Assembly (NCBI RefSeq): GCF_023516505.1
Contig: NZ_JAMGBB010000001.1
Location: forward strand, 1,240,001-1,304,000
Direction of reading: 5' to 3'
From: Sphingomonas brevis
Lineage (GTDB): Bacteria > Pseudomonadota > Alphaproteobacteria > Sphingomonadales > Sphingomonadaceae
Length of the DNA: 64,000 nucleotides
This document shows, one piece after another, positions 1-64,000 of the stretch. The position numbers and the translations under genes were made by a program. Positions within the stretch are counted from its first letter, which is position 1; every line of letters starts with the position of its first letter. A model generated the notes under the pieces. The model had not been told where the DNA came from. It saw nothing but the letters and a program-made list of their open reading frames with translations, and made no database searches.

Positions 1-1
1 G

Positions 2-241
2 GAGGCGCCGGTGATCGACGGCTTTACCGGCGACCAGCGCTTCTTCATCGCCTATGCGCAAAGCTGGGCGACCAAGATGCGCGACGAGGCGTTGAAGGCG
101 CGCATCGCGACCGACGGCCATTCGCCCGGCAACTACCGCGCGCTCACCGTCCGCAACATCGACGCCTGGTACACCGCCTTCAACGTGAAGCCGGGCGACA
201 AGCTTTATTTGGATCCCAAGGATCGCGTGAAGGTTTGGTAG
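2..241 (+). CDS. M13-family (neprilysin/PepO-like) metallopeptidase, C-terminal end only
   Basis: The window opens inside this gene. The frame reads from base 2 to a TAG at 239-241, giving about 79 C-terminal residues. The segment GFTGDQRFFIAYAQSW, then the HSPGNYR stretch and the final NIDAWYTAFNVKPGD region, is the conserved end of M13 zinc endopeptidases, where the Arg after HSP helps bind substrate. The zinc ligands (HExxH and ExxxD) lie upstream, outside the window. The GTG at 11 is an internal valine codon, not a start. M13 enzymes in these bacteria are usually secreted or lipoprotein endopeptidases; localisation cannot be judged here. Confidence 0.85.
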   Translation, partial: EAPVIDGFTGDQRFFIAYAQSWATKMRDEALKARIATDGHSPGNYRALTVRNIDAWYTAFNVKPGDKLYLDPKDRVKVW

Positions 242-249
242 ATAGGGCG

Positions 250-280
250 GCGTCATCCCGGACTTGATCCGGGATGACGC
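250..280. repeat. Perfect palindrome (REP-like), possible bidirectional terminator
   Basis: A 12-bp arm starting CGTCATCCCGGA (251-262) is followed by a 5-nt spacer and its exact complement (268-279), with one further pair at 250/280. It fills the gap between the convergent peptidase and cytochrome genes. The same arm type recurs at 6465-6546, so it is a dispersed repeat as well as a strong hairpin. There is no T-run. Confidence 0.7.
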
Positions 281-286
281 CTGATT

Positions 287-1135
287 TCAATCCCGTGAAG
301 AATCGTGGACTTGTTCCTGCATCCGCTCCGCCCGGTCCAGGATATAGCTGACGATTGCTGACCGTTCCTTCGGCGTGAAACGAGAGAAATGGTTGCGAGC
401 GACATCGGACATCATTCCGAGGTCCTTCTTCACCTTGCCCTCGCCGGTGGTCAGAAGGCGCGTCAGCTCGGCCTCCGAATAAGTGCCGGCGATGTTGAGA
501 TTGGGCGTGAAGCCCTCATAGCCCTGCAGCTTGCTATTGTGGCAGGAGGTGCAGGTCGTCTGGACCAGATATCGGCCAAATTCATGTTGCGGCCCTAGGT
601 CGGGCGGAGGCTCGGCCTTGTAGCGCGCAACCTGCTGCTGGGAATTGCCGAAGCCGCGCTCCAGGTCCTCCTGAAATCCCTTGCCCTTCTTGATTGGCGG
701 CAGTTGCGTGCCCTCGGGCTTGAACGTCCGGAGGTAGGCGATCACTGCGTCGAGGTCGGCATCGCTCAGGAACTGGAGGCTCTCGACCGGCATGAACCAG
801 AATTCGCGCCCGTCCTTGGGCACGCCGTCGCGGAGCAACCGCCTGAAATCGTCATCGCTATATTTGGCCAGCAAGAGCGTGATGTTGGGTGCGTTCATCT
901 CGCCATAGCTGGGATCTCTGGCGGTTACGTTTTGGCCCTGCAGATTGGACTTGTGGCAGCCCGTGCAGTCGAGGATCGTAGCAAGGCGCTCGCCATGCGC
1001 CAATTTGGCCGCCTCGTCCTTATAGTCGCCGCCTTCGTAAGTAAGCGCCGCCGGCTTGGCCGGCTCCTCTTTTTCGGCTTGTGGATGACACGCGGCCAGG
1101 CCGGCCAGCGCCAGCAACATCACGACATTTCTCAT
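287..1135 (-). CDS. Di-haem c-type cytochrome lipoprotein
   Basis: The 282-residue product begins with a lipoprotein signal ending LAGLAAC (cysteine at about 16), so it is probably anchored in the periplasm. Two CxxCH haem-attachment motifs are visible: CTGCH near residue 57 and CTSCH near residue 195, each in a cytochrome c fold of about 100 residues. This two-domain plan is typical of membrane-anchored electron-transfer cytochromes and of subunits of periplasmic dehydrogenases. No dehydrogenase subunit is adjacent. It lies 41 bp downstream of the acyl-CoA dehydrogenase on the same strand. The electron partner is not identifiable. Confidence 0.85.
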   Translation of the reverse strand: MRNVVMLLALAGLAACHPQAEKEEPAKPAALTYEGGDYKDEAAKLAHGERLATILDCTGCHKSNLQGQNVTARDPSYGEMNAPNITLLLAKYSDDDFRRLLRDGVPKDGREFWFMPVESLQFLSDADLDAVIAYLRTFKPEGTQLPPIKKGKGFQEDLERGFGNSQQQVARYKAEPPPDLGPQHEFGRYLVQTTCTSCHNSKLQGYEGFTPNLNIAGTYSEAELTRLLTTGEGKVKKDLGMMSDVARNHFSRFTPKERSAIVSYILDRAERMQEQVHDSSRD

Positions 1136-1176
1136 CGCGATCCCCCCTAATGGGGAGCGTCTTAGCCCAATTTTGG

Positions 1177-2337
1177 CTACGCTCCTATGAGTTCCCGCCC
1201 GATCAGCATGCGGCGGATCTCGTTGGTACCGGCACCGATATCAAGCAGCTTGGCGTCGCGGTAATAGCGTTCGACCGGCCAGTCCTTGGTGTAACCGGCG
1301 CCGCCAAGCGCCTGGACCGCCTCATTGGCGACCTTCACCGCATTCTCGGAGGCCAGCAGGATCGCGCCCGCCGCATCGAACCTGGTGGTCCGGCCGGCAT
1401 CGCACGACTTGGCGACCTGGTAGACGTAGGACTTGGCCGAATTGAGCGCGACATACATGTCCGCCACCTTGGCCTGCATCAGCTGGAAGCTGCCGATCGG
1501 CTTGCCGAACTGCTTCCTCTCTCGGACATAGGGAATGACCGTGTCGAGGCAGGCCTGCATGATGCCCAGCTGGATACCGGCAAGTACCGTCCGCTCGTAA
1601 TCGAGCCCGCTCATCAGCACGCCGACGCCGCCATTTTCCGGCCCCATGATGTTCTCTGCCGGGACGAAACAATCGTCGAATACCAGCTCCGCGGTCTGGC
1701 TTCCACGCATGCCCATCTTGTCGACCTTCTGGCCGATCGAGAAGCCTTCCATGCCCTTTTCGATGATGAAGGTGGTGATGCCGCGGCTGCCTTCCTCCGG
1801 CGAAGTCTTGGCATAGACCACCAGCACGTCGGCGGAGGGTGCGTTGGTGATCCAGAATTTGGTGCCGTTGAGGCGATAACCGTTGCCCGATTTCTCAGCC
1901 TTGAGCTTCATTCCGACCACATCGCTGCCGGCGCCGGCCTCGCTCATCGCCAGCGACCCGACATGTTCGCCGCTGATCAGCTTGGGGAGATATTTCTCCT
2001 TCTGCTCCTGGTTGGCCCAGCGGCGGATCTGGTTAACGCAAAGATTGCTGTGCGCGCCATAGCTGAGGCCGACAGAAGCCGAAGCCCGCGCCACTTCTTC
2101 CTGGGCCACGACATGCTCGAGATAGCCGAGACCGAGGCCGCCCCATTCCTCCTCGACGGTGATGCCATGCAGGCCGAGCTCGCCCATCTGCGGCCATAAG
2201 GCGATGGGGAATTCGTCTTTCTCGTCGATCTCGGCGGCGATCGGAGCGATCTGCTCGCGGGCGAAGCGCTCGGTCGTCTCGCGGATCGTGTCCGCCATTT
2301 CACCAAGGCCGAAATCGAGGCCGGGCATGTCGCTCAT
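1177..2337 (-). CDS. ivd: Isovaleryl-CoA dehydrogenase (acyl-CoA dehydrogenase family)
   Basis: At 386 residues this is a full-length flavin acyl-CoA dehydrogenase. The FAD/substrate signatures [15 protein letters not shown] and FWITNAP (middle beta domain) and the C-terminal [16 protein letters not shown] are clear. Overall sequence resembles isovaleryl-CoA dehydrogenases of leucine catabolism, which make 3-methylcrotonyl-CoA and pass electrons to ETF. The other liu genes (carboxylase, hydratase, lyase) are not next to it, so substrate choice rests on similarity alone; a related short-chain dehydrogenase is possible. Two c-type cytochromes flank it on the same strand, without proof of a shared function. 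Confidence 0.8.
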
Positions 2338-2393
2338 TTATTCTCTCCTGTCGCGGGCGCGCTAGCAGAGACGAGCGAGTCTTGTCAGCCCCG

Positions 2394-2843
2394 CTAACTG
2401 GCTTTCGGCGCTGGCGCGGCAGGGGCCGGTTCGGGCGGCGGCGGCGCCGTCAGCGGCTTTACCGAGCCGCGATGGCAGGTGAAGCAGGTCACCTTGACGT
2501 TGGAAAAGTCGGTGACCCCGAAATCCTGACCGTTGATGCGGTGGACCATCGCCAGCATCTTGCGCGCCGTCGCTTTCTCCGGCTTGGCGTCCGAAGCGAA
2601 GTCGAACGTCGGCGGCTGGCCCTCAGTCCCGACATGGCAATGGGTGCAGCGCACGCCCAATGCCTGGGCGAACCCCTTCATATTGTTGATCAGGTCCGGC
2701 CGGCTGATGTCCTTCGGGAAGACCTGGAGGTTCTTGAAAGGTGGCGGCGCGGGAGCGGTTGTTGCCGGCGGTGCCTGGGCGGTCGCAACGGCCGCAACGA
2801 ATGCCGCGCATCCAGCGGCTAGAGCCAACTTTTCCCTGTTCAT
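2394..2843 (-). CDS. Small c-type cytochrome of the reaction-centre cytochrome (CytoC_RC) type
   Basis: About 149 residues from the preferred ATG at 2843; an in-frame ATG at 2864 would add seven polar residues before the signal peptide. The N-terminus (MNREKLALAAGCAAFVAAV) is a secretion signal. Two CxxCH motifs, CTHCH and CFTCH, are spaced as in the multi-haem cytochrome family related to the photosynthetic reaction-centre subunit. No photosynthesis genes are present, so it is more likely a free periplasmic electron carrier. The C-terminus is proline/alanine-rich. It reads in the same direction as, and directly upstream of, ivd. Confidence 0.75.
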   Translation of the reverse strand: MNREKLALAAGCAAFVAAVATAQAPPATTAPAPPPFKNLQVFPKDISRPDLINNMKGFAQALGVRCTHCHVGTEGQPPTFDFASDAKPEKATARKMLAMVHRINGQDFGVTDFSNVKVTCFTCHRGSVKPLTAPPPPEPAPAAPAPKAS

Positions 2844-2926
2844 GAAGCCCAGCCTATCATGCATCGACTTGATAGCAACGGGTCAATTGAACCCGCGCTC
2901 CAACACGCTTATGTGCGCTGCAACAA

Positions 2927-3001
2927 CGTCATTGCGAGCCCCGCCGAAGCGGGGAGTGGCATTCCATGGATCGCCGCGTCGCCACACTCCTCGCGATGAC
3001 G
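2927..3001. repeat. 75-bp dispersed palindromic element (CGTCATTGCGAG...CTCGCGATGACG)
   Basis: The ends CGTCATTGCGAG (2927-2938) and CTCGCGATGACG (2990-3001) form a near-perfect terminal inverted repeat, with an inner hairpin CCCCGCCGAAGCGGGG. Elements of this design are widespread intergenic repeats in alphaproteobacteria. It sits between the divergent cytochrome and thiolase genes, just upstream of the thiolase ribosome-binding site. Confidence 0.7.
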
Positions 3002-3019
3002 AATTAAGGAGCCAATTGC

Positions 3020-4201
3020 ATGTCCGATTCCGTCGTCATCCTGTCCGCCGCCCGTACTCCGATGGGGTCGATGCAGGGCGCCCTCGCCGATGTCGCCGCC
3101 ACCGACCTCGGCGCTACAGTCGTCAAGGCTGCCGTCGAGCGCGCCGGCATCAGCGGCGACGAGATCGACCGGATCTACATGGGCTGCGTGCTTCCCGCCG
3201 GCCTCGGCCAAGCCCCGGCGCGCCAGGCGGCGATCAAGGCCGGCCTGCCCAAGTCCGTCCAGGCGACCACGGTCAACAAGGTCTGCGGATCGGGCATGCA
3301 GACGGTGATCATGGCTGAGGAAGCGCTGAAGGCCGGCAATGCCGACGTGATTGTCGCCGGCGGCATGGAGTCGATGACCAACGCCCCCTACCTGCTCAAA
3401 AAGCATCGTTCGGGCGCGCGCATCGGCCATGACACCGCCTATGACCATATGTTCCTCGACGGGCTCGAGGATGCCTATGAGCCTGGCCGGGCGATGGGCA
3501 CTTTCGCCCAGGAAACCGCCAACCAGTATCAGCTGACGCGCGAGGATCAGGACAATTATTCGATCGAGAGCCTGTCGCGCGCCAAGGCCGCGATCGACAG
3601 CGGCGCGTTCAAGGACGAGATCGTGCCGGTGGTGATCCAGGGCCGTGGCGGGGAGACCGTGGTCGACACCGACGAGGCCCCGGGCCGAGGCCGTCCGGAC
3701 AAGATTCCGACACTGAAACCGGCTTTCGCCAAGGACGGCACGATCACCGCCGCGACCAGCTCATCGATTTCCGACGGCGCCGCCGCTTTGGTGCTGGCCC
3801 GCCAATCCGACGCCGATGCCAAGGGGTTGAAGCCGGTGGCGCGCATCGTCGCATCGGCTGCTCATGCCCGCGAGCCGAGCGAGTTCACCATCGCACCGGC
3901 GGGCGCGATCGAGAAAGCGCTGAAGAAGGCCGGCTGGAGCGTCGAAGACGTCGACCTGTTCGAAGTCAACGAGGCGTTCGCTTGCGTCGCCATGTTCGCC
4001 ATGCGCGACCTCGGCATCCCGCACGAGAAGATCAACGTCCATGGCGGCGCAACCGCACTCGGCCACCCGATCGGGGCCAGCGGCGCGCGGCTGATCGTGA
4101 CGCTGATCGGAGCGCTCAAGGCCAAGGGCAAGAAGCGCGGCGTTGCCTCGCTGTGCATCGGCGGCGGCGAAGCCACCGCCGTAGCGGTGGAATTGGTATA
4201 G
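3020..4201 (+). CDS. Acetyl-CoA C-acetyltransferase (thiolase)
   Basis: 393 residues, the usual thiolase length. The acyl-accepting cysteine is C89 in NKVCGSGMQ. The catalytic histidine is in HGGATALGHPIGASG and the second catalytic cysteine (about 379) is in SLCIGGGEA. An AAGGAG ribosome-binding site lies eight bases before the ATG. The enzyme condenses two acetyl-CoA to acetoacetyl-CoA or runs in reverse. No phaB, phaC or atoDA neighbour is present, so a role in polyhydroxybutyrate versus ketone/leucine degradation cannot be decided; ivd nearby makes branched-chain degradation plausible. Confidence 0.88.
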   Translation: MSDSVVILSAARTPMGSMQGALADVAATDLGATVVKAAVERAGISGDEIDRIYMGCVLPAGLGQAPARQAAIKAGLPKSVQATTVNKVCGSGMQTVIMAEEALKAGNADVIVAGGMESMTNAPYLLKKHRSGARIGHDTAYDHMFLDGLEDAYEPGRAMGTFAQETANQYQLTREDQDNYSIESLSRAKAAIDSGAFKDEIVPVVIQGRGGETVVDTDEAPGRGRPDKIPTLKPAFAKDGTITAATSSSISDGAAALVLARQSDADAKGLKPVARIVASAAHAREPSEFTIAPAGAIEKALKKAGWSVEDVDLFEVNEAFACVAMFAMRDLGIPHEKINVHGGATALGHPIGASGARLIVTLIGALKAKGKKRGVASLCIGGGEATAVAVELV

Positions 4202-4250
4202 AGCCGCAAAGCTGCTAACAGCGCCTCCTCGCTAAACAGGGAGAGAGGCA

Positions 4251-4700
4251 ATGCGGATCGTTATGACTTCGCTGGCCGTACTGGCGCTTGTGGCGTGCAA
4301 CAAGCCGGCGGAAACCACCAACGACGTGAACGCGGCGGACGCGAATATGGCCATGGATGCCAACGTGGCGGCGGACGCCAACATGGCGACTCCAGCCGGT
4401 TTCCAGATCAACGAGACCAGCTGGGAATTCACCCGCGATGGCAAGGCGCACAAAGAGACGATCGATGCCAGCGGCAATTACGTTGCGTGGTCGGGTGACA
4501 AGCATGTCGACCATGGCACCGCTGTGATGAAGGATGGCAAGGCCTGCTTCACCAGCGCGATGGACAAGGAAGGCGAAGTTTGCTGGACGACGTCGCCAAC
4601 CGAAGTCGGCCAGAGCTTCGATACGACCAGCGACAAGGGCGAGAAGCTGACCGTCACACGGATCGCCTTCCTTCCCGTTCCGGAAGCGGTCAAGCCGTAA
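4251..4700 (+). CDS. Small secreted lipoprotein, function unknown
   Basis: 149 residues with a lipobox at LALVAC, so cysteine 16 is the likely lipidated residue. After it comes an Asn/Ala/Asp-rich linker with repeated (A)DANMA units (about 25-48). A compact domain of about 95 residues follows, with two cysteines that could form a disulphide (KACF and EVCW). No known enzyme motif is visible. The family resembles short lipoproteins common in sphingomonads. A good GAGAGAGG ribosome-binding site precedes the ATG. Confidence 0.7.
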   Translation: MRIVMTSLAVLALVACNKPAETTNDVNAADANMAMDANVAADANMATPAGFQINETSWEFTRDGKAHKETIDASGNYVAWSGDKHVDHGTAVMKDGKACFTSAMDKEGEVCWTTSPTEVGQSFDTTSDKGEKLTVTRIAFLPVPEAVKP

Positions 4701-4736
4701 GGCCTCGGAAAGCAGCGGCGAAACGGGGTTTTAGCA

Positions 4737-5111
4737 ATGCAACAGGCCGCGCTGACCATATCGGCCGTCCTGCTCGCCACGACCATGGGCGTTCACTCGG
4801 TGATTGGTCAACGGCGTCTGATCCGCCCGTTGCTCGATGAAGAATCAGGGGTGATGAAGCATGCGCTCGCTCGCTTCATCACCCCTTTTGCGTGGCACCT
4901 CACCAGTGGGATTGGACTGGTGCTGGCCGCAATATTGCTTGCCTGGGCCTGGGCGCCGGACCGGGCACTGGCCATCGGCCTGGCCGCCACCGGGATTGTC
5001 TTTACCGCCAGCGGCCTGATCGACGCGATCGGCAGCCGGGGCAAGCATATCGGCTGGGTGCCGCTGACCCTGATCGGATTGAGCGCCTTGGCTGCATTAT
5101 TCGCAGCCTAG
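4737..5111 (+). CDS. Small integral membrane protein, function unknown
   Basis: 124 residues with about four hydrophobic segments: 5-23, 46-68, 74-95 and 105-123. Charged residues (QRRLIRPLLDEESGVMK) form one cytoplasmic or periplasmic loop. Its 3' end overlaps the convergent gene at 5108-5755 by four bases. No family-defining motif was recognised. Confidence 0.65.
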   Translation: MQQAALTISAVLLATTMGVHSVIGQRRLIRPLLDEESGVMKHALARFITPFAWHLTSGIGLVLAAILLAWAWAPDRALAIGLAATGIVFTASGLIDAIGSRGKHIGWVPLTLIGLSALAALFAA

Positions 5112-5755
5112 CGCGGCATCAGCATGCCCTTCCTGGCAATGATCACGAAGCTGGCGAGCAGCTGCAGCAGCGCGACGGACGACAATAGCGCGAGCGGGCT
5201 CAGCCAGGCGACGTAATCCAGGTGAGCCAGCGTGCCCCAAATGCACAGGAACAGCATCGTCACCTGAAACGTCACCGCAGCCGTTTCCAGACCCAGTTGG
5301 CGAGTAAGCTCGTCGATCCTCTTCGAACTGATCCAGCCGGCAATGACGACCCCGCCGAAACAGACCGCAGCGGCAGTCAGGACCATCCCGCGGCCCATGG
5401 GCGCCGCCCCTGTGCGGTAAGTTGCAAGCAACAGCAGGAAGATGCCGGTGAGGACGAATACGACTGCCGCCGGGATCAGCTTGGGACTTTCCTCGCGGAT
5501 TTCCTCGGCGTCTTCGACATTGAGGAAATGAGCGCCAGCCTTAGGTGAGGCGAGGCCGGCCGCGACAATCAGCCCGATCAGCACATAGCTGACGCCCGCG
5601 ACGATCGTCACCATGATCGCCGGATCCTTGAGATCCATATGCGGCTTGCCGACGAAGGCGATGAATGCGCTGACCGCGATCGCGCCGACGATCGCGCCGC
5701 CAAACATCTGCCCGATCAACACCCGCATCTTATTCTTTTCCGCTACGCCGCTCAC
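5108..5755 (-). CDS. Multi-spanning membrane protein coupled to a small XRE regulator
   Basis: 215 residues from a GTG at 5755 whose first bases overlap the TGA of the upstream regulator (GTGA), the arrangement expected for translational coupling. Six or so hydrophobic segments are visible, with one charged loop (NVEDAEEIREESPK) after the second. Small XRE regulators with a linked multi-spanning membrane protein are a recurrent bacterial arrangement of mostly unknown function. Starting at the GTG rather than farther upstream is supported by the overlap. Confidence 0.7.
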   Translation of the reverse strand: MSGVAEKNKMRVLIGQMFGGAIVGAIAVSAFIAFVGKPHMDLKDPAIMVTIVAGVSYVLIGLIVAAGLASPKAGAHFLNVEDAEEIREESPKLIPAAVVFVLTGIFLLLLATYRTGAAPMGRGMVLTAAAVCFGGVVIAGWISSKRIDELTRQLGLETAAVTFQVTMLFLCIWGTLAHLDYVAWLSPLALLSSVALLQLLASFVIIARKGMLMPR

Positions 5756-5964
5756 TCTTCGGTCTCCCCGTTCCAATGGTCGATGAACAGCTGATCGACG
5801 GGCACGACGAACAGTTTCGCCATGCGCAGCGCCAGCGGGAGGCTCGGGTCATATTTATTGGTTTCGACGGCGTTGATCGTTTGGCGCGATACGCCCAGGC
5901 GCCGGGCCAGCTCGCCCTGGCTCCAGCCCATTTTCTCGCGGTAACCCTTGACTCGATTCTCCAT
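5752..5964 (-). CDS. Small XRE/Cro-type transcriptional regulator
   Basis: 70 residues, almost entirely one helix-turn-helix: WSQGELARRLGVSRQTINAVE (14-34) is the DNA-binding unit, followed by ALRMAKLFVVPVDQLF, the typical end of the YozG-like XRE group. The ATG at 5964 gives the classic MENRVKGYREKMGW start; a longer reading would run into the neighbouring gene in another frame. Its last bases overlap the GTG of the membrane protein. Nested palindromes directly upstream (5989-6010) are good candidates for autoregulation. Confidence 0.8.
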   Translation of the reverse strand: MENRVKGYREKMGWSQGELARRLGVSRQTINAVETNKYDPSLPLALRMAKLFVVPVDQLFIDHWNGETEE

Positions 5965-5988
5965 ACCCCATGGGTATGTAAAGAATGT

Positions 5989-6010
5989 TTGACAGTCAAG
6001 AGTTCTTGAC
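5989..6010. promoter_or_regulatory. Overlapping palindromes, candidate operator of the XRE regulator
   Basis: Two interlocked inverted repeats: TTGAC-A-GTCAA, then GTCAAGA-GT-TCTTGAC (5995-6010). They share the GTCAA arm and lie 25-46 bp upstream of the regulator's ATG. A TTGACT that could be a -35 box for the regulator is inside the second palindrome on the minus strand. The site also adjoins the 3' end of the ridA-like gene. Confidence 0.45.
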
Positions 6011-6014
6011 AGGG

Positions 6015-6452
6015 CTATTTCGGATCGTAGGCGATGCACTCGACCTCGACCAAGGCGCCGAGGGCCAATCCATCGGCGCCAAATGCGCTTCGCGCCGGAT
6101 ATTTGCCGTCGGGGAAATAGGTCACGTAGACCTGGTTGAAGGCCGGCCAATCCTTCATATCGTCGAGCATCACCGTACATTTGGCGACGTCGCCCCAGCC
6201 GAGGCCTGCCGACTTCAGCGCATTGCCGAGATTGTCCATTGCCAGGTGTGCCTGCGCTTCCATCCCGTCGCCCAGCTTGCCGTCAGCCGTGATGCCAAGC
6301 GCGCCCGATAGATAAACCGTGTCGCCGGCCCGGACCGCGCTGGAGAAGGGCAGCCGCTGCGTGCCGAGCATCGGCTCCCCGATCCGTTGAATGCCTTCTG
6401 CTTGAGCCATGGTCGAAACTCCCAATAGCGCGAGTGTGATGAAGAGCTTCAT
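6015..6452 (-). CDS. RidA/YjgF-family protein with a signal peptide
   Basis: 145 residues from the ATG at 6452. The first 19 or so (MKLFITLALLGVSTMAQA) form a cleavable export signal, so this is a periplasmic member of a family best known in the cytoplasm for deaminating 2-aminoacrylate. The rest follows the RidA fold: AVRAGDTVYLSGALG, the central NLGNALKSAGLGWGDVAKCTVML, and PARSAFGADGLALGALVEVECIA, which carries the arginine that normally binds the substrate carboxylate. Exported RidA homologues often act in other hydrolase or isomerase roles; the substrate is unknown. Confidence 0.8.
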   Translation of the reverse strand: MKLFITLALLGVSTMAQAEGIQRIGEPMLGTQRLPFSSAVRAGDTVYLSGALGITADGKLGDGMEAQAHLAMDNLGNALKSAGLGWGDVAKCTVMLDDMKDWPAFNQVYVTYFPDGKYPARSAFGADGLALGALVEVECIAYDPK

Positions 6453-6464
6453 CAATCCCCCATT

Positions 6465-6546
6465 CGTCACCCCGGCCTTGAGCCGGGGTCTGCTTGTGTT
6501 TGCACCAATGAGGAAAAGGCGGATCCCGGGTCAAGACCGGGATGAC
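6465..6546. repeat. Compound dispersed repeat with two inverted CCCCGG-type hairpins
   Basis: One hairpin (GTCACCCCGGCCTTGAGCCGGGGT) starts at about 6466. A second (GATCCCGGGTCAAGACCGGGATGAC) ends at about 6546. The outer ends are inverted relative to each other (CGTCACC/GATGACA). This is the same repeat family as 250-280. It occupies most of the 160-bp gap between the RidA gene and the autotransporter's 3' end. Confidence 0.6.
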
Positions 6547-6611
6547 AGAAAGGAAACGGCGGCCCCTTTCGGAGCCGCCGTTCCTTTTGTGCAGGCTTAC
6601 ACCTTCCCGGC

Positions 6612-9600
6612 TTAGCCCCGTTCCGGCTCCGGCGGAGGCGGCGGCGGCGGAGGCGGCGGGGGCGGAGGCGGACAGCTGTCCGTCGCCAGGATCACCGAGC
6701 CGTCCGGGCAGGTCTGCGTCGCCGGAGGCGGCGGCGGTGGCGGCGGCGGAGGCGGCGGCGGGGCCGCTACCTCGTGCGAGCCGCCAAGTCTCCAGCCGGC
6801 CTTGACGCCGAAACCACTCACATCGCCCAGGTCGCCCCAGACAGCCAGGATCGGGCCGGAGCTGTTCTGGGCGCCGATGCCGGCTTCCAAACGGCCCCAG
6901 GTGCCGCGACCCTTGCTTTCGATCGTGTCGAAAGCCGTGCCGCTGATCAGATCGAGATCCGTGTCGCCATCGAACTCGTGGAACAGCGTGGCTTCGACGA
7001 ACGGAGCGAACATCCCGCTACCGAACCCGGCCCGGGCGCTAAGGTGCCCGCGCGTGCTGGAAACGCTATCGAAGTCGAAGCCGATCGTGCCGACCGCGAA
7101 GTCGTCGATCTTCGATTTGACGTGGGCGATGCCCGCGCCAAGGTCGAAGTTCATCGACCCGGAAACGAAGCGGTAGCCGGCCTGACCCTGGATACCGAAG
7201 CTCTTGAAGTCCGGATCATTGGTCGCATCGACGAACAACGGATTGTCGAAGTCGACCTTGGCCTTGTCGTACTTGACCAGCAGGTCGGCATAGAAGCCGG
7301 TCCAGCCGCCATACATGGCATAGGCACCGATATTCCAACCCTTGGCTTCAAAGTCGGACGCGGAGTTTTTGAGATTCGCATCCGCCCGCTCGTAGCCGCC
7401 GGTCAAGCCGACTACGAAGTTGCTGCCGGCCATGTAATCGACACCAGCCTGGATGCCGGTACGCTTGGTCTCCAGATTGTCGACCTCGAAGTTCGTGTCG
7501 AACACCGTGAAGTCTTGGCCGTCTACCTTGTCCCGGCTCCAGTAAGCCTGGCCCCAGACGCCCAGTCCGCCGGTACGGCCCGCGCCCAGGTCGGTCCGCC
7601 GCAATGCCGCATAATTGCGGTAAATGTCGGCCGACTGGTACCACATGTTCTGAGCCACTTCCCCAAGCACAACCGGCTCGATCGCCGCGATATTCGGCAC
7701 CGAGTTGAGGAAGTAATCGGTCCCGATCTGTTCGAGGCTGAGGTCGATCAGGCCGATGTTGGTCGTGCCGAGCGTGAAGTGAGACGAGAGGTCGGTGGTA
7801 TCGACCACCATCACGCCGTCCGGATTGATCGTGATGTCGGCGGTTGGCTCGACCAGGATGCTGGTCGATCCGGTCGTGGCGCCGCCTATGATCAGCAGGT
7901 CCGCATCGGCCCCGCTGTAGTCGATCGCCAGTTCCGCGCTGCCGGTACCATTATAGGCGTTGGTAATCGTCAACTGGTCGTTGGTGGCGCCGTCGACCAT
8001 GTCGATCAACCCGCCATTATTCACCACGGTGGCGAGGCTGGTCAGCACCGTGACACCGCCGACAGCCCGGATCGTGCCCGTGCTGTTGAAGGTAGTGGTG
8101 TCGGGGAAGCTGGTCGTGCCCGTGCCGAGGTTGAGCAACCCGGCGTTGTTGAAGATCTCGAGGTTGTCGAAGACCGTCCCGTTGACCGTGTTGATCGTGT
8201 TGCTGTTGTTGTTGAGCGTGTCGGTGCCGAGACGGAAGTCGCTGACCCCCGACGCGTTCCACGTGCCATTGATGTTCACCACATCGTCGTTGTCGGTGAG
8301 GTCGATGAACCCATTCAGCACACCGCCCGCTGCAACGTTGACCGTCGCGGCGCCACCGTCGACATTGACCGACGGACCCGAGGCGCTGACGGAGCCGGTG
8401 ATATTGATCACCGAAGTGCCCGCAGTGGTCGAGAAGATGCCGGTACCGTCGGCCGCATCGGTCACGCCGGAAGCGTTGATGACGATGTTGCCGCTGGTGC
8501 TGGTCGCGACGATCGCATCGGTCGCCGCCCCTTCTACCCTGGAGCCACCGATGTTCAGCGTCTGATTGCCGCTGGAGGTGGTGACGGACACGCCAGTGCT
8601 GCCGTCACCGAGCGTGTCGACCTGGCCGGTCGTGAGAACGACCGCGCCGGTACCGCCGTTGACCTGGACGCCAATCGCGCCGGTGCCTTCGGTCGATACA
8701 TCGCCGGTTTCAAACGTGATTGCATTCACGCTGTTCAGCTGCAGGCCAACTGACCCGTCGCCGATGGTTGAAATGTCACCAACCGAACCGTCGATCGTAC
8801 CCGTCGCATTGATGAGGCCGCCAAAGCTGTCGGTGCCGGTGGTCGTGAGGTCGCCGCAAGTTACGTCGGCATTGCCGAACGCAGTGACCGTCAGCGCATT
8901 CGAACTGTCGGCCGTGGTCGACAAGTCACCGCATGTGACAAGCGCATTGCCGCTGAGCGCATTGACGCTGAGCGCCAAGGTGCCTGCGGTCGTTCCGCCA
9001 GTCGAAATGTCGCCGGTGGTAACATCGGCCGAGGACCCGGTCGCTAAGACGCCATATGCGCCCTCGCCGGTGGTTGTGACATCGCCAATGTCCACCGTCA
9101 GCGCCCCAACTGCGAACAGGTTTGCGCCGTACGAACCGTCGCCGGTTGTGGTGATGTCGCCGGCCGTCACCGTGCTGGTCGTGCCGGCGAAGGTGGTCAG
9201 CCCGTAGGCATTTACGCCCTGGGTGGAGATATCGCCGACGGACGTGACGTTGCTGGTGCCGCCAAAAGTGTTGGCGCCAAAGGCGCCATCACCGAGCGTC
9301 GTAATGTCGCCCGCGGTGGTGACATTGCTGGTGCCTGCGAAGGTTACGACGCCGTAGGCGTCAGTGCCCTCTGTCGAGACATCGCCGAGGACCGTGACGT
9401 TGGTCGTTCCACCGAACGTATTGGCGCCAAACGCTCCATCACCAAGCGTAGAAATGTCGCCCGTGGAGGTAACATTGCTCGTTCCCGCAAAGGCTAGGAC
9501 ACCGAAGGCGTCCGTGCCTTCCGTCGAGATATCCCCGGCGTTCGTGACGTTCGTCGTGCCGCCGAAGGTATTGAGACCATAGGCGCCATCGCCAAGCGTT

Positions 9601-12491
9601 GTGACGTCGAGGACCGTCGTGGAATTGGCGCCGCTCGCGAAGGAATTGACGCCATATGCGTCCACGCCTTCGGTCGATACGTCGCCTGCCGCGAAAGTTA
9701 CCGTGGTCCCGCTGAGGGCGGCTCCGTAGCTGTTTGCCCCAAGCGTCGAGATATCCCCGGCTGTGAGGTCGATCGTCGGAGCATTGGCGTTCAGTGCATA
9801 GCTGTCGTCGCCGTCGGTCGAGATATCGCCGATCGAGCCGTCGATCGACGTCGTGCCGACCAGCGTCACGCCGGTGCTTGTCGTACCTTCAGTCGAGACA
9901 TCGGCGAGATCGAGCAGGATGTCGGTCGCCGATATATTGACGCCCTCGCTGTCGTTACCCGTTGTCGATACGGTCCCGCCGATCGTAACGTCCGCGGTTG
10001 TACCCGCGACAATCACGACGCCGTCGGAATCGAGCCCCTGGGTGTCAACCGCCCCGGCAATGTCGACAATGGCATTGCCCGAAGCGTTGACATTGACGCC
10101 GTCCGACGTGTCGCCATCGGTCGATACGCTTGCCACGGTTACGTCGGCATCACCCGCCGTTGCGTCGACATCGACACCGATGGACGTAGCGCCGCCCGTC
10201 GAAACCGCGCCGGCCACCAGCGTGACGCCGTCGCCGCTGGCGGCTACACCATAAGCGCCAACGCCATTGGTGGTAACGTCGCCAACTGTCGTCGAATTGT
10301 TGAATCCGGCCGCGGCCGCGGTGTTGATACCGTAGCTGCCGTCACCGGACGTCGTGATGTCGCCGACCGTCGCGTCGACCGCACCCGCGCTGTTGATGTC
10401 AACACCAAAGGCATTTGAAAGATTGGTAGTGACGTTACCGGCGTGAAGCGTTGAATCGCCGGTGGTCGACGTCACCTGGATGCCATAATTATTGTCGCCA
10501 TCGGTGGTAACGTTTTCGACCGTGAGATCGACCGTACCGCCGGTGACGCTGGCGCCGTAGCTGGCGTCCGCATTAATATCGCCAGCAGTCGCGACCACAT
10601 CGCCCGGCGCAGTGATCGTCAGAGCGGCGCTATTCGTGCCCGCGGTCGAAATGTCGCCAGCGGCCAGATTGACATTGCCACCCGACGTGATGGTCACGCC
10701 GTCCGAAGCGTTTCCGCCTGTCGTAGTGACATTGCCGACCGTCAGATCGACGTTGCCGCCAGCCCCGACCACAATGCCGCTGGCGTCGACTCCAGCAGTC
10801 GTAATGTCGCCCACGATGAAGTCGACGTTGCCGCCTACGTCGATCAGGACGCCATCGGCCGAATCCGCGGACGTCGTCGTAACGTCGCCAATCTCACCGC
10901 CGAAATTGCCGATCGCACTCACATCGACAGCGTCGCTGCTGTCACCATGCGTAGTGACATTCCCGCCATTCAGAGTCGCGTTGGCGGCTGAACTGATGTC
11001 GATGCCGTCCGATGAGTCGTCGCCCGTCGTGACGCTGGCGAAAGTGACATCGGCATCGCCAGTGTTGGAAACCGCATTGATGCCAACCGAGTTGGTGCCA
11101 GCCGTACTAACGGCTCCAGTAGTCAGGTCGACCGTCGCGCCTTCGGCATAGACGCCGCCTGCATTGTCGCCCAGGGTCGTGACGTCGCCAACTGTCGTAC
11201 TGTTGGCGTTCGTGGCGACGGTCGATGCGCCGACCGCGCCATCCTCGCTGGTCGAAATATCGCCGGCGGTGACGTCGATCGAATCGCCGGTGGCGATCAG
11301 TCCGTTATCGGTCGAGGTAATGTTCCCCACCGACGCGCTCACCGCGCCCGTGCCGGTAAGCAGCACGCCTTCCGAATCCGCCCCGGTGGTCGTTACGTCG
11401 CCAATGGTTGCGTTGATGTCGACGCCGGCGGCCGTAACGCCGTCGGCGTTAGCGCCCGCGGTCGACACATCGCCGCCAGCCATAGAGACATTGCCGGTCG
11501 CCGTTGCCAAAACACCGTAGCCGCCGTCCCCGGCGGCCGTGACATCGCCGAATTGCAGCGCTGCGTCACCGCCCTGCGCCTGCACCTGAATGCCATAGCC
11601 ATCCACGGTCGTGACATTGTCGGCCGTTAGCGTCGCATTCCCGGCGCCGACAACTGTGATGCCAGAGCCCGTGCCGGTAACGTTTACGTTTCCGTCGACC
11701 ACCGCCACGGCATTGCCGCCGGTAGATTGCACCAGCACGCCGTCGCTGTCGGACGTAACCGATCCGGTAACCGTCGTATTGTCACCCGCGGAAACGGAGA
11801 CGACGCCCGCGCTGCCCGCTCCAGTTGCCGAAATATTGCCCAAGGTCAGGACGTTAGTTCCGCCCGCCTGTACGAAGGCGCCTGGGCTTCCATCGCCGGT
11901 TGTCGTGATGTTCCCGCCAACGATGGTTGAATTATTGCTCGAAAAGGCGACAAGGCCATATGCGCCTAGGCCACTGGTCGTAACATTGTCGAACACCAAG
12001 GTCGTGTCGACGCTTCCGACGCCATAAACACCGAACGCTCCATCCCCGGTGGTCGTCGTGCTGCCGACCGAGAAGATTGACGTTCCACCAGATCCGAATG
12101 CGTAGCCGTAGGCGCCTGCGCCCGCCGTCGACGTGTCACCATTGTAGGTGACGGTCAGGTCGTTGACTGCGGTTGCCGCCAGACCATATTCACCGGCACC
12201 CGTCGTGTGGATCGGACCGTTCCCGGCGCTGACCAGCGTGACCGTCGAGCTATCCGGATCCTGTGAGAAGAATCCGGGACCGCTAACGCCGCTGTTGACC
12301 ACGGTGGTGGCATCGACAAAGCCAGACGCGATCGGCGTTACGCCATCGACGCAGCTTACGGCTGTGCCGGTCTGGGTGCAGGTCGTCGTCTGCGCCGCCG
12401 CTCCGGTGGGAAATGCGATCAGCGCTAAGGCACCGCATACGCCCGTAGCAGCACTGCCGAGCAGCCGATCACGTACGGTCAAGTTCTTCAT
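6612..12491 (-). CDS. Giant repeat-containing autotransporter adhesin
   Basis: About 1959 residues from the ATG at 12491, which has an AGGGGG ribosome-binding site. A signal peptide (ends near AFPTGAAAQ) is followed by a passenger of roughly 1400 residues made of imperfect 21-26-residue units of the type GD(I/V)(S/T)T.GD.AYGV, the pattern of a beta-solenoid. A linker with left-handed-helix-like strands follows. Residues about 1615-1900 form an autotransporter beta-barrel (starts NMWYQSADIYRNYAAL, ends GFGVKAGWRLGG). After the barrel comes an extra tail of about 55 residues with two polyproline runs around a CPDGSVILATDSC loop, unusual because the last barrel strand normally ends the protein. 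Likely a surface adhesin or biofilm factor. Long reading frames on the other strand are shadows of the repeats. Confidence 0.9.
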   Translation of the reverse strand: MKNLTVRDRLLGSAATGVCGALALIAFPTGAAAQTTTCTQTGTAVSCVDGVTPIASGFVDATTVVNSGVSGPGFFSQDPDSSTVTLVSAGNGPIHTTGAGEYGLAATAVNDLTVTYNGDTSTAGAGAYGYAFGSGGTSIFSVGSTTTTGDGAFGVYGVGSVDTTLVFDNVTTSGLGAYGLVAFSSNNSTIVGGNITTTGDGSPGAFVQAGGTNVLTLGNISATGAGSAGVVSVSAGDNTTVTGSVTSDSDGVLVQSTGGNAVAVVDGNVNVTGTGSGITVVGAGNATLTADNVTTVDGYGIQVQAQGGDAALQFGDVTAAGDGGYGVLATATGNVSMAGGDVSTAGANADGVTAAGVDINATIGDVTTTGADSEGVLLTGTGAVSASVGNITSTDNGLIATGDSIDVTAGDISTSEDGAVGASTVATNANSTTVGDVTTLGDNAGGVYAEGATVDLTTGAVSTAGTNSVGINAVSNTGDADVTFASVTTGDDSSDGIDISSAANATLNGGNVTTHGDSSDAVDVSAIGNFGGEIGDVTTTSADSADGVLIDVGGNVDFIVGDITTAGVDASGIVVGAGGNVDLTVGNVTTTGGNASDGVTITSGGNVNLAAGDISTAGTNSAALTITAPGDVVATAGDINADASYGASVTGGTVDLTVENVTTDGDNNYGIQVTSTTGDSTLHAGNVTTNLSNAFGVDINSAGAVDATVGDITTSGDGSYGINTAAAAGFNNSTTVGDVTTNGVGAYGVAASGDGVTLVAGAVSTGGATSIGVDVDATAGDADVTVASVSTDGDTSDGVNVNASGNAIVDIAGAVDTQGLDSDGVVIVAGTTADVTIGGTVSTTGNDSEGVNISATDILLDLADVSTEGTTSTGVTLVGTTSIDGSIGDISTDGDDSYALNANAPTIDLTAGDISTLGANSYGAALSGTTVTFAAGDVSTEGVDAYGVNSFASGANSTTVLDVTTLGDGAYGLNTFGGTTNVTNAGDISTEGTDAFGVLAFAGTSNVTSTGDISTLGDGAFGANTFGGTTNVTVLGDVSTEGTDAYGVVTFAGTSNVTTAGDITTLGDGAFGANTFGGTSNVTSVGDISTQGVNAYGLTTFAGTTSTVTAGDITTTGDGSYGANLFAVGALTVDIGDVTTTGEGAYGVLATGSSADVTTGDISTGGTTAGTLALSVNALSGNALVTCGDLSTTADSSNALTVTAFGNADVTCGDLTTTGTDSFGGLINATGTIDGSVGDISTIGDGSVGLQLNSVNAITFETGDVSTEGTGAIGVQVNGGTGAVVLTTGQVDTLGDGSTGVSVTTSSGNQTLNIGGSRVEGAATDAIVATSTSGNIVINASGVTDAADGTGIFSTTAGTSVINITGSVSASGPSVNVDGGAATVNVAAGGVLNGFIDLTDNDDVVNINGTWNASGVSDFRLGTDTLNNNSNTINTVNGTVFDNLEIFNNAGLLNLGTGTTSFPDTTTFNSTGTIRAVGGVTVLTSLATVVNNGGLIDMVDGATNDQLTITNAYNGTGSAELAIDYSGADADLLIIGGATTGSTSILVEPTADITINPDGVMVVDTTDLSSHFTLGTTNIGLIDLSLEQIGTDYFLNSVPNIAAIEPVVLGEVAQNMWYQSADIYRNYAALRRTDLGAGRTGGLGVWGQAYWSRDKVDGQDFTVFDTNFEVDNLETKRTGIQAGVDYMAGSNFVVGLTGGYERADANLKNSASDFEAKGWNIGAYAMYGGWTGFYADLLVKYDKAKVDFDNPLFVDATNDPDFKSFGIQGQAGYRFVSGSMNFDLGAGIAHVKSKIDDFAVGTIGFDFDSVSSTRGHLSARAGFGSGMFAPFVEATLFHEFDGDTDLDLISGTAFDTIESKGRGTWGRLEAGIGAQNSSGPILAVWGDLGDVSGFGVKAGWRLGGSHEVAAPPPPPPPPPPPPPATQTCPDGSVILATDSCPPPPPPPPPPPPPPEPERG
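6631..6762. repeat. Two GGC/GGA simple-sequence tracts encoding polyproline
   Basis: 6631-6671 and 6723-6762 are near-pure (GGC/GGA)n tracts on the plus strand, coding for 12-14 consecutive prolines each in the autotransporter tail. Tracts like these can slip and vary in length by three-base steps without changing frame. Confidence 0.7.
9180..9620 (-). repeat. 150-bp higher-order repeats inside the autotransporter passenger
   Basis: Here two 25-residue unit types alternate: one with STEGTDA(F/Y)GV..FAGTSNVT and one with STLGDGAFGANTFGGT(S/T)NVT. The pair repeats every 150 bp; for example the stretch coding STEGTDA recurs at about 9365 and 9515. Similarity here is clearly higher than among the other passenger units, which points to recent tandem duplication. 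Confidence 0.7.
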
Positions 12492-12835
12492 TGAAAACCC
12501 CCTGTTTATGGCGCCACCGAGCACGACGCGTTTTGTCCGATGAACCAGCAACGACAAGAAAGGCATCGGGTTCCATCCCGATGCGACCCTAAGTCGATTT
12601 TGATTCAATTATGTTGCATCGACATCACTTTTGACCCGCCGGCTTGTAACTTGCAAGAAATCACCAAGCAAGATTTACATCCAATTATGACGTTGTTGTT
12701 AAAAGATGACGGTTAAAGTCGCCTATCCGACACAAAGCCGCATTCGCGTAACAACCACTCAGTTAACACGATAGTCATCGGTGATTGTTTATTGAAATCG
12801 ACTGTTAAATTCGCTTGAGTTAGCGAAAATTTACT
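12492..12835. other. AT-rich gap upstream of the autotransporter, no gene seen
   Basis: These 344 bases are much more AT-rich than the flanking genes and hold no credible reading frame. The segment should carry the autotransporter promoter and leader. No single -35/-10 pair stands out. A hairpin at 12810-12827 near the SH3 gene's end is listed separately. Several GTTAA words recur (12697, 12712, 12762, 12803) without regular spacing. Confidence 0.6.
12810..12827 (-). terminator. Hairpin just after the SH3-domain gene
   Basis: TTCGCT (12810-12815) and AGCGAA (12822-12827) form a perfect 6-bp stem with a 6-nt loop, extended by flanking A/T pairs, nine bases past the SH3 gene's stop. The downstream run is AATTT rather than a clean T-tract, so termination is only a possibility. 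Confidence 0.35.
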
Positions 12836-13363
12836 TCAGTCGATCAGTTCGCTTTCGCCGGTGCCCCACAGGTCGCCCTGGGCGATAAAGCCTTCGCGCT
12901 TTCCGACTTGCAGCTTGCACCAGCTGCCGTCGCACTTCTCGATCCGCCCGACCACGCCGGCTTCGGCGCGATAACGAACCGGGGAATTTGCATCGCGCTT
13001 GGCGTGGATGTCACGCGGGCCGCCTGGCTTGATGACGGCTGTACGGCGGTCGCTGAGCAACGTCACCAGCATCCAGCCTTGTTGTCCGTCCGGATCCTCG
13101 ATCTTGCGCCAATTCGGATAGACCTGGATTACCCGCACCGGCAGGTCACGCCGCTTGTACAGCCAAATGCCAGGGTAATTGCGCCCGGGGCCGGTGCGCA
13201 TCATCGCCTCGCCGCTGGCGATCGACGCCCAATAAGGGGGTCTCTTGTCCTTGGCAGCAACCGCGGCCGCCAAAAATATCGTCATTCCCGCGAAAGCGAG
13301 AACCCAGAAATTTCTGTTTCGCTGGCCCCCCGCTTTCGCGGGGGTGACGAAAAAAGGAAGCAT
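12836..13363 (-). CDS. Secreted SH3-like domain protein (SH3_4 type)
   Basis: 175 residues from the ATG at 13363, which overlaps the nitronate monooxygenase stop as TGATG, a coupling signal. Residues from about 45 on contain two bacterial SH3-like units (SGEAMMRTGPGRNYPGIWLYKRRDLPVRVI and VRYRAEAGVVGRIEKCDGSWCKLQVGKREGFI, quoted in part), the pattern of proteins that bind peptidoglycan or stabilise envelope enzymes. The first 27 residues are encoded by a dispersed repeat (13280-13349), which supplies the charged start and most of the hydrophobic core of the signal peptide. An alternative start is the ATG at 13285 at the inner edge of the repeat. Confidence 0.8.
   Translation of the reverse strand: MLPFFVTPAKAGGQRNRNFWVLAFAGMTIFLAAAVAAKDKRPPYWASIASGEAMMRTGPGRNYPGIWLYKRRDLPVRVIQVYPNWRKIEDPDGQQGWMLVTLLSDRRTAVIKPGGPRDIHAKRDANSPVRYRAEAGVVGRIEKCDGSWCKLQVGKREGFIAQGDLWGTGESELID
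13280..13349. repeat. 70-bp GTCATTCCCGCGAAAGC-type repeat overlapping a coding start
   Basis: Ends CGTCATTCCCGCGAAAGCG and CGCTTTCGCGGGGGTGACG form a long imperfect inverted repeat around a variable centre. The same element lies at 51806-51875. Both copies cover the 5' end of a gene for an exported protein and are read in the same frame. Confidence 0.75.
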
Positions 13364-14769
13364 CAGGCCCCCGTCAGGATGCGGTCGACAAGTTGCTTGA
13401 CGGTCGGAACGAAGCCGTTGGAATAAAATGGGTCGCTCTTGAAGCGAAACGCGGCATGGCCCGCGAACATCAAATTCTGTTCGACGGGACCGCCATGGGC
13501 GATGTCCTGAAGCGTCTTTTGGATGCAGAAGCTGCGCGGGTCCGCCAGCCGGCCGGTCGAATTCTTCTCATTGTCGGCCCAGCTGGAGAAGCTGCACTGC
13601 GACAAGCAACCCATGCAGGCGGCCTGGTCGGCGCGGATCATCTTCTCTTCCTCGGGCGTGACGAAGATCAGCGTATCGTCGGGCGACTTCATCGCATTGG
13701 TGAAGCCGGCGCCATACCACTCGCGAGCATGCTGCAGATCGCCCTTGGTCACCCAATAATGCCGCTTCGTGCCAATCCCGACATCAAGCTCGAACGCATG
13801 ATCGCCGATCGCTTCCTTGGTGTAGGCGATCTGACGCTCGCTTCGGGCCTCGAGGTTGCGGAGGAACGGATTGCGCACCGCCGAGGAGTAGAATCCGGTG
13901 GGGCTGAAGCGGTGGAGCAGGACGTCGCCCTCCTCCAGGCTCATCAGCCGTGCCTTCCACGCCGGCGGAATCGGGCTTTCCTGAGTCAGCAGCGGACGGG
14001 TGCCGAACTGGAACATGATCTGCCCTAGTTCGGGATTGTCGATCCAGTCGTTCCACTCGTCGAGCCGCCATACGCCCCCGGCCATGACGATCGGCACGCT
14101 GTCGGCGATGCCACCTTCGCGCATGGTTTCGCGCAATGCCTTGACGCGCGGATATGGGTCCTGCGGCTTGCGCGGATCCTCGGCATTGCTGAGGCCGTTG
14201 TGGCCACCGGCCAGCCACGGGTCTTCATAGACTACCGCGGCAAGCCATTCCGCCGCTTTTGAATAGGCCCGCTTCCACAGCGCGCTGAAGGCACGGCCGG
14301 AGGAGATGATCGGCAAATAGCTGACACCGTATGAGGCAGCGATCTCGCTAAGCTTGTAGGGCATGCCGGCGCCGCAGGTGACCCCAGTGACCAGGCCCTT
14401 GGTTCGCTCGAGGACGCCGTGCAGCACTCGCTGCGCACCGCCCATCTCCCACAACACGTTGATATTGATCGCGCCCTTGCCGCCAGCGATCTCATAGGCG
14501 CGCTTGACCTGGGCGACTGCCCCGTCGATCGCATATTGGATCAATTCCTCATGCCGCTCGCGCCGAGTCAGCGCATTGTAGACTTGCGGAATGATCCGGC
14601 CATCGGGATCATAGCTGTCGGCATTGACCGCGGAGACCGTACCGATGCCGCCAGCCGCTGCCCATGCCCCCGAGCTGGCATGGTTGGTCGCGGAGACGCC
14701 CTTGCCTCCTTCAACCAGTGGCCACACTTCGCGGCCACCGTAAAGGATGGGCTTCAAGCCTTTGAACAA
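13363..14769 (-). CDS. Nitronate monooxygenase-family flavoprotein
   Basis: 468 residues. The N-terminal two thirds form an FMN-binding TIM barrel of the 2-nitropropane dioxygenase/nitronate monooxygenase type, with VTCGAGMPYKL and PIVMAGGVWRLDEW as flavin-contacting loops. It is longer than the usual 320-380 residues: a C-terminal extension of about 120 residues carries CMGCLSQCSF plus a further cysteine (SFCIQKT), which looks like a metal or iron-sulphur site. This long form is a recognised subgroup in proteobacteria with unproven substrate. Likely oxidises alkyl nitronates or a related compound; the reaction here is inferred. Confidence 0.75.
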   Translation of the reverse strand: MFKGLKPILYGGREVWPLVEGGKGVSATNHASSGAWAAAGGIGTVSAVNADSYDPDGRIIPQVYNALTRRERHEELIQYAIDGAVAQVKRAYEIAGGKGAININVLWEMGGAQRVLHGVLERTKGLVTGVTCGAGMPYKLSEIAASYGVSYLPIISSGRAFSALWKRAYSKAAEWLAAVVYEDPWLAGGHNGLSNAEDPRKPQDPYPRVKALRETMREGGIADSVPIVMAGGVWRLDEWNDWIDNPELGQIMFQFGTRPLLTQESPIPPAWKARLMSLEEGDVLLHRFSPTGFYSSAVRNPFLRNLEARSERQIAYTKEAIGDHAFELDVGIGTKRHYWVTKGDLQHAREWYGAGFTNAMKSPDDTLIFVTPEEEKMIRADQAACMGCLSQCSFSSWADNEKNSTGRLADPRSFCIQKTLQDIAHGGPVEQNLMFAGHAAFRFKSDPFYSNGFVPTVKQLVDRILTGA

Positions 14770-14838
14770 TTGCTTCTCCGTCAGTCGTTTGCGGCCCCTA
14801 TAGGCCGCACCGCGCTACTTGGCGCGCAAAAAATATGG

Positions 14839-15708
14839 TTAGTCCTTTAGCACATAGTCCAGGCCGATATCGACCGCCGGCGCCGACTGGGTGATCCTGC
14901 CTACCGAAATATAGTTCACCCCGGTCTCGGCGATTGCCCGGATAGTGTCGAGATTGACGCCGCCCGACGCCTCCAGTGGCACCCGGCCGGCGACCAGCAC
15001 TACCGCTTCGCGCAGCATGTCGGGCTTCATATTGTCGAGCAGCAGGCGGTCCGCGCCCGCCGTCAGCGCCGGCTCGATCTGGTCGATCCGATCGACCTCG
15101 ACCTGAATTTGCAATTCGCTGCCATAAGTCTTGGCCGCGGCGACAGCTTGCGCCACGCCGCCGGCCACCCCGACATGGTTGTCCTTGATCAACAGCCCAT
15201 CGTCCAGCCGCATGCGGTGGTTTTCGGCGCCGCCCATCCGCGCCGCATATTTCTCCAGCAGCCTTAGCCCCGGAATGGTCTTGCGGGTGTCGAGCAGGGT
15301 AGCCCCGGTGCCTTCGATCGCATCGACATAGCGCCGAGTCACGGTCGCGATCCCCGACAGATGCTGCAACGTGTTGAGCGCGGAGCGCTCCGCCGCCAGC
15401 ATCGCCCGGGCGTTACCCTCCAGCCGCGCCAGTACCGTACCCTTGGCTAGCTGGTCACCGTCCCTGACCAGCCGTTCGACCCGCACTTCCCCGTCGCAGG
15501 CACGGAAGAAGGCGATCGCGATATCCAACCCAGCAACGACGATCGGCTCGCGGCAATTCATATCGGCGGTGAAGCGCGCATTGGCGTCGATCGTCGCCTT
15601 GGAAGTGACGTCCCCGCCCGAACCCAAATCCTCGGCCAGCACCCGACGGACGAATTCGCCAAGGTCGAATTGCGGCAGCTCCATCATGTCGATTGCCGCG
15701 CCGTCCAC
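14839..15708 (-). CDS. nadC: Nicotinate-nucleotide pyrophosphorylase (carboxylating)
   Basis: 289 residues, matching quinolinate phosphoribosyltransferase, which converts quinolinate and PRPP to nicotinate mononucleotide in de novo NAD synthesis. Diagnostic stretches are EDLGSGGDVTSKATI, ERSALNTLQHLSGIAT, LDTRKTIPGLRLLEKYA, GGAENHRMRLDDGLLIKDNH and LEASGGVNLDTIRAIAETGV. The GTG at 15708 is preferred because GGGGAGG precedes it at good spacing; ATGs seven and eight codons later are alternatives. nadA and nadB are not in the window. Confidence 0.93.
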   Translation of the reverse strand: MDGAAIDMMELPQFDLGEFVRRVLAEDLGSGGDVTSKATIDANARFTADMNCREPIVVAGLDIAIAFFRACDGEVRVERLVRDGDQLAKGTVLARLEGNARAMLAAERSALNTLQHLSGIATVTRRYVDAIEGTGATLLDTRKTIPGLRLLEKYAARMGGAENHRMRLDDGLLIKDNHVGVAGGVAQAVAAAKTYGSELQIQVEVDRIDQIEPALTAGADRLLLDNMKPDMLREAVVLVAGRVPLEASGGVNLDTIRAIAETGVNYISVGRITQSAPAVDIGLDYVLKD

Positions 15709-15761
15709 CCGAACCTCCCCTGCCTCTACGAGCCGTCCTTAAGCGCGCCCCGCCCTTTGAC

Positions 15762-16607
15762 TCAAGTCGCTTCCGCCAATCGCTGGCCGGTCTCGCTTTC
15801 CCACCGCCTGTTGGCTTGAACGAACCGTCCGGTCTCGCGCGCGGCAAAGCTGTCGCCGTCCCACGCCTGCACTGTCAGCTTAACTTCGCCAGCCTCGACC
15901 TCGATCAGGTTGAAGCTTTGCTCTTCGTCGCGCAGCCGCTTCGAGGTCGCCGTCCCCGCCTGGATCACAAGCGCCTCGCCCGCTCCGGTTATCAGCTGTT
16001 TTGCGTGGTGGGACGAGGCGCGATGGTTGTGCCCTGCCAGCAGCAGATCGACCCCAGCGTCGGCGATCGCGTCAAGCGCTAGTTTTTGCCGCCCGATTGC
16101 CTTGCCCAGCTCGGGTCCGTCGCCGACCGGCAGCGCGAACAGCGGATGATGGGTCACCAATATTTTCGCAACATTGTCCCGCGTCCTGGCGAAAGTATCG
16201 CGAATGAAATCGACCTGACCCTGGTTGATCCGCCCGTCCTTGAACGTCAGCGAACGCGCCGTGTTGATCCCGAGCACGGCTACGCCGGGAAGTTCGTGGA
16301 ACGGGCACAAGCTGTCGTCGATGAACCGGCGATAGCGCGTCAGCGGCGACAGGAATCGCCGCAGCACGTCGTACAGCGGCACGTCATGATTGCCGGGTAC
16401 GCCAAGTACCTCATGGCCCCTTGCCTTCAGCCGTTCGAGAAAGGCGCAGGCAAGTTCGAACTGGTCGGTCCGCGCCCGCTGCGTGAAATCGCCCGAAATG
16501 ACGATCAGGTCGGGCTTCAGCGCGTCGGCTCGCTCTTCGACCGCCGTGACCAGTTCCTCGTCGTGGGCGCCGAAATGAAGGTCGGAGAGATGAACCAGTC
16601 GAGCCAT
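15762..16607 (-). CDS. Calcineurin-like metallophosphoesterase (CpdA-type)
   Basis: 281 residues with the complete two-metal motif set: DLHFG (about 9-13), GDFTQR, GNHD (about 72), THHP and GHNHR. Length and order match class III cyclic-nucleotide phosphodiesterases such as CpdA. It has no signal peptide and should be cytoplasmic. About 1.2 kb away, on the other strand, lie a class III nucleotide cyclase and a cyclic-nucleotide-binding membrane protein, which makes cAMP hydrolysis a reasonable guess. A general phosphodiesterase is the alternative. Confidence 0.8.
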   Translation of the reverse strand: MARLVHLSDLHFGAHDEELVTAVEERADALKPDLIVISGDFTQRARTDQFELACAFLERLKARGHEVLGVPGNHDVPLYDVLRRFLSPLTRYRRFIDDSLCPFHELPGVAVLGINTARSLTFKDGRINQGQVDFIRDTFARTRDNVAKILVTHHPLFALPVGDGPELGKAIGRQKLALDAIADAGVDLLLAGHNHRASSHHAKQLITGAGEALVIQAGTATSKRLRDEEQSFNLIEVEAGEVKLTVQAWDGDSFAARETGRFVQANRRWESETGQRLAEAT

Positions 16608-16662
16608 ATCGCCTCAACGTCAGCCGATTGCATTCGCTCCGCACCGCTTCCATGCTTTCGCG

Positions 16663-17733
16663 ATGGATCGCACCGAGGCCAACACCGGCACCCGCGACGT
16701 AGCCGAGCGGCTGCGCTTCGAGCTTGGCCCGCTGGAACGGTGGATGGCGGACAATGTCGACGACTTTGCCGGCCCGCTAAGCGTCAGCCAGTTCAAGGGC
16801 GGCCAATCCAACCCGACGTACCGGCTCGATACCCCGTCAGGCCGCGCCTTCGTCCTTCGCAGAAAGCCGCCCGGCAAGCTTCTGCCCGGGGCCCATGCGG
16901 TCGACCGCGAAGCGCGCGTCATGAGCGCGCTGGGCGCCCATGGCTTCCCGGTCCCGCGGGTCCATGGCCTGTGCGAGGATGACAGCGTCGTCGGGACGCC
17001 ATTCTTTGTCATGGACATGGTCGACGGCCGGATCGTCTGGGAAGCGAGCTTCCCGGACATGTCGCCCACCGAACGCGCGGCCCATTTCGATGCGATGAAC
17101 GCGACCATCGCCCAGCTTCACAGCTACGACCCTGACGCCATCGGCCTTGGCGACTATGGCCGCGCGACCGGCTTCGTCGAGCGTCAGGTGGCGCGCTGGT
17201 CGAAGCAATATGAAGGCGACGTCGAGGCTGGCCGAGTCCCGGCGATGGACTGGCTAACCGGCTGGCTGAAGGACAATCTTCCGCCCGACAGCGGCGATGC
17301 GCGGATCGTTCATGGCGATTATCGTTGCGACAATATGATCTTCGCCCCGGCCGAAGCGCGCGTTGCCGCGGTGCTGGACTGGGAGCTGTCGACCCTCGGC
17401 GATCCGGCGGCCGACTTCGTCTATCACCTCATGATGTATCGCATGCCGGCCGGCATGTTTACCGGGCTCGATGGACTGGATTTCGCCGCGCTCGGCATTC
17501 CGACCGAAGAGGAATATGTCGCCGCCTACTGCCGCCGCACCGGCCGCAGTTCGCTTCCGCACATCGATTATCTGATCGTCTTCGTGATGTTCAGGATCGC
17601 CGGCATCCTGCACGGCATTCGCGGCCGGCTGGCGCGGGGCAGTGCATCTTCGGCCCATGCCGAGGCCACCGCCGCGCTGACCGAGCCGCTCGCCGAGCTG
17701 GCCATGGCCCAGGCCAAGGCCGCGCGCCTTTGA
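16663..17733 (+). CDS. Aminoglycoside-phosphotransferase-fold kinase (ACAD10/11-like phosphotransferase family)
   Basis: 356 residues of the APH kinase fold. The nucleotide-binding lysine/arginine region is FVLRRKPPGKLLPGAH, the catalytic loop is HGDYRCDN (about 220) and the metal-binding LDWELSTLGDP follows. This subgroup is the bacterial counterpart of the kinase domain of mammalian ACAD10/11, which phosphorylates 4-hydroxyacyl-CoA during beta-oxidation. It is not an antibiotic-resistance enzyme. No acyl-CoA dehydrogenase is immediately adjacent. It points toward the cyclase gene but is 89 bp away. Confidence 0.8.
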   Translation: MDRTEANTGTRDVAERLRFELGPLERWMADNVDDFAGPLSVSQFKGGQSNPTYRLDTPSGRAFVLRRKPPGKLLPGAHAVDREARVMSALGAHGFPVPRVHGLCEDDSVVGTPFFVMDMVDGRIVWEASFPDMSPTERAAHFDAMNATIAQLHSYDPDAIGLGDYGRATGFVERQVARWSKQYEGDVEAGRVPAMDWLTGWLKDNLPPDSGDARIVHGDYRCDNMIFAPAEARVAAVLDWELSTLGDPAADFVYHLMMYRMPAGMFTGLDGLDFAALGIPTEEEYVAAYCRRTGRSSLPHIDYLIVFVMFRIAGILHGIRGRLARGSASSAHAEATAALTEPLAELAMAQAKAARL

Positions 17734-17822
17734 GTTCATCGCATTTTATCGCAGATTGACTCAGTCGAGTCGGGGACGGGGGCCAAGGCGATGCACTATC
17801 TAGAAGGCAAAGTCCGCTGAGC

Positions 17823-19901
17823 GTGGACCAGCCGCGCCGCCGCTGGGCGCTCAACCCTGACCCGCTGGACGGCGACGACCAGCCGACGGTCGAGGGCGTC
17901 GTTCGAGAGCTGCGCAAGATTCCTCCGGCCCGGCTGATCGTCACTGCGCTGATTATCGTCTTTGCGATCCTGATCGCCCGCTACAGCTGGCAACTGCCGG
18001 TCAGCCTGCCAGTGTTCGAGCGGCAGCTGCCGATCGCCGCGGATGCCGAGCGTGCCCTGTTCGACTGGCGGGAAACGTCCGGCGAGGATCGCCGCACCGT
18101 TCCCGAAGACCAGCGGGTCCTGCTCATTCCGTATATCGACGATACGTTGAAGGCGACCGCCAAGCGATCGCCGCTCGACCGGGCGATCCTTGCCCGTGCG
18201 CTTGCCAATATCGACAAGGTGGGCGCGAAGGCGATCGGCATCGACATTTTGATCGACCAACCGCAGCCCGAAGATCCGCAGCTGTTCGCGGCCTTGAAGG
18301 CGATGAAGACGCCAGTGTGGATTGCTTATGCCAATCGGCTCACTGCGCGCGACGAGATACAACAGTGGCAGCAGGATTTCATGGATGATTGGGGACGTCA
18401 GATGGCTGGCACACAGGTCCATCAGGCGTCGATCAGGCTGGAACCGGACAGCGACAATGTGCTTCGCCGCTGGCCCACGCTGCCGCCCGGCCTGCCGCCC
18501 CTCCTGCCTATCGCGCTGGCCGGCGCCCGGCCAGATTACCGCTATGATGGCAGCGTCGACTTCCGAGCCCCGCTCAATGCGGAGCGAAAGGTTTTCACCA
18601 GCCTGCCGATCGACCTGTTCGCCGACCCGGCGATGGTGCCGCTGTTTGCCGACCAGGCGCGCGGGAAAATCATCCTGATCGGCGGCCAGTTGCAGGACGT
18701 CGATCAATTCGAGATCCCGTCGACGCGCAGCGACGGCAAGACGATGAGCGGGCTGGAGGTTCATGCCACCATCCTCGCCCAGCTGCTCGACGGCCGATTG
18801 CCCGATCGGGCGGGCCCGGTCGCGCTCTGGGCCTTGGCGGTGCTGGTCGTGTTGTGCGGCGCCTTCACGGCAATGCTCGATGTCCGGCCATGGGTGGTCG
18901 CGCTGGCGGTCGTCGGCCAGCTCGCCTTTTTCGGCTTCGCGCCTTTCTATTATGAGTGGATCGGCATCGACACCTATGGCCTGCCGGCATTCGGCTGGCT
19001 TGCCGGTTGGGGCCTGGCCTATGCCGCGACCGGCGCCGCCGTCAGGGTGGTAGGATCGGAGCAGCGCCGCTACGCCCAATCGGCGCTAGGCAAATATCTG
19101 CCTCGCGACATTGCCGCCCAGATTTTGCGCGACCCAAAGAAGCTGTCGCTGACCGGTGAGAAGCGCGAAATCTACACATTGTTCACTGACATCGAGGGTT
19201 TCACGGCGCTCAGCCACAAGCTTCCACCGGACCGGACCGCGACGATCCTCAACGCTTACCTCGACGGCATGTGCGACATTGTCCTCGATCATGGCGGGAC
19301 GATCGACAAGTTCGTCGGCGACGCAGTGGTCGCTTTCTGGGGCGCGCCGATCGCTCGCGCCGACGACGCCGACCGGGCAGCAAGGGCGCAGCTCGACATG
19401 CTCGCCTTCACCCAGAAATTCTCGATCGACTATAGCGAACCGGGCCATGAGATGGGCCGAACCCGGGTCGGCCTTCATTATGGCGATGCAGTGGTTGGCA
19501 ATTTCGGCGGCGAAGGCAGGCTCAGCTACACCGCGCTCGGCGATTCCATGAATTGCGCGGCCAGGCTTGAGGGCGCCAATAAATATCTCAAGACCGTCGC
19601 ACTGATCAGCGAGGAAGCGCGAAGCCGGACCACGCTCGACATTTACCGGCCAATGGGGCGGATCGTGCTCTCGGGCCGCGAAACTCCCGTTGTGGTGTGG
19701 GAGCCGGCTCCCGATTTCGATCCCAAGCTCCGCGCCGAACTTGTCCGCCTTTGGAACGCTTACGACTCCGGGGATCGTTCCGCCCTCGACGAAATCGAGC
19801 AAATTTGCTTAACGCAGGATAATGACGCGGCCTTGGCGGCCTTTGCCTGCCGGATAAGGGAGGCAGGGCCAGGAGGTGCGTTCACGCTCAAGGAGAAATG
19901 A
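17823..19901 (+). CDS. CHASE2-domain adenylate/guanylate cyclase
   Basis: 692 residues from a GTG. One membrane span (about 38-53), a periplasmic CHASE2 sensor domain (about 58-325), three further spans (330-350, 357-375, 385-408), then a class III cyclase domain (about 447-625). Catalytic residues are complete: metal-binding D456 in FTDIEGF and D500 in KFVGD, the adenine-reading K496 and D574 (ALGDSMN), and the transition-state N577/R581. The Lys/Asp pair favours ATP, so cAMP is the expected product. The next gene's start is two bases away, and a CNB-domain protein follows, suggesting a sensor-to-effector operon. Confidence 0.88.
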   Translation: MDQPRRRWALNPDPLDGDDQPTVEGVVRELRKIPPARLIVTALIIVFAILIARYSWQLPVSLPVFERQLPIAADAERALFDWRETSGEDRRTVPEDQRVLLIPYIDDTLKATAKRSPLDRAILARALANIDKVGAKAIGIDILIDQPQPEDPQLFAALKAMKTPVWIAYANRLTARDEIQQWQQDFMDDWGRQMAGTQVHQASIRLEPDSDNVLRRWPTLPPGLPPLLPIALAGARPDYRYDGSVDFRAPLNAERKVFTSLPIDLFADPAMVPLFADQARGKIILIGGQLQDVDQFEIPSTRSDGKTMSGLEVHATILAQLLDGRLPDRAGPVALWALAVLVVLCGAFTAMLDVRPWVVALAVVGQLAFFGFAPFYYEWIGIDTYGLPAFGWLAGWGLAYAATGAAVRVVGSEQRRYAQSALGKYLPRDIAAQILRDPKKLSLTGEKREIYTLFTDIEGFTALSHKLPPDRTATILNAYLDGMCDIVLDHGGTIDKFVGDAVVAFWGAPIARADDADRAARAQLDMLAFTQKFSIDYSEPGHEMGRTRVGLHYGDAVVGNFGGEGRLSYTALGDSMNCAARLEGANKYLKTVALISEEARSRTTLDIYRPMGRIVLSGRETPVVVWEPAPDFDPKLRAELVRLWNAYDSGDRSALDEIEQICLTQDNDAALAAFACRIREAGPGGAFTLKEK

Positions 19902-19902
19902 A

Positions 19903-20586
19903 ATGGCCCGCCTGTTGCTGATCGCGGCAAGTGCCGCACTTCTCGCTTCGACTTCGGCCGCTGCCGCCGTGCTGGTGGTGCGCTCGTCGGGACCATCGGC
20001 CGCGGCCTATCCTCCGGGCAAGGCGCTGCCGGACAATCACATGCTCAAGCTCAAGGCCACCGATACGGTCGTCCTGCTGGATTCGCGCGGAACCCGTACC
20101 CTCAACGGCCCAGGCAGTTTCAGCGTCCTCGCCAGCGCCAGCAACGCGCCGGAGGCGGTCCGCACCGCCGGGACCAGCGCCCGCCGCGTCAGGCTCGGGG
20201 CGGTCCGCGGCACCGGCGGAACGCGCAGCGTATGGCAAGCCGATCTCACCCGCACCGGCAATGTCTGCATCGCCAATCCCAGCGAGCTGACCCTCTATCG
20301 CGGCGATGCTGAGGCAGCCGCCGACGTCACCCTGACGGATTCCGACGGCAAGACCGCGACGGTTCATTTCGGCGCCAACCAATGGGAGGCGTCCTGGCCC
20401 GCCGATATCCAGGTCAAGACGGGCAAGCGCATCAACGTTTCCGGCCTTTCCCAGCCGACTACGTTGACGCTTCGGCAGCTAGCGCCGATCCCCTCGGGGC
20501 TCGAAGGCATGGCGCAAAGTCTGATTCGGGCCGATTGCCAGGCCCAGCTCGACGTATTGGTCGATACCTTCAGCGCGAGGTCGTAA
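19903..20586 (+). CDS. Secreted protein in the cyclase operon, function unknown
   Basis: 227 residues from the ATG at 19903, with AAGGAG inside the end of the cyclase gene. A signal peptide (MARLLLIAASAALLASTSAAAA) is followed by an all-beta-looking region. The segment LKATDTVVLLDSRGTRTLNGPGSF resembles the start of FecR-type or similar periplasmic beta domains, though no firm family was recognised. Two cysteines (NVCIAN, ADCQAQ) may pair. Position between a CHASE2 cyclase and a CNB protein suggests an extracytoplasmic partner of the sensor; this is inference. Confidence 0.7.
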   Translation: MARLLLIAASAALLASTSAAAAVLVVRSSGPSAAAYPPGKALPDNHMLKLKATDTVVLLDSRGTRTLNGPGSFSVLASASNAPEAVRTAGTSARRVRLGAVRGTGGTRSVWQADLTRTGNVCIANPSELTLYRGDAEAAADVTLTDSDGKTATVHFGANQWEASWPADIQVKTGKRINVSGLSQPTTLTLRQLAPIPSGLEGMAQSLIRADCQAQLDVLVDTFSARS

Positions 20587-20602
20587 GAGTAAGCCACAGC
20601 CC

Positions 20603-21253
20603 ATGACATTGATGCTCGGCCTGTACATTGTCATTTTTGCCGGAGCGCTCGGCGCCTTGCTGGTACGGTCCCGGCTTGCCAGCCATGTCATGCTCGGCAT
20701 CGCCGGTGTCGCCGGCCTGGCCTATGGCGCCAGCGCGCATGGCCTGCTCGGCTCGATCCTGCCGTTCCTGATCCTCATCGTCGCGGGCGTTCAGGCGACC
20801 AGCGGGCTGGTCGCCAACCGCGCTGCCAAGTTCAATGCCGACGAACAGGGCATGCTCGGCGGCCCGCTGGCCGGGCTGGGACGCGCCCAGGCGCGACGCC
20901 TGATCGACCAGGGCATCTGGATGGATGGCCGGCCCGGCGACGTCCTGATCCGCGAGGGCGAAGAAGCGGCCCAGCTTTATTATCTCGCTGACGGCGGGGC
21001 CGAAGTCCATGTGAAGGGAAAGCTGGTCGGCAAGGCCAATCCCGGCCAACTGGTCGGCGAAGCCACCGTGCTCGGAGAAACGGCGGCGATCGCCACCGTC
21101 ACGCTTTCACAGCCGACGCGCTTCTGGTGCGCGCAGGGCCGAGCGCTCAATGCCTATCTCGCCGCCAACCCCGACGCCCGCCACGCGCTGGAGCATGGCT
21201 TCAACGTCAGCCTCCGCGAGAAGCTCGAGGCGATGAACCGGGCCGCGGGGTGA
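20603..21253 (+). CDS. Membrane protein with cyclic-nucleotide-binding-like domain
   Basis: 216 residues: three closely spaced membrane spans (about 4-20, 27-45, 49-68), then a cyclic-nucleotide-binding fold (about 88-195) with PGDVLIREGEEAAQLYYLADGGAEVHV (quoted in part) and PGQLVGEATVLGETAAIATVTL. The phosphate-binding cassette keeps the G-E pair (VGEATVLGE), but the arginine usual in cAMP receptors (R-x-A) is not obvious. Three helices plus a CNB domain is the plan of Popeye-type cAMP effectors. As the last gene after the cyclase it is the obvious effector candidate. Confidence 0.78.
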   Translation: MTLMLGLYIVIFAGALGALLVRSRLASHVMLGIAGVAGLAYGASAHGLLGSILPFLILIVAGVQATSGLVANRAAKFNADEQGMLGGPLAGLGRAQARRLIDQGIWMDGRPGDVLIREGEEAAQLYYLADGGAEVHVKGKLVGKANPGQLVGEATVLGETAAIATVTLSQPTRFWCAQGRALNAYLAANPDARHALEHGFNVSLREKLEAMNRAAG

Positions 21254-21260
21254 GACGCCG

Positions 21261-21860
21261 TCACCAAACGCCGTGCCGGTGAAGTATTTCCAGCGGAATA
21301 AACGACAAATGGACCGCGATCAGCACGGCCAGGGCGGTCGCCACGATCCAATATTTCCGCGCGAAAATCGCCGCAAGCATCGACGCCAGCTGTATGGTCG
21401 TAACTGTTGAACTGACGACCATCTCGCTGACGGTGCTTTTCCAGAGAATATAGTCGGGCAGGATGAAGGGTATGTTGACCGCCAGGATGCACCCCAGCAC
21501 CTGCCGCCGGTGGAGCCAGAACCATTCGTCCACATCAGGCCAATCGCGCGGCTTGTCGGGGTAGATCATCGAGGCGGCGAAATAATAGATGCTGAGAAGG
21601 AGCACCCCGAGGGTCAGCGTATCGTAACCCGTCGGAAGATATTTCAGGTAAACCCAGAAGGTTATCCAGCACTGGAGGACGTTGAGCATCGTGTAGGCGC
21701 CAAGCATCGGCGTCAGCCAGCCGATGCGAATATCGTCCTTGATGCCAGGCCCCGTCGGCAGGCGAGCGCGGAAGGTGCGCATCAGCCCGCTCAACACCTC
21801 AACCAAAATGAAGCCGAGCAGCAGGGTGAACAGGTTGAACAGTAGTTCGGTTGCGCTCAT
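21261..21860 (-). CDS. Multi-spanning membrane protein, function unknown
   Basis: 199 residues with about five hydrophobic segments (5-25, 50-72, 80-98, 120-138, 165-190) and a conserved-looking aromatic loop, PDVDEWFWLHRRQVLGC. No enzyme motif was recognised. It converges on the CNB protein gene with seven bases between the stop codons. An upstream GGAGGG-like stretch (21876-21882, minus strand) gives a plausible start. Confidence 0.6.
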   Translation of the reverse strand: MSATELLFNLFTLLLGFILVEVLSGLMRTFRARLPTGPGIKDDIRIGWLTPMLGAYTMLNVLQCWITFWVYLKYLPTGYDTLTLGVLLLSIYYFAASMIYPDKPRDWPDVDEWFWLHRRQVLGCILAVNIPFILPDYILWKSTVSEMVVSSTVTTIQLASMLAAIFARKYWIVATALAVLIAVHLSFIPLEILHRHGVW

Positions 21861-21902
21861 TCTGATGTCCCCCGTGGAGGGAACATCTCATTCAACTCTG
21901 GC

Positions 21903-21931
21903 GTCCGCAATGGGCGGATTGTGGCCGCCCA
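21903..21931. repeat. Degenerate copy of the AATGGG palindromic repeat
   Basis: GTCCGCAATGGGCGGATTG then TGGCCGCCCAT resembles the family whose arms are AATGNCCGC and GCGGNCATT, but the second arm is altered. It lies in the 190-bp intergenic space before the DUF418 gene. Confidence 0.4.
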
Positions 21932-22050
21932 TACCGGTCCAAATGCGCTTACCGATGTCTGTTTCCTGTCAAGAACCGGCACTTATCGAAAGTTAAATTC
22001 CCAAGCAGCGTCAATGAGTCGATAGCTGGTCCCGCAGGGGGGCCGATGCC

Positions 22051-23340
22051 ATGGTCAATTCTATTGCGGCGCCAACCGGGACGCGCCTCGAATCCCTAGA
22101 TTTCATTCGCGGATGCGCGCTGTTCGGGATTCTCATCATGAACATCGTCGGCATGGGCATGGGCCCTGCCTATGACAATCCAAGGGTGATGGGTGGCGAC
22201 ACCGGGATCAATCTTTGGACCTGGTTCGTGGTCAATGTGACCTTTGAAGGCACGCAGCGGGCCCTGTTCTCGATCCTGTTTGGAGCCGGCGTGATCCTTT
22301 TCACCAGCCGGCCCGATTCCACAGACGCCTATTTCCGGCGCAACCTTTGGCTGATCGCCTTCGGTCTATTCAATGCGTGGATCCTGTTGTGGGGCGGCGA
22401 CATCCTTTACTTCTACGGGCTGACGGCCCTATTCCTGTTTGCCTTCCGCAACCTGCCCGGCAAGAAATTGCTTGGCCTCGGCATAGCGTCCTTCGTCCTC
22501 GGCGCGGCCTGGAGCGGGCTTGATACCTACAATATGCTGGACCTCCACAAACGCGCGGTTGCCGCCGAAAGCATACCGGCCGCCCAGCGATCGGAGCAGC
22601 AGAAGGGAGCCATCGAACAGTGGACGAATGAATCCCGCGGCGGACCTTCGCCGGAAAGGGTCGTCAAGCTGAAAGAAGAAAATCAGGCTGGTTACATTAG
22701 TGCGCTGCGCGTCCGAGCACCGCGAATAGCGGAAGCCCAATCCTGGTACGCATACCGCAATTTCTTCGACATCTTCGGGATGATGATGATCGGAATGGCC
22801 CTGTTCAAACTGGGCGTGCTGACCCTGGAAGCACGGACAAGAACCTATCTTGCGATGATGGTCGGCGGTTACGCGATCGGCATGCCCCTAAATCTCTTCG
22901 AGGCGAACTGGCTGATGAGCCACGGCTTCTCGGGGCTTGCCAGGCACCAGACGGCAATCACCTATGACTTCGCGCGGCTGGCACAAACCACCGGACATCT
23001 CGGGCTGCTCGGGCTCTTCCTGAAGTCAGGCATGTTATCATGGTTCAGGACTGCCATGGCGGCGGTCGGTCGAATGGCGTTGACCAACTACCTGACCCAT
23101 TCGGCCGTTGCGCTGATAATCTTCGTCTTTCTGGGCTATTGGGGGACGCTAGAACGGCACCAGCTTTACTACATCGTCTTTGCAATCTGGGCGGCTCAGA
23201 TCGTGATCAGCCCGATCTGGCTGAAACATTTCCACTTCGGCCCGGTAGAATGGCTCTGGCGATATTTGACTTACGGCAAGCAGCCGCCGTTCCGGAGAGA
23301 AGCACCAGCGTCAGGCGCCCGGCCGCTTCCTGCAGGATAG
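22051..23340 (+). CDS. DUF418-family (YeiB-like) membrane protein
   Basis: 429 residues. The N-terminus RLESLDFIRGCALFGILIMNI is the signature of the DUF418/YeiB family, and the C-terminal part (GRMALTNYLTHSAVALIIF then GPVEWLWRYLTYG) matches its second conserved block. About ten membrane spans are present with a hydrophilic loop near 165-225. Family members are inner-membrane proteins, possibly acyltransferase-like or transporters, with no established reaction. A GGGGGG ribosome-binding site lies before the ATG. Confidence 0.85.
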   Translation: MVNSIAAPTGTRLESLDFIRGCALFGILIMNIVGMGMGPAYDNPRVMGGDTGINLWTWFVVNVTFEGTQRALFSILFGAGVILFTSRPDSTDAYFRRNLWLIAFGLFNAWILLWGGDILYFYGLTALFLFAFRNLPGKKLLGLGIASFVLGAAWSGLDTYNMLDLHKRAVAAESIPAAQRSEQQKGAIEQWTNESRGGPSPERVVKLKEENQAGYISALRVRAPRIAEAQSWYAYRNFFDIFGMMMIGMALFKLGVLTLEARTRTYLAMMVGGYAIGMPLNLFEANWLMSHGFSGLARHQTAITYDFARLAQTTGHLGLLGLFLKSGMLSWFRTAMAAVGRMALTNYLTHSAVALIIFVFLGYWGTLERHQLYYIVFAIWAAQIVISPIWLKHFHFGPVEWLWRYLTYGKQPPFRREAPASGARPLPAG

Positions 23341-23430
23341 CCGTCCGAACACCTTCCTTAGGTAATCTTCCCGATTGTCCGGCTGTCATCGCGGAGTAAC
23401 GGCAAACATGCTGCCTGAAGGGGACGAAGC

Positions 23431-23871
23431 ATGGGTCGGATCGGATGCTGCGCGAGCGCGGCACTAATGATTTGCGTTTCGGCGTGTAAGGCTCAGCAGC
23501 CTGATACCGAAAATCAATTATCCGCCAACGAGGCTCAGAAAGTCGTGAACAAGGCTGCGCCAGCTGCCACGGCTGCCGGGCCCAAATGCCCGAACCTCTA
23601 TACCCAGCTTCCGCCCCAAACTCCCGACCTCACCCGAAAAGTCTACAGCTGCGTCGAGCGGTACGCCCTGCTCTATGCGAAGGGCCCGGACAGCCCCGAA
23701 GCATTGTCCAAGGCCGTCATGGCCAAGTGCAAATATGACATCGTCCAATATGTGGATGAGGAAGCCAAGAAGGCTGGCGTGAAGTCTCCATATAAGGAAG
23801 CCTTCGAATCCTGGCAGGCCCATACCTTGCCCATTATCGCAGAGGCCCGGGCACGCCGCTGTTATGGCTGA
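23431..23871 (+). CDS. Small lipoprotein, function unknown
   Basis: 146 residues. The signal (MGRIGCCASAALMICVSAC) ends in a plausible lipobox with lipidation at cysteine 19. A low-complexity linker follows, then an alpha-helical domain of about 90 residues with four cysteines (KCPN, YSCVE, AKCKYD, RRCYG) that could form two disulphides. No recognised family. The GAAGGGG ribosome-binding site is good. Confidence 0.65.
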   Translation: MGRIGCCASAALMICVSACKAQQPDTENQLSANEAQKVVNKAAPAATAAGPKCPNLYTQLPPQTPDLTRKVYSCVERYALLYAKGPDSPEALSKAVMAKCKYDIVQYVDEEAKKAGVKSPYKEAFESWQAHTLPIIAEARARRCYG

Positions 23872-23903
23872 TCGGGCCTTCCCGTCCGACGCTTTCCTTA
23901 GTC

Positions 23904-23941
23904 GATGTTGTCCACATTGGGTCGAATGTGGGCATTCATTA
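23904..23941 (+). repeat. AATGGG-family repeat, variant copy
   Basis: ATGTTGTCCACATTGGGTCG then AATGTGGGCATTCATTA keeps the central TTGGGTCGAA and the CATT end, but the arms have changed together (CCACATT/AATGTGG), so the hairpin is preserved. Confidence 0.45.
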
Positions 23942-24119
23942 GAGGCAGTCGCCACGAATGCATGAAAAGAGGAGCCCTAGCACCGGAATCGACGCCAGAA
24001 CCACGACGACGCTTCCGAAAATAACGAGCCGCCACTTCCAGTTGACGGTTAGGTCAGGTCGCTCATCGTAGCTCAACTCATGCTCCGCCCCAGTACGACA
24101 CGAGGATAGCGGTCAAACT

Positions 24120-24149
24120 AATGGCCGCAATGGGTGGAAAGCGGTCATT
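24120..24149 (+). repeat. AATGGG-family palindromic repeat
   Basis: Arms AATGGCCGC and GCGGTCATT enclose AATGGGTGGAAA. It lies 52 bp before the beta-propeller lipoprotein gene, in the same orientation as the copies at 25154 and 25842. Confidence 0.65.
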
Positions 24150-24200
24150 CGTGTCAGCAGCCCGTCCGTGCTAGCTCGTCGGATGGAACGGGGGCGTACG

Positions 24201-25124
24201 ATGAGATTGGCGATCGCTTTAGCTGCAATGGCAACGGGTAGTTGTGCATCTACGACGCCGCGGCAGATCGGAACTGAGCCGCTCGTGCTCAATGCACCGG
24301 GTTACCTGGACTTCTTGGCCGTTGATGGCGCGACTGTGTGGGCGACAAACGAAAGCCGGGTCGAGCATTGGTCAACGGATGGCAGGCTGGCATCCGTTCA
24401 ACTGCGCCAACCATGCGGAACCATGGCGATACACTCCCAATCTGTCTGGGTCGCAGATTGCAAAGAAATGGCTATCTACAAAATTGACAGGCGAACCGGG
24501 CAAATAGAATCAATTGTGCGTACCGGACTCGCCAGTCCCGATGGTGAGACCAACGTAGTTGCCGGCGGGGGCTCGATCTGGGTGCCGAGCGAAACGTCCG
24601 GGAAGATCGCGCGGATAGACCCCTTGAGCAATCGGGTGGTCGCTTCGGTGTCGGTCGATCCGGGAACGCATTATCTCGCTTTCGGTATGGGTTCCTTGTG
24701 GGCCGTCAGCAGTTCGCAGCAGTCGTTGCAGCAAATAGACCCCCGGACGAACAGGGTAGTCCGCCGTGTCGCACTTGGCCGAGGACCCGGCTTTTTGGCC
24801 GCGGGCGAGGGAGCCGTGTGGGTACAAGAGCAGAGCGACGGCACCGTGGCCCGCATCGACCCGACCAGCGGCACCGTGACGGGCCGAGTCAAAGTCGGCA
24901 AGAACCTCAAGTGGGGCGACATCGACACGGGTGATGGCCGGATTTGGCTTCGCACCACCGATGATCAAACGTACGCAATCATCGACCCCCGTACCCTGGC
25001 GATCCTCGCACGTATGGGAAAGGCGAACGGAAGCGGCGCGATCCGATATACTGACAAAGGCGTGTGGACGAGCGAACACGATGTGAACACTTTGTCTTGG
25101 TGGGGTTTTCCGACCGCGCATTAA
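24201..25124 (+). CDS. Exported YncE-like beta-propeller protein
   Basis: 307 residues from the ATG at 24201; an earlier in-frame start would add 11 charged residues before the signal. The signal sequence ends ATGSCAS, an imperfect lipobox. The rest is a repeated blade motif: SVWVADC, SIWVPSETSGKIARIDP, SLWAVSSSQQSLQQIDPRT, AVWVQEQSDGTVARIDPTSG and RIWLRTTDDQ, the YncE/virginiamycin-lyase-like seven-bladed propeller. No catalytic residues could be assigned. Both sides of the gene carry direct copies of the AATGGG repeat, so it may be a mobile or duplicated cassette. Confidence 0.75.
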   Translation: MRLAIALAAMATGSCASTTPRQIGTEPLVLNAPGYLDFLAVDGATVWATNESRVEHWSTDGRLASVQLRQPCGTMAIHSQSVWVADCKEMAIYKIDRRTGQIESIVRTGLASPDGETNVVAGGGSIWVPSETSGKIARIDPLSNRVVASVSVDPGTHYLAFGMGSLWAVSSSQQSLQQIDPRTNRVVRRVALGRGPGFLAAGEGAVWVQEQSDGTVARIDPTSGTVTGRVKVGKNLKWGDIDTGDGRIWLRTTDDQTYAIIDPRTLAILARMGKANGSGAIRYTDKGVWTSEHDVNTLSWWGFPTAH

Positions 25125-25153
25125 CCCGTGACACGCCGATCGCGGTCCAGCTC

Positions 25154-25182
25154 ATGACCGTAATGGGTGGAAAGCGGCCATT
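25154..25182 (+). repeat. AATGGG-family palindromic repeat
   Basis: Arms ATGACCG(T) and GCGGCCATT around AATGGGTGGAAA. It lies between the propeller gene's stop and the 3' end of the TorF-type gene. Confidence 0.65.
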
Positions 25183-25196
25183 ACCGACAAACGAAC

Positions 25197-25817
25197 TTAG
25201 AAGGCCATTCTGGCGGTCACAACTGCCCGCCCGTGGAAGTTCTCGCCCAACTCATGGCGGTTGGTGTCGTACCAGCGAAGGTCGAGCGTCACCTTGGGGA
25301 CGATGGTGGTCGACGCGCCCGCATTGAACGAGGTGTAGTCATCGCCGAATTTGCGGGCGCGGTGGCCGATGTTGGCGAACAGCTTGAACTGCTTGCTGAC
25401 GTCCACCGCCGGGCCGGCCTCCCAATAGAGCGAGCGCTTCGCCGATCCCAGGTCGTCGGGACTGTAGACGACTTGGCCGCGCAGGGTGATGCTGCCGAGC
25501 TTGCGGGTGAGGCCACCGGTGAACTCCCAGCTATGGTCGTCCGTCGGTTCGTGCACCCCGGTCTGGAACTTGTGCGATGCCTGGAGGGTCAGCTGGAAGC
25601 CGCCGACTTCGCGACCGAAGGCGACGAAAACTGCCCCCTCGCCGCCAGCGACGGTCGAGGTAACATTCTTCCACTGTGCGCCCACTTGGAAGTCACCGAG
25701 CTTGACGAACGGCTTCACGATCAGTTGCGGCCCTTCGGTCTGGGCAATGCCCTTCGACATGCCGCGGCTGGCGACGGAAAGCTCAATCCCGGGATCCAGC
25801 GGAGCAAGGTCGAGCAT
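25197..25817 (-). pseudogene. TorF-family putative porin, 5' end lost
   Basis: The 206 codons from the ATG at 25817 encode most of a TorF/Gcw_chp-type outer-membrane beta-barrel: ELSVASRGMSKGIAQTEGPQ opens the barrel, alternating amphipathic strands follow and the chain ends in F (VVTARMAF), as outer-membrane proteins do. What is missing is any signal peptide: upstream in-frame sequence runs into an AATGGG repeat (25842-25871) and reads as repeat-derived residues. A barrel without export signal cannot reach the outer membrane, so the gene is probably inactivated by the repeat's arrival or a deletion. A distant start through the repeat is less likely. Confidence 0.65.
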
Positions 25818-25841
25818 ATTCGCACTATCCTGTTGAAAACC

Positions 25842-25871
25842 AATGTCCGCAATGGGTCGAAAGCGGCCTTT
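25842..25871 (+). repeat. AATGGG-family palindromic repeat at the broken porin 5' end
   Basis: AATGTCCGC, AATGGGTCGAAA and GCGGCCTTT follow one another; the last arm is partly degraded. It starts 25 bp upstream of the first usable codon of the TorF-type gene and lies just outside the 3' end of the phytase gene. Confidence 0.6.
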
Positions 25872-25943
25872 AGAATCATGAAGCCTGATGGCCCTTTGTC
25901 ACTCCAATACTGGCAGTCGGCTTGCCCCAATCACCTCCGAGGA

Positions 25944-27977
25944 TCAGCGCCGGGACTCCAGGTTTAGTGTCGCGGCGATCGTCGCCCAGGGGACATATTT
26001 GAAGTTCTGGTTTTGAACCGGAAGCATGTTTCGACCGTCCTGGGCGATCATTGCCCCGTGCTCAAAACCGGGGCCGAGATTTGCGCTCGAAACGTCCAGT
26101 CCGTCGGTCTCGGATATGCCGTCGATCCCCTTGGCGGGATCAGCGATTACGGAGAATGAGCCGAGATAGGCATTCTCGCCCTCGCGGCGGTAAACCGCAT
26201 AGCTGTTGTTGCCCTGGCTCGAGACGATCAGATAGCCCCGCCCTCCACCGAGATCGTACAGCCCGACGCCTTCCATATCGTCCTTGAGCTTGGGGTTGTC
26301 GGCGATTCTGTCGATCGAGACGGGAGCTGCATTCTTGACCGGCTCGGCGGTTACCCGCCAAAGTCCGATGTCTTCTTCGGCGACATAGAGAGTGCCGCTG
26401 TCGTCATCGACGACGCACCCCTCGGTCTGGCTGCTGAACTTGATATCCCGAACGTGCTTCGCCTGAACTTTTCCGCCGCGGGTCGGAACGAGTTCCCACT
26501 GCCTGACCAGTCCATCGGGGTCGCTGATGAAGACATAGGTTCTTCCGCGTTTGCTGCGGTACATGCACTGGCCATAGGGATCGGACAGGCCAGTCTGCTG
26601 TATGCCGTCCGCGATATTGGTGAGCGCGCCCGTCTCCGTGTCGAGCGAATAAATTGCAATGGCCTTATTCGTCCGATCGCTCGCGGTCACTAGGACAATA
26701 TCGCGCCCGGCCAAGCGATAGTCGGACCTAATGTCGACATTGTTCATCTTTCCATCGGCGGCAAAGAATCGCGACTTACCCTGCATGTCATAGACGTGAA
26801 GGCCGCCTTGCTTGTCGGTGCCAATCACCCAGCTCGCTGCCGGGTTGCTGGAGTTGGCCCAGATTGCCGGGTCGTCGGCGGCGTCAGCTGCGCTTGTGAC
26901 CGGATCGGTCTCAACGCTAGGATGGACGATGGGGAGTGTCGGCGCGACCGCGGCAATCAGCGGTTGAGGCGATCCCGCATTGATGCCGAGTGCCTGCGCG
27001 ATCTTACCGAACGGTACGATCTTGTAATTCGATCCATCCTCGTCACCGATGATGAGCGCGCCCTGATTTGAACCAAGTGGCGCGCTCGTCGCAAAAAGCC
27101 CGCCCGGCTCACGAACGGCTTCGCCAGCCGAGGTTACCGTCAGTGCGCCGACATAGGCGTCGTCTTTCGCATGATCATAGGCGTAAAGCTGGCCCGCCGA
27201 TGCATTGGAGGCGATCAGCCACCTCGCGCTACCGCCGCCATCATATAATGCCAGGCCGCCCACTTCCTCGTTGATCTTGCCCAACCGGACCGCGTCAATC
27301 AGGACAGGCAGGATCTCGGTCTCCGGCTCTGCATTGAAGCGCCAGATTCCGACCGCCTGCTCGGATACATAAAGTTGCCCTGTGGAATCGTCGGCGACGC
27401 AATGCTCGACGGTTGAAGCCACATGTAGCCGCCTCATCAGCTTAGCATCGACGCGGCCAGCGGAAGGCTCGAACAGCAGATATTGATCGATCTCGCCGCC
27501 GTCACCGAGAGCGAAGGCGTAAAGCGAGCCGTCCTGGCTGCTTCGATAGAGGCAGCCTCCTTCGACCGCGATGCCGAGCGGCACGGAGCGGGCGCTGATT
27601 TCCGTGAGAGAGCCGCCCTGCGCACGATAGAAGCGCAGGCTATTGCTGGTGGCATCGGCACCAAGCAGGACAGCAGCGGAGCCAAATCCCGGAAGCGAAC
27701 CATAGCGGACATCGACTCCAACCGCTTCGCCCGCCGGAATCGAGCCGGTGCGCTTTCCTGCACTGTCGTAAATCTCAAGACCGGCCAACTCCGCTGTCCC
27801 GACAATTGAGGAGCTTGGCCCGTCAGTGACGACGACCGCGCGGTTCGCGCCGCCCTGTTGCGTCGTCATCGTAGCCGATGCTTCGACCGACGGAACGGCA
27901 GGTGCATTTTGCGCCGCGACTCCGGTCCCCAAACAAGCGATTCCGGCAATCCCGGCAAGTCCCACCCCAACCCGCAT
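25944..27977 (-). CDS. Secreted tandem-domain beta-propeller phytase (3-phytase type)
   Basis: 677 residues with a signal peptide (about 1-22). The second half (about 352-677) is a complete beta-propeller phytase with DDPAIW (368-373), NNVDIRSDY, EGCVVDDDSGTLYVAEEDIGLWR (519-541, quoted for position), DDMEGVGLY, VSSQGNNSYAVY and ISETDGLDVSS, the calcium- and phosphate-binding stretches of the family. It removes phosphates from Ca-phytate outside the cell. The first half (about 45-345) is a second propeller in which matching acidic residues are changed (VEHCVADDSTG kept, but EVGGLALYD and VREPGGLFAT replace DDMEGVGLYD and ISETDGLDV), so it is probably a degenerate or auxiliary domain. Divergent from the TonB-receptor operon. 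Confidence 0.9.
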   Translation of the reverse strand: MRVGVGLAGIAGIACLGTGVAAQNAPAVPSVEASATMTTQQGGANRAVVVTDGPSSSIVGTAELAGLEIYDSAGKRTGSIPAGEAVGVDVRYGSLPGFGSAAVLLGADATSNSLRFYRAQGGSLTEISARSVPLGIAVEGGCLYRSSQDGSLYAFALGDGGEIDQYLLFEPSAGRVDAKLMRRLHVASTVEHCVADDSTGQLYVSEQAVGIWRFNAEPETEILPVLIDAVRLGKINEEVGGLALYDGGGSARWLIASNASAGQLYAYDHAKDDAYVGALTVTSAGEAVREPGGLFATSAPLGSNQGALIIGDEDGSNYKIVPFGKIAQALGINAGSPQPLIAAVAPTLPIVHPSVETDPVTSAADAADDPAIWANSSNPAASWVIGTDKQGGLHVYDMQGKSRFFAADGKMNNVDIRSDYRLAGRDIVLVTASDRTNKAIAIYSLDTETGALTNIADGIQQTGLSDPYGQCMYRSKRGRTYVFISDPDGLVRQWELVPTRGGKVQAKHVRDIKFSSQTEGCVVDDDSGTLYVAEEDIGLWRVTAEPVKNAAPVSIDRIADNPKLKDDMEGVGLYDLGGGRGYLIVSSQGNNSYAVYRREGENAYLGSFSVIADPAKGIDGISETDGLDVSSANLGPGFEHGAMIAQDGRNMLPVQNQNFKYVPWATIAATLNLESRR

Positions 27978-28043
27978 TTTGGCCGTCTCCGGTCTGTCAC
28001 AGATGCCCGATAGCTAATCGTCACGCATACGCCGTGCAAGGAC

Positions 28044-28071
28044 AATTCCAAAATAGTTGCATTCTGGAATT
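28044..28071. promoter_or_regulatory. Inverted repeat between phytase and TonB-receptor genes
   Basis: AATTCCA (28044-28050) and TGGAATT (28065-28071) are perfect 7-bp arms with a 14-bp spacer, placing the half-sites two helical turns apart. TTCC/GGAA half-sites are the same words seen around the RpiR regulator gene at 41.6 and 42.5 kb. The site lies in the 149-bp divergent promoter region. Confidence 0.5.
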
Positions 28072-28126
28072 TTCTGTTCAATCATGATTCTGCCTCCACC
28101 GGAGAAGTGGAGACGAGGGGGAGACT

Positions 28127-30628
28127 ATGATGCGCAAACTGCAACGCCTGCAGGTGCTTCTCTTTTCGTCCGCGTTGTTCGTGGCGCAAGGAGCGATGGC
28201 TCAGCAAGCGGCTGGCCCGCCCGCGCCCGACCAAGAGCCGGCCGCTGAAACCGCGGCGGAAGGTGACGCCAAGGCTCAAGGTGAGCCTGCCGTTCCTACC
28301 AGCCAGGGTCTGGAGCCCGCTGACGATCGCAGCCTGAGCGACATTGTAGTCGTCGGTTCGCGGATATACCGCAATCGCACCGACACCATCGCCCCGGAGC
28401 TGACGTTCGGTCAGGAGTTCTTCCAGAAGTTCGAACCGACCTCCGTGGGCGACTCCCTGAAGCGCGTCCCTGGCGTGGCCTTTACGAGCGACATTGGCGA
28501 ATATGACGCCCCTGCGCTTCGCGGCCTTGGTGCCGGCTTTACGCAAATCCTCGTCAATGGCCGGCCAATTCCGGGAGCCGGTAATGACCGGTCAGTATTC
28601 GTCGACCGAATCCCCGCCGAAATCATCGACCGGATCGAGATCATCCGGTCGCCTACCGCAGACCTCGACAGCCAAGGCATCGGCGGAACGATCAATATCA
28701 TTCTGAAAGACGGCACAAGCCTACCGCCCGGTCTGATTGCCCGCGCTGGCCTGCTTTTCTATCCGGATGACAATACGTTCAAGGGATCCGGCGCGGTCTC
28801 CTGGTCAGGCCGCAACCAAGCGGAAACCGTGGCCTGGTCGCTGACCGTCGACGCTCAGCAGCGCTACAATCCCAAGCTCGCCCGTCAGGAAGTCTTCGAC
28901 GACAATTCACCCGGATTTGAAGACAGTGAAAATGGCTTGGACCTGTTTCGCCCGTTCGACCGCGACGGCTCAATCGCTGTTGAGCGCACCGAGGAGCTCG
29001 ACACCCGCCGCAGCTTCGACCTGTCATTGAACGGTGACATTACCTTCCTCTTAGGCGAGCAGAGCAAGCTTCGTTTCGATGGATTCCTTATCCGGACGAG
29101 GCGCACGGACACAGAGCAGACCCTGGAGCTTGAACGGCCAGAGGATGATGAAGAAGATCCCATTCTCGACGAGGGCTGGGAAATCGACTCGACCCAAGTG
29201 GCCAAAGAGCCGTTCAAGCAACTCAACTACGGTCTGTCCGGCCTTTATGAAACCAAATGGGGCGACGGAATGAGCGCGGAGGTTCAAGTCCGCTATTCCC
29301 AGTTCGACGAGGAAAGTTCGAATAACACTTATGAGCTGGATGACGATCTGTTCGATCTCGACACATTGGAGGCCGAGGATCTCGAACTGACCGATGATGC
29401 GGAACTGATCGAAATCGATGCCCTCGACATCCTGGATAAGGAGTTTTCCGGCGACGCTTCGATCAAGAAGCAATGGGCCAATTGGAGCATCAAGGCTGGC
29501 ATTGCCGGCAAGCTGAAACGCAGGACGTTCGGCCAGATTATCGGCGAGGATCTCAATGACGACGAAGATGCGTCGATCGTAGAAAGCGAATTCAAATATC
29601 GTGAAAGCCGGCTGGATGGGTTCGCGCTCGCCGAATTTAAGCTTGGCGGTCAGGCCAAGATGCAGGCGGGTGTTCGCGCCGAATACACCAAGTCAAAGCA
29701 GAAGATCCGACAGGACCTGACGGAAGCCGACGAGGAAAGTGCGTCAGCGAACGAGTTCCACCTAAATCCGTCGGTGCATTTCCAGCTGCCCTTTGGAAGC
29801 GGCACCCAGTTCAGGGCGAGCTTGGCGAAGACGGTACGCCGGCCAAACGTCGATCAGGTGGTACCGTTTCAGCTGACCGACGATCCCGAAGATAACGACA
29901 TCACCGTCGGTAATCCCGAGCTCAAGTTCGAAACGTCATGGGGTGTCGACATCGGGCTCGAGCAGCGGCTTCCGCGCGGAGTTGTCGGCGTCAATTTCTT
30001 CTATCGCAAGGTCCGCGATCTCATCTCATTGGTGAATACGGGTGTGCCGGTCTTCCCCGAGGAGGATCCGGATAGCGATGAGGGACGGGCGCGTATCTAC
30101 ACCTATGACAATGTCGGGAACGGCAAGGTCTACGGGTTCGAATTCGACCTTTCGGCGCCGCTAAGCTTTATTGGCCTCGATGATACCGGCGTATTTGCGA
30201 ACTACACCAGGATCTGGTCGAAGCGTACCGAGCCGAACACCGGCATGAAGGTGTCGTTCGATGGTCAACCCAAATATGTCTACAACTTTGGCGTGACCCA
30301 GGAAATTCCGTCCTGGGGCATGTCGGGCGGCTTCAGCTTCCGCAAGCAGGGCAAGTCTGTCAGCACCTTCCTGGGAGAAGAAGAATCCCAAACCTATCAA
30401 GGCAATCTAGAGGCCTATGTCGAAAAGCGGTTCGGCAAGAACTTCGTGCTTCGCCTGAGCGCCAACAACATCCTCGACGCACGCAGCCGCCAGTGGGAGC
30501 GCAACTTCGACGGCGATACCGGCCTTGAAATTATCGAGAACCAGCAGGCTGGCGACGTGGACAATTTCGAGGTTGAGCATGAGGAAACTTCGCCTCAGGT
30601 CATGCTGACTGCTCGACTGGTCTTCTGA
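28127..30628 (+). CDS. TonB-dependent outer-membrane receptor, probably for phytate or inositol phosphates
   Basis: 833 residues with a signal peptide ending AQGAMA. The plug domain (about 70-195) has DIVVVGSR, a typical start, and RLEIIRSP-like DRIEIIRSPTADLDSQGIGGTINI. The barrel ends in a terminal aromatic (ARLVF). It takes ligand across the outer membrane using TonB/ExbBD energy. Two strongly acidic stretches, 336-353 and 402-438, fall in likely extracellular loops and could bind Ca-phytate. It diverges from the phytase gene and is followed after 54 bp by a sugar-phosphate antiporter. The ATG at 28127 or the next codon is the start; GAGGGGGA precedes it. Confidence 0.88.
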   Translation: MMRKLQRLQVLLFSSALFVAQGAMAQQAAGPPAPDQEPAAETAAEGDAKAQGEPAVPTSQGLEPADDRSLSDIVVVGSRIYRNRTDTIAPELTFGQEFFQKFEPTSVGDSLKRVPGVAFTSDIGEYDAPALRGLGAGFTQILVNGRPIPGAGNDRSVFVDRIPAEIIDRIEIIRSPTADLDSQGIGGTINIILKDGTSLPPGLIARAGLLFYPDDNTFKGSGAVSWSGRNQAETVAWSLTVDAQQRYNPKLARQEVFDDNSPGFEDSENGLDLFRPFDRDGSIAVERTEELDTRRSFDLSLNGDITFLLGEQSKLRFDGFLIRTRRTDTEQTLELERPEDDEEDPILDEGWEIDSTQVAKEPFKQLNYGLSGLYETKWGDGMSAEVQVRYSQFDEESSNNTYELDDDLFDLDTLEAEDLELTDDAELIEIDALDILDKEFSGDASIKKQWANWSIKAGIAGKLKRRTFGQIIGEDLNDDEDASIVESEFKYRESRLDGFALAEFKLGGQAKMQAGVRAEYTKSKQKIRQDLTEADEESASANEFHLNPSVHFQLPFGSGTQFRASLAKTVRRPNVDQVVPFQLTDDPEDNDITVGNPELKFETSWGVDIGLEQRLPRGVVGVNFFYRKVRDLISLVNTGVPVFPEEDPDSDEGRARIYTYDNVGNGKVYGFEFDLSAPLSFIGLDDTGVFANYTRIWSKRTEPNTGMKVSFDGQPKYVYNFGVTQEIPSWGMSGGFSFRKQGKSVSTFLGEEESQTYQGNLEAYVEKRFGKNFVLRLSANNILDARSRQWERNFDGDTGLEIIENQQAGDVDNFEVEHEETSPQVMLTARLVF

Positions 30629-30682
30629 TTTCGGAAAGTGTGCTGAAATGGGTTGGGGTGCGGTCGTGAGCGGAGAAGCAAG

Positions 30683-32026
30683 ATGAGTTCGCTTCTCCGT
30701 TCTTTCGCTACTGGCGCGGAAACTCCCCGAATCTCGGACCAGGCGGACATTGATCGCCTGTTCCGGCGCAATCGCATCCGGGTGATGCTGGCAATCACCA
30801 TTGGCTACGGCCTGATTTACATGTGCCGGCTGGCGATCGGCGTGGTGAAGAAGCCGCTGATCGACCAGGGTATTTTCACTCCCACCGAGTTGGGAACGAT
30901 CGGTTCGGCGCTTTTCTACACTTATGCGTTGGGCAAGCTGACCAACGGCTTCCTGGCCGACCATGCCAATGCCCGTCGCTTTCTGGCTGCGGCCTTCCTG
31001 CTTACGGCAATTTGCAACATCCTCATGGGCTTTACGACGACAGTGCTGGCGGCCTCGATTATCTGGGGATTGAACGGCTGGTTCCAAAGCTTCGGAGCGC
31101 CGGGCGGCGTAGTGGCCATGACTGCTTGGTTCTCGAACCGCGAACGGGGGCGCGCATATGGCGTGTGGAGCACGGCTCACTCCATTGGCGAAGGTCTCAC
31201 CTTCCTGGTCGTTGGTGGGCTGGTTTCCTACCTTGGCTGGCAGTGGGGATATTGGGGTCCAGGCCTGATCGGGATTGTAACCGCGGTGGGCGTATTCGCG
31301 CTGATGCAGGACAGGCCGCAAACTCTCGGCCTTCCGTCGGTCAATGAATGGAAGAAAGATCAATATTCCGAGACGAGCGAGACGAGCGCGCGAAGCACGC
31401 TTGCTCTCCAATTCTCGATCCTGAAAATCCCGGCGATCTGGGTGCTCGCGCTGGCCAGCGCAACGACCTACATCACCCGTTACGGTATCAACAGCTGGGG
31501 CATCCTCTATCTGCAGGAAGCCCGTGGCTATTCGCTGACGATGGCGGGAACGCTGCTGATGATCAGTACGCTGGCCGGTATTGCCGGCGCAGTGGCGTTC
31601 GGCTTCACGTCAGACAAGCTGTTTGGCGCCAGGCGACCGCCAGCAAACTTGCTTTTCGCAATACTTGAGCTGATCGGCCTCGCGATCATTTTCTTCGGTC
31701 CGACCAATACTCCGATGCTGATTGTCGGAATGCTCCTGTTCGGCATGGGACTGACCGGCCTCGTGACGTCCCTGGGCGGCCTCTTCGGGGTCGATATTGC
31801 ACCCAAGCGTGCTGCAGGAGCGGCGATGGGCGTGGTTGGAATCTTCAGCTACATCGGCGCTGCAATCCAGGAGCAGGTCTCGGGCATATTGATCGACCAG
31901 AATATGGTGATCGCCGGCGGCACTCGCATATACGATTTCGGGCCGGTGATTTGGTTCTGGATCGGCTCATCCGTCGTTTCGATGCTGCTTGCAGCAAGTC
32001 TCTGGCGGACTCGTCTCCGCGACTGA
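30683..32026 (+). CDS. Organophosphate:phosphate antiporter (GlpT/UhpT family, MFS)
   Basis: 447 residues from the ATG at 30683, with GGAG before it. Twelve membrane spans. The OPA-family marks are YGLIYMCRLAIGVVKKPLI, LGTIGSALFYTYALGKLTNG, WGLNGWFQSFGAPGGVVAMTAWFS and DRPQTLGLPSV. Family members exchange a phosphorylated sugar or polyol for phosphate across the inner membrane. Set between a phytase-linked TonB receptor and a phosphatase, with an inositol monophosphatase in the facing operon, the best guess is uptake of inositol monophosphate; glycerol-3-phosphate or hexose-phosphate remain possible. Confidence 0.85.
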   Translation: MSSLLRSFATGAETPRISDQADIDRLFRRNRIRVMLAITIGYGLIYMCRLAIGVVKKPLIDQGIFTPTELGTIGSALFYTYALGKLTNGFLADHANARRFLAAAFLLTAICNILMGFTTTVLAASIIWGLNGWFQSFGAPGGVVAMTAWFSNRERGRAYGVWSTAHSIGEGLTFLVVGGLVSYLGWQWGYWGPGLIGIVTAVGVFALMQDRPQTLGLPSVNEWKKDQYSETSETSARSTLALQFSILKIPAIWVLALASATTYITRYGINSWGILYLQEARGYSLTMAGTLLMISTLAGIAGAVAFGFTSDKLFGARRPPANLLFAILELIGLAIIFFGPTNTPMLIVGMLLFGMGLTGLVTSLGGLFGVDIAPKRAAGAAMGVVGIFSYIGAAIQEQVSGILIDQNMVIAGGTRIYDFGPVIWFWIGSSVVSMLLAASLWRTRLRD

Positions 32027-32049
32027 TCATGATCGGAAGGGCAATCTCG

Positions 32050-33315
32050 ATGCGTGGCTTTATGTTGGGCGCGGCCCTGTTTCTCGCTGGTTGCACAACC
32101 GTTCCGCCTAACACTGTCTCGCCTCAGGGATCGCGGCCATATGCGATGCTGTTGTTCGGTGATCATGGCTATGATCTCGACTACCTCGAGGCGGACGAGC
32201 GCAACCCGCCTTTGACACTTGAGCAGGCAATTGCGTTGGAGCGTGAAGAGTGGGCCGAGGACAAGCGGCCGCCCGCAGAGTTCGCCCCCTCAGCCATGAT
32301 CAAGCTCGCCGACACTGGGGGTTACGTGGCAGCCAGCGGCATGATTCCGGTCGCAAAGGCAATGCGCAGCTATTGTCAGACCGCGCAGTGCGACTCTGCC
32401 GTCATGCTTGGCGACAACATCTACCCCAACGGACCGACCGGAGGCGCCGACGGCGTCAGCGACTCCAAGCGCTTCGACGAAATCCTGCTCAAGCCGTACA
32501 AGGATTTCGGTAGCATCGCGCCGGATTTCCGGATCTATGCGACTTTGGGAAACCACGACTGGCGGACGTCACGAGAGGCCGCGCTGGCCGAGGTCCGCTA
32601 TCTGGGTAGCACCAAGCCATTTTACATGGATGGGCTCTTCTATCGGGTGAGCCCGCCGGGCCGGCCCGACGTCGAAATCTTCGTCCTGGATACTGAAGTG
32701 CTCCTGGCTGGCGAGACCGTCTATGAGGCCGAGCTGGCCGATGACGGAAGCGAACTTCCGGGTAGCTCGCTCGAAGAGCCGGAACCGTGGACCAAGCCGC
32801 AGAACGAGGGCGAGCGGAACATGGTCGCCTGGCTCGAGCAGTCGCTTCGCCAATCAACCGCGCGTTGGAAGATCGTCATGGGGCACCATCCGATCTGGTC
32901 GTCGGCAGGGAGCAAATTCCAGCAGGCACGAGTCCTTCGCAGGCTGATCCTGCCCACGATGTGTAAATATGCCGACATGTACCTGGCAGGGCATGAGCAT
33001 ACGCTCGAGCTGCACACCGACAGCTGCGCGAAAGCGGTACCTGGCAGCAACCTTCCGCCATTGCCGCAAATTGTGTCAGGCGCAGCAGCGAAGCAGCGGC
33101 CGGTCAACAGTGCTTTCATGGCTTACCAGGCCAGCAACAATCCCGAGCTCAAGACCAGCTACGCGAAAGGCCTTATCTGGGGCTACGTCCACCTGACGCT
33201 TGACGGCGACCAGGCTACGGCGCGCGTATTCACAACTCCGAACGATGGAAGCGGCGCCAACGTCCATGAAGCCACCGAGCATTACGCGCGGCGGACTGGA
33301 ATCTTGCCGCGCTAG
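32050..33315 (+). CDS. Purple-acid-phosphatase-like lipoprotein (metallophosphoesterase)
   Basis: 421 residues from the ATG at 32050, with GGAAGG before it. The signal ends LFLAGC, so it is lipidated at cysteine 16. Metal motifs in order: GDHGYD (37-42), GDNIYPNG (121-128), GNHDW (167-171), MGHHPIWS and GHEHTLE. The GDN-x-Y/GNHD/GHHP/GHEH set is that of mammalian-type tartrate-resistant (purple) acid phosphatases. As a periplasmic or surface lipoprotein beside a phytase it probably dephosphorylates the lower inositol phosphates the phytase leaves behind. Its stop overlaps that of the converging TonB receptor by four bases. Confidence 0.83.
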   Translation: MRGFMLGAALFLAGCTTVPPNTVSPQGSRPYAMLLFGDHGYDLDYLEADERNPPLTLEQAIALEREEWAEDKRPPAEFAPSAMIKLADTGGYVAASGMIPVAKAMRSYCQTAQCDSAVMLGDNIYPNGPTGGADGVSDSKRFDEILLKPYKDFGSIAPDFRIYATLGNHDWRTSREAALAEVRYLGSTKPFYMDGLFYRVSPPGRPDVEIFVLDTEVLLAGETVYEAELADDGSELPGSSLEEPEPWTKPQNEGERNMVAWLEQSLRQSTARWKIVMGHHPIWSSAGSKFQQARVLRRLILPTMCKYADMYLAGHEHTLELHTDSCAKAVPGSNLPPLPQIVSGAAAKQRPVNSAFMAYQASNNPELKTSYAKGLIWGYVHLTLDGDQATARVFTTPNDGSGANVHEATEHYARRTGILPR

Positions 33316-35330
33316 CCTTCTCCCGCGCCGAATGCCCGGCGAACGCTCAAAGTGAAAATCGGATCGGTGTTGATACGCCTTGTTTCGATCGATTCCAGTA
33401 TATCAAACGTCCTCGGGCCTAAATATTTCTCGCGCTCGTCGGTCAGGTCCTTCCACGTGACATTCTCGATCTCGGCACGGATCCTCCACTGGCTCGTCGG
33501 GCGAAACTCGACGTGCATTGCAAGGGCAGTTCCGGTGTGTTCGCGCCGGACCTCGTCGAATCGAAATTTGCGTTCCTTCTCCGAAAGGGACGCCTCCAAC
33601 CCCCAGCTCCACTTCCCGCCGGGGAGATCGTGAGTGAAGCGAAACTCGCCCTCGAATGGCTTGTCTTCCGAGATGGACCGCTTCGCGCCCGTGACCGGGT
33701 CGGTGACGCGACTCTTCAGAAAGGTAAGGTCGGCCCTGATCTCCATCCCCTTGAGTCCGATCCGGTCAAGCGGCACCGTCAGTTCGGCCCGCAAGCTGGT
33801 CCGGTTGCCCCTTCCGATATTGCCGACCGCATCGAAGAACTCTCCGCCACTTTCGACGACGACGCGGTCGATGACATCGTCGATCCTTTCGCGGCGGAGG
33901 GTAAGTGTCAGAGCGCCACTGTCCCAGAACCGCTGTTCGACCAATGCCGTAAAGGACCAGGTCGTCGGCGGTGTCAGCGATGGGGCACCCGCCACAACAT
34001 CGTCGCGATCCAGCTCGACCGATGCGACAAAGTCCTCGAAGTCGAGTTGGGCCGCCTCGCGCTCCAGGGTGGCCTGGACACGCGTGCGGCGATTGTCCCA
34101 CGAAACGCGGAGCCGCGGCTTCCAGAAAAGGAAATCATCATCTTGCAAGGAATCGCCGGTTGAACGGATCGCGGAATATTCGGCACGCAGGCTCGTCTCC
34201 AACGCCAGAGTCCTGCTTGCTTGCCAGTTGGCGCCGAGTACGGCTTCGGCGCGTCGTTCGCTGACATCAACGTCGGAACCGGTGATTGGTACCGGCACGC
34301 CCCCGGCCGTCAGTTTAGCATCACCGGTCAGTTTATTGAGTGCGCCTTCGATGCTTCCAAAGAAATGCGCACTGCCATGGTCTTGGCGATATTCCGCGCG
34401 AGCCAGCGTTTCGCTGCTGCGCGTGTTTTCAGAAAAAAGTTCGTCCTCTTCTGCCGCGTCGGCATCGAGCCATTCCGTCCGCTGAACCAGGATAGCTTCC
34501 AGCGTGCCCCCGCCTACCGGCCGCTCATATTGGGCGCCAACTTCCGCGCTCCAGATCCTTTCTCGCTCCGGCGCCGCAATTTCGATTCCATCTTCGGTGG
34601 AGCGAATTGTCTCTCGCGTGACGGCTCGCGACCCGCTTAAATTGGTTACGAGCTCGCCGTCGCCAAGTGTAATATTGTGCTCGGCGCTCGCTGATAATGT
34701 CCGAACATATTCCCGCTCGTCACGGCCAATGACTTCAGAGACAGCCTCGTCTGGGTCGGTTTCCACAATTGCTCCGGCACCGGAATCTTCGTCTACTTCC
34801 GTCGCTAATTCGATCGCGGTCTCCAGTCGGCTCCGGGCTCCCTCGCGCGAATATTCGATCCGGGCGTCAGGTTTGATTCCGATCTCATCAGAGGCGGTGA
34901 TGCCGCCCGATGCGGCACCGGAACTGGCCGCCTGCTGTCGTCGGACAATATTGGCGACGAGGTCGAACCCGCCGGTTGCGGCACCTTTGGTTCCGCCGCG
35001 GATCAACTCGATCCGAAGGACCGAAGCGGCCGGAATGCGCTTCAGCATTTGCTCCAGGCTGTCCTGCTTTCCCGAAGGAGTCCTTCCGTCAAACAGGATA
35101 TTCCCTCTTGAGCCTGTGTAGCCCCGAACGTCGTCATCCACTTCTATCAACTCGAACCCCGGCAGCTTGCGAACCATGTCGTAGGCGTCGGCGGGCTTTG
35201 AGGAGGCGAAGAAGTCGGGAGCGAAGACTTGTGTCCCGGCAGCGTCTGGGGCCTGAGCATGGACTGCGCCGCAGATTAGCAGCGACGCAACTAGCAGCTT
35301 TGTCTGGGCAATGGTGTGAAGTTTAGCCAT
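33312..35330 (-). CDS. TonB-dependent receptor at the end of the inositol operon
   Basis: 672 residues, small for the family, with a signal peptide (about 1-25, ending GAVHAQ). Plug-domain features are DAYDMVRKLPGFELIEVDDDVRGYTGSRGNILFDG (quoted for position, about 47-82) and SVLRIELIRGGTKGAATGGFDLVANI. A 22-strand-type barrel follows, with acidic loops (for example TEVDEDSG, DADAAEEDELF). Its ATG lies inside the end of the inositol monophosphatase gene (ATGGCTAA), so it is translationally coupled to inositol catabolism. Likely ligand: inositol phosphate or inositol. Confidence 0.83.
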   Translation of the reverse strand: MAKLHTIAQTKLLVASLLICGAVHAQAPDAAGTQVFAPDFFASSKPADAYDMVRKLPGFELIEVDDDVRGYTGSRGNILFDGRTPSGKQDSLEQMLKRIPAASVLRIELIRGGTKGAATGGFDLVANIVRRQQAASSGAASGGITASDEIGIKPDARIEYSREGARSRLETAIELATEVDEDSGAGAIVETDPDEAVSEVIGRDEREYVRTLSASAEHNITLGDGELVTNLSGSRAVTRETIRSTEDGIEIAAPERERIWSAEVGAQYERPVGGGTLEAILVQRTEWLDADAAEEDELFSENTRSSETLARAEYRQDHGSAHFFGSIEGALNKLTGDAKLTAGGVPVPITGSDVDVSERRAEAVLGANWQASRTLALETSLRAEYSAIRSTGDSLQDDDFLFWKPRLRVSWDNRRTRVQATLEREAAQLDFEDFVASVELDRDDVVAGAPSLTPPTTWSFTALVEQRFWDSGALTLTLRRERIDDVIDRVVVESGGEFFDAVGNIGRGNRTSLRAELTVPLDRIGLKGMEIRADLTFLKSRVTDPVTGAKRSISEDKPFEGEFRFTHDLPGGKWSWGLEASLSEKERKFRFDEVRREHTGTALAMHVEFRPTSQWRIRAEIENVTWKDLTDEREKYLGPRTFDILESIETRRINTDPIFTLSVRRAFGAGEG

Positions 35331-36123
35331 CTACCGGGGCGATCGCGCCAACCAGCTCGGAATGAAGTTGCGGGACCGAGGCAAGCACGGTTCCGTTGTC
35401 GAGAACCAGCGGCCGGCCGAGCGTGTCGGTGACGATGCCGCCTGCCTCTTCGACGATCACCACGCCGGCGGCGATGTCCCACGCGTTTACGCTTTGCTCC
35501 CAATAGGCGTCGAACCGGCCGCAAGCGACATAGGCCATATCGACGGCGGCGGCACCGAGCCGCCGGATGCCGGACACCCGCGGTGTCAATCGCGCCATCT
35601 CGGTTGCGAATTGCTCGTGGCGAGGCTTGCTGGCGAATGGAATTCCAACGCCGAGTACCGCCTCGATCATCTTATTCCGGGAAGACACTCGGATCGGCTG
35701 GTCGTTGAGGTGCGCTCCAAGGCCGCGCTCCGCCCAGAATGTTTCTTCTAGCAGGGGAATGTGCGTAACGCCTGCGACGGCCTTTCCCTGATGAGCGAGG
35801 GCGATGTTTACGGCGAAAAGCGGCAAGCCGATAAGGAAGTTCGTCGTGCCGTCGAGCGGATCGACAATCCAGACATTGTCGGGATCCGCACCCGGAACCA
35901 GTCCGCCTTCCTCGCCAAGAAAGCCATAGTCCTGACGAAAGGACGACAGTCGCTCGCGCACAGTCTGCTCGGCGCGCAGGTCCGCCTCGCTGAACATGTC
36001 GTCGAGGCCCTGCTTATGGCGGATCTCAAGTTGCGCGATGTTGGCAAAGTCTCGCTTCAGGCCTTCACCGGCCGCGAACGCCGCTTCAAGCATTGCAGCA
36101 ATGAGTGGGGAGTGATTTGCCAT
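35323..36123 (-). CDS. Inositol monophosphatase family protein
   Basis: 266 residues with the full IMPase metal-site set: GEEGG (70-74), WIVDPLDGTTNF (85-96) and the C-terminal WDIAAGVVIVEEAGG. No signal peptide, so cytoplasmic. It would hydrolyse inositol monophosphate to myo-inositol and phosphate. In many bacteria suhB stands alone with an RNA-related role; placement inside the iol operon, five bases after iolB and overlapping a TonB receptor, points to a catabolic job here. Confidence 0.9.
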   Translation of the reverse strand: MANHSPLIAAMLEAAFAAGEGLKRDFANIAQLEIRHKQGLDDMFSEADLRAEQTVRERLSSFRQDYGFLGEEGGLVPGADPDNVWIVDPLDGTTNFLIGLPLFAVNIALAHQGKAVAGVTHIPLLEETFWAERGLGAHLNDQPIRVSSRNKMIEAVLGVGIPFASKPRHEQFATEMARLTPRVSGIRRLGAAAVDMAYVACGRFDAYWEQSVNAWDIAAGVVIVEEAGGIVTDTLGRPLVLDNGTVLASVPQLHSELVGAIAPVDG

Positions 36124-36128
36124 CGGCG

Positions 36129-36929
36129 CTATTTCCGAACGATCCAGTCATGGGTGGGATCATTACGGAAGATCCAGTGCCGGTCCGCCCCTGCCATCAC
36201 GTTCAGATAATAGAGATCATAGCCATGGGGAGCGCCCGTCGGGTGATAACCTCGGGGAACCATGACCACGTCGCCGTCCTCAACGGCGATCGTCTCGTCG
36301 ATCGACCGGTCGTCGGTATAAACGCGCTGGATTGCGAAGCCCTGCGGCGGATTGAGCCGATGATAGTAAGTTTCCTCAAGCGCGGTCTCTTCGCCATCGG
36401 TAGCGGTATCGTGCTTGTGCGGCGGATAGCTCGACCAGTGTCCGCCCGGCGTAATAACTTCGACTACAAGAAGGCTTTCGGCGGGCTCGGTTTCGGGGAG
36501 GATGTTTCGGACGAAGCGCTGATTGGTGCCTTGACCCCGCACTTCGCGACTCATTCTAGCAGGATCGATGAGCCTTGGCTCACCCCGGCCAATCCCGGGA
36601 GCCGAGCCGATCGCGAGCTCGACCGGCGTTTCGGCGGTGACCTCATATTCGATGCCCGCAGGCACGTAGACGGCCGCGGGCGGTATGTCGTCGAACACGC
36701 TGGTCCGCGTTCCGGCGCGCTCGACGGAGAGATCGCCGGCGCGAATTGAAGCTGTGCCGGCAAGGACGACAAGGCAGGCTTCCCTGTCCCGCGCACCGCC
36801 TGCATGACGTTGCCCCGGTTCGAGCTTCACGGCCTGAAATCCGACGTGCGACCAACCCGCGGACTCCGGCGTCACCTCGAGCACCGATCCGTCGGGAGCG
36901 GGCGTGTGGGGCCTGACACGAAGCGTCAT
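36129..36929 (-). CDS. iolB: 5-deoxy-glucuronate isomerase
   Basis: 266 residues, standard IolB length, with a bicupin fold. The metal-binding region is HWSSYPPHKHDT and the later EETYYHRLNPPQGFAIQRVYT and VMVPRGYHPTGAPHGYDLYYLNVMAG, all diagnostic. It converts 5-deoxy-D-glucuronate to 2-deoxy-5-keto-D-gluconate. The ATG overlaps the iolE stop (ATGA), so iolE and iolB are coupled. Confidence 0.95.
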   Translation of the reverse strand: MTLRVRPHTPAPDGSVLEVTPESAGWSHVGFQAVKLEPGQRHAGGARDREACLVVLAGTASIRAGDLSVERAGTRTSVFDDIPPAAVYVPAGIEYEVTAETPVELAIGSAPGIGRGEPRLIDPARMSREVRGQGTNQRFVRNILPETEPAESLLVVEVITPGGHWSSYPPHKHDTATDGEETALEETYYHRLNPPQGFAIQRVYTDDRSIDETIAVEDGDVVMVPRGYHPTGAPHGYDLYYLNVMAGADRHWIFRNDPTHDWIVRK

Positions 36930-37825
36930 TGGACCGCCTCCAGTCTTGCAAATCGGGCGTGAGTTCGAAGCGTTCCCAGTCCGATCTTTGCAAACGCTCG
37001 GGGATCAGCCAGCGCTGGATCCTGCTCCGCTTCGACGATTACCCAGCCAGAATAGCCTTTCTTCGAAAGTGCATCGAACAACGGCTGGAAATCGAGATCG
37101 CCGTCCCCCGGAACCGTGAACATTCCCTGGAGCACGCCATCCAGGAAGCTGCTGCCACCACCCAATATGGTTTCAAAGACGCGACGGCGAACGTCCTTGC
37201 AATGCACATGCGCAACGCGCTGCGAGTAGCGGTTTAGAATCGAGACAGCATCAATTCCGCCAAGAGAGGCGTGGCCGGTGTCGAGTGTCAGGCCGACGGC
37301 ATCACCCGTAACTTGCAGGAAGCGATCCAGCTCCTCCCCACTCTCGACCACCGTTCCGAGATGGTGGTGATAGGCCAGCCGCAATCCTTCGCTCTCAATG
37401 AAATCGGCGACCTTGGTCATCCGCTCGCCGAACGCATTCCATTCGTCGTCGTTCAGATCCGGAGATTGGTTGAGCGCGCGACTGCGGTCCCCGTGAATTG
37501 CATTGCTGGTTTCGGCGATGATGAACACCTTGCTGCCCATCGCCTGGAGCAGTTCAAGGTGACGACGCAGCTTTTCGATTTCGGCATCGGCGCCCTGCAC
37601 TAGGAGGTTGGAGCTATACCAGCCGCCAACGAGTGCGAGCCCATAGCGGCCGAGCAGCGCCTGAAGTTCTGCAGGGTCGCGCGGAAATTTGCCGCCCAGC
37701 TCTACGCCCGCGAAACCAACCTCCTGAACATCGCGGAGTACGCTTTCCAGCGGCGTATCCCCGCCCAGCTCAGGCATGTCGTCGTTAATCCAGGCAATCG
37801 GGCTAACGCCAAAGCGGATGGTCAC
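36926..37825 (-). CDS. iolE: Myo-inosose-2 dehydratase
   Basis: 299 residues of the xylose-isomerase-like TIM-barrel family. Typical IolE stretches are FGVSPIAWINDDMPELGGDTPLE (start), LAYHHHLGTVVES, LTLDTGHASLGGIDA, HVHCKDVR and VPGDGDLDFQPLFDAL. It dehydrates 2-keto-myo-inositol to 3D-trihydroxycyclohexane-dione using a divalent metal. The start is a GTG at 37825 sharing bases with the iolD stop (GTGA), which fixes it firmly. Confidence 0.95.
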   Translation of the reverse strand: MTIRFGVSPIAWINDDMPELGGDTPLESVLRDVQEVGFAGVELGGKFPRDPAELQALLGRYGLALVGGWYSSNLLVQGADAEIEKLRRHLELLQAMGSKVFIIAETSNAIHGDRSRALNQSPDLNDDEWNAFGERMTKVADFIESEGLRLAYHHHLGTVVESGEELDRFLQVTGDAVGLTLDTGHASLGGIDAVSILNRYSQRVAHVHCKDVRRRVFETILGGGSSFLDGVLQGMFTVPGDGDLDFQPLFDALSKKGYSGWVIVEAEQDPALADPRAFAKIGLGTLRTHARFARLEAVQ

Positions 37826-39642
37826 CGCCGTACCTTTCCAATCTGATCATCATAGGATTTGCGAGCCTCTGCCACGTTCTTGCGCTTGGAGACTTCGGCG
37901 ATCGCGACATCCCACCACGCGCCGCCGGCGTCGGTGCTCCGTTCCGGATCGGTGTCGATCACGACCACATAGGTCTGGTCGGCGGCCAAGGCGCGGCCAA
38001 GCGCCGCTTCAAGCTCGGCGATGGAGCTTGCCTTCACCGCAGTTGCTCCCAACGCCTTGGCATGGGCGACAAAGTCGATCCGTGACGTAGCGGGCAAGAG
38101 ATTGTTGAACCGCTCGCCAGCTGTAGCCTGTTGCAAACGATTGATGCACCCGAAACCGTGATTGTCGAGCAGGACGATGATGAGCTTTGCGCCGATCATG
38201 ACCGAGGTCGCGATCTCGGAATTGAGCATCAGGTAGCTACCGTCGCCCAGCATGACGACGACTTCGCGATCCAGCGCGGCGAGCTTTACTCCGAGGCCAC
38301 CGGCAATTTCGTAACCCATGCAGGAATAGCCATATTCGAGGTGGTAGCCGTCGCTGGTTCTGGACCGCCAAAGCTTGTGCAGCTCGCCCGGAAGGCCGCC
38401 CGCAGCTCCGACGACGATGGCGTTTTCCGGAACCGTTCGCCAAACGGCACCGATCACCTGGGCATCAGAAGGCAGTTCTTCGTTCCCGGCGGCTGTTACC
38501 GTTTCCCAGGATGCGTTCCAGGCTGCGACGGCACCAGTGTAGCGATTTCGATCTTTTGGCCGCCACTCCCCGAGCTCATCCGCCAAGGCATCGAGCACCA
38601 GCTTGGCGTCAGCCACCAGCGCGAATGCACCGCGCTTGTGCGCGTCGTGAGGGGAAACATTGACCTGAACAAAGGTCGCCCGAGGGTTCTCGAAAAGTGC
38701 CCAGGACCCGGTCGTAAAATCCTGCAGGCGCGTGCCGATCCCGATGACCAGGTCTGCTTCAGCAGCTGCTGAGTTTGCGGCGCTGGAGCCCGTGACGCCG
38801 ATGCTTCCTAGTGACTGCGGATGATCCCACGGCAAGCTGCCCTTACCGGCCTGGGTTTCGGCAACGGACATGCCGAACGCCGATGCAAAACTCGCCAATT
38901 CGTCCGAAGCGATGGAATAATGGACACCGCCACCGGCAATCAGGAGCGGTCTCGCGGACTGCCGGATGGCTTCCGCCAGACGCCTGATGTCCTGACGCTC
39001 CGGCGCGGCTCGGCGAACGCGCCAGACGCGTCTTTGGAAGAAGCTGTCAGGATAGTCGAAGGCCTCGGCCTGCACGTCCTGGCAAAAGGCAAGGGTCGCT
39101 GGACCGCAGGTCACCGGGTCCAACATGGTTGCGAGAGCACGCGGAAGAGAATCGAGCAGTTGCTCCGGCCTTACGATCCTGTCGAAATAGCGCGAAACGG
39201 GGCGGAAGCTGTCATTAGCCGACACTGTGCCGTCGCCGAAATCCTCGACTTGCTGAAGCACGGGGTCAGGCCGGCGGCTGGCATAGACATCTCCCGGCAG
39301 GAACAGGACGGGCAGCCGGTTCACATGAGCGAGCGCAGCGGCCGTGACCATGTTGGTCGCGCCCGGTCCGATCGACGACGTGCAAACCATCGCCCGTTGC
39401 CGCCGCATCTGCTTGGCGTAGGCAATCGCCGCATGGGCCATCGCCTGCTCATTATGGGCCCGGTAGGTCGGGAGCAGGTCCTGGACGTCGGTCAGTGCCT
39501 CACCCAGACCGGCAACGTTCCCATGCCCGAAGATCGCCCAGACGCCGGCAAAATAGGGAACTTCCGTCCCTTCGAATTCAATATACTGGTTGGCCAGGTA
39601 ACGAACGCACGCTTGAGCTGCCGTAAGCCGGATCGTGCTCAT
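37822..39642 (-). CDS. iolD: 3D-(3,5/4)-trihydroxycyclohexane-1,2-dione hydrolase (ThDP enzyme)
   Basis: 606 residues from the ATG at 39642, which overlaps the iolC stop (ATGA); reading further upstream adds only iolC-derived sequence. It is a thiamine-diphosphate enzyme of the acetolactate-synthase superfamily: catalytic glutamate near RAHNEQAMAHAA, and the ThDP motif GDGSYLMLNSEI with NHGFGCINRLQ. IolD opens the ring to 5-deoxy-D-glucuronate. The N-terminal FAGVWAIFGHGNVAGLGEAL is characteristic of IolD over other ThDP enzymes. Confidence 0.95.
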   Translation of the reverse strand: MSTIRLTAAQACVRYLANQYIEFEGTEVPYFAGVWAIFGHGNVAGLGEALTDVQDLLPTYRAHNEQAMAHAAIAYAKQMRRQRAMVCTSSIGPGATNMVTAAALAHVNRLPVLFLPGDVYASRRPDPVLQQVEDFGDGTVSANDSFRPVSRYFDRIVRPEQLLDSLPRALATMLDPVTCGPATLAFCQDVQAEAFDYPDSFFQRRVWRVRRAAPERQDIRRLAEAIRQSARPLLIAGGGVHYSIASDELASFASAFGMSVAETQAGKGSLPWDHPQSLGSIGVTGSSAANSAAAEADLVIGIGTRLQDFTTGSWALFENPRATFVQVNVSPHDAHKRGAFALVADAKLVLDALADELGEWRPKDRNRYTGAVAAWNASWETVTAAGNEELPSDAQVIGAVWRTVPENAIVVGAAGGLPGELHKLWRSRTSDGYHLEYGYSCMGYEIAGGLGVKLAALDREVVVMLGDGSYLMLNSEIATSVMIGAKLIIVLLDNHGFGCINRLQQATAGERFNNLLPATSRIDFVAHAKALGATAVKASSIAELEAALGRALAADQTYVVVIDTDPERSTDAGGAWWDVAIAEVSKRKNVAEARKSYDDQIGKVRR

Positions 39643-41591
39643 AGAGCAGCTCCGCACTCTGCTCGTGCCGAGCGCCAACCCTCTACAAGTGCGGAAAGCC
39701 TCGATGCCATCATATCTGTTGCTTCGTCGTCGCCGATCCGGTCGGAGAGCCAGTCGGTCGCAACGTCGTGGAATATGGAACGGCCGACTGCAAACCCTTT
39801 GATCAACGGGAACTGTGCGGCAGTTTTGAACGACGCGATAAGGTCAGGAATTGGGGCAGACAGCCCCAACATCAGGATACCCCGGCAAAGCGGATCGCGC
39901 TTCTGAATGACGTCGACGATGTTCGCCCACGCAGCTTGATCGCTGGACGGCTCCAGCTTCCACCAGTCCGGATGGATACCCAGATCGTAGAGCCGATCCA
40001 ATGCGCGCGCCGTGGTTTCCTCGTCGACCGTCAAATCAGCAGGAGGAATGATCTCCAGAAGCAGCTCATGTCCGGTCTGACGGCACGCCGCGAAGAGGCG
40101 AAGCAATTGGCGTTCCTGCCGCTCCCTCAGTTCCGGGGGATCGTCAGGATGATAATGTGCCAGACATTTGACGACGTGAGTTACCGGCCAACCTGTAAGC
40201 TCAATCCCAACGTCTTCGTTTCCTTGGAATTCGACTGGCCGTGATCTCGGCGTTTCGATGGGCCGGCCGATCCAATAGTTGCGGTCCGCGAGTTTCGTAA
40301 GCGCCTCAAATCCGAAGCGATCGTCAATAAGCATTCCGAAACCGCTATCGCTGGCCGCGATGCGATCGAGCGCATCGAGCCCCAGCAGCTTGAACTGGCT
40401 GACGCGGGCTTGGGAACAGCCTAGCTCTTGGATCAGCTCATCGAACTGGCTGCGATGATCGATCGCGAGGACCGACAGTTCTGGATATTCGGTCCGCCTC
40501 GTCGTCGCCCAGTGCAATTGCTCGAGGTCATGATCTTCACGGAGCCGGAATGGGAGATCGAACCGGCTTAAGAAGCTCTCGAGTTCGATGCTCGTTGGCA
40601 TCGCCGGGGCGCAGCCGTGCCGAGAAACGACAATTGCGCCACACGCATTGGCGAGGCGGCAGCACTGTCCGACGTCCTGGCCTCTGAGCCATCCGGACAG
40701 GAATCCGGCCATGAATGCGTCGCCGGCACCAAGAACGTTGAAGACCTCAACGGGGAAGCCCGGCACCAACAGTCCGTCTTCGACCTCCGTCGGAATTTCT
40801 CCCGGGAAGGCAGCACAGCCTTCGGCTCCGAGCTTGCAAACCAACAGGGCTTCGGTGTGCCGCCGTACCGCCCGGATTGCGCTGATCGTATCGTCATGGC
40901 CACCAAGGATGCGCATTTCCTCTTCGGTACCGACGATCAGGTCGCAATCGGGCAGGATGGACTGCAGTCGCTCCGACACTTCCGCTGACGCGACATAGCG
41001 GTTTTCACCAAAATCTCTTCCTGTAAGGCCCCAAAGCACCGGCCTATAGTCGACATCGAAGACGACCTTCCCACCGCTTGACTTGGTCAATTCGATCGCT
41101 CTGCGAGATGCGTCGTAAACGGAAGGCGTCGAAAGGTGGGTCCCGTTTACGAGTACCGCCTTGGACGAACCGATAAACTCCTCGTCGATGTCACTCGTAT
41201 CGAGCGCCATGTCCGCGCAATTTTCCCGGTAGAAGACAAGCGGAAATTGCTCGCGGTCGCGAATGCCCAAAATGACCAGTGCAGTCAGTCGTTCGGGGTC
41301 GGACTTGGCCCACCCTGTCTCAACGCCCTCGCGCTCGAGCTGCTCGGTAATGAAGCGGCCCATATGGTCTGCGCCGACACGGGTTATGAGTGCAGTCTTG
41401 AGTCCAAGTCGCGCAAGGCCGATTGCCGTATTGGTCGGGCTTCCACCGACCGATTTGGCAAACGAGCCCATGTCTTCAAGCCGTCCTCCGACTTGCTGGC
41501 CGTATAGGTCGACGCTCGACCGACCAATGGCAACCAGGTCCAATGATTTGGTCAAAGCTGTCAGCCGCCCCCAATTGCTCCTTTGAAACAA
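39639..41591 (-). CDS. iolC: Bifunctional 5-dehydro-2-deoxygluconokinase / DUF2090 aldolase
   Basis: About 650 residues in two parts. Residues 18-335 are a PfkB sugar kinase (IGRSSVDLYG, GGSPTNTAIGLARLG, and GAGDAFMAGFL with the catalytic Asp). Residues about 340-640 are a DUF2090 domain, predicted to be the 2-deoxy-5-keto-gluconate-6-phosphate aldolase (IolJ role), with LAIDHRSQFDEL, FKLLGLDAL and FAVGRSIF. Together they would phosphorylate DKG and split it to DHAP and malonate semialdehyde. The start is uncertain: TTG at 41591 has no ribosome-binding site, while an AAAGGAG lies just inside; a TTG at 41555 is an alternative. Confidence 0.92.
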   Translation of the reverse strand: MFQRSNWGRLTALTKSLDLVAIGRSSVDLYGQQVGGRLEDMGSFAKSVGGSPTNTAIGLARLGLKTALITRVGADHMGRFITEQLEREGVETGWAKSDPERLTALVILGIRDREQFPLVFYRENCADMALDTSDIDEEFIGSSKAVLVNGTHLSTPSVYDASRRAIELTKSSGGKVVFDVDYRPVLWGLTGRDFGENRYVASAEVSERLQSILPDCDLIVGTEEEMRILGGHDDTISAIRAVRRHTEALLVCKLGAEGCAAFPGEIPTEVEDGLLVPGFPVEVFNVLGAGDAFMAGFLSGWLRGQDVGQCCRLANACGAIVVSRHGCAPAMPTSIELESFLSRFDLPFRLREDHDLEQLHWATTRRTEYPELSVLAIDHRSQFDELIQELGCSQARVSQFKLLGLDALDRIAASDSGFGMLIDDRFGFEALTKLADRNYWIGRPIETPRSRPVEFQGNEDVGIELTGWPVTHVVKCLAHYHPDDPPELRERQERQLLRLFAACRQTGHELLLEIIPPADLTVDEETTARALDRLYDLGIHPDWWKLEPSSDQAAWANIVDVIQKRDPLCRGILMLGLSAPIPDLIASFKTAAQFPLIKGFAVGRSIFHDVATDWLSDRIGDDEATDMMASRLSALVEGWRSARAECGAAL

Positions 41592-41593
41592 CT

Positions 41594-41613
41594 ATTCCAA
41601 GATTAGAAATTCC
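41594..41613. promoter_or_regulatory. Two ATTCC words between the regulator and iolC
   Basis: ATTCCA at 41594 and ATTCCG at 41609 lie in the 34-bp gap, 15 bp apart. On the minus strand one reads GGAATAGTTGTTTC, a three-of-four match to the second half of a GGAA-N6-TTCC site. This could allow internal regulation of iolC; the evidence is weak. Confidence 0.3.
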
Positions 41614-41625
41614 GCAACGAGCATT

Positions 41626-42489
41626 TCACTTCTTGCGGACGGGCCGGCGATTGCTTTCGGCATCGAACGCGAAGCCAATCACAACGGCCTGCGCCAGGCA
41701 CATGGAAGCTGCAAGAGAGCGAAAGCTTCGGACTTCGGAATCGTGCACCTGGAGAGCGATATTCGCCGACTTGGCGACAGGGCTTACCCGGCTATCGCTG
41801 ATCGACAAAATCTTGGCCCCATTGCGAGCAGCGATTTCGGTCAACTCGACCGTCTCGGGTGCATAGGGGTGGAAGCTGACAGCAATCAGCAGGTCCTTAT
41901 TGTCGATCGAGTTGGCCTGCGGCCGGGCCAAGCCGCCGACGCCGTCGATAAACTGGACATGCTTGCCGAGCTGCTGGAGCGAATAGGCCAAATAGGCGGA
42001 GATCGGAAAGGCGCGCCGAAATCCTGCAACATGCACCACGGCTGCATTGGCAATGAGGTCGACTGCGCCGCGCATTTCCTGTTCACTGACAGTTTCGCTC
42101 AGGTTCTGCAGTGCAAGAATATTTCCCTCGACGAACTCGGTGAGCAGACCTTCGCCCGCGGCGGTACGGCTTACAGATTCACTGAATCGCCGCACGCGCT
42201 CGCCATAGCCAATGGAGTTGTTGGCGGACAGCAGGCCATCCCGGAACAGCCGTTGCATCTGGCTTGCACCGGAAAAGCCGAATGCCTGGGCGAAACGGAC
42301 GATCGCCGACGGCTGTACGCCGCAGCGCTCCGAGATCACCGCCAGCGTCTCGAGGGCCAGCTCATTTGGCTCGTCCAGCACATAGCGCGCGACCTGTTTC
42401 AGGCGCTTGCTTAGGCCGTCATAGTCTTGCAGCAGAAGAGTTCGGAACTCCTCTGCGGTGGCCGGCGGCTTGCGGATCTTGCTTCCCAT
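41626..42489 (-). CDS. MurR/RpiR-family transcriptional regulator, probable iol repressor
   Basis: 287 residues from the ATG at 42489, preceded by GAGGGA; earlier ATGs at 42519 and 42537 are less well placed. The N-terminal HTH_6 domain (about 10-85) includes LALETLAVISERCGVQPSAIVRFAQAFGFSG, and a C-terminal SIS domain (about 120-265) has VHVAGFRRAFPISAYLAYSLQQLG and a serine-rich NKDLLIAVSFHPYAPETVEL. SIS domains bind phosphosugars, so the effector may be 2-deoxy-5-keto-gluconate-6-phosphate. It is the first gene of the iolCDEB operon and divergent from two inositol dehydrogenases, the usual place for an IolR-type repressor. Confidence 0.88.
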   Translation of the reverse strand: MGSKIRKPPATAEEFRTLLLQDYDGLSKRLKQVARYVLDEPNELALETLAVISERCGVQPSAIVRFAQAFGFSGASQMQRLFRDGLLSANNSIGYGERVRRFSESVSRTAAGEGLLTEFVEGNILALQNLSETVSEQEMRGAVDLIANAAVVHVAGFRRAFPISAYLAYSLQQLGKHVQFIDGVGGLARPQANSIDNKDLLIAVSFHPYAPETVELTEIAARNGAKILSISDSRVSPVAKSANIALQVHDSEVRSFRSLAASMCLAQAVVIGFAFDAESNRRPVRKK

Positions 42490-42507
42490 ATTCCCTCGCT
42501 CGAGTTC

Positions 42508-42588
42508 TGGAATATTCATTCTCATCGTGGAAATCAAAAGCCATTTACGGCAATTCCAAATTCGCTAATTAAGGGAACAATCGTTCCA
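42508..42588. promoter_or_regulatory. Candidate IolR operator cluster in the divergent iol promoter
   Basis: The palindrome GGAACAATCGTTCC at 42574-42587 fits GGAA-N6-TTCC exactly, the motif reported for the RpiR-type IolR of Sinorhizobium meliloti. A near match, GGAATATTCATTCT, lies at 42509-42522. Further GGAA/TTCC words at 42529 and 42554 put all half-sites near multiples of ten bases apart (20, 25, 20, 10). The cluster fills the 116-bp gap between the regulator's and the first dehydrogenase's starts. Confidence 0.65.
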
Positions 42589-42605
42589 ATCCGGGGCTGG
42601 GGTCA

Positions 42606-43619
42606 ATGAAAGTTCATAATGTGGCATTGGTGGGGGCCGGGCGGATGGGCGAATTGCACGCCCGGAACGCCGCCTCCAATCCACGTTTCCGGCTGGCTGC
42701 TATCGCCGATCACAATGAACAATTGGCATCAAGCGTCGCGCGCGAAACGGCCTCGGCAGCGGCGAGCTACGGCGAAATCTTGGGTGACCCAAACATCGAC
42801 GCCGTGATGGTGGCCAGTTCGACCAGCTCGCACCTCGAGAATGTCCTTGCCGCCCTCGGGGCCGGTAAAAGCGTCTTTTGTGAGAAGCCGTTGTCCCTTG
42901 ATGCCGCCGCGCTCGCTGACGCCCTGCCTGGGATCGAGGCATCGTCCAAGCCGGTCTTCATCGCATTTAACCGCCGCTTCGATCCGCACTTGCGGGACTT
43001 GAAGAGTCGGCTGGACGGTGGGTTGATCGGTTCGCTGGAGACCATTCACATCATCAATCATGATCCGGCGTTACCGCGCCTGGATTTCATTCCGCGAAGT
43101 GGCGGACTGTTCAAGGACTTCACGATCCACGACTTCGACACAGCAAGGTGGCTGATAGGAGAGGAGTTCGTCGAGCTTTTTGCGGTTGGCGCCTGCTTGA
43201 TCGACCAGGAAATCGCCGCGCTTGGTGACATCGATACGGCGAAACTCATTTTGAAAAGCGCGGGCGGGACGCTCTGCTTGATCAGCAATAGCCGGCGGAC
43301 CGGCTACGGATATGACCAGAGGGTCGAGTTGTTCGGGTCCAAGGGAGCCCTGCGCGTCGATAACTTGCCGGGTACGACCGTTTCCAAGCTCGATGAGGCG
43401 GGCGGAAACGGGGCGTCGTTCCCATTTTCTTTCGCGGAGCGATATGCCGAGGCTTATCGGGCGGAGCTGGACCATTTTGCTGACGTGCTCGACGGCAACG
43501 CAGCGCCTTCGACTGGCCCGCATGACACGCTTCGGGCGCTCCGGCTGGCGGACGCCGCAGAACGATCATTCAAAAGCGGGACGCGCATCAGGCTCGAAGG
43601 GGTAATGGGCGATGCATAA
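42606..43619 (+). CDS. iolG: Inositol 2-dehydrogenase (Gfo/Idh/MocA family), first paralog
   Basis: 337 residues. An NAD(P)-binding Rossmann fold starts GAGRMGELHARN (10-21), followed by the family marker CEKPLSLD with catalytic K94. The substrate domain carries GGLFKDFTIHDFDTARW with D171 and H175, completing the Lys-Asp-His triad of inositol dehydrogenases (K97, D172, H176 in B. subtilis IolG). It would oxidise myo-inositol to 2-keto-myo-inositol, the substrate of IolE. Its stop overlaps the next dehydrogenase's ATG (ATGCATAA). Confidence 0.88.
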   Translation: MKVHNVALVGAGRMGELHARNAASNPRFRLAAIADHNEQLASSVARETASAAASYGEILGDPNIDAVMVASSTSSHLENVLAALGAGKSVFCEKPLSLDAAALADALPGIEASSKPVFIAFNRRFDPHLRDLKSRLDGGLIGSLETIHIINHDPALPRLDFIPRSGGLFKDFTIHDFDTARWLIGEEFVELFAVGACLIDQEIAALGDIDTAKLILKSAGGTLCLISNSRRTGYGYDQRVELFGSKGALRVDNLPGTTVSKLDEAGGNGASFPFSFAERYAEAYRAELDHFADVLDGNAAPSTGPHDTLRALRLADAAERSFKSGTRIRLEGVMGDA

Positions 43620-44601
43620 TATCGCAGTGATCGGTGCCGGCCGGATCGGCCGCATTCATGCCGGCAACGCCAACTCCGATCCGAGGATCGTGCTCAAATA
43701 TATTGTCGATCCCGAAGTGAGCGCCGCCGAACAACTGGCGGCCGCCACCGGGGCCGGCGTTGCGAAACTGGCTGACGTACTCGTGGATTCGTCAGTGAAA
43801 GGCATTGTCGTCGCCAGCTCAACGGATACGCACCTCGAATTCAGCATGGCCGCGATTAAAGCCGGAAAGGCCGTCTTCTGCGAAAAGCCGCTCGATCTCG
43901 ATCTCCAGAAGGCTCGTGCTGCGGCGTCATCGTTCGGCGCTGACTCCGCTCGGCTGTTCCTCGGCTTCAACCGCCGATTTGATTCCAATTTTCAAGAATT
44001 GCACGAGCTAATTGGCTCGGGCCAGATGGGGGCACTCGAAACGCTTCACATCATCAGTCACGATCCCTCGCCGCCGCCGATTGACTATGTCCGCATCTCT
44101 GGCGGCATGTTCAAGGACATGACCATCCATGATTTCGACATGGCTCGGTGGATGCTTGGCGAGGACCCGGTTGAAGTCTATGCCGCCGCCACTTCCGTAG
44201 TGGATCCAGCGATCGGTGAGGCAGGCGATGTCGACACGGCGAAGCTCCTGCTTCGCACCGGCAGCGGCAAGATCTGTGTCATCAGCAACAGCCGCCGCAG
44301 CGGATATGGCTACGATCAGCGGATCGAAGCCTTCTGCGCCAAGGGGCTGCTTCGTGCAGGCAATGTCTATTCGTCCACAGTCGAAGCCTGGAGCGAGGGC
44401 GGCTCGCAGAGCGCCGCACTTCAAAATTTCTTCCTCGACCGCTATGCCGGAGCCTACCGCTCGGAGATGACCCACTTCGCCGATATTTTGGACGGGGCTC
44501 AACCGCTCGTTGGCTATCATGACGGGATAGCAGCGCTCGCCATCGCCGAGGCTGCACTGGAGAGCCATTTGCGATCCGAGGCTGTTCCGATCTGCTATTG
44601 A
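43612..44601 (+). CDS. Inositol 2-dehydrogenase (Gfo/Idh/MocA family), second paralog
   Basis: 329 residues, plainly a duplicate of the preceding gene: GAGRIGRIHAGNA (8-20), CEKPLDLD with K92, and GGMFKDMTIHDFDMARW with D169 and H173 align without gaps in these stretches. The triad is intact, so both should be active. The likely division of labour is different inositol isomers (myo, scyllo, D-chiro or epi) or cofactors, as seen with IolG/IolX/IolW in Bacillus. It converges on the ABC transporter ATPase gene 21 bases later. Confidence 0.88.
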   Translation: MHNIAVIGAGRIGRIHAGNANSDPRIVLKYIVDPEVSAAEQLAAATGAGVAKLADVLVDSSVKGIVVASSTDTHLEFSMAAIKAGKAVFCEKPLDLDLQKARAAASSFGADSARLFLGFNRRFDSNFQELHELIGSGQMGALETLHIISHDPSPPPIDYVRISGGMFKDMTIHDFDMARWMLGEDPVEVYAAATSVVDPAIGEAGDVDTAKLLLRTGSGKICVISNSRRSGYGYDQRIEAFCAKGLLRAGNVYSSTVEAWSEGGSQSAALQNFFLDRYAGAYRSEMTHFADILDGAQPLVGYHDGIAALAIAEAALESHLRSEAVPICY

Positions 44602-44621
44602 TCGAACAGCCCAGCGAGCAA

Positions 44622-45371
44622 CTAGGCCGGAACGGCCCCGCCCATAAGTGACTGCAGCTCATCAGCCGTAGCCTCGGCATTGGTCCGAAAACCAAGCGTC
44701 CGACCCCTGTTGAGAACGGTGAAGCGGTCGCCGACCTGAAGCGCGTGACGAACATTATGGGTGATAAAGATTACCCCCAGACCACGCGATCTAACTTCGC
44801 CGATACATTGGAGGACCATCGCCGTTTGCGTCACGCCTAGCGCCGACGTCGGCTCGTCGAGGATCAGGACCTTAGCGCCGAAATAGACGGCCCGGGAGAT
44901 GGCAACACATTGCCGTTCGCCGCCCGATAGCGTTCCCACCGGCTGTCGAGGATCGCGCAGCATGATACCCATCTTGCTCATTTCATCCCGAGTAACAGAT
45001 TCGGCTTGCTCGGCATCGAACATGCGGATGGGGCCGAGACGCTTTATCGGCTCTCGCCCTAGAAAAAAGTTGCGGGCCACCGACATGAGCGGGATCATCG
45101 CCAGGTCCTGGAAGACGGTCGCAATTCCGCGATCCAACGCCTCGCGCGGACTGTCGAATACGGCAGGCTCGCCATCGACGAATAATGCCCCCTGCGATGG
45201 CTGATGGACGCCTGACAGGATTTTGATCAGCGTCGATTTTCCGGCGCCATTGTCGCCCAGCAGGCAGTGGACCTCACTTGGCATGACATCGAATGACACG
45301 TCGGAAAGCGCGACGACCGACCCGAAGCTCTTGCCGACATTGCGGACTGCAAGCAGCGATCCAGCGCTCAT
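44622..45371 (-). CDS. ABC transporter ATP-binding protein (sugar/inositol importer, single domain)
   Basis: 249 residues from the ATG at 45371, which overlaps the permease stop (ATGA). Walker [10 protein letters not shown], signature LSGGERQ, Walker [12 protein letters not shown] and the H-loop FITHN are all present. Carbohydrate importers of the RbsA/MglA type usually have a double ATPase of about 500 residues; this is a single-domain FrcA-like form that must work as a homodimer. Partners are the permease and binding protein upstream. It powers uptake of inositol or another cyclitol/sugar. Confidence 0.87.
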
Positions 45372-46405
45372 GCTTTTTCCCCGGCTACCCGCTTGCGAAC
45401 GAAGTTGTTGAACAGCACTGCCATCAACAGCATCGCGCCGAGGAAGACCTGGTACCAATCCTGGTCGATGCGCGTGTAGGTCAGGCCGATCACGACCAGT
45501 CCGAAGATAATCGAGCCGAAAAAGGCCCCGATCACGGAGCCAAATCCACCCGTCAACAAACATCCGCCGATGACAGCAGCGATGATCGCTTCAAACTCCT
45601 TCTGAAAGCCCCGCCGCGCATCAGTCGATCCGGAATCGAGCACGGTAAGGATCGCCACCAGCGCTGCGCAACAGGCGGTTACGATGAACAAGATGGCTTT
45701 GACGTCCGCGACGGGGACGCCGGAGTTGCGGGCAGCATTCGCATCGCCGCCGGATGCAAGGATCCAGTTCCCGAAGCGGGTTTGGGCAAGGATGAAGGCG
45801 GCCACTGCCGTAACGGCCGCGAACCACAATAGTTCGACCGGAACTCCGTAGACGTCGCCCGAAAACAGCGGAAGGAGCCCGCTGTCGGCGACGGATTCCC
45901 GCACACCCCGTAGCTGCGTCGAGCCCCCTGTTGCCCATTTCAGCCCGACTAGGCTCATCCCCCGAAGGATGAACAACAATGCCAGGGTAACGATGAAGGA
46001 GGGCAGACCAGTCTTTAGGACGATCTGCGCGTTGAGTGCTCCGATGGAGATGGCAAAGGCAAAGGTGATCAGAATCGCAACAGCGAGCGGTGCCTGCCAA
46101 ACGACCAAGATGGCCCCGAAAACGAGGCCAGCGAAGGCGACCATCGAGCCGATCGATAGGTCGAATTCTCCCGCGATCATCAGAAGCGCGGCGCCGACTG
46201 CGAGGATACCTAGCTGGGCCGCCGGGCTCATGACATTGATGAAGCCCGCTACGGTAAACATTGCCGGGTCTGCCGTGAACAGAAAGTAAAGGAGGACGAC
46301 GAGCAGACCGCCAACGGCGCCCAGCTCAGGCCTTTTTGCAATCTCTAGAAAATGGGAGCGCGATCGACCTAGAGCTGGGGTCTCGGGCTCTGCTGCGCCT
46401 ACCAT
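45368..46405 (-). CDS. ABC transporter permease (RbsC/FrcC family)
   Basis: 345 residues with eight to ten membrane spans. [47 protein letters not shown] and [16 protein letters not shown] are the conserved segments of RbsC-type permeases, the last being the ATPase-coupling loop. Its ATG overlaps the binding-protein stop (TGATG) and its stop overlaps the ATPase ATG, so all three transporter genes are coupled in one operon. Confidence 0.9.
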
Positions 46406-47388
46406 CAGCGAATCGCCTTTTTGGACAGCTCGAGAACCTTGGCGGCCTCTGCCCGAGTTACGAAGCGGGGGCCGCTCTCGATCAGAGCGTTCGCCGGAAT
46501 CAGGCCGTAGCGAATCTGGTTCGTGACAAATACGGTCCCTAGATAGCCCTGCAGGAATGCTTGCGGATCGACTGCGAAAGAGGCTTCGCCACGGCTAAGC
46601 GCTTCCAGGAATCCGGGCGAGAGGTCGAATGATGCGACCATCATGGGGCGCCCCGCCTCGCGCGCTGCCTCAACCGCAGGATCCCCCGCGAGCGGGGCGC
46701 TAAGCGTGACGAGGGCGTCGATCGCGCGATCGCCGGCAAGCGCCGCCGCGATTTTCGACTTTATCTCCTGATAGTCATTGGACGTCGGCAGGACGACCGA
46801 CGGGCCTTCGAAGCCATCGTCGAGTCCTTTGCAACGGGCGTCCAAAGCTGTGTTGCCAACCTCATGATTGACGCAGGCGACCTTTTTGGCTCCCGATTGT
46901 CTCAGCCTTTCGCCAACGCGTTTCCCGGTTTGATATTCGTCTTGGCCAACATGAATCATCGAACCAAGTCCGCTCGCGACGTCGGACCCCGAATTGATTG
47001 AAACGACTGGAATGCCCGCTCGCACAGCAGCCTGGATTGAGGGGCCAAGTGCCTCGGCATCAGGGATAGTCACAATCATGCCTGCCGGTCGCTGATTGGT
47101 TGCCGAGGCGATGAGCTCTGCCATGCGGATCATGTCGAACGTTTCGGGAGCCCGATATTCCAGTCTGACTCCCAGTTGCCGAGCCGCTTCGAGGGCTCCG
47201 TTGCGAACGATATTCCAATAGGGATCGGCGGCTTGGCCGTGGGAAATCATGACGATCCGTTCGCCACCGCTAGATCGGGTAACGCCTCTACTCGACGAAA
47301 CAGCCCTTTCGAAGAGGGAGGCTCCGATCACGACACCAACAATCAACGCGACGCACGACGCCCAGAGAACCTTGAGCTTGGCAGACAT
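46405..47388 (-). CDS. Periplasmic sugar/inositol-binding protein of an ABC importer
   Basis: 327 residues from the ATG at 47388; the open frame continues upstream only through an AATGGG repeat and is not genuine there. The N-terminus (MSAKLKVLWASCVALIVGVVIGAS) is a signal or membrane anchor without an obvious cleavage site. The body is a type I periplasmic-binding fold (Peripla_BP_4): HGQAADPYWNIVRNGALEAAR, MIVTIPDAEALGPSIQAAVRAGIPVVSINSG and ASFDLSPGFLEALSRGEASFAVDPQ. Such proteins bind ribose, fructose or inositol; the surrounding genes favour inositol. Confidence 0.87.
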   Translation of the reverse strand: MSAKLKVLWASCVALIVGVVIGASLFERAVSSSRGVTRSSGGERIVMISHGQAADPYWNIVRNGALEAARQLGVRLEYRAPETFDMIRMAELIASATNQRPAGMIVTIPDAEALGPSIQAAVRAGIPVVSINSGSDVASGLGSMIHVGQDEYQTGKRVGERLRQSGAKKVACVNHEVGNTALDARCKGLDDGFEGPSVVLPTSNDYQEIKSKIAAALAGDRAIDALVTLSAPLAGDPAVEAAREAGRPMMVASFDLSPGFLEALSRGEASFAVDPQAFLQGYLGTVFVTNQIRYGLIPANALIESGPRFVTRAEAAKVLELSKKAIR

Positions 47389-47490
47389 TCTCGTTTCCCC
47401 TCGGCCGCTACGCGTTCCTGTCGCTCGTAGTCGAAGGTGCCCGCTATGGCTTGGGTCGGCAAGGGGATCGAAGGATTCGGGCGCCGCAGC

Positions 47491-47522
47491 TAATGACCGC
47501 AATGGGTCGAAAGCTGCCATTA
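47491..47522 (+). repeat. AATGGG-family palindromic repeat at the outer edge of the iol locus
   Basis: TAATGACCGC, AATGGGTCGAAA and GCTGCCATTA follow one another. It lies 100 bp upstream of the binding-protein gene, in the same orientation as the copy at 25842-25871 beyond the other end of the phytate/inositol locus. Confidence 0.65.
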
Positions 47523-47591
47523 GCGAGAGCAACGGCCGACAGAAGCTGGGCGGGGCGAACCGCGCCTCAGCTTCATACCTGGCCAGCCCGA

Positions 47592-49727
47592 TCAGTTCGT
47601 CGGAAATCCACGCCGCTTGAGCAGCGCGGTGACGTCCGGGTCGCGGCCGCGGAACTTGCGGTACGCCTCGGCCCGGTCGGTCTCGTTGCCGGTCGACAGC
47701 AAGTTGATGCGGAAGCTGTCAGCGATCTTGCGGTTGAACGGATCGCCCGATTCCTCGAACGCCGCCCAGGTGTCCGCGTCCATCGTCTCCGACCACAGAT
47801 AGCTGTAATAGCCCGCCGAATAGCTGTCCGACGAGAATAGGTGACCGAACTGCGGCAGTCGGTGACGCATCACCGTCTCCTTCGGCATTCCAAGCTCCGC
47901 CAGCGTCTTCTTTTCGAACGCATCGGGATCGACCACTCCGGTCGGGTCCAGGTGCAGCTTCATGTCGACCAGCGCCGAGGACAGGTATTGGACTGTGTCA
48001 TAGCCCTGGTTGAAAGTGTTGGCCTTGTTGATCTTGTCGACCAGCGCGGCAGGCATCGGCTCGCCGGTCTTATAGTGGCGGGCAAACTTCTCGAGCACCG
48101 GCCGGGTCAGCAGCCAATTCTCGTTCACCTGGCTCGGATATTCCACAAAGTCGCGCTGCGAGCCGCCGAGCGACGGATATTTCACGTCGACCAGCAGATA
48201 GTGGATCGCGTGGCCGAACTCATGGAACATGGTCTCGGCATCGTCGAGGCTGAGCAGCACCGGCTTGCCGGCCTCGGGCTTGGTGAAATTATTATTGTTC
48301 GACGCGAGCACGATGTTGTCGTTGGTGAGCCGCGCCCGGGCCTTGTAGGTATTCATCCAGGCGCCCGAACGCTTGCCCTCGCGGGCGTAGGTGTCGAGGT
48401 ACCAAAGGCCGACTACCTCGCCGGTCTTCTTGTTGGTCACCTCGAAAGTGCGGACATCGGGATTGAAGGTCGGGACCTTGCCGGTGTTTTCCTCGAAGTG
48501 CAGGTCGTAAAGCTGCTCGGCCGCCCAGTGCATGCCCTTGAGCAGGTTGGACTGCTCGAAATAAGGCTTAATCTCGTCCTCGCTGAGGTCGTATTTCGCC
48601 TTCCTGACCTTCTCCTGGTAATAGCGATAGTCCCACGGCTCGACGGTCGTGACGCCATCCTTGGCCGCGAACGGCTGCATGTCGGCGACCTCTTCATGAA
48701 CCCGCGCCACGGCCGGCTTCCACACCCGCATCATCAGGTCCATCGCCCGCGCCGGGGTCTTGGCCATCGTGTCCTGCATCCGCCATTCGGCATGGTTGGC
48801 ATAGCCGAGCAGCTTGGCGCGGTCGGCGCGCAGCTTCACGATCTTGGCGATGATCGCATTATTGTCGTTGGCATCGCCGTTGTCGCCGCGATTGACGAAC
48901 GCCCGCCACACCTTCTCGCGAAGCGCGCGGTTGCTGGCTGAACTCAGCACCGGATCGACCGCCGAACGGGTGTTGCGGATTGCGTAGGTCCCGGCCGGAA
49001 GGCCCTTGGCCTTGGCAACCGCGGCGGCTGCATCCTTCACGTCCGGTGTGACGCCGGCCATGTCGGCCTCGCTTGCCTGGATGAAGGTCGCTTCGTCGGC
49101 GAGGAGATGCGAGTTGAACTCGGAAAAGGCGGTCGCCAGCTCCTGGTTGTAGCCGGACAGCTGGGCCTTCTGCGCCTCGTCGAGCTTGGCGCCACGCCGC
49201 ACGAAGCCTTCATAAGTGCGGGTCAGCAGGCGCATTTGCTTGGCATCCAGGCCGAGGCTATCGCGCCGGTCGTAAAGATTTGAAATCCTTGCGAAAAGCT
49301 TGCCGTTGAGATTGATCTTGTCATAGGCGGCCGAAAATTTCGGCGCCCATTCCTTGTCGAGCTCCTGATAAGCCGGGGTCGACATATTATCGGTCATCAC
49401 ACCGAACAGCGCCTGGACCCGGTCGAGCGTCCGGCCGGTCTTCTCGCTTGCCTCGATCGTGTTGGCGAAGGTCGGCGCTTCGGGGTTGTTGGCGATCGCA
49501 TCGGTCTCGGCCAGCAGCTGAGCAATTCCCGTCTCGAACGCTTGCGGAAACAGCTCCGGCTTGACCTGGTCCCACGGCGGCACGCCGTCATAGGGTCCGG
49601 TCCAATCCTTGAGCAGCACGTTATTGGAAACCGTTGCGGTTGCGGCTGCGTCGCTCGTCGCCGCGGTAGCAGGCACGGCTGCACACAGCGCGATTGCGGC
49701 CGCGCCGCCCAGTAGCATGAACTTCAA
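47592..49727 (-). CDS. dcp: Exported M3-family metallopeptidase (peptidyl-dipeptidase Dcp-like)
   Basis: About 711 residues. The zinc motif HEFGHAIHYLL near residue 498 with the downstream glutamate (FVEYPSQVNENW) defines the M3 (thimet) family. Length and sequence match Dcp, which removes C-terminal dipeptides. The preferred start is a TTG at 49727 with GGGAGGG before it, giving MKFMLLGGAAAIALCAAVPATAA, a clear signal peptide; the ATG three codons later is an alternative. Export implies periplasmic peptide scavenging, unlike the cytoplasmic E. coli enzyme. Confidence 0.88.
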   Translation of the reverse strand: MKFMLLGGAAAIALCAAVPATAATSDAAATATVSNNVLLKDWTGPYDGVPPWDQVKPELFPQAFETGIAQLLAETDAIANNPEAPTFANTIEASEKTGRTLDRVQALFGVMTDNMSTPAYQELDKEWAPKFSAAYDKINLNGKLFARISNLYDRRDSLGLDAKQMRLLTRTYEGFVRRGAKLDEAQKAQLSGYNQELATAFSEFNSHLLADEATFIQASEADMAGVTPDVKDAAAAVAKAKGLPAGTYAIRNTRSAVDPVLSSASNRALREKVWRAFVNRGDNGDANDNNAIIAKIVKLRADRAKLLGYANHAEWRMQDTMAKTPARAMDLMMRVWKPAVARVHEEVADMQPFAAKDGVTTVEPWDYRYYQEKVRKAKYDLSEDEIKPYFEQSNLLKGMHWAAEQLYDLHFEENTGKVPTFNPDVRTFEVTNKKTGEVVGLWYLDTYAREGKRSGAWMNTYKARARLTNDNIVLASNNNNFTKPEAGKPVLLSLDDAETMFHEFGHAIHYLLVDVKYPSLGGSQRDFVEYPSQVNENWLLTRPVLEKFARHYKTGEPMPAALVDKINKANTFNQGYDTVQYLSSALVDMKLHLDPTGVVDPDAFEKKTLAELGMPKETVMRHRLPQFGHLFSSDSYSAGYYSYLWSETMDADTWAAFEESGDPFNRKIADSFRINLLSTGNETDRAEAYRKFRGRDPDVTALLKRRGFPTN

Positions 49728-49827
49728 GACACCCTCCCAAATCAAAGATTTGTCCGCGCCCTAGCGGCCAAGCCCTGAACCCGCGGCAACCATTTCGACA
49801 AGCGGCGGACAGGGTCGATGAAATGAG

Positions 49828-50340
49828 TTAGCCGAGGATGCTGCTTGCCAGCAACAACAGCAGCTTGACGTCGATCGCGACGCCTTCGGCCCGCTTGGCT
49901 TCAACAAAGGCCGGGATATCGGCCCGCGGCACCAGGTGGACCTCGATCTGCTCATGTTCGGTGCCACCGCCCTCGCCGATACGCCTGAGGCCATGTGCCG
50001 TCACGAGCGTAAAGCCTTCGGCGACCATGCCGGGCGAGCTGTAGAATTGACCGATCACCTCGATCCGCTCGGCGGTGAAGCCGGTTTCCTCTTCCAGCTC
50101 CTTGACGGCCGTTCCTTCGACCGTGGCGTTGGGGTCCTCGTCGCCGACCAGGCCGGCGGGAAGCTCCAGACATTTGCGATTGCCCAGCGGCACCCGCACC
50201 TGTTCGATCAGCACCACATTGCCATCATGTTCCGCCAGGATGACGACGGCATGCACTCCGCCACAGCGCTCGACATATTCCCATGTCCCGTCGCGGACGA
50301 TGCGGATGTACTTGCCCTGCCACTCGACCAATCCGCTCAT
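49828..50340 (-). CDS. Nudix hydrolase, ADP-ribose-pyrophosphatase-like
   Basis: 170 residues. The Nudix box runs GLVGDEDPNATVEGTAVKEL then EEETGF, with lysine in place of the usual arginine of the RE pair. The flanking LELPAG and FYSSPGMVAEGFTLV are typical of ADP-ribose/NUDT5-type members. Its ATG overlaps the stop of the upstream TPM-domain gene (ATGA). Confidence 0.85.
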   Translation of the reverse strand: MSGLVEWQGKYIRIVRDGTWEYVERCGGVHAVVILAEHDGNVVLIEQVRVPLGNRKCLELPAGLVGDEDPNATVEGTAVKELEEETGFTAERIEVIGQFYSSPGMVAEGFTLVTAHGLRRIGEGGGTEHEQIEVHLVPRADIPAFVEAKRAEGVAIDVKLLLLLASSILG

Positions 50341-51008
50341 AGCTGGATAAGCTTGTCGGGAATTTCATTGGTGTCGGTACTGCTCTTGGGGAAATGCTCG
50401 GCCAGTACGTCGCCGATCCGCTCCACCGCGGCGACAATGCCGTCGCCGGGCCGCCCTGCCTTCACATCGGTGATCAGCGCGGCCATCGCTTCGCCCCAGG
50501 TTTCGGGCGTGGTCACCGCGGTTATCGCTTCGTCGCCGATGATCTCGGCGCGGTGCTCGCCCATCGACAGGTAAATGAGAATTCCGGTGCGGCCGATGGT
50601 CCGCCGCTCGCCGCCGGTTTTGAACAGCATGACCGCACGTCGCCGCACGCGCCGCGTCTTGGTCGAGCCCGGGGTCAGCAACAGCCGAAGCGGCATCCAC
50701 TTCATGAGGAACAGCGCAACCAGGAATTTGAACAGGGCGAATCCGAGCAAAAGCGTCAGCAGCTCGCGCTGGCTTGGTTCGGCGGTCCAGCCCATGAGCC
50801 GAGTCCACCAGGCTTCGAGCTGGTGCGGCCAGGCCGCAAAGAAGCCCAGCACCAGGAACAGCACCAGCACCGCATAGTGCAGACCGACATCGTGATAGGA
50901 ATCGGATTGATCGGCGGCGATGGCGATGATTTCGCCGTCGCTCTTGGCCTCCGCAGCGGCAATGGCTTTGCTGACGCGCGCGTGATCCTCGGCCGACAGT
51001 TTCAGCAT
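50337..51008 (-). CDS. TPM-domain membrane protein
   Basis: 223 residues from the ATG at 51008, which shares bases with the upstream stop (TGATG); an ATG two codons earlier is equivalent. Residues 1-45 and 125-215 form a split TPM_phosphatase-like domain (AAEAKSDGEIIAIAA, RRTIGRTGILIYLSMGEHRAEIIGDEAI) with two membrane spans between (about 45-65, 85-105). Partner of the secreted TPM protein in the same operon. The family is of uncertain function, linked to envelope and photosystem maintenance in other organisms. Confidence 0.8.
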   Translation of the reverse strand: MLKLSAEDHARVSKAIAAAEAKSDGEIIAIAADQSDSYHDVGLHYAVLVLFLVLGFFAAWPHQLEAWWTRLMGWTAEPSQRELLTLLLGFALFKFLVALFLMKWMPLRLLLTPGSTKTRRVRRRAVMLFKTGGERRTIGRTGILIYLSMGEHRAEIIGDEAITAVTTPETWGEAMAALITDVKAGRPGDGIVAAVERIGDVLAEHFPKSSTDTNEIPDKLIQL

Positions 51009-51889
51009 CACCATCCCCCCGAAGCGCCGCCGCCACCGAACGAGCCGCCGCCGCCTGAGAAGCCTCCGCCTCCGCCGCCACCGCCCCAGCCGCCGCCGCC
51101 GCCGCCCCAGCCGCCGCGCGAGCCGCGGCTGAGTTCGTTGAGGCCCCACAGGATGACCCAGGGGCTGATTCCTTCGCGGCGACGATAGCGACGTCCGCCG
51201 GCCCGCCTGGCGATCGATCCGATGATGACGAAGAATATGACGACGATGAACAGCACCGGGAATGGATTGACGCTCCTGTCGCTACGCTTTGCCTCCTGAG
51301 CGCCGACCTCCTGTGCCCGCTTGGCTGCTTCGGCCGCAGGCAGCTCCATCGTCTCGATGATCCGGTCGGCGCCGGCGGTGATCCCGCCGCCGAAGTCGCC
51401 CTCCTTGAAGCGCGGCACGATGCTCTCGCGAATGATCACGCTCGACACTGCGTCGGTCAGGAACACGCGCGCGCCATAGCCCGTCTCGATGCGGACCTTT
51501 CGCTCCTTGGGTGCGACCAGCAGGATGACGCCGTCATCCTTCTGCTCATTGCCGATGCCCCAGGCGCGGCCGAGCCGATAGCCATAATCCTCGATCGTCC
51601 GGCCCTCCAGGCTGTTGACCGTCGCGACGACGAACTGACGTCCGGTCCGCTGCTCCAGCGCTTCGGATTTCGAACCAATATCAACGACCTGTGCCGGGGT
51701 CAGCAGCCCGGCCTGGTCGACCACCCGGCCGGTCAGCTTGGGAAAGGTCTGCGCATAGGCCGCAGCGGAAATGAATAGCAGCAGAGCTGCCATCAAGACC
51801 CACTTCGTCATTCCCGCGAAAGCGGGAACCCAGCCCGGCGAATGCCTCCGGGTCCCCGCTTTCGCGGGAATGACGAGTGAGGAGTTCAT
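51008..51889 (-). CDS. Secreted TPM-domain protein with glycine-rich tail (YgcG-like)
   Basis: 293 residues from the ATG at 51889, nine bases after lemA. The TPM domain (about 50-190) has GRVVDQAGLLTPAQVVDIGSKSEALEQRTGRQFVVATV (quoted for position) and GIGNEQKDDGVILLVAPKERKVRIETGYG. One membrane span (about 212-232) precedes a Gly/Ser/Trp-rich tail, as usual in this family next to lemA. The first 27 residues come from a dispersed repeat (51806-51875). A clean signal peptide begins at the internal ATG 51811 (MTKWVLMAALLLFISAAAYAQ), which is an equally good start. Confidence 0.83.
   Translation of the reverse strand: MNSSLVIPAKAGTRRHSPGWVPAFAGMTKWVLMAALLLFISAAAYAQTFPKLTGRVVDQAGLLTPAQVVDIGSKSEALEQRTGRQFVVATVNSLEGRTIEDYGYRLGRAWGIGNEQKDDGVILLVAPKERKVRIETGYGARVFLTDAVSSVIIRESIVPRFKEGDFGGGITAGADRIIETMELPAAEAAKRAQEVGAQEAKRSDRSVNPFPVLFIVVIFFVIIGSIARRAGGRRYRRREGISPWVILWGLNELSRGSRGGWGGGGGGWGGGGGGGGFSGGGGSFGGGGASGGW
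51806..51875. repeat. 70-bp GTCATTCCCGCGAAAGC-type repeat at the TPM gene's 5' end
   Basis: CGTCATTCCCGCGAAAGCGG and its inverted partner CCGCTTTCGCGGGAATGACG form perfect long arms around a 30-bp centre. It is the better-preserved copy of the element at 13280-13349 and likewise overlaps the signal-peptide region of an exported protein. Confidence 0.8.
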
Positions 51890-51898
51890 CGGTCTTGC

Positions 51899-52498
51899 CT
51901 AGCCCGCGGTGTTGAAGTCGACCTTGGGCGCTTCCTGCGCGCCCGACGCCGCCTCGAAGGGGACCTTCGGCTTGGCGCCGTAGAAGATCTTGGCGCCGAT
52001 CGCGTCGGGGAAGGTACGAATGCGGGTGTTATAGGCCTGCACTGATTCATTGTAGTCGCGCCGCGCGACCAGGATCGAATTCTCGGTCCCCTCGATCTGG
52101 CTTTGCAGCGTCAGGAAATTCTGGTTGGACTTGAGGTCGGGATAAGCTTCCTGCAGCCGCTGGAGCGGAATGATCGCCTGGCTCAGGCGGCTCTGCGCGT
52201 CATTGAACGCGCGGACCTTGGCCGGATCATCCAGGTCCTCGGCACTCAGCGTAACCTTGCCGGCATCGGCCCGTGCCTGCGTCACCGCGATCAACACGCT
52301 GCTTTCCTGCTTGGCATAGCCCTTCACCGTCTCGACCAAATTGGGAACCAGGTCGGAGCGGCGCTGATACTCGCTCTGCAGATTACCCCACTTTGCATTC
52401 ACATTCTCCTCGGCCGTCGGAACCGAGTTAAGGCCGCAGCCGGCGAGGCTGAGAGCGGCCAGCGGAGCAAGCAGTTTCAGTCGGCGTACCAGATTCAT
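51899..52498 (-). CDS. lemA: LemA-family lipoprotein
   Basis: 199 residues from the ATG at 52498. The lipobox LSLAGC gives lipidation at about residue 21. The rest is the LemA helical bundle: NVNAKWGNLQSEYQRRSDLVPNLVETVKGYA (quoted for position), ARADAGKVTL, then LQEAYPDLKSNQNFLTLQ and ARRDYNESVQAYNTRIRTFP. LemA plus two TPM proteins is a conserved gene cluster; the biochemical role is unknown, with links to envelope stress and protease control. Confidence 0.9.
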   Translation of the reverse strand: MNLVRRLKLLAPLAALSLAGCGLNSVPTAEENVNAKWGNLQSEYQRRSDLVPNLVETVKGYAKQESSVLIAVTQARADAGKVTLSAEDLDDPAKVRAFNDAQSRLSQAIIPLQRLQEAYPDLKSNQNFLTLQSQIEGTENSILVARRDYNESVQAYNTRIRTFPDAIGAKIFYGAKPKVPFEAASGAQEAPKVDFNTAG

Positions 52499-52656
52499 CG
52501 TTCCACACCCCTTCGTTGCGTAACCGGAAAAGTAGAGGGCCGCGCGCAAAATTCAATCGGCTGTTTTAGCATGGCAACACACATTGGCCCGGATCGCTTT
52601 CCTTTCGGCCCGCGTTCGTTAGTCTCGCAGTCGCGACGCACCAGAGGGGAAACGCC

Positions 52657-53079
52657 ATGCTGTCGGAATTCAAAGCCTTCATCGCCAAGGGAAATGTCCT
52701 CGACCTCGCGGTTGCCGTGATCATCGGCGCCGCATTCGGAACCATCGCCACCAGCCTCACCGGCGACATCATCATGCCGATCGTCGGCGCGCTCTTCGGT
52801 GGGCTCGACTTCAGCAGCCACTTTGTCGTGCTTGGCGCTATTCCCGATACTTTCGCAGGCAATCCAGCGAGTTACGCGGAGTTGAAGGCTGCCGGCGTCC
52901 CGGTGCTCGGCTGGGGACAGTTCGTCACCGTGCTGATTAACTTCATCATCCTGGCGTTCATCATCTTTCTGCTTGTCCGCAGCGCCAACAAGGCGGTGAA
53001 GAAGGGCGAGGATGCGCCCGCCGGGCCAAGCGAAGTCGACCTCCTCACCGAAATCCGGGACGAGCTTAGAAAGCGCTAG
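52657..53079 (+). CDS. mscL: Large-conductance mechanosensitive channel
   Basis: 140 residues, the usual MscL size. N-terminal EFKAFIAKGNVLDLAVAVIIGAAFGTI is the amphipathic helix and pore-lining first span; the second span is FVTVLINFIILAFIIFLLV. A charged C-terminal helix follows (LLTEIRDELRKR). The channel opens under membrane tension to release solutes on osmotic downshock. AGAGGGG precedes the ATG. The stop overlaps that of the convergent lipoprotein by four bases. Confidence 0.96.
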   Translation: MLSEFKAFIAKGNVLDLAVAVIIGAAFGTIATSLTGDIIMPIVGALFGGLDFSSHFVVLGAIPDTFAGNPASYAELKAAGVPVLGWGQFVTVLINFIILAFIIFLLVRSANKAVKKGEDAPAGPSEVDLLTEIRDELRKR

Positions 53080-53957
53080 AGCTTAACCAGCATCTCGGGG
53101 ATCTTGGTCGATCCCGGACCGACGTCCCAATGGACCTGGCGGCCGGACGAACCCGCTACCGGGCCGTCCTCGCTGTTGTTGGTCAGTATCTCTCCGTCGG
53201 TAGTGACGGTGAAGCGCCCCTCGGCCCGTGAAACCGGTCCGTCGCTGCCCTTGTCGGGCAAGCCGAGCATCTTGGCCCGGGCACTGAACGGGCCAGAGCC
53301 GCCGGTCAGCGCCGGCGCCGTGACCATCACCGAACCATCGGTACGGCGGCGCAGCGTGATGAACGGGATAATGAGGTCGGTGTCGGGCATTAGCGGAAAG
53401 GCATAGTCCTGCGTCAGCCGCCCCTCGACATGATAGTCGACGTCGAAGACGCCCTTTCCCTTGTATGTGACTGACCGCCAGCCCTGATATTTCATAAGAT
53501 TGGCGGCGAAGCGGCGGTTCGAGGCGTCGTCCAATCCGGTCAGGCCAAACATCTTGGCCATATTCTCGGCTTCCTGGCGTTGCTCGGCCAGCTTCTCAGC
53601 TGCCCTTTTCTCATAGTCGGATTTCAGCTTGGCGATTTCGGCGGGGCTGCAGTTGCGCTGTTCGTCGGTCGATCCCTCGTCGGCATTGTCCTGGGACTGT
53701 TCCAGCGTGACCGAAACGACGCCGCCATCGGCCTTGGCCGACCCGTCCGCGAAACATTGCGCCAATTCATCGCTCCACGGCGCCGGATGCGTCCTGTCGT
53801 CCGGAATCTGCAAGACCACCTCGCCCTTGTAGTCGAGGACGAATCCGCCCGACTTGTTGAGTGCCAGGTTTGACGAAAACTTGCCCGGCCCCCAGAGGCA
53901 TCCGCAGAGCAGCAATGGCGCGGCCGCAGCCGCGAACATTTTCCCCCAATAGCGCAT
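53076..53957 (-). CDS. Lipoprotein of unknown function
   Basis: 293 residues with lipobox PLLLCGC (cysteine about 20). The mature part has a beta-rich N-terminal segment (SGGFVLDYKGEVVLQIPDD), a charged coiled-coil stretch near 108-140 (EIAKLKSDYEKRAAEKLAEQRQEAENMAKMF, quoted for position), and a C-terminal beta region. No enzyme motif was recognised. GAAAGGGG precedes the ATG. It is 24 bp downstream of the amidohydrolase on the same strand. Confidence 0.7.
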   Translation of the reverse strand: MRYWGKMFAAAAAPLLLCGCLWGPGKFSSNLALNKSGGFVLDYKGEVVLQIPDDRTHPAPWSDELAQCFADGSAKADGGVVSVTLEQSQDNADEGSTDEQRNCSPAEIAKLKSDYEKRAAEKLAEQRQEAENMAKMFGLTGLDDASNRRFAANLMKYQGWRSVTYKGKGVFDVDYHVEGRLTQDYAFPLMPDTDLIIPFITLRRRTDGSVMVTAPALTGGSGPFSARAKMLGLPDKGSDGPVSRAEGRFTVTTDGEILTNNSEDGPVAGSSGRQVHWDVGPGSTKIPEMLVKL

Positions 53958-53981
53958 CCCGTACCCCTTTCGGCGTGAACC

Positions 53982-56024
53982 CTATTTCGGGCGGCCGCTG
54001 AAACCAGCTTCCTTTCGCAATTCGTCGCCGTCCAGCAGTGCGCCGTCAAGCACGACCTTGTCGACGTGCCTTAGGTCGCCGATGTTCGCCTCCGGGTCGC
54101 CGTCGACCAGCAGCAGGTCGGCTTCCTTGCCGACCGCGATCGAACCGGTACGCTTGTCGGCCTTGACGTTGCGAGCAGCGTCAATGGTGGCAGTCGCCAA
54201 TGCTTCCGCGGGCGTCATTCCACCCGCCACGTAAAGCTCGAGCTCGCGAACCAGCTCCGTGCCCTGCCCATCGGTCCCGGCGACGATCGGAACGCCGGCC
54301 TTACGCATGACCGCGACATATTCCAGCATATGCTTGACGCTGGCGCGCGCTTCGTCGCGCGTCGTTCCTTCAGGCAGGGGGATCGGTCCCGACTTGAAGC
54401 CGCGCTCAACCGCCGGAGGGAGAGTGCCGACATATGCGCTGTAGGCCGGCGAGACCTTTCCCGCCTCCGAGGTCAGCGTGCCCTCGACAACGACCAGAGT
54501 CGGGTCGACCGTGATTTTCCTTTCGGCCAACGTCCTGATGACCGTCCGCGTGGGTTCGGCGTTGAAGTCGACGTCCTTGAAATATTTGCCGGGACCGGTC
54601 ATCCGCAGCGTCGTGTTCGACTTGGCGACGATCTCGTCGGGCATCGCCTGCATTGTCGCGAAATAGATGTGTGTGATTTCATCATAGCCGGCGTTGACCG
54701 CATCCAGCGTCCGCATTCCCGCCGGGATATGGCCGTGGACATGCAGCCCTAGCTCGTGCGCAAGCTTTGCCGCCGGCGGTATCCACGCCGGATTCATCGA
54801 CGTGTAGAATTTCACGGCAGTCAGGTTCGCGGCCTTGATCTTGCGCACTGCCGCGAGGGTTTCCTCGAGACTCGAAACCGTGAGACTGCCCTGGGCGGCC
54901 AGCGGTCCCTTCTGATCGATGATAACCGAATTGAACTGCTCCGGGCCGACCATCAGGCCCTTGGCCCGGCGCTCGCGCTGAGACACCGCCAGCTCGATGC
55001 TCCCGCCCGGATTGCGTGCGGACGTGACCCCGAGGGCTACTTCGCTAAGCGCGTTGAAGTCGTCCGACACGTGCATGTGGCTGTCCCACAGGCCGGGAAC
55101 CAGCGTCTTGCCGGCGCCGTCGATGACGCGAGCGCCTGCAGCGAGCTTCGGCAGCGCGGTGCCGACGCTGGCGATCTTGCCGTCCGATACCACCACATTC
55201 TGGCCGGTAACGAAACGCTCCTTGTCGGCATCGTATATTTTGACATTGCGGAACAGCACTGGCCGCATTGTCTCCGCAGTTAGCAACCGTTTGGCGATGG
55301 CCGGAGCGAGCTCCGCAATCGCCGCCTCTTGTGCCGCGATCATCGGCTTGAGATTTGCTTCATACCCTTCGGGCATCAGCGCGAGAGCGCCGACGAACCC
55401 GAAAATCTTTCCGTCGTCGAACAACCACACCGGTGCCGGTGACTGGCCGATACCCTTGAAAAAATACAGGTTCGCGGTCCGCGGGCCGTTCGGGCCCACG
55501 GCACTAAAGGCCGTGGCCGACCGTTCGAGCGTACCGTGGCCGGATGGAAGCAAAGCGACACCTGCCGCACCCGCCTTTAGGAACAGCGGAATTGTCGCGT
55601 CGCCTGCCAGGAAGGTACCGCCGAACGTGTTGTAGGTGCCCTGTCCCGCGGGCGCCTGTCCCTCGTCTACGGTCGTTTTCCAGTGGGCCGTTGCCTGGTC
55701 GATTGCGAATGTCTCTGCCGAATCGCCACTGGGAGTCACGCCGCGGACGGTGAAGCTGACCGGCTTTCCAGTCGCATCGAGCTTCACCACTTCGTCCTGC
55801 TCGAACACCAGGCCTCGAAGGAGGATGGATTCGCGATAGGCAATGCCTCCGTCAGGCAAGGTCCAGCGCCATTCGTCGCCATGCTTGCCGGCCTCGGAGA
55901 CAACAACATAATGGTCTGCACCAGCCGGCGGGACGAGCAATTGCTCCTTGGGAACGGGCGCCGCGGCCAAGGCGACGGGCGAAACTGCAAGACAAAGCGC
56001 AACCAGCGCACGGCGAACGGTCAT
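53982..56024 (-). CDS. Exported metal-dependent amidohydrolase (imidazolonepropionase-like)
   Basis: 680 residues with a signal peptide (about 1-21, VSPVALAAAP). An N-terminal beta domain of about 240 residues precedes an amidohydrolase TIM barrel (about 255-675): the metal motif DSHMHV, the catalytic lysine region LTAVKFYTSMN, HVHGHIPAG, EITHIYF and the conserved GTDGQGTEL. The C-terminal ADLLLVDGDPEANI is the typical barrel-closing segment. Members of this exported group act as dipeptidases or lactonases; the substrate here is unknown. Confidence 0.83.
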   Translation of the reverse strand: MTVRRALVALCLAVSPVALAAAPVPKEQLLVPPAGADHYVVVSEAGKHGDEWRWTLPDGGIAYRESILLRGLVFEQDEVVKLDATGKPVSFTVRGVTPSGDSAETFAIDQATAHWKTTVDEGQAPAGQGTYNTFGGTFLAGDATIPLFLKAGAAGVALLPSGHGTLERSATAFSAVGPNGPRTANLYFFKGIGQSPAPVWLFDDGKIFGFVGALALMPEGYEANLKPMIAAQEAAIAELAPAIAKRLLTAETMRPVLFRNVKIYDADKERFVTGQNVVVSDGKIASVGTALPKLAAGARVIDGAGKTLVPGLWDSHMHVSDDFNALSEVALGVTSARNPGGSIELAVSQRERRAKGLMVGPEQFNSVIIDQKGPLAAQGSLTVSSLEETLAAVRKIKAANLTAVKFYTSMNPAWIPPAAKLAHELGLHVHGHIPAGMRTLDAVNAGYDEITHIYFATMQAMPDEIVAKSNTTLRMTGPGKYFKDVDFNAEPTRTVIRTLAERKITVDPTLVVVEGTLTSEAGKVSPAYSAYVGTLPPAVERGFKSGPIPLPEGTTRDEARASVKHMLEYVAVMRKAGVPIVAGTDGQGTELVRELELYVAGGMTPAEALATATIDAARNVKADKRTGSIAVGKEADLLLVDGDPEANIGDLRHVDKVVLDGALLDGDELRKEAGFSGRPK

Positions 56025-56123
56025 CAGGCGACTCCCCCGGTTTCGAACGGGCGCACCCTGCGACGGTGCCCGACGCGCCGCAAGTCACGGTTCGACCAAC
56101 GCACAAATGGAAGAATGGAAAGT

Positions 56124-56186
56124 GGGAGGCTTCTGTTGCCCGGCGCCTCCCGTGCCGCTGGAATCCCCTTCTGTTGCCCGGTGGGG
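56124..56186 (-). other. Twin stem-loops with nearly identical 14-nt loops downstream of ssrA
   Basis: Hairpin A has stem CCCC/GGGG at 56165-56168 and 56183-56186. Hairpin B has stem GGGAGGC/GCCTCCC at 56124-56130 and 56145-56151. On the minus (RNA-sense) strand both loops read CCGGGCAACAGAA preceded by A or G. The stems differ while the loop is kept, so the loop sequence itself is probably what is selected. They follow the tmRNA 3' end. Confidence 0.6.
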
Positions 56187-56478
56187 TCCGACCGCGCTTA
56201 AGCTTTATAACCTTAGACCGTTAGGCCCTCAGTTACGCAGCAAGAGCGAGCGCCTCGTTATCGTTGGCACTTGTGTGAATGAGCCGTCACGGTGGTCTCA
56301 TACCGATCGGCAACCGGGACTTTATTGCACTCGTCGATCCTATTTCGCCCCCATCAGCAGCGGCGCAATCTGCATGTTGCGCACTTCGCCGCTGGTGGTG
56401 GAGGCGCCGGGGTACTGCCCCCCGGGTCCGAAATGCCTATTCCACCCGATACTCTACCGACATAGCCGGTTTCCCGGC
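56187..56478 (-). ncRNA. ssrA: Two-piece (circularly permuted) tmRNA
   Basis: Read on the minus strand. The acceptor piece starts with a GCCGG-GAAA-CCGGC hairpin (56478-56465) and ends GGCGCCTCCACCA at 56396. A 43-nt spacer (56395-56353) is expected to be excised. The coding piece starts GGGGGCGAAATAGGATCGAC at 56352; GGGGGCG pairs with CGCCTCC to rebuild the acceptor stem. The tag codons at 56268-56233 read ANDNEALALAA then TAA, an alphaproteobacterial tmRNA tag. Both ends are approximate. It rescues ribosomes stalled on broken mRNA and marks the product for proteolysis. The plus-strand open frame over this region is not a gene. Confidence 0.93.
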
Positions 56479-56484
56479 CCGTCT

Positions 56485-56513
56485 AAGATAGGTGACCGGC
56501 CGTTTTGATGCAA
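56485..56513 (-). promoter_or_regulatory. Probable ssrA promoter
   Basis: On the minus strand TTGCAT (56513-56508) and TATCTT (56490-56485) are 17 bp apart, placing transcription start at about 56478, the first base of the acceptor-piece hairpin. Confidence 0.5.
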
Positions 56514-56621
56514 CCAATTGACAAAATGCCAGCCGTTTCGGAACCGTCGAGCGAGTGGTAGCGTTGGAACCGGTCACGTGGGCTGGCATTGCGCCATCAC
56601 GCTGGAACAAGGGGATTATTG

Positions 56622-56891
56622 ATGAAGAAGGTTTCTTTTGCTGTTGTCGGTGCCGCCGCTCTCGCGCTCGCTGCGTGTGGCGGCAAGGGCGACGACAGCT
56701 TGGGTGAGAACGTCCAGGAAAACTATGAAAATGCCGCCGAGAACCTGGATGCGGCAGCCGACAGCACTGCCAACGCGGCCGAAGCTGACGCACTTGAGAA
56801 CCAGGCCGACGCACTCCGCGAGGAAGGCGAAGCCAAGGAAGATGCGATCGACAAGGCCGACGTCAACGCGGCCGCCGTTAACGCCATGTAG
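56622..56891 (+). CDS. Small alanine-rich lipoprotein
   Basis: 89 residues from the ATG at 56622, with AAGGGGA before it. The lipobox LALAAC gives lipidation at about residue 19. The rest is a highly charged Ala/Glu/Asp-rich helix (NAAENLDAAADSTANAAEAD and so on), a likely coiled coil. It resembles small envelope lipoproteins common in sphingomonads. A strong terminator follows. Confidence 0.75.
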   Translation: MKKVSFAVVGAAALALAACGGKGDDSLGENVQENYENAAENLDAAADSTANAAEADALENQADALREEGEAKEDAIDKADVNAAAVNAM

Positions 56892-56923
56892 CTAGGCTCC
56901 GCCCCCAGCGGGGTGGAAAGCGA

Positions 56924-56956
56924 GGGCCGGCGCCGAAAGGTTGCCGGCCCTTTTTT
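56924..56956 (+). terminator. Rho-independent terminator
   Basis: GGGCCGGC (56924-56931) and GCCGGCCC (56943-56950) form a perfect 8-bp stem with an 11-nt loop, followed directly by TTTTTT. It ends the small lipoprotein transcript. Confidence 0.9.
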
Positions 56957-56984
56957 GCGGACGATATCCTGCTAGGGGCAAATC

Positions 56985-57740
56985 ATGAGCGACGATGCCA
57001 TCCCCGCGGCGACTCTTGTCGTGTGGCGCGACCCCGTCACCAGCACCGGCGAGAAGCCGCAAATATTGGTGGTCGAGCGGTCGGCGCGGATGGCTTTTGC
57101 AGCTGGAGCGGTTGTTTTCCCGGGCGGCCGAATCGACGATGTGGACCGCAGCCTCGCTGCGGCACTCGGCCGACCCGACGAGGCGGCCAAAGTAACCGCA
57201 ATCCGCGAAACGATCGAAGAGACCGCTGTCGTGCCTGCCATGCAGCAGTTGGTCAGTCCCGGAATTGGGCTCGAGCTGCAGCGAGCACTGATCGAAGGCG
57301 AAGACTTCGGCAGACTGCTGACTGACCGAGAACTCGCGCTCGACCTCGACGCATTGACTCCTTTCGCGCGCTGGATGCCCGCGTTCAAGCATGCGCGGAA
57401 ATTCGACACATTATTCTATTTGGCCCGCGCGCCAGAGGGCCAATGGCTGCCAGTGCCCCAACCGGGAGAATGCGAAGCTGCCGAATGGGCCAGCGCGGAA
57501 GACCTGCTGGAGCGCATAGAGCGAGGCGAATCCAGCGCTATCTTTCCGACCAAACGCAACCTGGAACGGCTTGCCCGGCTGGCGAGTCTGGATGCGGCGA
57601 TTGATGACGCGCGAAGCCATTCGTTGGACACCATCATCCCGTGGATCGAAGAGATTGGCGGCGAAACGCATGTGCGCATACCGGAAGATCGCGGCTATCC
57701 GGTGATTTCGGAGCCGCTGGCCACCGCCTTTCGCGCCTAA
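56985..57740 (+). CDS. Nudix hydrolase (NUDT19/CoA-diphosphatase-like)
   Basis: 251 residues. VVFPGGRIDDVD and the Nudix core AIRETIEETAV are separated by an insert of about 20 residues (RSLAAALGRPDEAAKV), the arrangement of the NUDT19 subgroup rather than a compact Nudix box. That subgroup hydrolyses CoA and acyl-CoA derivatives; the substrate here is inferred from this resemblance only. It is flanked by terminators on both sides, so it is probably transcribed alone. Confidence 0.78.
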   Translation: MSDDAIPAATLVVWRDPVTSTGEKPQILVVERSARMAFAAGAVVFPGGRIDDVDRSLAAALGRPDEAAKVTAIRETIEETAVVPAMQQLVSPGIGLELQRALIEGEDFGRLLTDRELALDLDALTPFARWMPAFKHARKFDTLFYLARAPEGQWLPVPQPGECEAAEWASAEDLLERIERGESSAIFPTKRNLERLARLASLDAAIDDARSHSLDTIIPWIEEIGGETHVRIPEDRGYPVISEPLATAFRA

Positions 57741-57763
57741 ACGGCGACTCACCCCAAAATGAA

Positions 57764-57790
57764 AGGGGCCCCGGCAATGCCGGGGCCCCT
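57764..57790. terminator. Bidirectional terminator hairpin
   Basis: AGGGGCCCCGGC and GCCGGGGCCCCT form a perfect 12-bp stem with a 3-nt loop between the convergent Nudix and SWIB genes. On the minus strand it is followed by TTTCATTTT, so it terminates the SWIB transcript well; on the plus strand the tail is CCTCCTC. Confidence 0.8.
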
Positions 57791-57827
57791 CCTCATTCGC
57801 TTACCGCGGCTAGTGGCGGCCAGCGAA

Positions 57828-58094
57828 CTAGCTGAGATGCTTCGACAGGTGCTTGTTCATTTCGAACATGGTGCACTTGTCGGTGCCAAACACCTTGCGG
57901 AGCTTGTCGTCGGCCAGGATTTCCCGCTTGTTATTCGGGTTTTGCAAGTTGTTCTTGCGAATATGGTCCCACACCTTGGAAACGACTTCGCTACGCGGCA
58001 GCGGGGCCGAACCCACAATTGCGGCGAGATCTGCCGACGGGGTTACCGGGCGGGCAAGTCCGCCCCCTGCTTTACGACCAGTCCCTTTTGCCAT
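57828..58094 (-). CDS. Stand-alone SWIB/MDM2-domain protein
   Basis: 88 residues from the ATG at 58094 with AGGAGG before it. After a basic Lys/Gly/Arg-rich start (MAKGTGRKAGGGLARPVTP) nearly the whole protein is a SWIB domain: AIVGSAPLPRSEVVSKVWDHI, KNNLQNPNNKREILADDKLRKVFG (quoted for position) and MFEMNKHLSKHL. The domain is best known from eukaryotic SWI/SNF subunits. Bacterial single-domain versions occur; in chlamydiae one is fused to topoisomerase I. The basic tail suggests DNA association. Confidence 0.88.
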   Translation of the reverse strand: MAKGTGRKAGGGLARPVTPSADLAAIVGSAPLPRSEVVSKVWDHIRKNNLQNPNNKREILADDKLRKVFGTDKCTMFEMNKHLSKHLS

Positions 58095-58322
58095 TTGGCC
58101 CTCCTGTTGTTCTGAGAGAGATAGAGCGCGATTCCCCTCTGTGCGCAAGAGGGAGACGGGCATCAAAATGGTTAACTTGCGGCTGAATGTCATTTTTCCG
58201 CGCCTTGAGCGCGAAAACGCATGCGACATTGGGCCTTTTGCGAGGTTTTACCGCACGACTCGAATAAGCGGTTTCGAGCATACCGGCTATTGGCCGAATG
58301 GCCGGAATCGGTGCCTGAAGCC

Positions 58323-59315
58323 CTATGCCGCGGCCACCTTGGTCATGCTCTCGGGCATCGGCCGTACGATGCGGTTGTGCAGCTGGAACTTGCGGCTGAA
58401 AAGGACATGGAACAGCAACCTGGTCCATGACCGGTGGTGATAGAGGTGATCGTAGAACTCCGGCGCAGCGGCGCGCACCGCCGGGAGGCGCGACCACGGC
58501 ACCTGGGGGAAGTCGTGGTGTTCGTTGTGATAGCCCATGTTGAACGACAGTTTGTTCAACGGACCGTAATAAGAATTGGTCTCCTGCCCTTCTTTGAAAA
58601 CATAATGTTCCTGGATCCAGCGCGCGCCCACCGGATGCACGCCGAGCGAGAACAGCGTCGAAATGAAGAGATAGGCTACCGGCCACCAACCGAAGAACCA
58701 GACGATCGGCACCATCGCCGCGGCCATCGCGACGGCGTTGAATATGACCCAACGGTCGACGGTGCGGACCGCCTTCACCGTGGTCGGCCGCAGGAGGCCC
58801 TGCACCGCCCAGAACATGATGAGCCAGCACGTCTTGCGCCACCAGCTGTTGCCCACCCAGCGCGCCTCGTTGGGCGTCGGCACGTCGGCGTCGAGGCCGG
58901 GGATACCGAGACACTTGTGGTGCAGCATGTGAAAGTTGCGAAAGCCAATCGCCGCCGGGAAGACGATAGCGATGTTGGCGAAGATCGAGCCCAGCCGATT
59001 GGCATTCGCGGTCTTGAACACCACGTTGTGGGTGTAGTCGTGGATCAGCACGAAGAGTGCATGATTGGCGAAGGCGCCGAACACATAGGCCGCGATAACG
59101 ATCGCCCACCACGGCGCGTCGAACACGGCCAGCCCGATGCCAATGGCGACCTGCAACGCAACCAGCAGCACAGTCCACAGTGCCGACCACTGGTCGCGCT
59201 CGAACAGCTCGCGCACCTCTGGGTGTGTGGCGAGAATCTGTTTCGCCCGCACCCGGTGCGGGATCGGCGTACCGCTCTGTGTGAACGCCGCGTTGGGCGC
59301 AGTCTCCGCGACCAT
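58323..59315 (-). CDS. Sphingolipid/ceramide delta-4-type fatty acid desaturase
   Basis: 330 residues from the ATG at 59315; an ATG at 59348 is possible, and reading further upstream enters an AATGGG-family repeat. Three histidine boxes define a membrane di-iron desaturase: HDYTHN (92-97), HMLHH (129-133) and NEHHDFP (about 278). The start HPEVRELF and the EHHDFPQVPWSRLP block resemble dihydroceramide delta-4 desaturases (DEGS) more than ordinary acyl-lipid desaturases. Four to six membrane spans. Sphingomonads make glycosphingolipids, so a sphingoid-base desaturase is plausible. The gene may be single, with no lipid neighbours. Confidence 0.82.
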   Translation of the reverse strand: MVAETAPNAAFTQSGTPIPHRVRAKQILATHPEVRELFERDQWSALWTVLLVALQVAIGIGLAVFDAPWWAIVIAAYVFGAFANHALFVLIHDYTHNVVFKTANANRLGSIFANIAIVFPAAIGFRNFHMLHHKCLGIPGLDADVPTPNEARWVGNSWWRKTCWLIMFWAVQGLLRPTTVKAVRTVDRWVIFNAVAMAAAMVPIVWFFGWWPVAYLFISTLFSLGVHPVGARWIQEHYVFKEGQETNSYYGPLNKLSFNMGYHNEHHDFPQVPWSRLPAVRAAAPEFYDHLYHHRSWTRLLFHVLFSRKFQLHNRIVRPMPESMTKVAAA

Positions 59316-59374
59316 CGGGCTAGGTCCTCTTCTAATGAGCTTCAACATAGGCTGAACACCGGTCGACGTCACGC

Positions 59375-59410
59375 AATGACCGCCTTCCACCCAATTGTCC
59401 GCTTTCCACC
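59375..59410 (-). repeat. AATGGG-family palindromic repeat, inverted orientation
   Basis: Read on the minus strand it gives GGTGGAAAGCGG, AATTGGGTGGAA and GGCGGTCATTGCG. It lies 60 bp upstream of the desaturase start. Confidence 0.5.
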
Positions 59411-59538
59411 TGTTTCTGGCATATTTGACCAACAAATGAACTTGCGGAACCTTGTCGCACGAAGCGACGCGAAATCGTCGCACCAAAGGCGTAAAAATGG
59501 CAGATATCTGCTAAAATTCTCATGCCCAGTCAAATTGG

Positions 59539-60357
59539 TCAACCAGACCGAATATTGAAAGGCACGACCCGATTGGCGGCATCGTGGCCGATATCAGCCC
59601 GGCCTCCGAACGCGATTCCCGACCGTTCGCACCAGTCCCGGACGATGGATTCGGCGTCATTGCCGAACACCGGATCATTGTCTGGAATTTCGCTCATCCG
59701 TCCCATTCTCAAAGAGCCAAGCCGGCGGATCGCCGGGCTTCCAGTGACGTGAAACATGGTCCGGTCGATTCGATATTCATGTTCGGCGACATCTTCGATC
59801 AGCAATTCGACACCGTCGAAGTCGGGCTCAAGCGACGTACCGAGCAGGTTCGACAATACGGTCAGGTTGAACGCCATCGCGCGGCGCCCTGGCTGCAACC
59901 CTGGTTCCAGCGCCGCCGGCTCGCGCCGGACCAGCCAGTCCAGCGCGCGGTGAATTGCCGCTTCGCCGCCCGGCCGGACGACATCCTGTACCATCGGGCC
60001 ATGAGCGACATCGAGTCCGGCCTTGTCGAATGCCGCCAGCAGGAAACCGGAGTCCGAATAGCCGAGATAGGTTTTTGCGCGTGCAGCCGCGGGCAAATCT
60101 TCGACGGCTGATTCTGCAATCCGATTGGAACCGTATCCGCCGCGCGCGAACCAGACGGCGTCGTAACCTTCATCCGCCATCACTTCGCGCAGCGCAGCCA
60201 GCCTAGCGTTGTCAGGCCCCGCAAAATGCCCATCTGACAGGAAGCATTGGGGATGAATGACCAACTCGCAGTCGTCACGTGCCGCGGCGATGGCAACCAC
60301 AGCCTCGGCCGCTTCCGGCTTTAACGTGCAGCTTGGCGCAACCACGGCAATCTTCAT
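59539..60357 (-). CDS. LD-carboxypeptidase (S66 family, LdcA-like)
   Basis: 272 residues from the ATG at 60357 (MKIAVVAPS). The S66 nucleophile serine is in LGYSDSGFLLAAF, with ARGGYGSNRI before it and a glutamate/histidine pair later (LIEDVAEHEYRIDR then GSLRMGRM). The enzyme trims the terminal D-alanine from muropeptide tetrapeptides in the cytoplasm. It is divergent from a Mur ligase with 49 bp between starts. No signal peptide is present. Confidence 0.85.
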   Translation of the reverse strand: MKIAVVAPSCTLKPEAAEAVVAIAAARDDCELVIHPQCFLSDGHFAGPDNARLAALREVMADEGYDAVWFARGGYGSNRIAESAVEDLPAAARAKTYLGYSDSGFLLAAFDKAGLDVAHGPMVQDVVRPGGEAAIHRALDWLVRREPAALEPGLQPGRRAMAFNLTVLSNLLGTSLEPDFDGVELLIEDVAEHEYRIDRTMFHVTGSPAIRRLGSLRMGRMSEIPDNDPVFGNDAESIVRDWCERSGIAFGGRADIGHDAANRVVPFNIRSG

Positions 60358-60406
60358 CGGTGCGATGAATTGCACATGGCTGCGCGACCGCATAGGGCCG
60401 CGCGCA

Positions 60407-61795
60407 ATGACGGAGCAATTTTTCTTCTGCGGAATCGGCGGCAGCGGCATGCTTCCGCTCGCTGCCATCGTTCGCGCCGGCGGAGCACGCGTTGCCGGTT
60501 CCGATCGTTCGCTCGATGCCGGCCGCCTGGCCAACAAGTTCGACTATCTCAAGTCACTGGGGATTGCGCTGGCACCGCAGGACGGGTCCGGCCTGGCAGA
60601 CGGCATGACTCTCGTCACTTCGGCCGCGGTCGAAGAGACGATCCCCGACGTGGTTCGGGCGCGCGAACTCGGGCTTCAGCACCTGACGCGCCCACAGCTG
60701 CTCGCGAAATTGCTAAATGCCGCGCACAAAAGCGTCGCGGTCGGGGGCACCAGCGGCAAGTCGACTGTCACCGGGATGATCGGATGGATATTGCATGCGC
60801 TCCATCGCCAACCGACGGTCATGAATGGCGCGGTAATGAAGAATTTCGTGTCGCCGAGCGCGCCTTTTTCTTCCGCGCTGGTTGGCGATCCGGAAATGTT
60901 CGTTAGCGAAGTCGACGAAAGCGATGGCTCGATCGCGCTCTATCATCCGACCGTGGCGGTGCTGACGAACATCAGTCTCGACCATATGACGATGGACGAG
61001 CTTCGGGCGCTTTTCGCTGGATTTCTCAATCGCTCGGACAAGGCCGTGCTTAACCTCGACGACCCCGAGACCCGCGCGCTCGCCGAAACGATGCCAACCG
61101 ACAAATTGATCAGTTACGGTTTCGACAGCCCCGGTGCGACGTTGGTCGGACGCAATCTGGAGCTGTCCCCCGACGGCGTTCGTTTCACCGCCGACTTTGG
61201 TGGCGAGCGCCAGGAAATCGACCTCCACGTGCCGGGCCGCCACAATGCGATGAATGCCCTGGCGGCGCTTGGCGCAATCCATGCGCTCGGCATTTCGCTG
61301 GCCGAAGCGGCGCCGGCTCTCGCCCGGTTCGCAGGCCTGAAGCGCCGGCTTGAAACAGTGGGAACTGCCGGCGGGGTCACGGTTATCGACGACTTCGCTC
61401 ATAATCCGGACAAGATCGCGGCAACGCTGGCGACGCTGACCGCGCAACCCGGTCGACTGCTGATGATGTTCCAGCCGCATGGATACGGGCCGATCGCCAA
61501 GATGGGCGAGGAATTGGCGCAAACTTTCGCCAGTGGCATGCGTGACGGCGACCGGCTGTTCCTGCCTGATCCGGTCTACCAAGGCGGCACGGTGGATCGC
61601 TCGCGGGGTTCGGAATGGCTGGCCGAAGCGATTCGGAACGCAGGCGGGGATGTCGAGCACGTCCCCGAACGTACCGAAATCGGCAAGAAGCTACTGGCCG
61701 AAGCGCTGCCCGGTGACCGCATCGCCATCCTCGGCGCGCGCGACGACAGTTTGAGCGAATTCGCACGCGAGCTGGTTGAGCGGCTCGGAACCTGA
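60407..61795 (+). CDS. Mur ligase family protein (Mpl/MurC-like)
   Basis: 462 residues from the ATG at 60407. Residues 1-105 are the UDP-MurNAc-binding Rossmann domain (FFFCGIGGSGMLPLAAIV), 110-300 the ATPase (GGTSGKSTVTGM, SEVDESDGS, NISLDHM) and 310-460 the ligase domain (VIDDFAHNPDKIAATLATL). Length and domain order fit murein peptide ligase (Mpl) or MurC. The P-loop GTSGKS differs from the usual GTHGKT. It stands apart from a mur/fts cluster and beside an LD-carboxypeptidase, whose tripeptide product is Mpl's substrate, so recycling (Mpl) is favoured. Confidence 0.78.
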   Translation: MTEQFFFCGIGGSGMLPLAAIVRAGGARVAGSDRSLDAGRLANKFDYLKSLGIALAPQDGSGLADGMTLVTSAAVEETIPDVVRARELGLQHLTRPQLLAKLLNAAHKSVAVGGTSGKSTVTGMIGWILHALHRQPTVMNGAVMKNFVSPSAPFSSALVGDPEMFVSEVDESDGSIALYHPTVAVLTNISLDHMTMDELRALFAGFLNRSDKAVLNLDDPETRALAETMPTDKLISYGFDSPGATLVGRNLELSPDGVRFTADFGGERQEIDLHVPGRHNAMNALAALGAIHALGISLAEAAPALARFAGLKRRLETVGTAGGVTVIDDFAHNPDKIAATLATLTAQPGRLLMMFQPHGYGPIAKMGEELAQTFASGMRDGDRLFLPDPVYQGGTVDRSRGSEWLAEAIRNAGGDVEHVPERTEIGKKLLAEALPGDRIAILGARDDSLSEFARELVERLGT

Positions 61796-61819
61796 GTGCC
61801 GTCGCCTCATTCAACGTCC

Positions 61820-62302
61820 ATGCGGCAACTGTTCCTCGATTGCGACGGCGTCCTCGCAGACTTCGAAACGGGGTCGGTCAAAATGCTCGGCATGCCGCCG
61901 GCCGCATTTGAGGAGCGCCATGGCAAGCGTGGGTTTTGGCGGGAAGTTGCCCGGACCAAGGATTTTTACTTTCGACTGCCGCTGATGGCCGATGCACGAA
62001 TGCTGTTCGATGCGGTCGCGCACCTCGATCCGATCATTCTGACTGGATTGCCGCTCGGAAACTGGGCGGCGCCGCAAAAGGTCCGCTGGGCCGAATTGCA
62101 CTTCCCGGGTACCCGCATCATCACTTGCATGGCCCGCGATAAATACCGTCACATGAAGGGCGCCGACGTGCTGGTCGACGACCGCTCGGACCACCGCGAC
62201 AAATGGGAGGCGGCCGGAGGCGTGTTCGTGCATCACAAGGATGCGCGCAGCAGCCTCAAGCAGCTCGCTGAATATTACCCGACAATAAAGCTGAATGTTT
62301 AG
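61820..62302 (+). CDS. HAD-superfamily 5'-nucleotidase (NT5C-like)
   Basis: 160 residues from the ATG at 61820; a GTG at 61796 right after the Mur ligase stop (TGAGTG) would add eight residues. HAD motif I is FLDCDGVLADFE, motif II is ILTGLP and the C-terminal acidic site is VLVDDRSDHRDKW. These match the cytosolic pyrimidine 5'(3')-deoxyribonucleotidase (NT5C) group. It probably hydrolyses a nucleoside monophosphate. Its end overlaps that of the convergent gene. Confidence 0.8.
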   Translation: MRQLFLDCDGVLADFETGSVKMLGMPPAAFEERHGKRGFWREVARTKDFYFRLPLMADARMLFDAVAHLDPIILTGLPLGNWAAPQKVRWAELHFPGTRIITCMARDKYRHMKGADVLVDDRSDHRDKWEAAGGVFVHHKDARSSLKQLAEYYPTIKLNV

Positions 62303-62850
62303 GCGGCTGCGGCCTGGTCGACCTTCTCGACCCACTCGGGCCAGAACACCGGCTCCCGGGTTGACCAGCCGGGCGCAGTGGCCGCGCTTTCACTGATCGA
62401 CTGCAGCAGCACCCGCCGACGATCCGGGTGAAGGTGCGGCAAGGCGGCGGCGGCACAGAAAGCGGCGGGCAGCCACGGCCGGACATTCGCGCCCATCAGC
62501 CGTTCGTAGAGGAACCGGAAGGCCGCGAAATTCTGGATGCGGTCCTGACCGAGGTCGAACGCGGCGAGCGTCACCAACATGCCCAGGAACGGTTCGATCA
62601 TGTCGAGACCGCTGTCATCCGGGATCTGCACCCGCAGATGATCGATCTGCTTGTAGAAGCGGGCCTGGGCGGCGATTGCGGCGGCTTCGATCTCGTCGCG
62701 GGCCCAAGTCTCGATCGGGTCGGAACGGCCGTAGGCGACATCCAGCGAGCGGCGAATGTAGCGCTGCGTCGCTTTCGGGAAGGAAGCGAATTCCTTCATC
62801 TCCGAAATCAGCAGCGCGCCACCGGCAGGCTGGCTAGTTCTGGTCGCCAT
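62299..62850 (-). CDS. Hypothetical protein, mostly helical
   Basis: 183 residues from the ATG at 62850 (MATRTSQPAGGALLISEM); five extra residues are possible upstream. There is no signal peptide or membrane span; one hydrophobic stretch (MIEPFLGMLVTLAAF) looks amphipathic rather than spanning. No family was recognised, though the even codon use and good start argue that it is real. It ends overlapping the HAD gene by four bases. Confidence 0.6.
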   Translation of the reverse strand: MATRTSQPAGGALLISEMKEFASFPKATQRYIRRSLDVAYGRSDPIETWARDEIEAAAIAAQARFYKQIDHLRVQIPDDSGLDMIEPFLGMLVTLAAFDLGQDRIQNFAAFRFLYERLMGANVRPWLPAAFCAAAALPHLHPDRRRVLLQSISESAATAPGWSTREPVFWPEWVEKVDQAAAA

Positions 62851-63049
62851 GATCCCCGACTCCACTAAACCTCAGGTAGGATCATGCGGCCGATTGGGTT
62901 GCCAATCTCTTAACCAAAATCCCACCCCCCGTTCACATTGAATCAAAGGGGAGTCCTGCCCGCAACATGAAATCCTCACCACCGCTTCATCTTTATGAAA
63001 GCTGTGTTTTTCAGAACACGATATTCAAGGATTTCAGCGCTATGTGAAA

Positions 63050-63289
63050 TTAATCCCCAGAATTTTTCTCGGGGAAGCCGGAAGACGGCGCCGGTTCGGA
63101 CGATCCGGGCTGGGTCGTCGAAATGGGATCCGACGCATCCATTGATTCGTCACTGCCAAGATCAACCTTGGCATCATCGTCGTCGGGATGCTTCTTGACC
63201 TTGAGCTCTAATGCTCGATCCGGCGCACCAGAAAGTGTCGGCGCCGGCAGGTCGCCGTCCTTCTTCTTGTCCACCTTGCGGCCTTCCAT
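63050..63289 (-). CDS. Small charged, probably disordered protein
   Basis: 79 residues from the ATG at 63289, with AGGGA upstream. It is rich in Lys, Asp, Ser and Pro, with an acidic run (KHPDDDDAKVDLGSDESMD) and no hydrophobic core. No family was recognised. It may be a real small protein or a chance frame; a typical start and ribosome-binding site favour the former slightly. Confidence 0.45.
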   Translation of the reverse strand: MEGRKVDKKKDGDLPAPTLSGAPDRALELKVKKHPDDDDAKVDLGSDESMDASDPISTTQPGSSEPAPSSGFPEKNSGD

Positions 63290-63449
63290 CACAACGATTC
63301 CCTATTCGGTTACACCTCCAAAACGAGCGCCGTCCCGTGGCGTTCCCGTCGCACAAGCCAATTTGTTCGACCGATAGGCCCGGCTCGTCTGCCAACGGAC
63401 AAGCGTGCAATTGTTGTTTTCAGGCCAAAGTCCCTAATGAAACTCGCAA

Positions 63450-64000
63450 ATGTCCGCAGCTTCACCATTTTCGCCATTAGGGCGCTTTGCCGACTGGAGA
63501 TTGGCTACCCAGTCGATCATCGGCTTTTGGGCGTTCTATCTCGTCACCGTACTTCTTCGCGGGCTGCTGGGCCCGGAAGCAATGTCGGCGATCGGGTATC
63601 GTGGGATCAACGCCGCCCTTGGCCTGATCCTGACCTTTCTGATTTACGTCACGATCCGGCTGTTCGCGCGAGAAGGCAGTATCCGGCGGATGGCGATCGT
63701 GGCCGCGGCGGCCGCCTTGCCCGCAGCCGTGATCATGTCCGCCGCCAGCTTGAAGATGGCGACCTGGTCGGATCAGATGAACGAGCAGTCGAAGATTACC
63801 ACGCAGGAAGGCATTGCGATCGTCCAGCGCGGCCAGAATGTCCGGATCATCAAGCAGGGCGGCGACGAGCTGGAGGTCAATCTACCGCCCGTCGAGGACA
63901 TTATCGCTTCGAAAATGCCTCGCCTGATCGCGGACGGGACAGTCACCTGGTACTTCCTGCTGGCTGCCTGGTGCGCCTTCTTCATCGCCATGACCCAGCA
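63450..64000 (+). CDS. Membrane protein, probable LytS-type sensor kinase N-terminus (runs off the window)
   Basis: The frame is open from the ATG at 63450 to the window end, 183 complete codons. Four membrane spans are visible: about 22-40, 52-70, 80-98 and 165-182, with a periplasmic or cytoplasmic loop (about 100-160) rich in charged residues (QSKITTQEGIAIVQRG). The opening PLGRFADWRLATQSIIGFWAFYLV resembles the membrane part of LytS-like histidine kinases in sphingomonads. The catalytic part, if any, lies beyond the window, so the assignment is tentative. Confidence 0.6.
   Translation, partial: MSAASPFSPLGRFADWRLATQSIIGFWAFYLVTVLLRGLLGPEAMSAIGYRGINAALGLILTFLIYVTIRLFAREGSIRRMAIVAAAAALPAAVIMSAASLKMATWSDQMNEQSKITTQEGIAIVQRGQNVRIIKQGGDELEVNLPPVEDIIASKMPRLIADGTVTWYFLLAAWCAFFIAMTQ

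Follow-up and report, generated by a model that had tools for sequence, protein, structure and literature searches.

The OPA-family carrier encoded in the window studied here is proposed to import inositol monophosphate, with inorganic phosphate as the very probable counter-substrate, and thereby to feed an inositol monophosphatase (IMPase) and the catabolism of inositol by iol enzymes. From sequence comparison, we put the probability of this reading at about 0.8. The same proposal had been made in a sequence-only reading of the window, and the comparative data, all at the level of genes and residues, now back it far more than the window alone.

Gene Organization of the Window

The window is the whole stretch of DNA that was analyzed, 64,000 nt from Sphingomonas brevis (GCF_023516505.1, NZ_JAMGBB010000001.1, positions 1,240,001-1,304,000 of the forward strand). 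The gene of the carrier (447 aa; 30683..32026, + strand), our putative inositol monophosphate:phosphate antiporter, starts 54 bp past the end of a TonB-dependent receptor gene with plug and barrel profiles (28127..30628, +). The receptor gene is divergent from that of a two-domain beta-propeller phytase (25944..27977, −), which matches PF02333 in two stretches of one frame (2.9e-126) and has a signal-like N terminus by eye. After the carrier follow 23 bp and then the start, chosen by eye, of a metallophosphatase lipoprotein (32050..33315, +; Metallophos, 6.3e-11) with a lipobox-like LAGC and the motifs FGDHG, GDNIY, GNHD, GHHP, and GHEH. The open reading frames and families agree with the earlier description of an OPA-family carrier between a receptor and a phosphatase.

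The IMPase gene (35323..36123) lies 3.3 kb from the carrier on the − strand, 5 bp after iolB, and its product has no signal peptide by eye, so that the description of a cytoplasmic IMPase inside the iol operon also holds. The protein scores 218.4 bits with PF00459, has the metal-site motifs EEGG, DPLDGTTNF, and WDIAAG, and matches SuhB in the PDB (3luz, 7.9e-65); it is below the cut-off for all NCBIfam equivalogs (HisN, inositol-1-monophosphatase, and others) and is one of three PF00459 proteins encoded in the genome. From the activity of its family, it is predicted to hydrolyze inositol monophosphate. On the 3′ side of the IMPase, and overlapping its end by 8 bp, starts the gene of a second TonB-type receptor (33312..35330, −; barrel only, 29.8 bits versus a cut-off of 27), relatives of which occur close to the carrier in other loci. 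That carrier and IMPase belong to separate operons in the window counts against the proposal.

The remaining iol genes on the − strand are iolB, for 5-deoxy-glucuronate isomerase (36129..36929; TIGR04378, 337.7 bits), iolE, for myo-inosose-2 dehydratase (36926..37825; TIGR04379, 393.1 bits), iolD (37822..39678, putative start; TIGR04377, 915.6 bits), and an iolC kinase/aldolase fusion (39639..41591, putative start; NF047869, 781.9 bits), all above cut-off. Beside them lies the gene of an RpiR-family regulator with HTH_6 and SIS domains (41626..42537, −), a candidate IolR. On the + strand are an inositol dehydrogenase-like gene, iolG (42606..43619; GFO_IDH_MocA families), and a second such gene, recognized by eye and with relatives in other loci (43612..44601). 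The cluster also includes an ABC sugar importer (44622..47532, −), its binding protein assigned by profile and its ATPase and permease by eye, for which free inositol is the likely substrate, judged from its position. The presence of this importer in the cluster speaks for the proposal.

Gene Neighborhoods of Related Carriers

Relatives were picked by carrier sequence alone, as the best 80 of 376 stretches (53-95% identity), and their neighbors were scored by tblastn as raw counts in which kinship among loci is ignored. Directly downstream of the carrier and on the same strand, these best 80 of 376 have an IMPase in 40 cases, one of them a weak match, a TM0415-type pyrophosphate-dependent myo-inositol kinase in 21, a PhoD-like phosphatase in five, and a second OPA gene, an MPP-like gene, and a HAP-phytase in one each; in 11, no recognized gene is found there. 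When the fetched flanks of the best 80 of 376 are taken as a whole, the IMPase occurs in 48, the kinase in 21, both in none, and neither in 11, while the inositol catabolic genes iolB/C/D/E occur in 49, iolN/O in ten, either of these sets in 59, and a phytase of either kind in 31; an IMPase or kinase lies within 1.5 kb of the carrier in 62. The IMPase matches at L057 (37%) and L080 (33%) are weak and could be other PF00459 enzymes instead.

As controls we used 27 OPA homologs from outside the clade (27 of 29 such places, the other two being without a locus), and in their flanks of up to 1.5 kb IMPase, kinase, iol, and phytase genes are found in 0 of 27. Nor do any of these genes appear around two outer homologs, the 40% homolog L124 (17 kb) and the 46% homolog L125 (14.9 kb). 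Among 246 genomes of the order, the carrier or a protein close to it is encoded in seven; six of these seven also have a phytase, which is present in 85 of the 246 overall.

On the tree of the carriers, the partner changes between IMPase and kinase at least twice when the weak match at L080 is left out, and three times when it is included. The two enzymes are unrelated and have inositol monophosphate in common, and from this it follows that the partner swap points to that compound as the substrate. Counting against the proposal are the 11 loci among the best 80 of 376 with neither partner, of which L055, L072, L073, and L076 stop less than 3 kb downstream and L060, L063, L066, and L079 have 10 kb present on both sides.

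A perfect IolR-type palindrome is found within 150 bp upstream of the carrier at 11 of 79 loci (shuffled sequences: mean 0.29, largest 3), and one with at most one mismatch at 26 of 79 (mean 5.37, largest 12); such operators precede carriers of either partner group, IMPase or kinase. The import of inositol monophosphate for the IMPase, as first proposed from the window, thus gains support at the sequence level from partner adjacency, from the kinase as a second partner in 21 of the 80, from the empty controls, and from the operators. In the window itself, a perfect GGAA-N6-TTCC palindrome, the motif given in PMC2597717, lies between iolR and iolG (42574..42587). Perfect matches in the window number three versus 1.09 expected, and this site is therefore notable by its position alone. 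An operator before the receptor-carrier operon was also considered and is unconvincing, the nearest sites, at 28036 and 28066, having one and two mismatches. The lack of a clear operator in the promoter region of the window's carrier counts against the proposal.

Fold and Residues of the Carrier

The carrier is an MFS protein of the OPA type (Pfam MFS_1, 1.7e-48) with GlpT (1pw4, 3.7e-57) as top PDB match by sequence, and it is the only clear OPA protein of the genome (258.6 bits versus at most 72.7 for other matches). Its structure model (pLDDT 89.5) has the OPA fold: the six top rows of the structural comparison are human SLC37A4 (G6PT), with a top Z of 47.9 (rmsd 1.9, 379 aligned), and GlpT 1pw4 has rank 24 (Z 38.5), amid other MFS carriers of similar Z. 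In an alignment of the window carrier with 41 of the 80 relatives (n = 42), the phosphate-site residues R49, R266, Y46, Y81, H166, and Y263 are kept in 42 of 42 and K85 in 41. R49 is the arginine of TM1 that corresponds to R45 in GlpT and R28 in G6PT. The hallmark of OPA carriers, an RK motif on TM1 according to PMC13046256, is RL in the carrier clade, with L50 in 42 of 42, versus K in 25 of 26 controls. Because the RK motif is absent, we class the carrier, judged by its sequence, as an OPA-related variant subfamily rather than as a standard member. The loss of the OPA gate pair makes phosphate exchange less certain.

The kept fold and phosphate-binding residues, together with the substrates known for characterized relatives, would also fit an ordinary antiporter of glycerol-3-phosphate, hexose-phosphate, or phosphoglycerate that occurs in inositol loci by chance. 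This is quite improbable, since the carrier is below the NCBIfam cut-offs for GlpT (243.4 versus 632.55 bits), UhpT (157.6 versus 497), UhpC (264.5 versus 564), and PgtP (161.1 versus 750), since in the tree the carrier clade and the two outer homologs form a group (support 1.0) that excludes GlpT, UhpT, and UhpC of E. coli (the split between the 42 carriers and the two outer homologs has a support of only 0.41, a point against the proposal), and since, among the best 80 of 376 loci, 59 have inositol catabolic genes and 61 have an IMPase or kinase directly downstream, partners that are nearby in none of the 27 controls. Cut-offs, tree, and context likewise disfavor a standard GlpT, UhpT, or PgtP and a UhpC-like sensor. 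Canonical PgtP was also rejected as the nearest known relative: L124, which by eye adjoins PgtABC-like open reading frames, scores 174.4 bits for PgtP versus a cut-off of 750.

That the protein senses external inositol phosphate in the manner of UhpC is very improbable. UhpC does give its top NCBIfam score, and a two-component system recurs: 23 of the best 80 of 376 loci include a cluster of its histidine kinase (from imperfect gene calls). In most of these loci, though not in L015, IMPase, PhoD-like, and receptor genes lie between the carrier and the histidine kinase, which is accompanied by a PepSY-like protein, and the clade stands apart from UhpC in the tree.

It is unlikely, too, that another inositol compound is moved, i.e., free inositol, a bis- or trisphosphate, or glycerophosphoinositol. 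The recurrent inositol genes, the possibility that phytase alone leaves higher phosphates, and the extra polar residues of the subfamily (E170, N88, S259, Q278, S389, and Q396) speak for it. The invariant phosphate-site arginines (42 of 42) speak against free inositol. Also against this reading speak the lack of a glycerophosphodiesterase cluster among the annotated recurrent neighbors, which are a part of all neighbors, and the fact that both partners act on the monophosphate, the IMPase by its family and the kinase according to PMC5931981.

The Carrier-Linked Kinase

The kinase is absent from the window. Two carrier-linked kinases used as queries match TM0415 (1vk4) with 6.2e-45 and 1.4e-43. 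Twenty of the 21 are readable (L045 is incomplete), and all 20 have the TM0415-type residues K171, R229, and R232 and the motif RXGRGD, here RSGRGD, which places them in that family; the F221 position has F in 19 and W in one, and the M266 position M in 14, L in five, and V in one. Their acceptor-site residues are M76, L78, L89, and S116, and the equivalents of the last three reported for homolog No. 49 in PMC5931981 are the same. At 1e-20, a kinase is found somewhere in the genome for 16 of 16 kinase loci searched (of 21), for 0 of 29 IMPase loci, and for 0 of five loci with neither partner. In a background search at 1e-25 with the kinase of L021 (Povalibacter uvarum) as query, none of 398 genomes from the phylum is positive, the set being one that includes no positive genome as a check; the L021 genome is itself positive with another query in the genome-wide test. 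In the phylum of L070, only its own genome is positive (1 of 194).

According to PMC5931981, TM0415 has a poor Km for inositol, 12 mM, and homolog No. 49 yields several positional products, findings that made the discoverers doubt that inositol is the true acceptor; two of four homologs assayed were inactive on 14 acceptors including inositol. A tentative reading, to which we give somewhat less than an even chance, is that the carrier-linked kinase runs backwards in the cell, from inositol monophosphate and phosphate to inositol and pyrophosphate. It would then replace the IMPase and conserve some of the energy of the ester bond in pyrophosphate, which a proton-pumping pyrophosphatase could use, and this would explain both the high Km of TM0415 and the positional products of No. 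49. We considered and rejected the idea that genomes with the kinase have a pyrophosphate economy of their own: the membrane pyrophosphatase PF03030, present in 21 of 21 such genomes, is found in 28 of the 29 IMPase genomes searched as well and therefore does not discriminate. In Thermotoga maritima, TM0415 lies within an inositol operon for which the sections of PMC5931981 covered mention no carrier; this, like the two inactive homologs, counts against a strict tie between carrier and kinase.

Discussion

In the pathway that we propose, the phytase and the lipoprotein phosphatase would act outside the inner membrane to take phytate to inositol monophosphate, which the carrier would bring into the cytoplasm. 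There the IMPase, by its family activity, would free inositol to be burnt by the iol enzymes, the family membership of which is established, and the freed phosphate would leave through the carrier. Given the known mechanism of the family, this export could plausibly balance the cycle; the isomer carried and the direction of transport we infer. The route would serve mainly for carbon, induced together with the iol genes, rather than for phosphate acquisition. A point against the proposal is that degradation by beta-propeller phytases often ends at inositol trisphosphates and that inositol 2-phosphate is a poor substrate for IMPases, so that the path to a monophosphate the cell can use is only partly accounted for.

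To compare with a known case, consider GlpT of E. coli, which has the same fold and the same phosphate-binding residues and is likewise an importer with the gene of a hydrolase that makes its substrate beside it, glpQ being next to glpT in annotation. GlpQ is periplasmic. The identity between GlpT and the carrier is 31%, the carrier has L50 and S271 at the positions of K46 and D274 in GlpT, and the annotated neighbors of the carrier include phytase, IMPase, and iol genes but no GlpQ. SLC37A4/G6PT and UhpT/UhpC share 21-30% identity with the carrier, in which the RK motif is broken. The phosphate residues R28, Y25, Y60, and K64 that PMC13046256 gives for G6PT correspond to R49, Y46, Y81, and K85, whereas W118, W138, Y233, and H366 around glucose become A139, Y159, S259, and M382 when mapped by hand from the alignment of the carrier to 9ll0. 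The myo-inositol module of Caulobacter crescentus resembles the window in its iol genes, RpiR-type regulator, ABC importer, and GGAA-N6-TTCC operator; in the passages of PMC2597717 covered, an OPA carrier and an IMPase go unmentioned and an HlyB-family transporter is suggested as a possible inositol phosphate carrier.

In the open-licence literature searched, we found neither a bacterial inositol-phosphate importer of the OPA family nor a description of bacterial inner-membrane uptake of phytate breakdown products. In soil and in feed, phytate is one of the main stores of organic phosphorus. If the proposal is true, inositol monophosphate would be an added substrate class for a family to which a human disease gene belongs, and phytase, receptor, and inositol catabolism would be joined into one pathway. 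An inositol monophosphate carrier would also make the role of the TM0415-type pyrophosphate kinases directly testable.

Genomic context of the carrier

The OPA-family carrier (30683-32026, plus strand), the single clear OPA gene in this genome, starts with an ATG at 30683 that is preceded by a purine-rich stretch, and it lies in an inositol/phytate region that spans 25.9-47.5 kb of the window and in which some gene names were assigned by eye. At the 25.9 kb end, a two-domain beta-propeller phytase on the minus strand diverges from a plus-strand series of a TonB receptor, the carrier, and a metallophosphatase lipoprotein. A minus-strand iol operon converges on this series and comprises iolC, iolD, iolE, iolB, an inositol monophosphatase (IMPase, 35323-36123, one of three PF00459 genes in the genome), and a second TonB-type receptor. 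Beyond the operon follow an RpiR regulator (minus), two IolG-like genes (plus), and, last in the region, an ABC sugar importer (minus, to 47.5 kb). A 206-aa frame at 25197-25817 (minus) adjoins the phytase and is barrel-like by eye. The TonB-type receptor at 33312-35330 has a weak barrel match only, and its start overlaps the 3' end of the IMPase; its relatives near the carrier elsewhere form a cluster of 25 loci, which often also encode a two-component system and a small PepSY-like protein.

When GTDB species genomes were scanned with the carrier alone, 376 related stretches were found, of which the best 80 were used, and neighbors played no part in their choice. Their carriers are 53-95% identical to the query and come from Pseudomonadota, Acidobacteriota, Ignavibacteriota, Verrucomicrobiota, Fidelibacterota, Bacteroidota, Planctomycetota, and KSB1. 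The gene directly 3' of the carrier (tblastn, same strand, within 1.2 kb) is an IMPase in 40/80 loci, with an identity of at least 49% in all except L080 (33%), and a TM0415-type pyrophosphate-dependent myo-inositol kinase in 21/80. The rest have a PhoD-like phosphatase (five loci), an MPP-like metallophosphatase, a HAP phytase, or a second OPA gene (one each), or no recognized gene (11). Directly 5' (same strand, within 400 bp), 37 of 76 testable loci have an IolA-like dehydrogenase. Over whole flanks of up to 10 kb, where many contigs end sooner and presence counts are lower bounds, 48 loci contain an IMPase, 21 the kinase, and none both; iolB/C/D/E genes occur in 49, Thermotoga-type iolN/iolO in ten, one or the other in 59, and a phytase of either kind in 31. 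The 11 loci with neither partner are not the same as the 11 with an unrecognized downstream gene, and four of them (L060, L063, L066, and L079) lack both partners despite 10 kb on both sides, so that the tie between carrier and partner is not absolute.

Several loci have layouts of their own. Tandem carriers occur in three KSB1 loci (L068:8566-11347, L071:3-2644, and L073:9592-11913). In the Sphingopyxis loci and L126 (L049, L050, L053, L055, L056, and L126), a PhoD-like phosphatase occupies the post-carrier slot and an IMPase lies further along in convergent orientation. The early-ending L055 is the exception, with no IMPase seen, and the distal IMPase of L049, L050, L053, and L056 adjoins a phytase. 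L017 (17624-18961), L018, and L057 have an AppA-like histidine acid phosphatase, scoring 233.4 bits in L017 against a cut-off of 585, and no beta-propeller phytase was seen in these stretches.

Controls and co-occurrence

A search of 299 genomes of the phylum for OPA homologs (E ≤ 1e-40) gave 32 places, three within the clade of the carrier and its close relatives and 29 outside it. In the 27 of these 29 that had a locus (L092-L118; identity at most 40%, flanks at most 1.5 kb, two shortened), similarity to IMPase, kinase, iol, or phytase genes was found in none, while 62/80 clade loci have an IMPase or kinase within 1.5 kb of the carrier. Nor were such genes found around two outer homologs, L124 (17 kb) and L125 (14.9 kb), the latter with receptor-like matches upstream. 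Within the order, the carrier was detected at 1e-80 in 7/246 genomes, including the present one and G057, the genome of L125. In counts that ignore relatedness, a beta-propeller phytase occurs in six of these seven (all except G057) versus 85/246 overall, and the carrier occurs in 6/12 genomes with a two-domain phytase, as read from the table, versus 1/234 others. The sequence-only reading, that an OPA antiporter imports inositol monophosphate for a cytoplasmic IMPase, is well supported by comparison of genes and genomes.

The binding site

The AlphaFold model of the carrier has a mean pLDDT of 89.5 and was made from 42 sequences (the window and 41 of the 80). In VIA-align comparison, it matches SLC37A4 (9w1r) with Z 47.9, rmsd 1.9, and 379 aligned residues, and GlpT (1pw4) with Z 38.5, rmsd 2.9, and 412 aligned, with many other MFS carriers at Z 36-41. 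Its identity to E. coli GlpT, UhpT, and UhpC is 31, 23, and 30%. An RK pair in TM1 is described as a hallmark of the OPA family, and K46-D274 as the gate salt bridge of GlpT, in an excerpt of PMC13046256. When the pocket is set against those of GlpT and UhpT, as had been proposed, the phosphate end agrees: by alignment with the three E. coli proteins, R49, R266, Y46, Y81, H166, and Y263 are found in 42/42 carriers and K85 in 41/42. The gate pair does not: K46 is replaced by L50 (42/42) and D274 by S271 (38/42), whereas K and D are each kept in 25/26 controls. Modelling in the same excerpt of PMC13046256 surrounds the glucose of human G6PT with W118, W138, Y233, and H366, and these correspond to A139, Y159, S259, and M382 of the carrier when mapped by hand on the 9ll0 alignment. 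From this follows that the phosphate end is conserved, while the sugar end differs.

Among the 42 aligned carriers, E170, Q278, S259, S389, and Q396 are invariant, N88 is present in 41, and N270 in 34; a single helix turn separates E170 and N270 from H166 and R266, and both may face the substrate. L124 and L125 group with the 42 carriers with support 1.0, and the 42 without them have support 0.41. Since most of these residues are common to both outer homologs, what they mark is a broader subfamily rather than inositol phosphate specificity by itself.

Operators

The palindrome GGAA-N6-TTCC is linked to IolR in Caulobacter (PMC2597717, in part). In the 150 bp upstream of the carrier match start, a perfect copy occurs in 11 of the 79 loci with enough sequence (100 dinucleotide shuffles: mean 0.29, maximum 3), and a copy with at most one mismatch in 26/79 (mean 5.37, maximum 12). 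The perfect copies, some of them in closely related loci (the carriers of L023 and L024 are identical), are distributed as 8/47 in the IMPase group, 3/21 in the kinase group, and 0/11 where neither is present. The window has a perfect palindrome between iolR and iolG and a one-mismatch copy before iolC; no convincing one was found upstream of its receptor-carrier operon.

Kinase in place of phosphatase

With the L067 and L021 queries, the kinase (cluster c14) hits T. maritima TM0415 (1vk4) at 6.2e-45 and 1.4e-43, respectively. According to sections of PMC5931981, TM0415 converts inositol to inositol monophosphate with pyrophosphate, not ATP or ADP, with a Km for inositol of 12 mM that led to the suggestion of possibly another true acceptor, and kinases of this type are defined by five residues and an RXGRGD motif. 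RSGRGD, K171, R229, and R232 are kept in all 20 readable of the 21 carrier-linked kinases; F221 is retained in 19 and replaced by W in one, and M266 is retained in 14 and replaced by L in five and by V in one. At the acceptor site, all 21 kinases have L, L, and S at positions 78, 89, and 116, the substitutions of homolog No. 49, whose products seemed to be three inositol monophosphates, with Ins(1)P not among them (PMC5931981, same sections). A second kinase in L070 (16683-17660), with RTGRGD and with N, V, and L at these positions by alignment, adjoins an IolG-like gene, and no second carrier was seen in that stretch.

Genome-wide searches recovered the kinase from 16/16 kinase genomes and from 0/34 others, and from 0/398 genomes of the phylum, a set that contained no positive genome; T. 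maritima is a case of its occurrence outside these loci. In the window, where the same search recovered other queries, neither this kinase nor the relatives' iolA-type gene was found. A membrane pyrophosphatase occurs in 49/50 genomes and does not separate the IMPase and kinase groups. A quick tree of 81 carriers requires at least three changes of the partner label, or two without the weak L080 match: the kinase accompanies carriers of the phyla other than Pseudomonadota and of two separate proteobacterial groups, one being Steroidobacteraceae, and the IMPase those of other proteobacteria. A PF00459 phosphatase and a PfkB-type kinase, unrelated to each other, alternate in one slot, and the compound that they have in common is inositol monophosphate. 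The standard iol pathway starts from free inositol, and a kinase running forward would therefore oppose catabolism, so that a kinase running backward would fit loci with this pathway. The available sections of PMC5931981 do not discuss TM0415 running backward; the word "reverse" occurs once in the text of the paper, about another enzyme.

Proposed cycle

From the observed gene context, residues, and operators, we infer transport, with its isomer, direction, and net balance. Phytase and outer phosphatases would yield inositol monophosphate, perhaps with the assistance of TonB receptors in its supply, and the carrier would exchange it for phosphate. Inositol would then be released by the IMPase or by the reversed kinase, the exchange of one for the other being the more surprising lead, and consumed by the iol enzymes. 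With strict antiport, the cell would gain carbon and zero net phosphorus, in keeping with regulation of the iol type.
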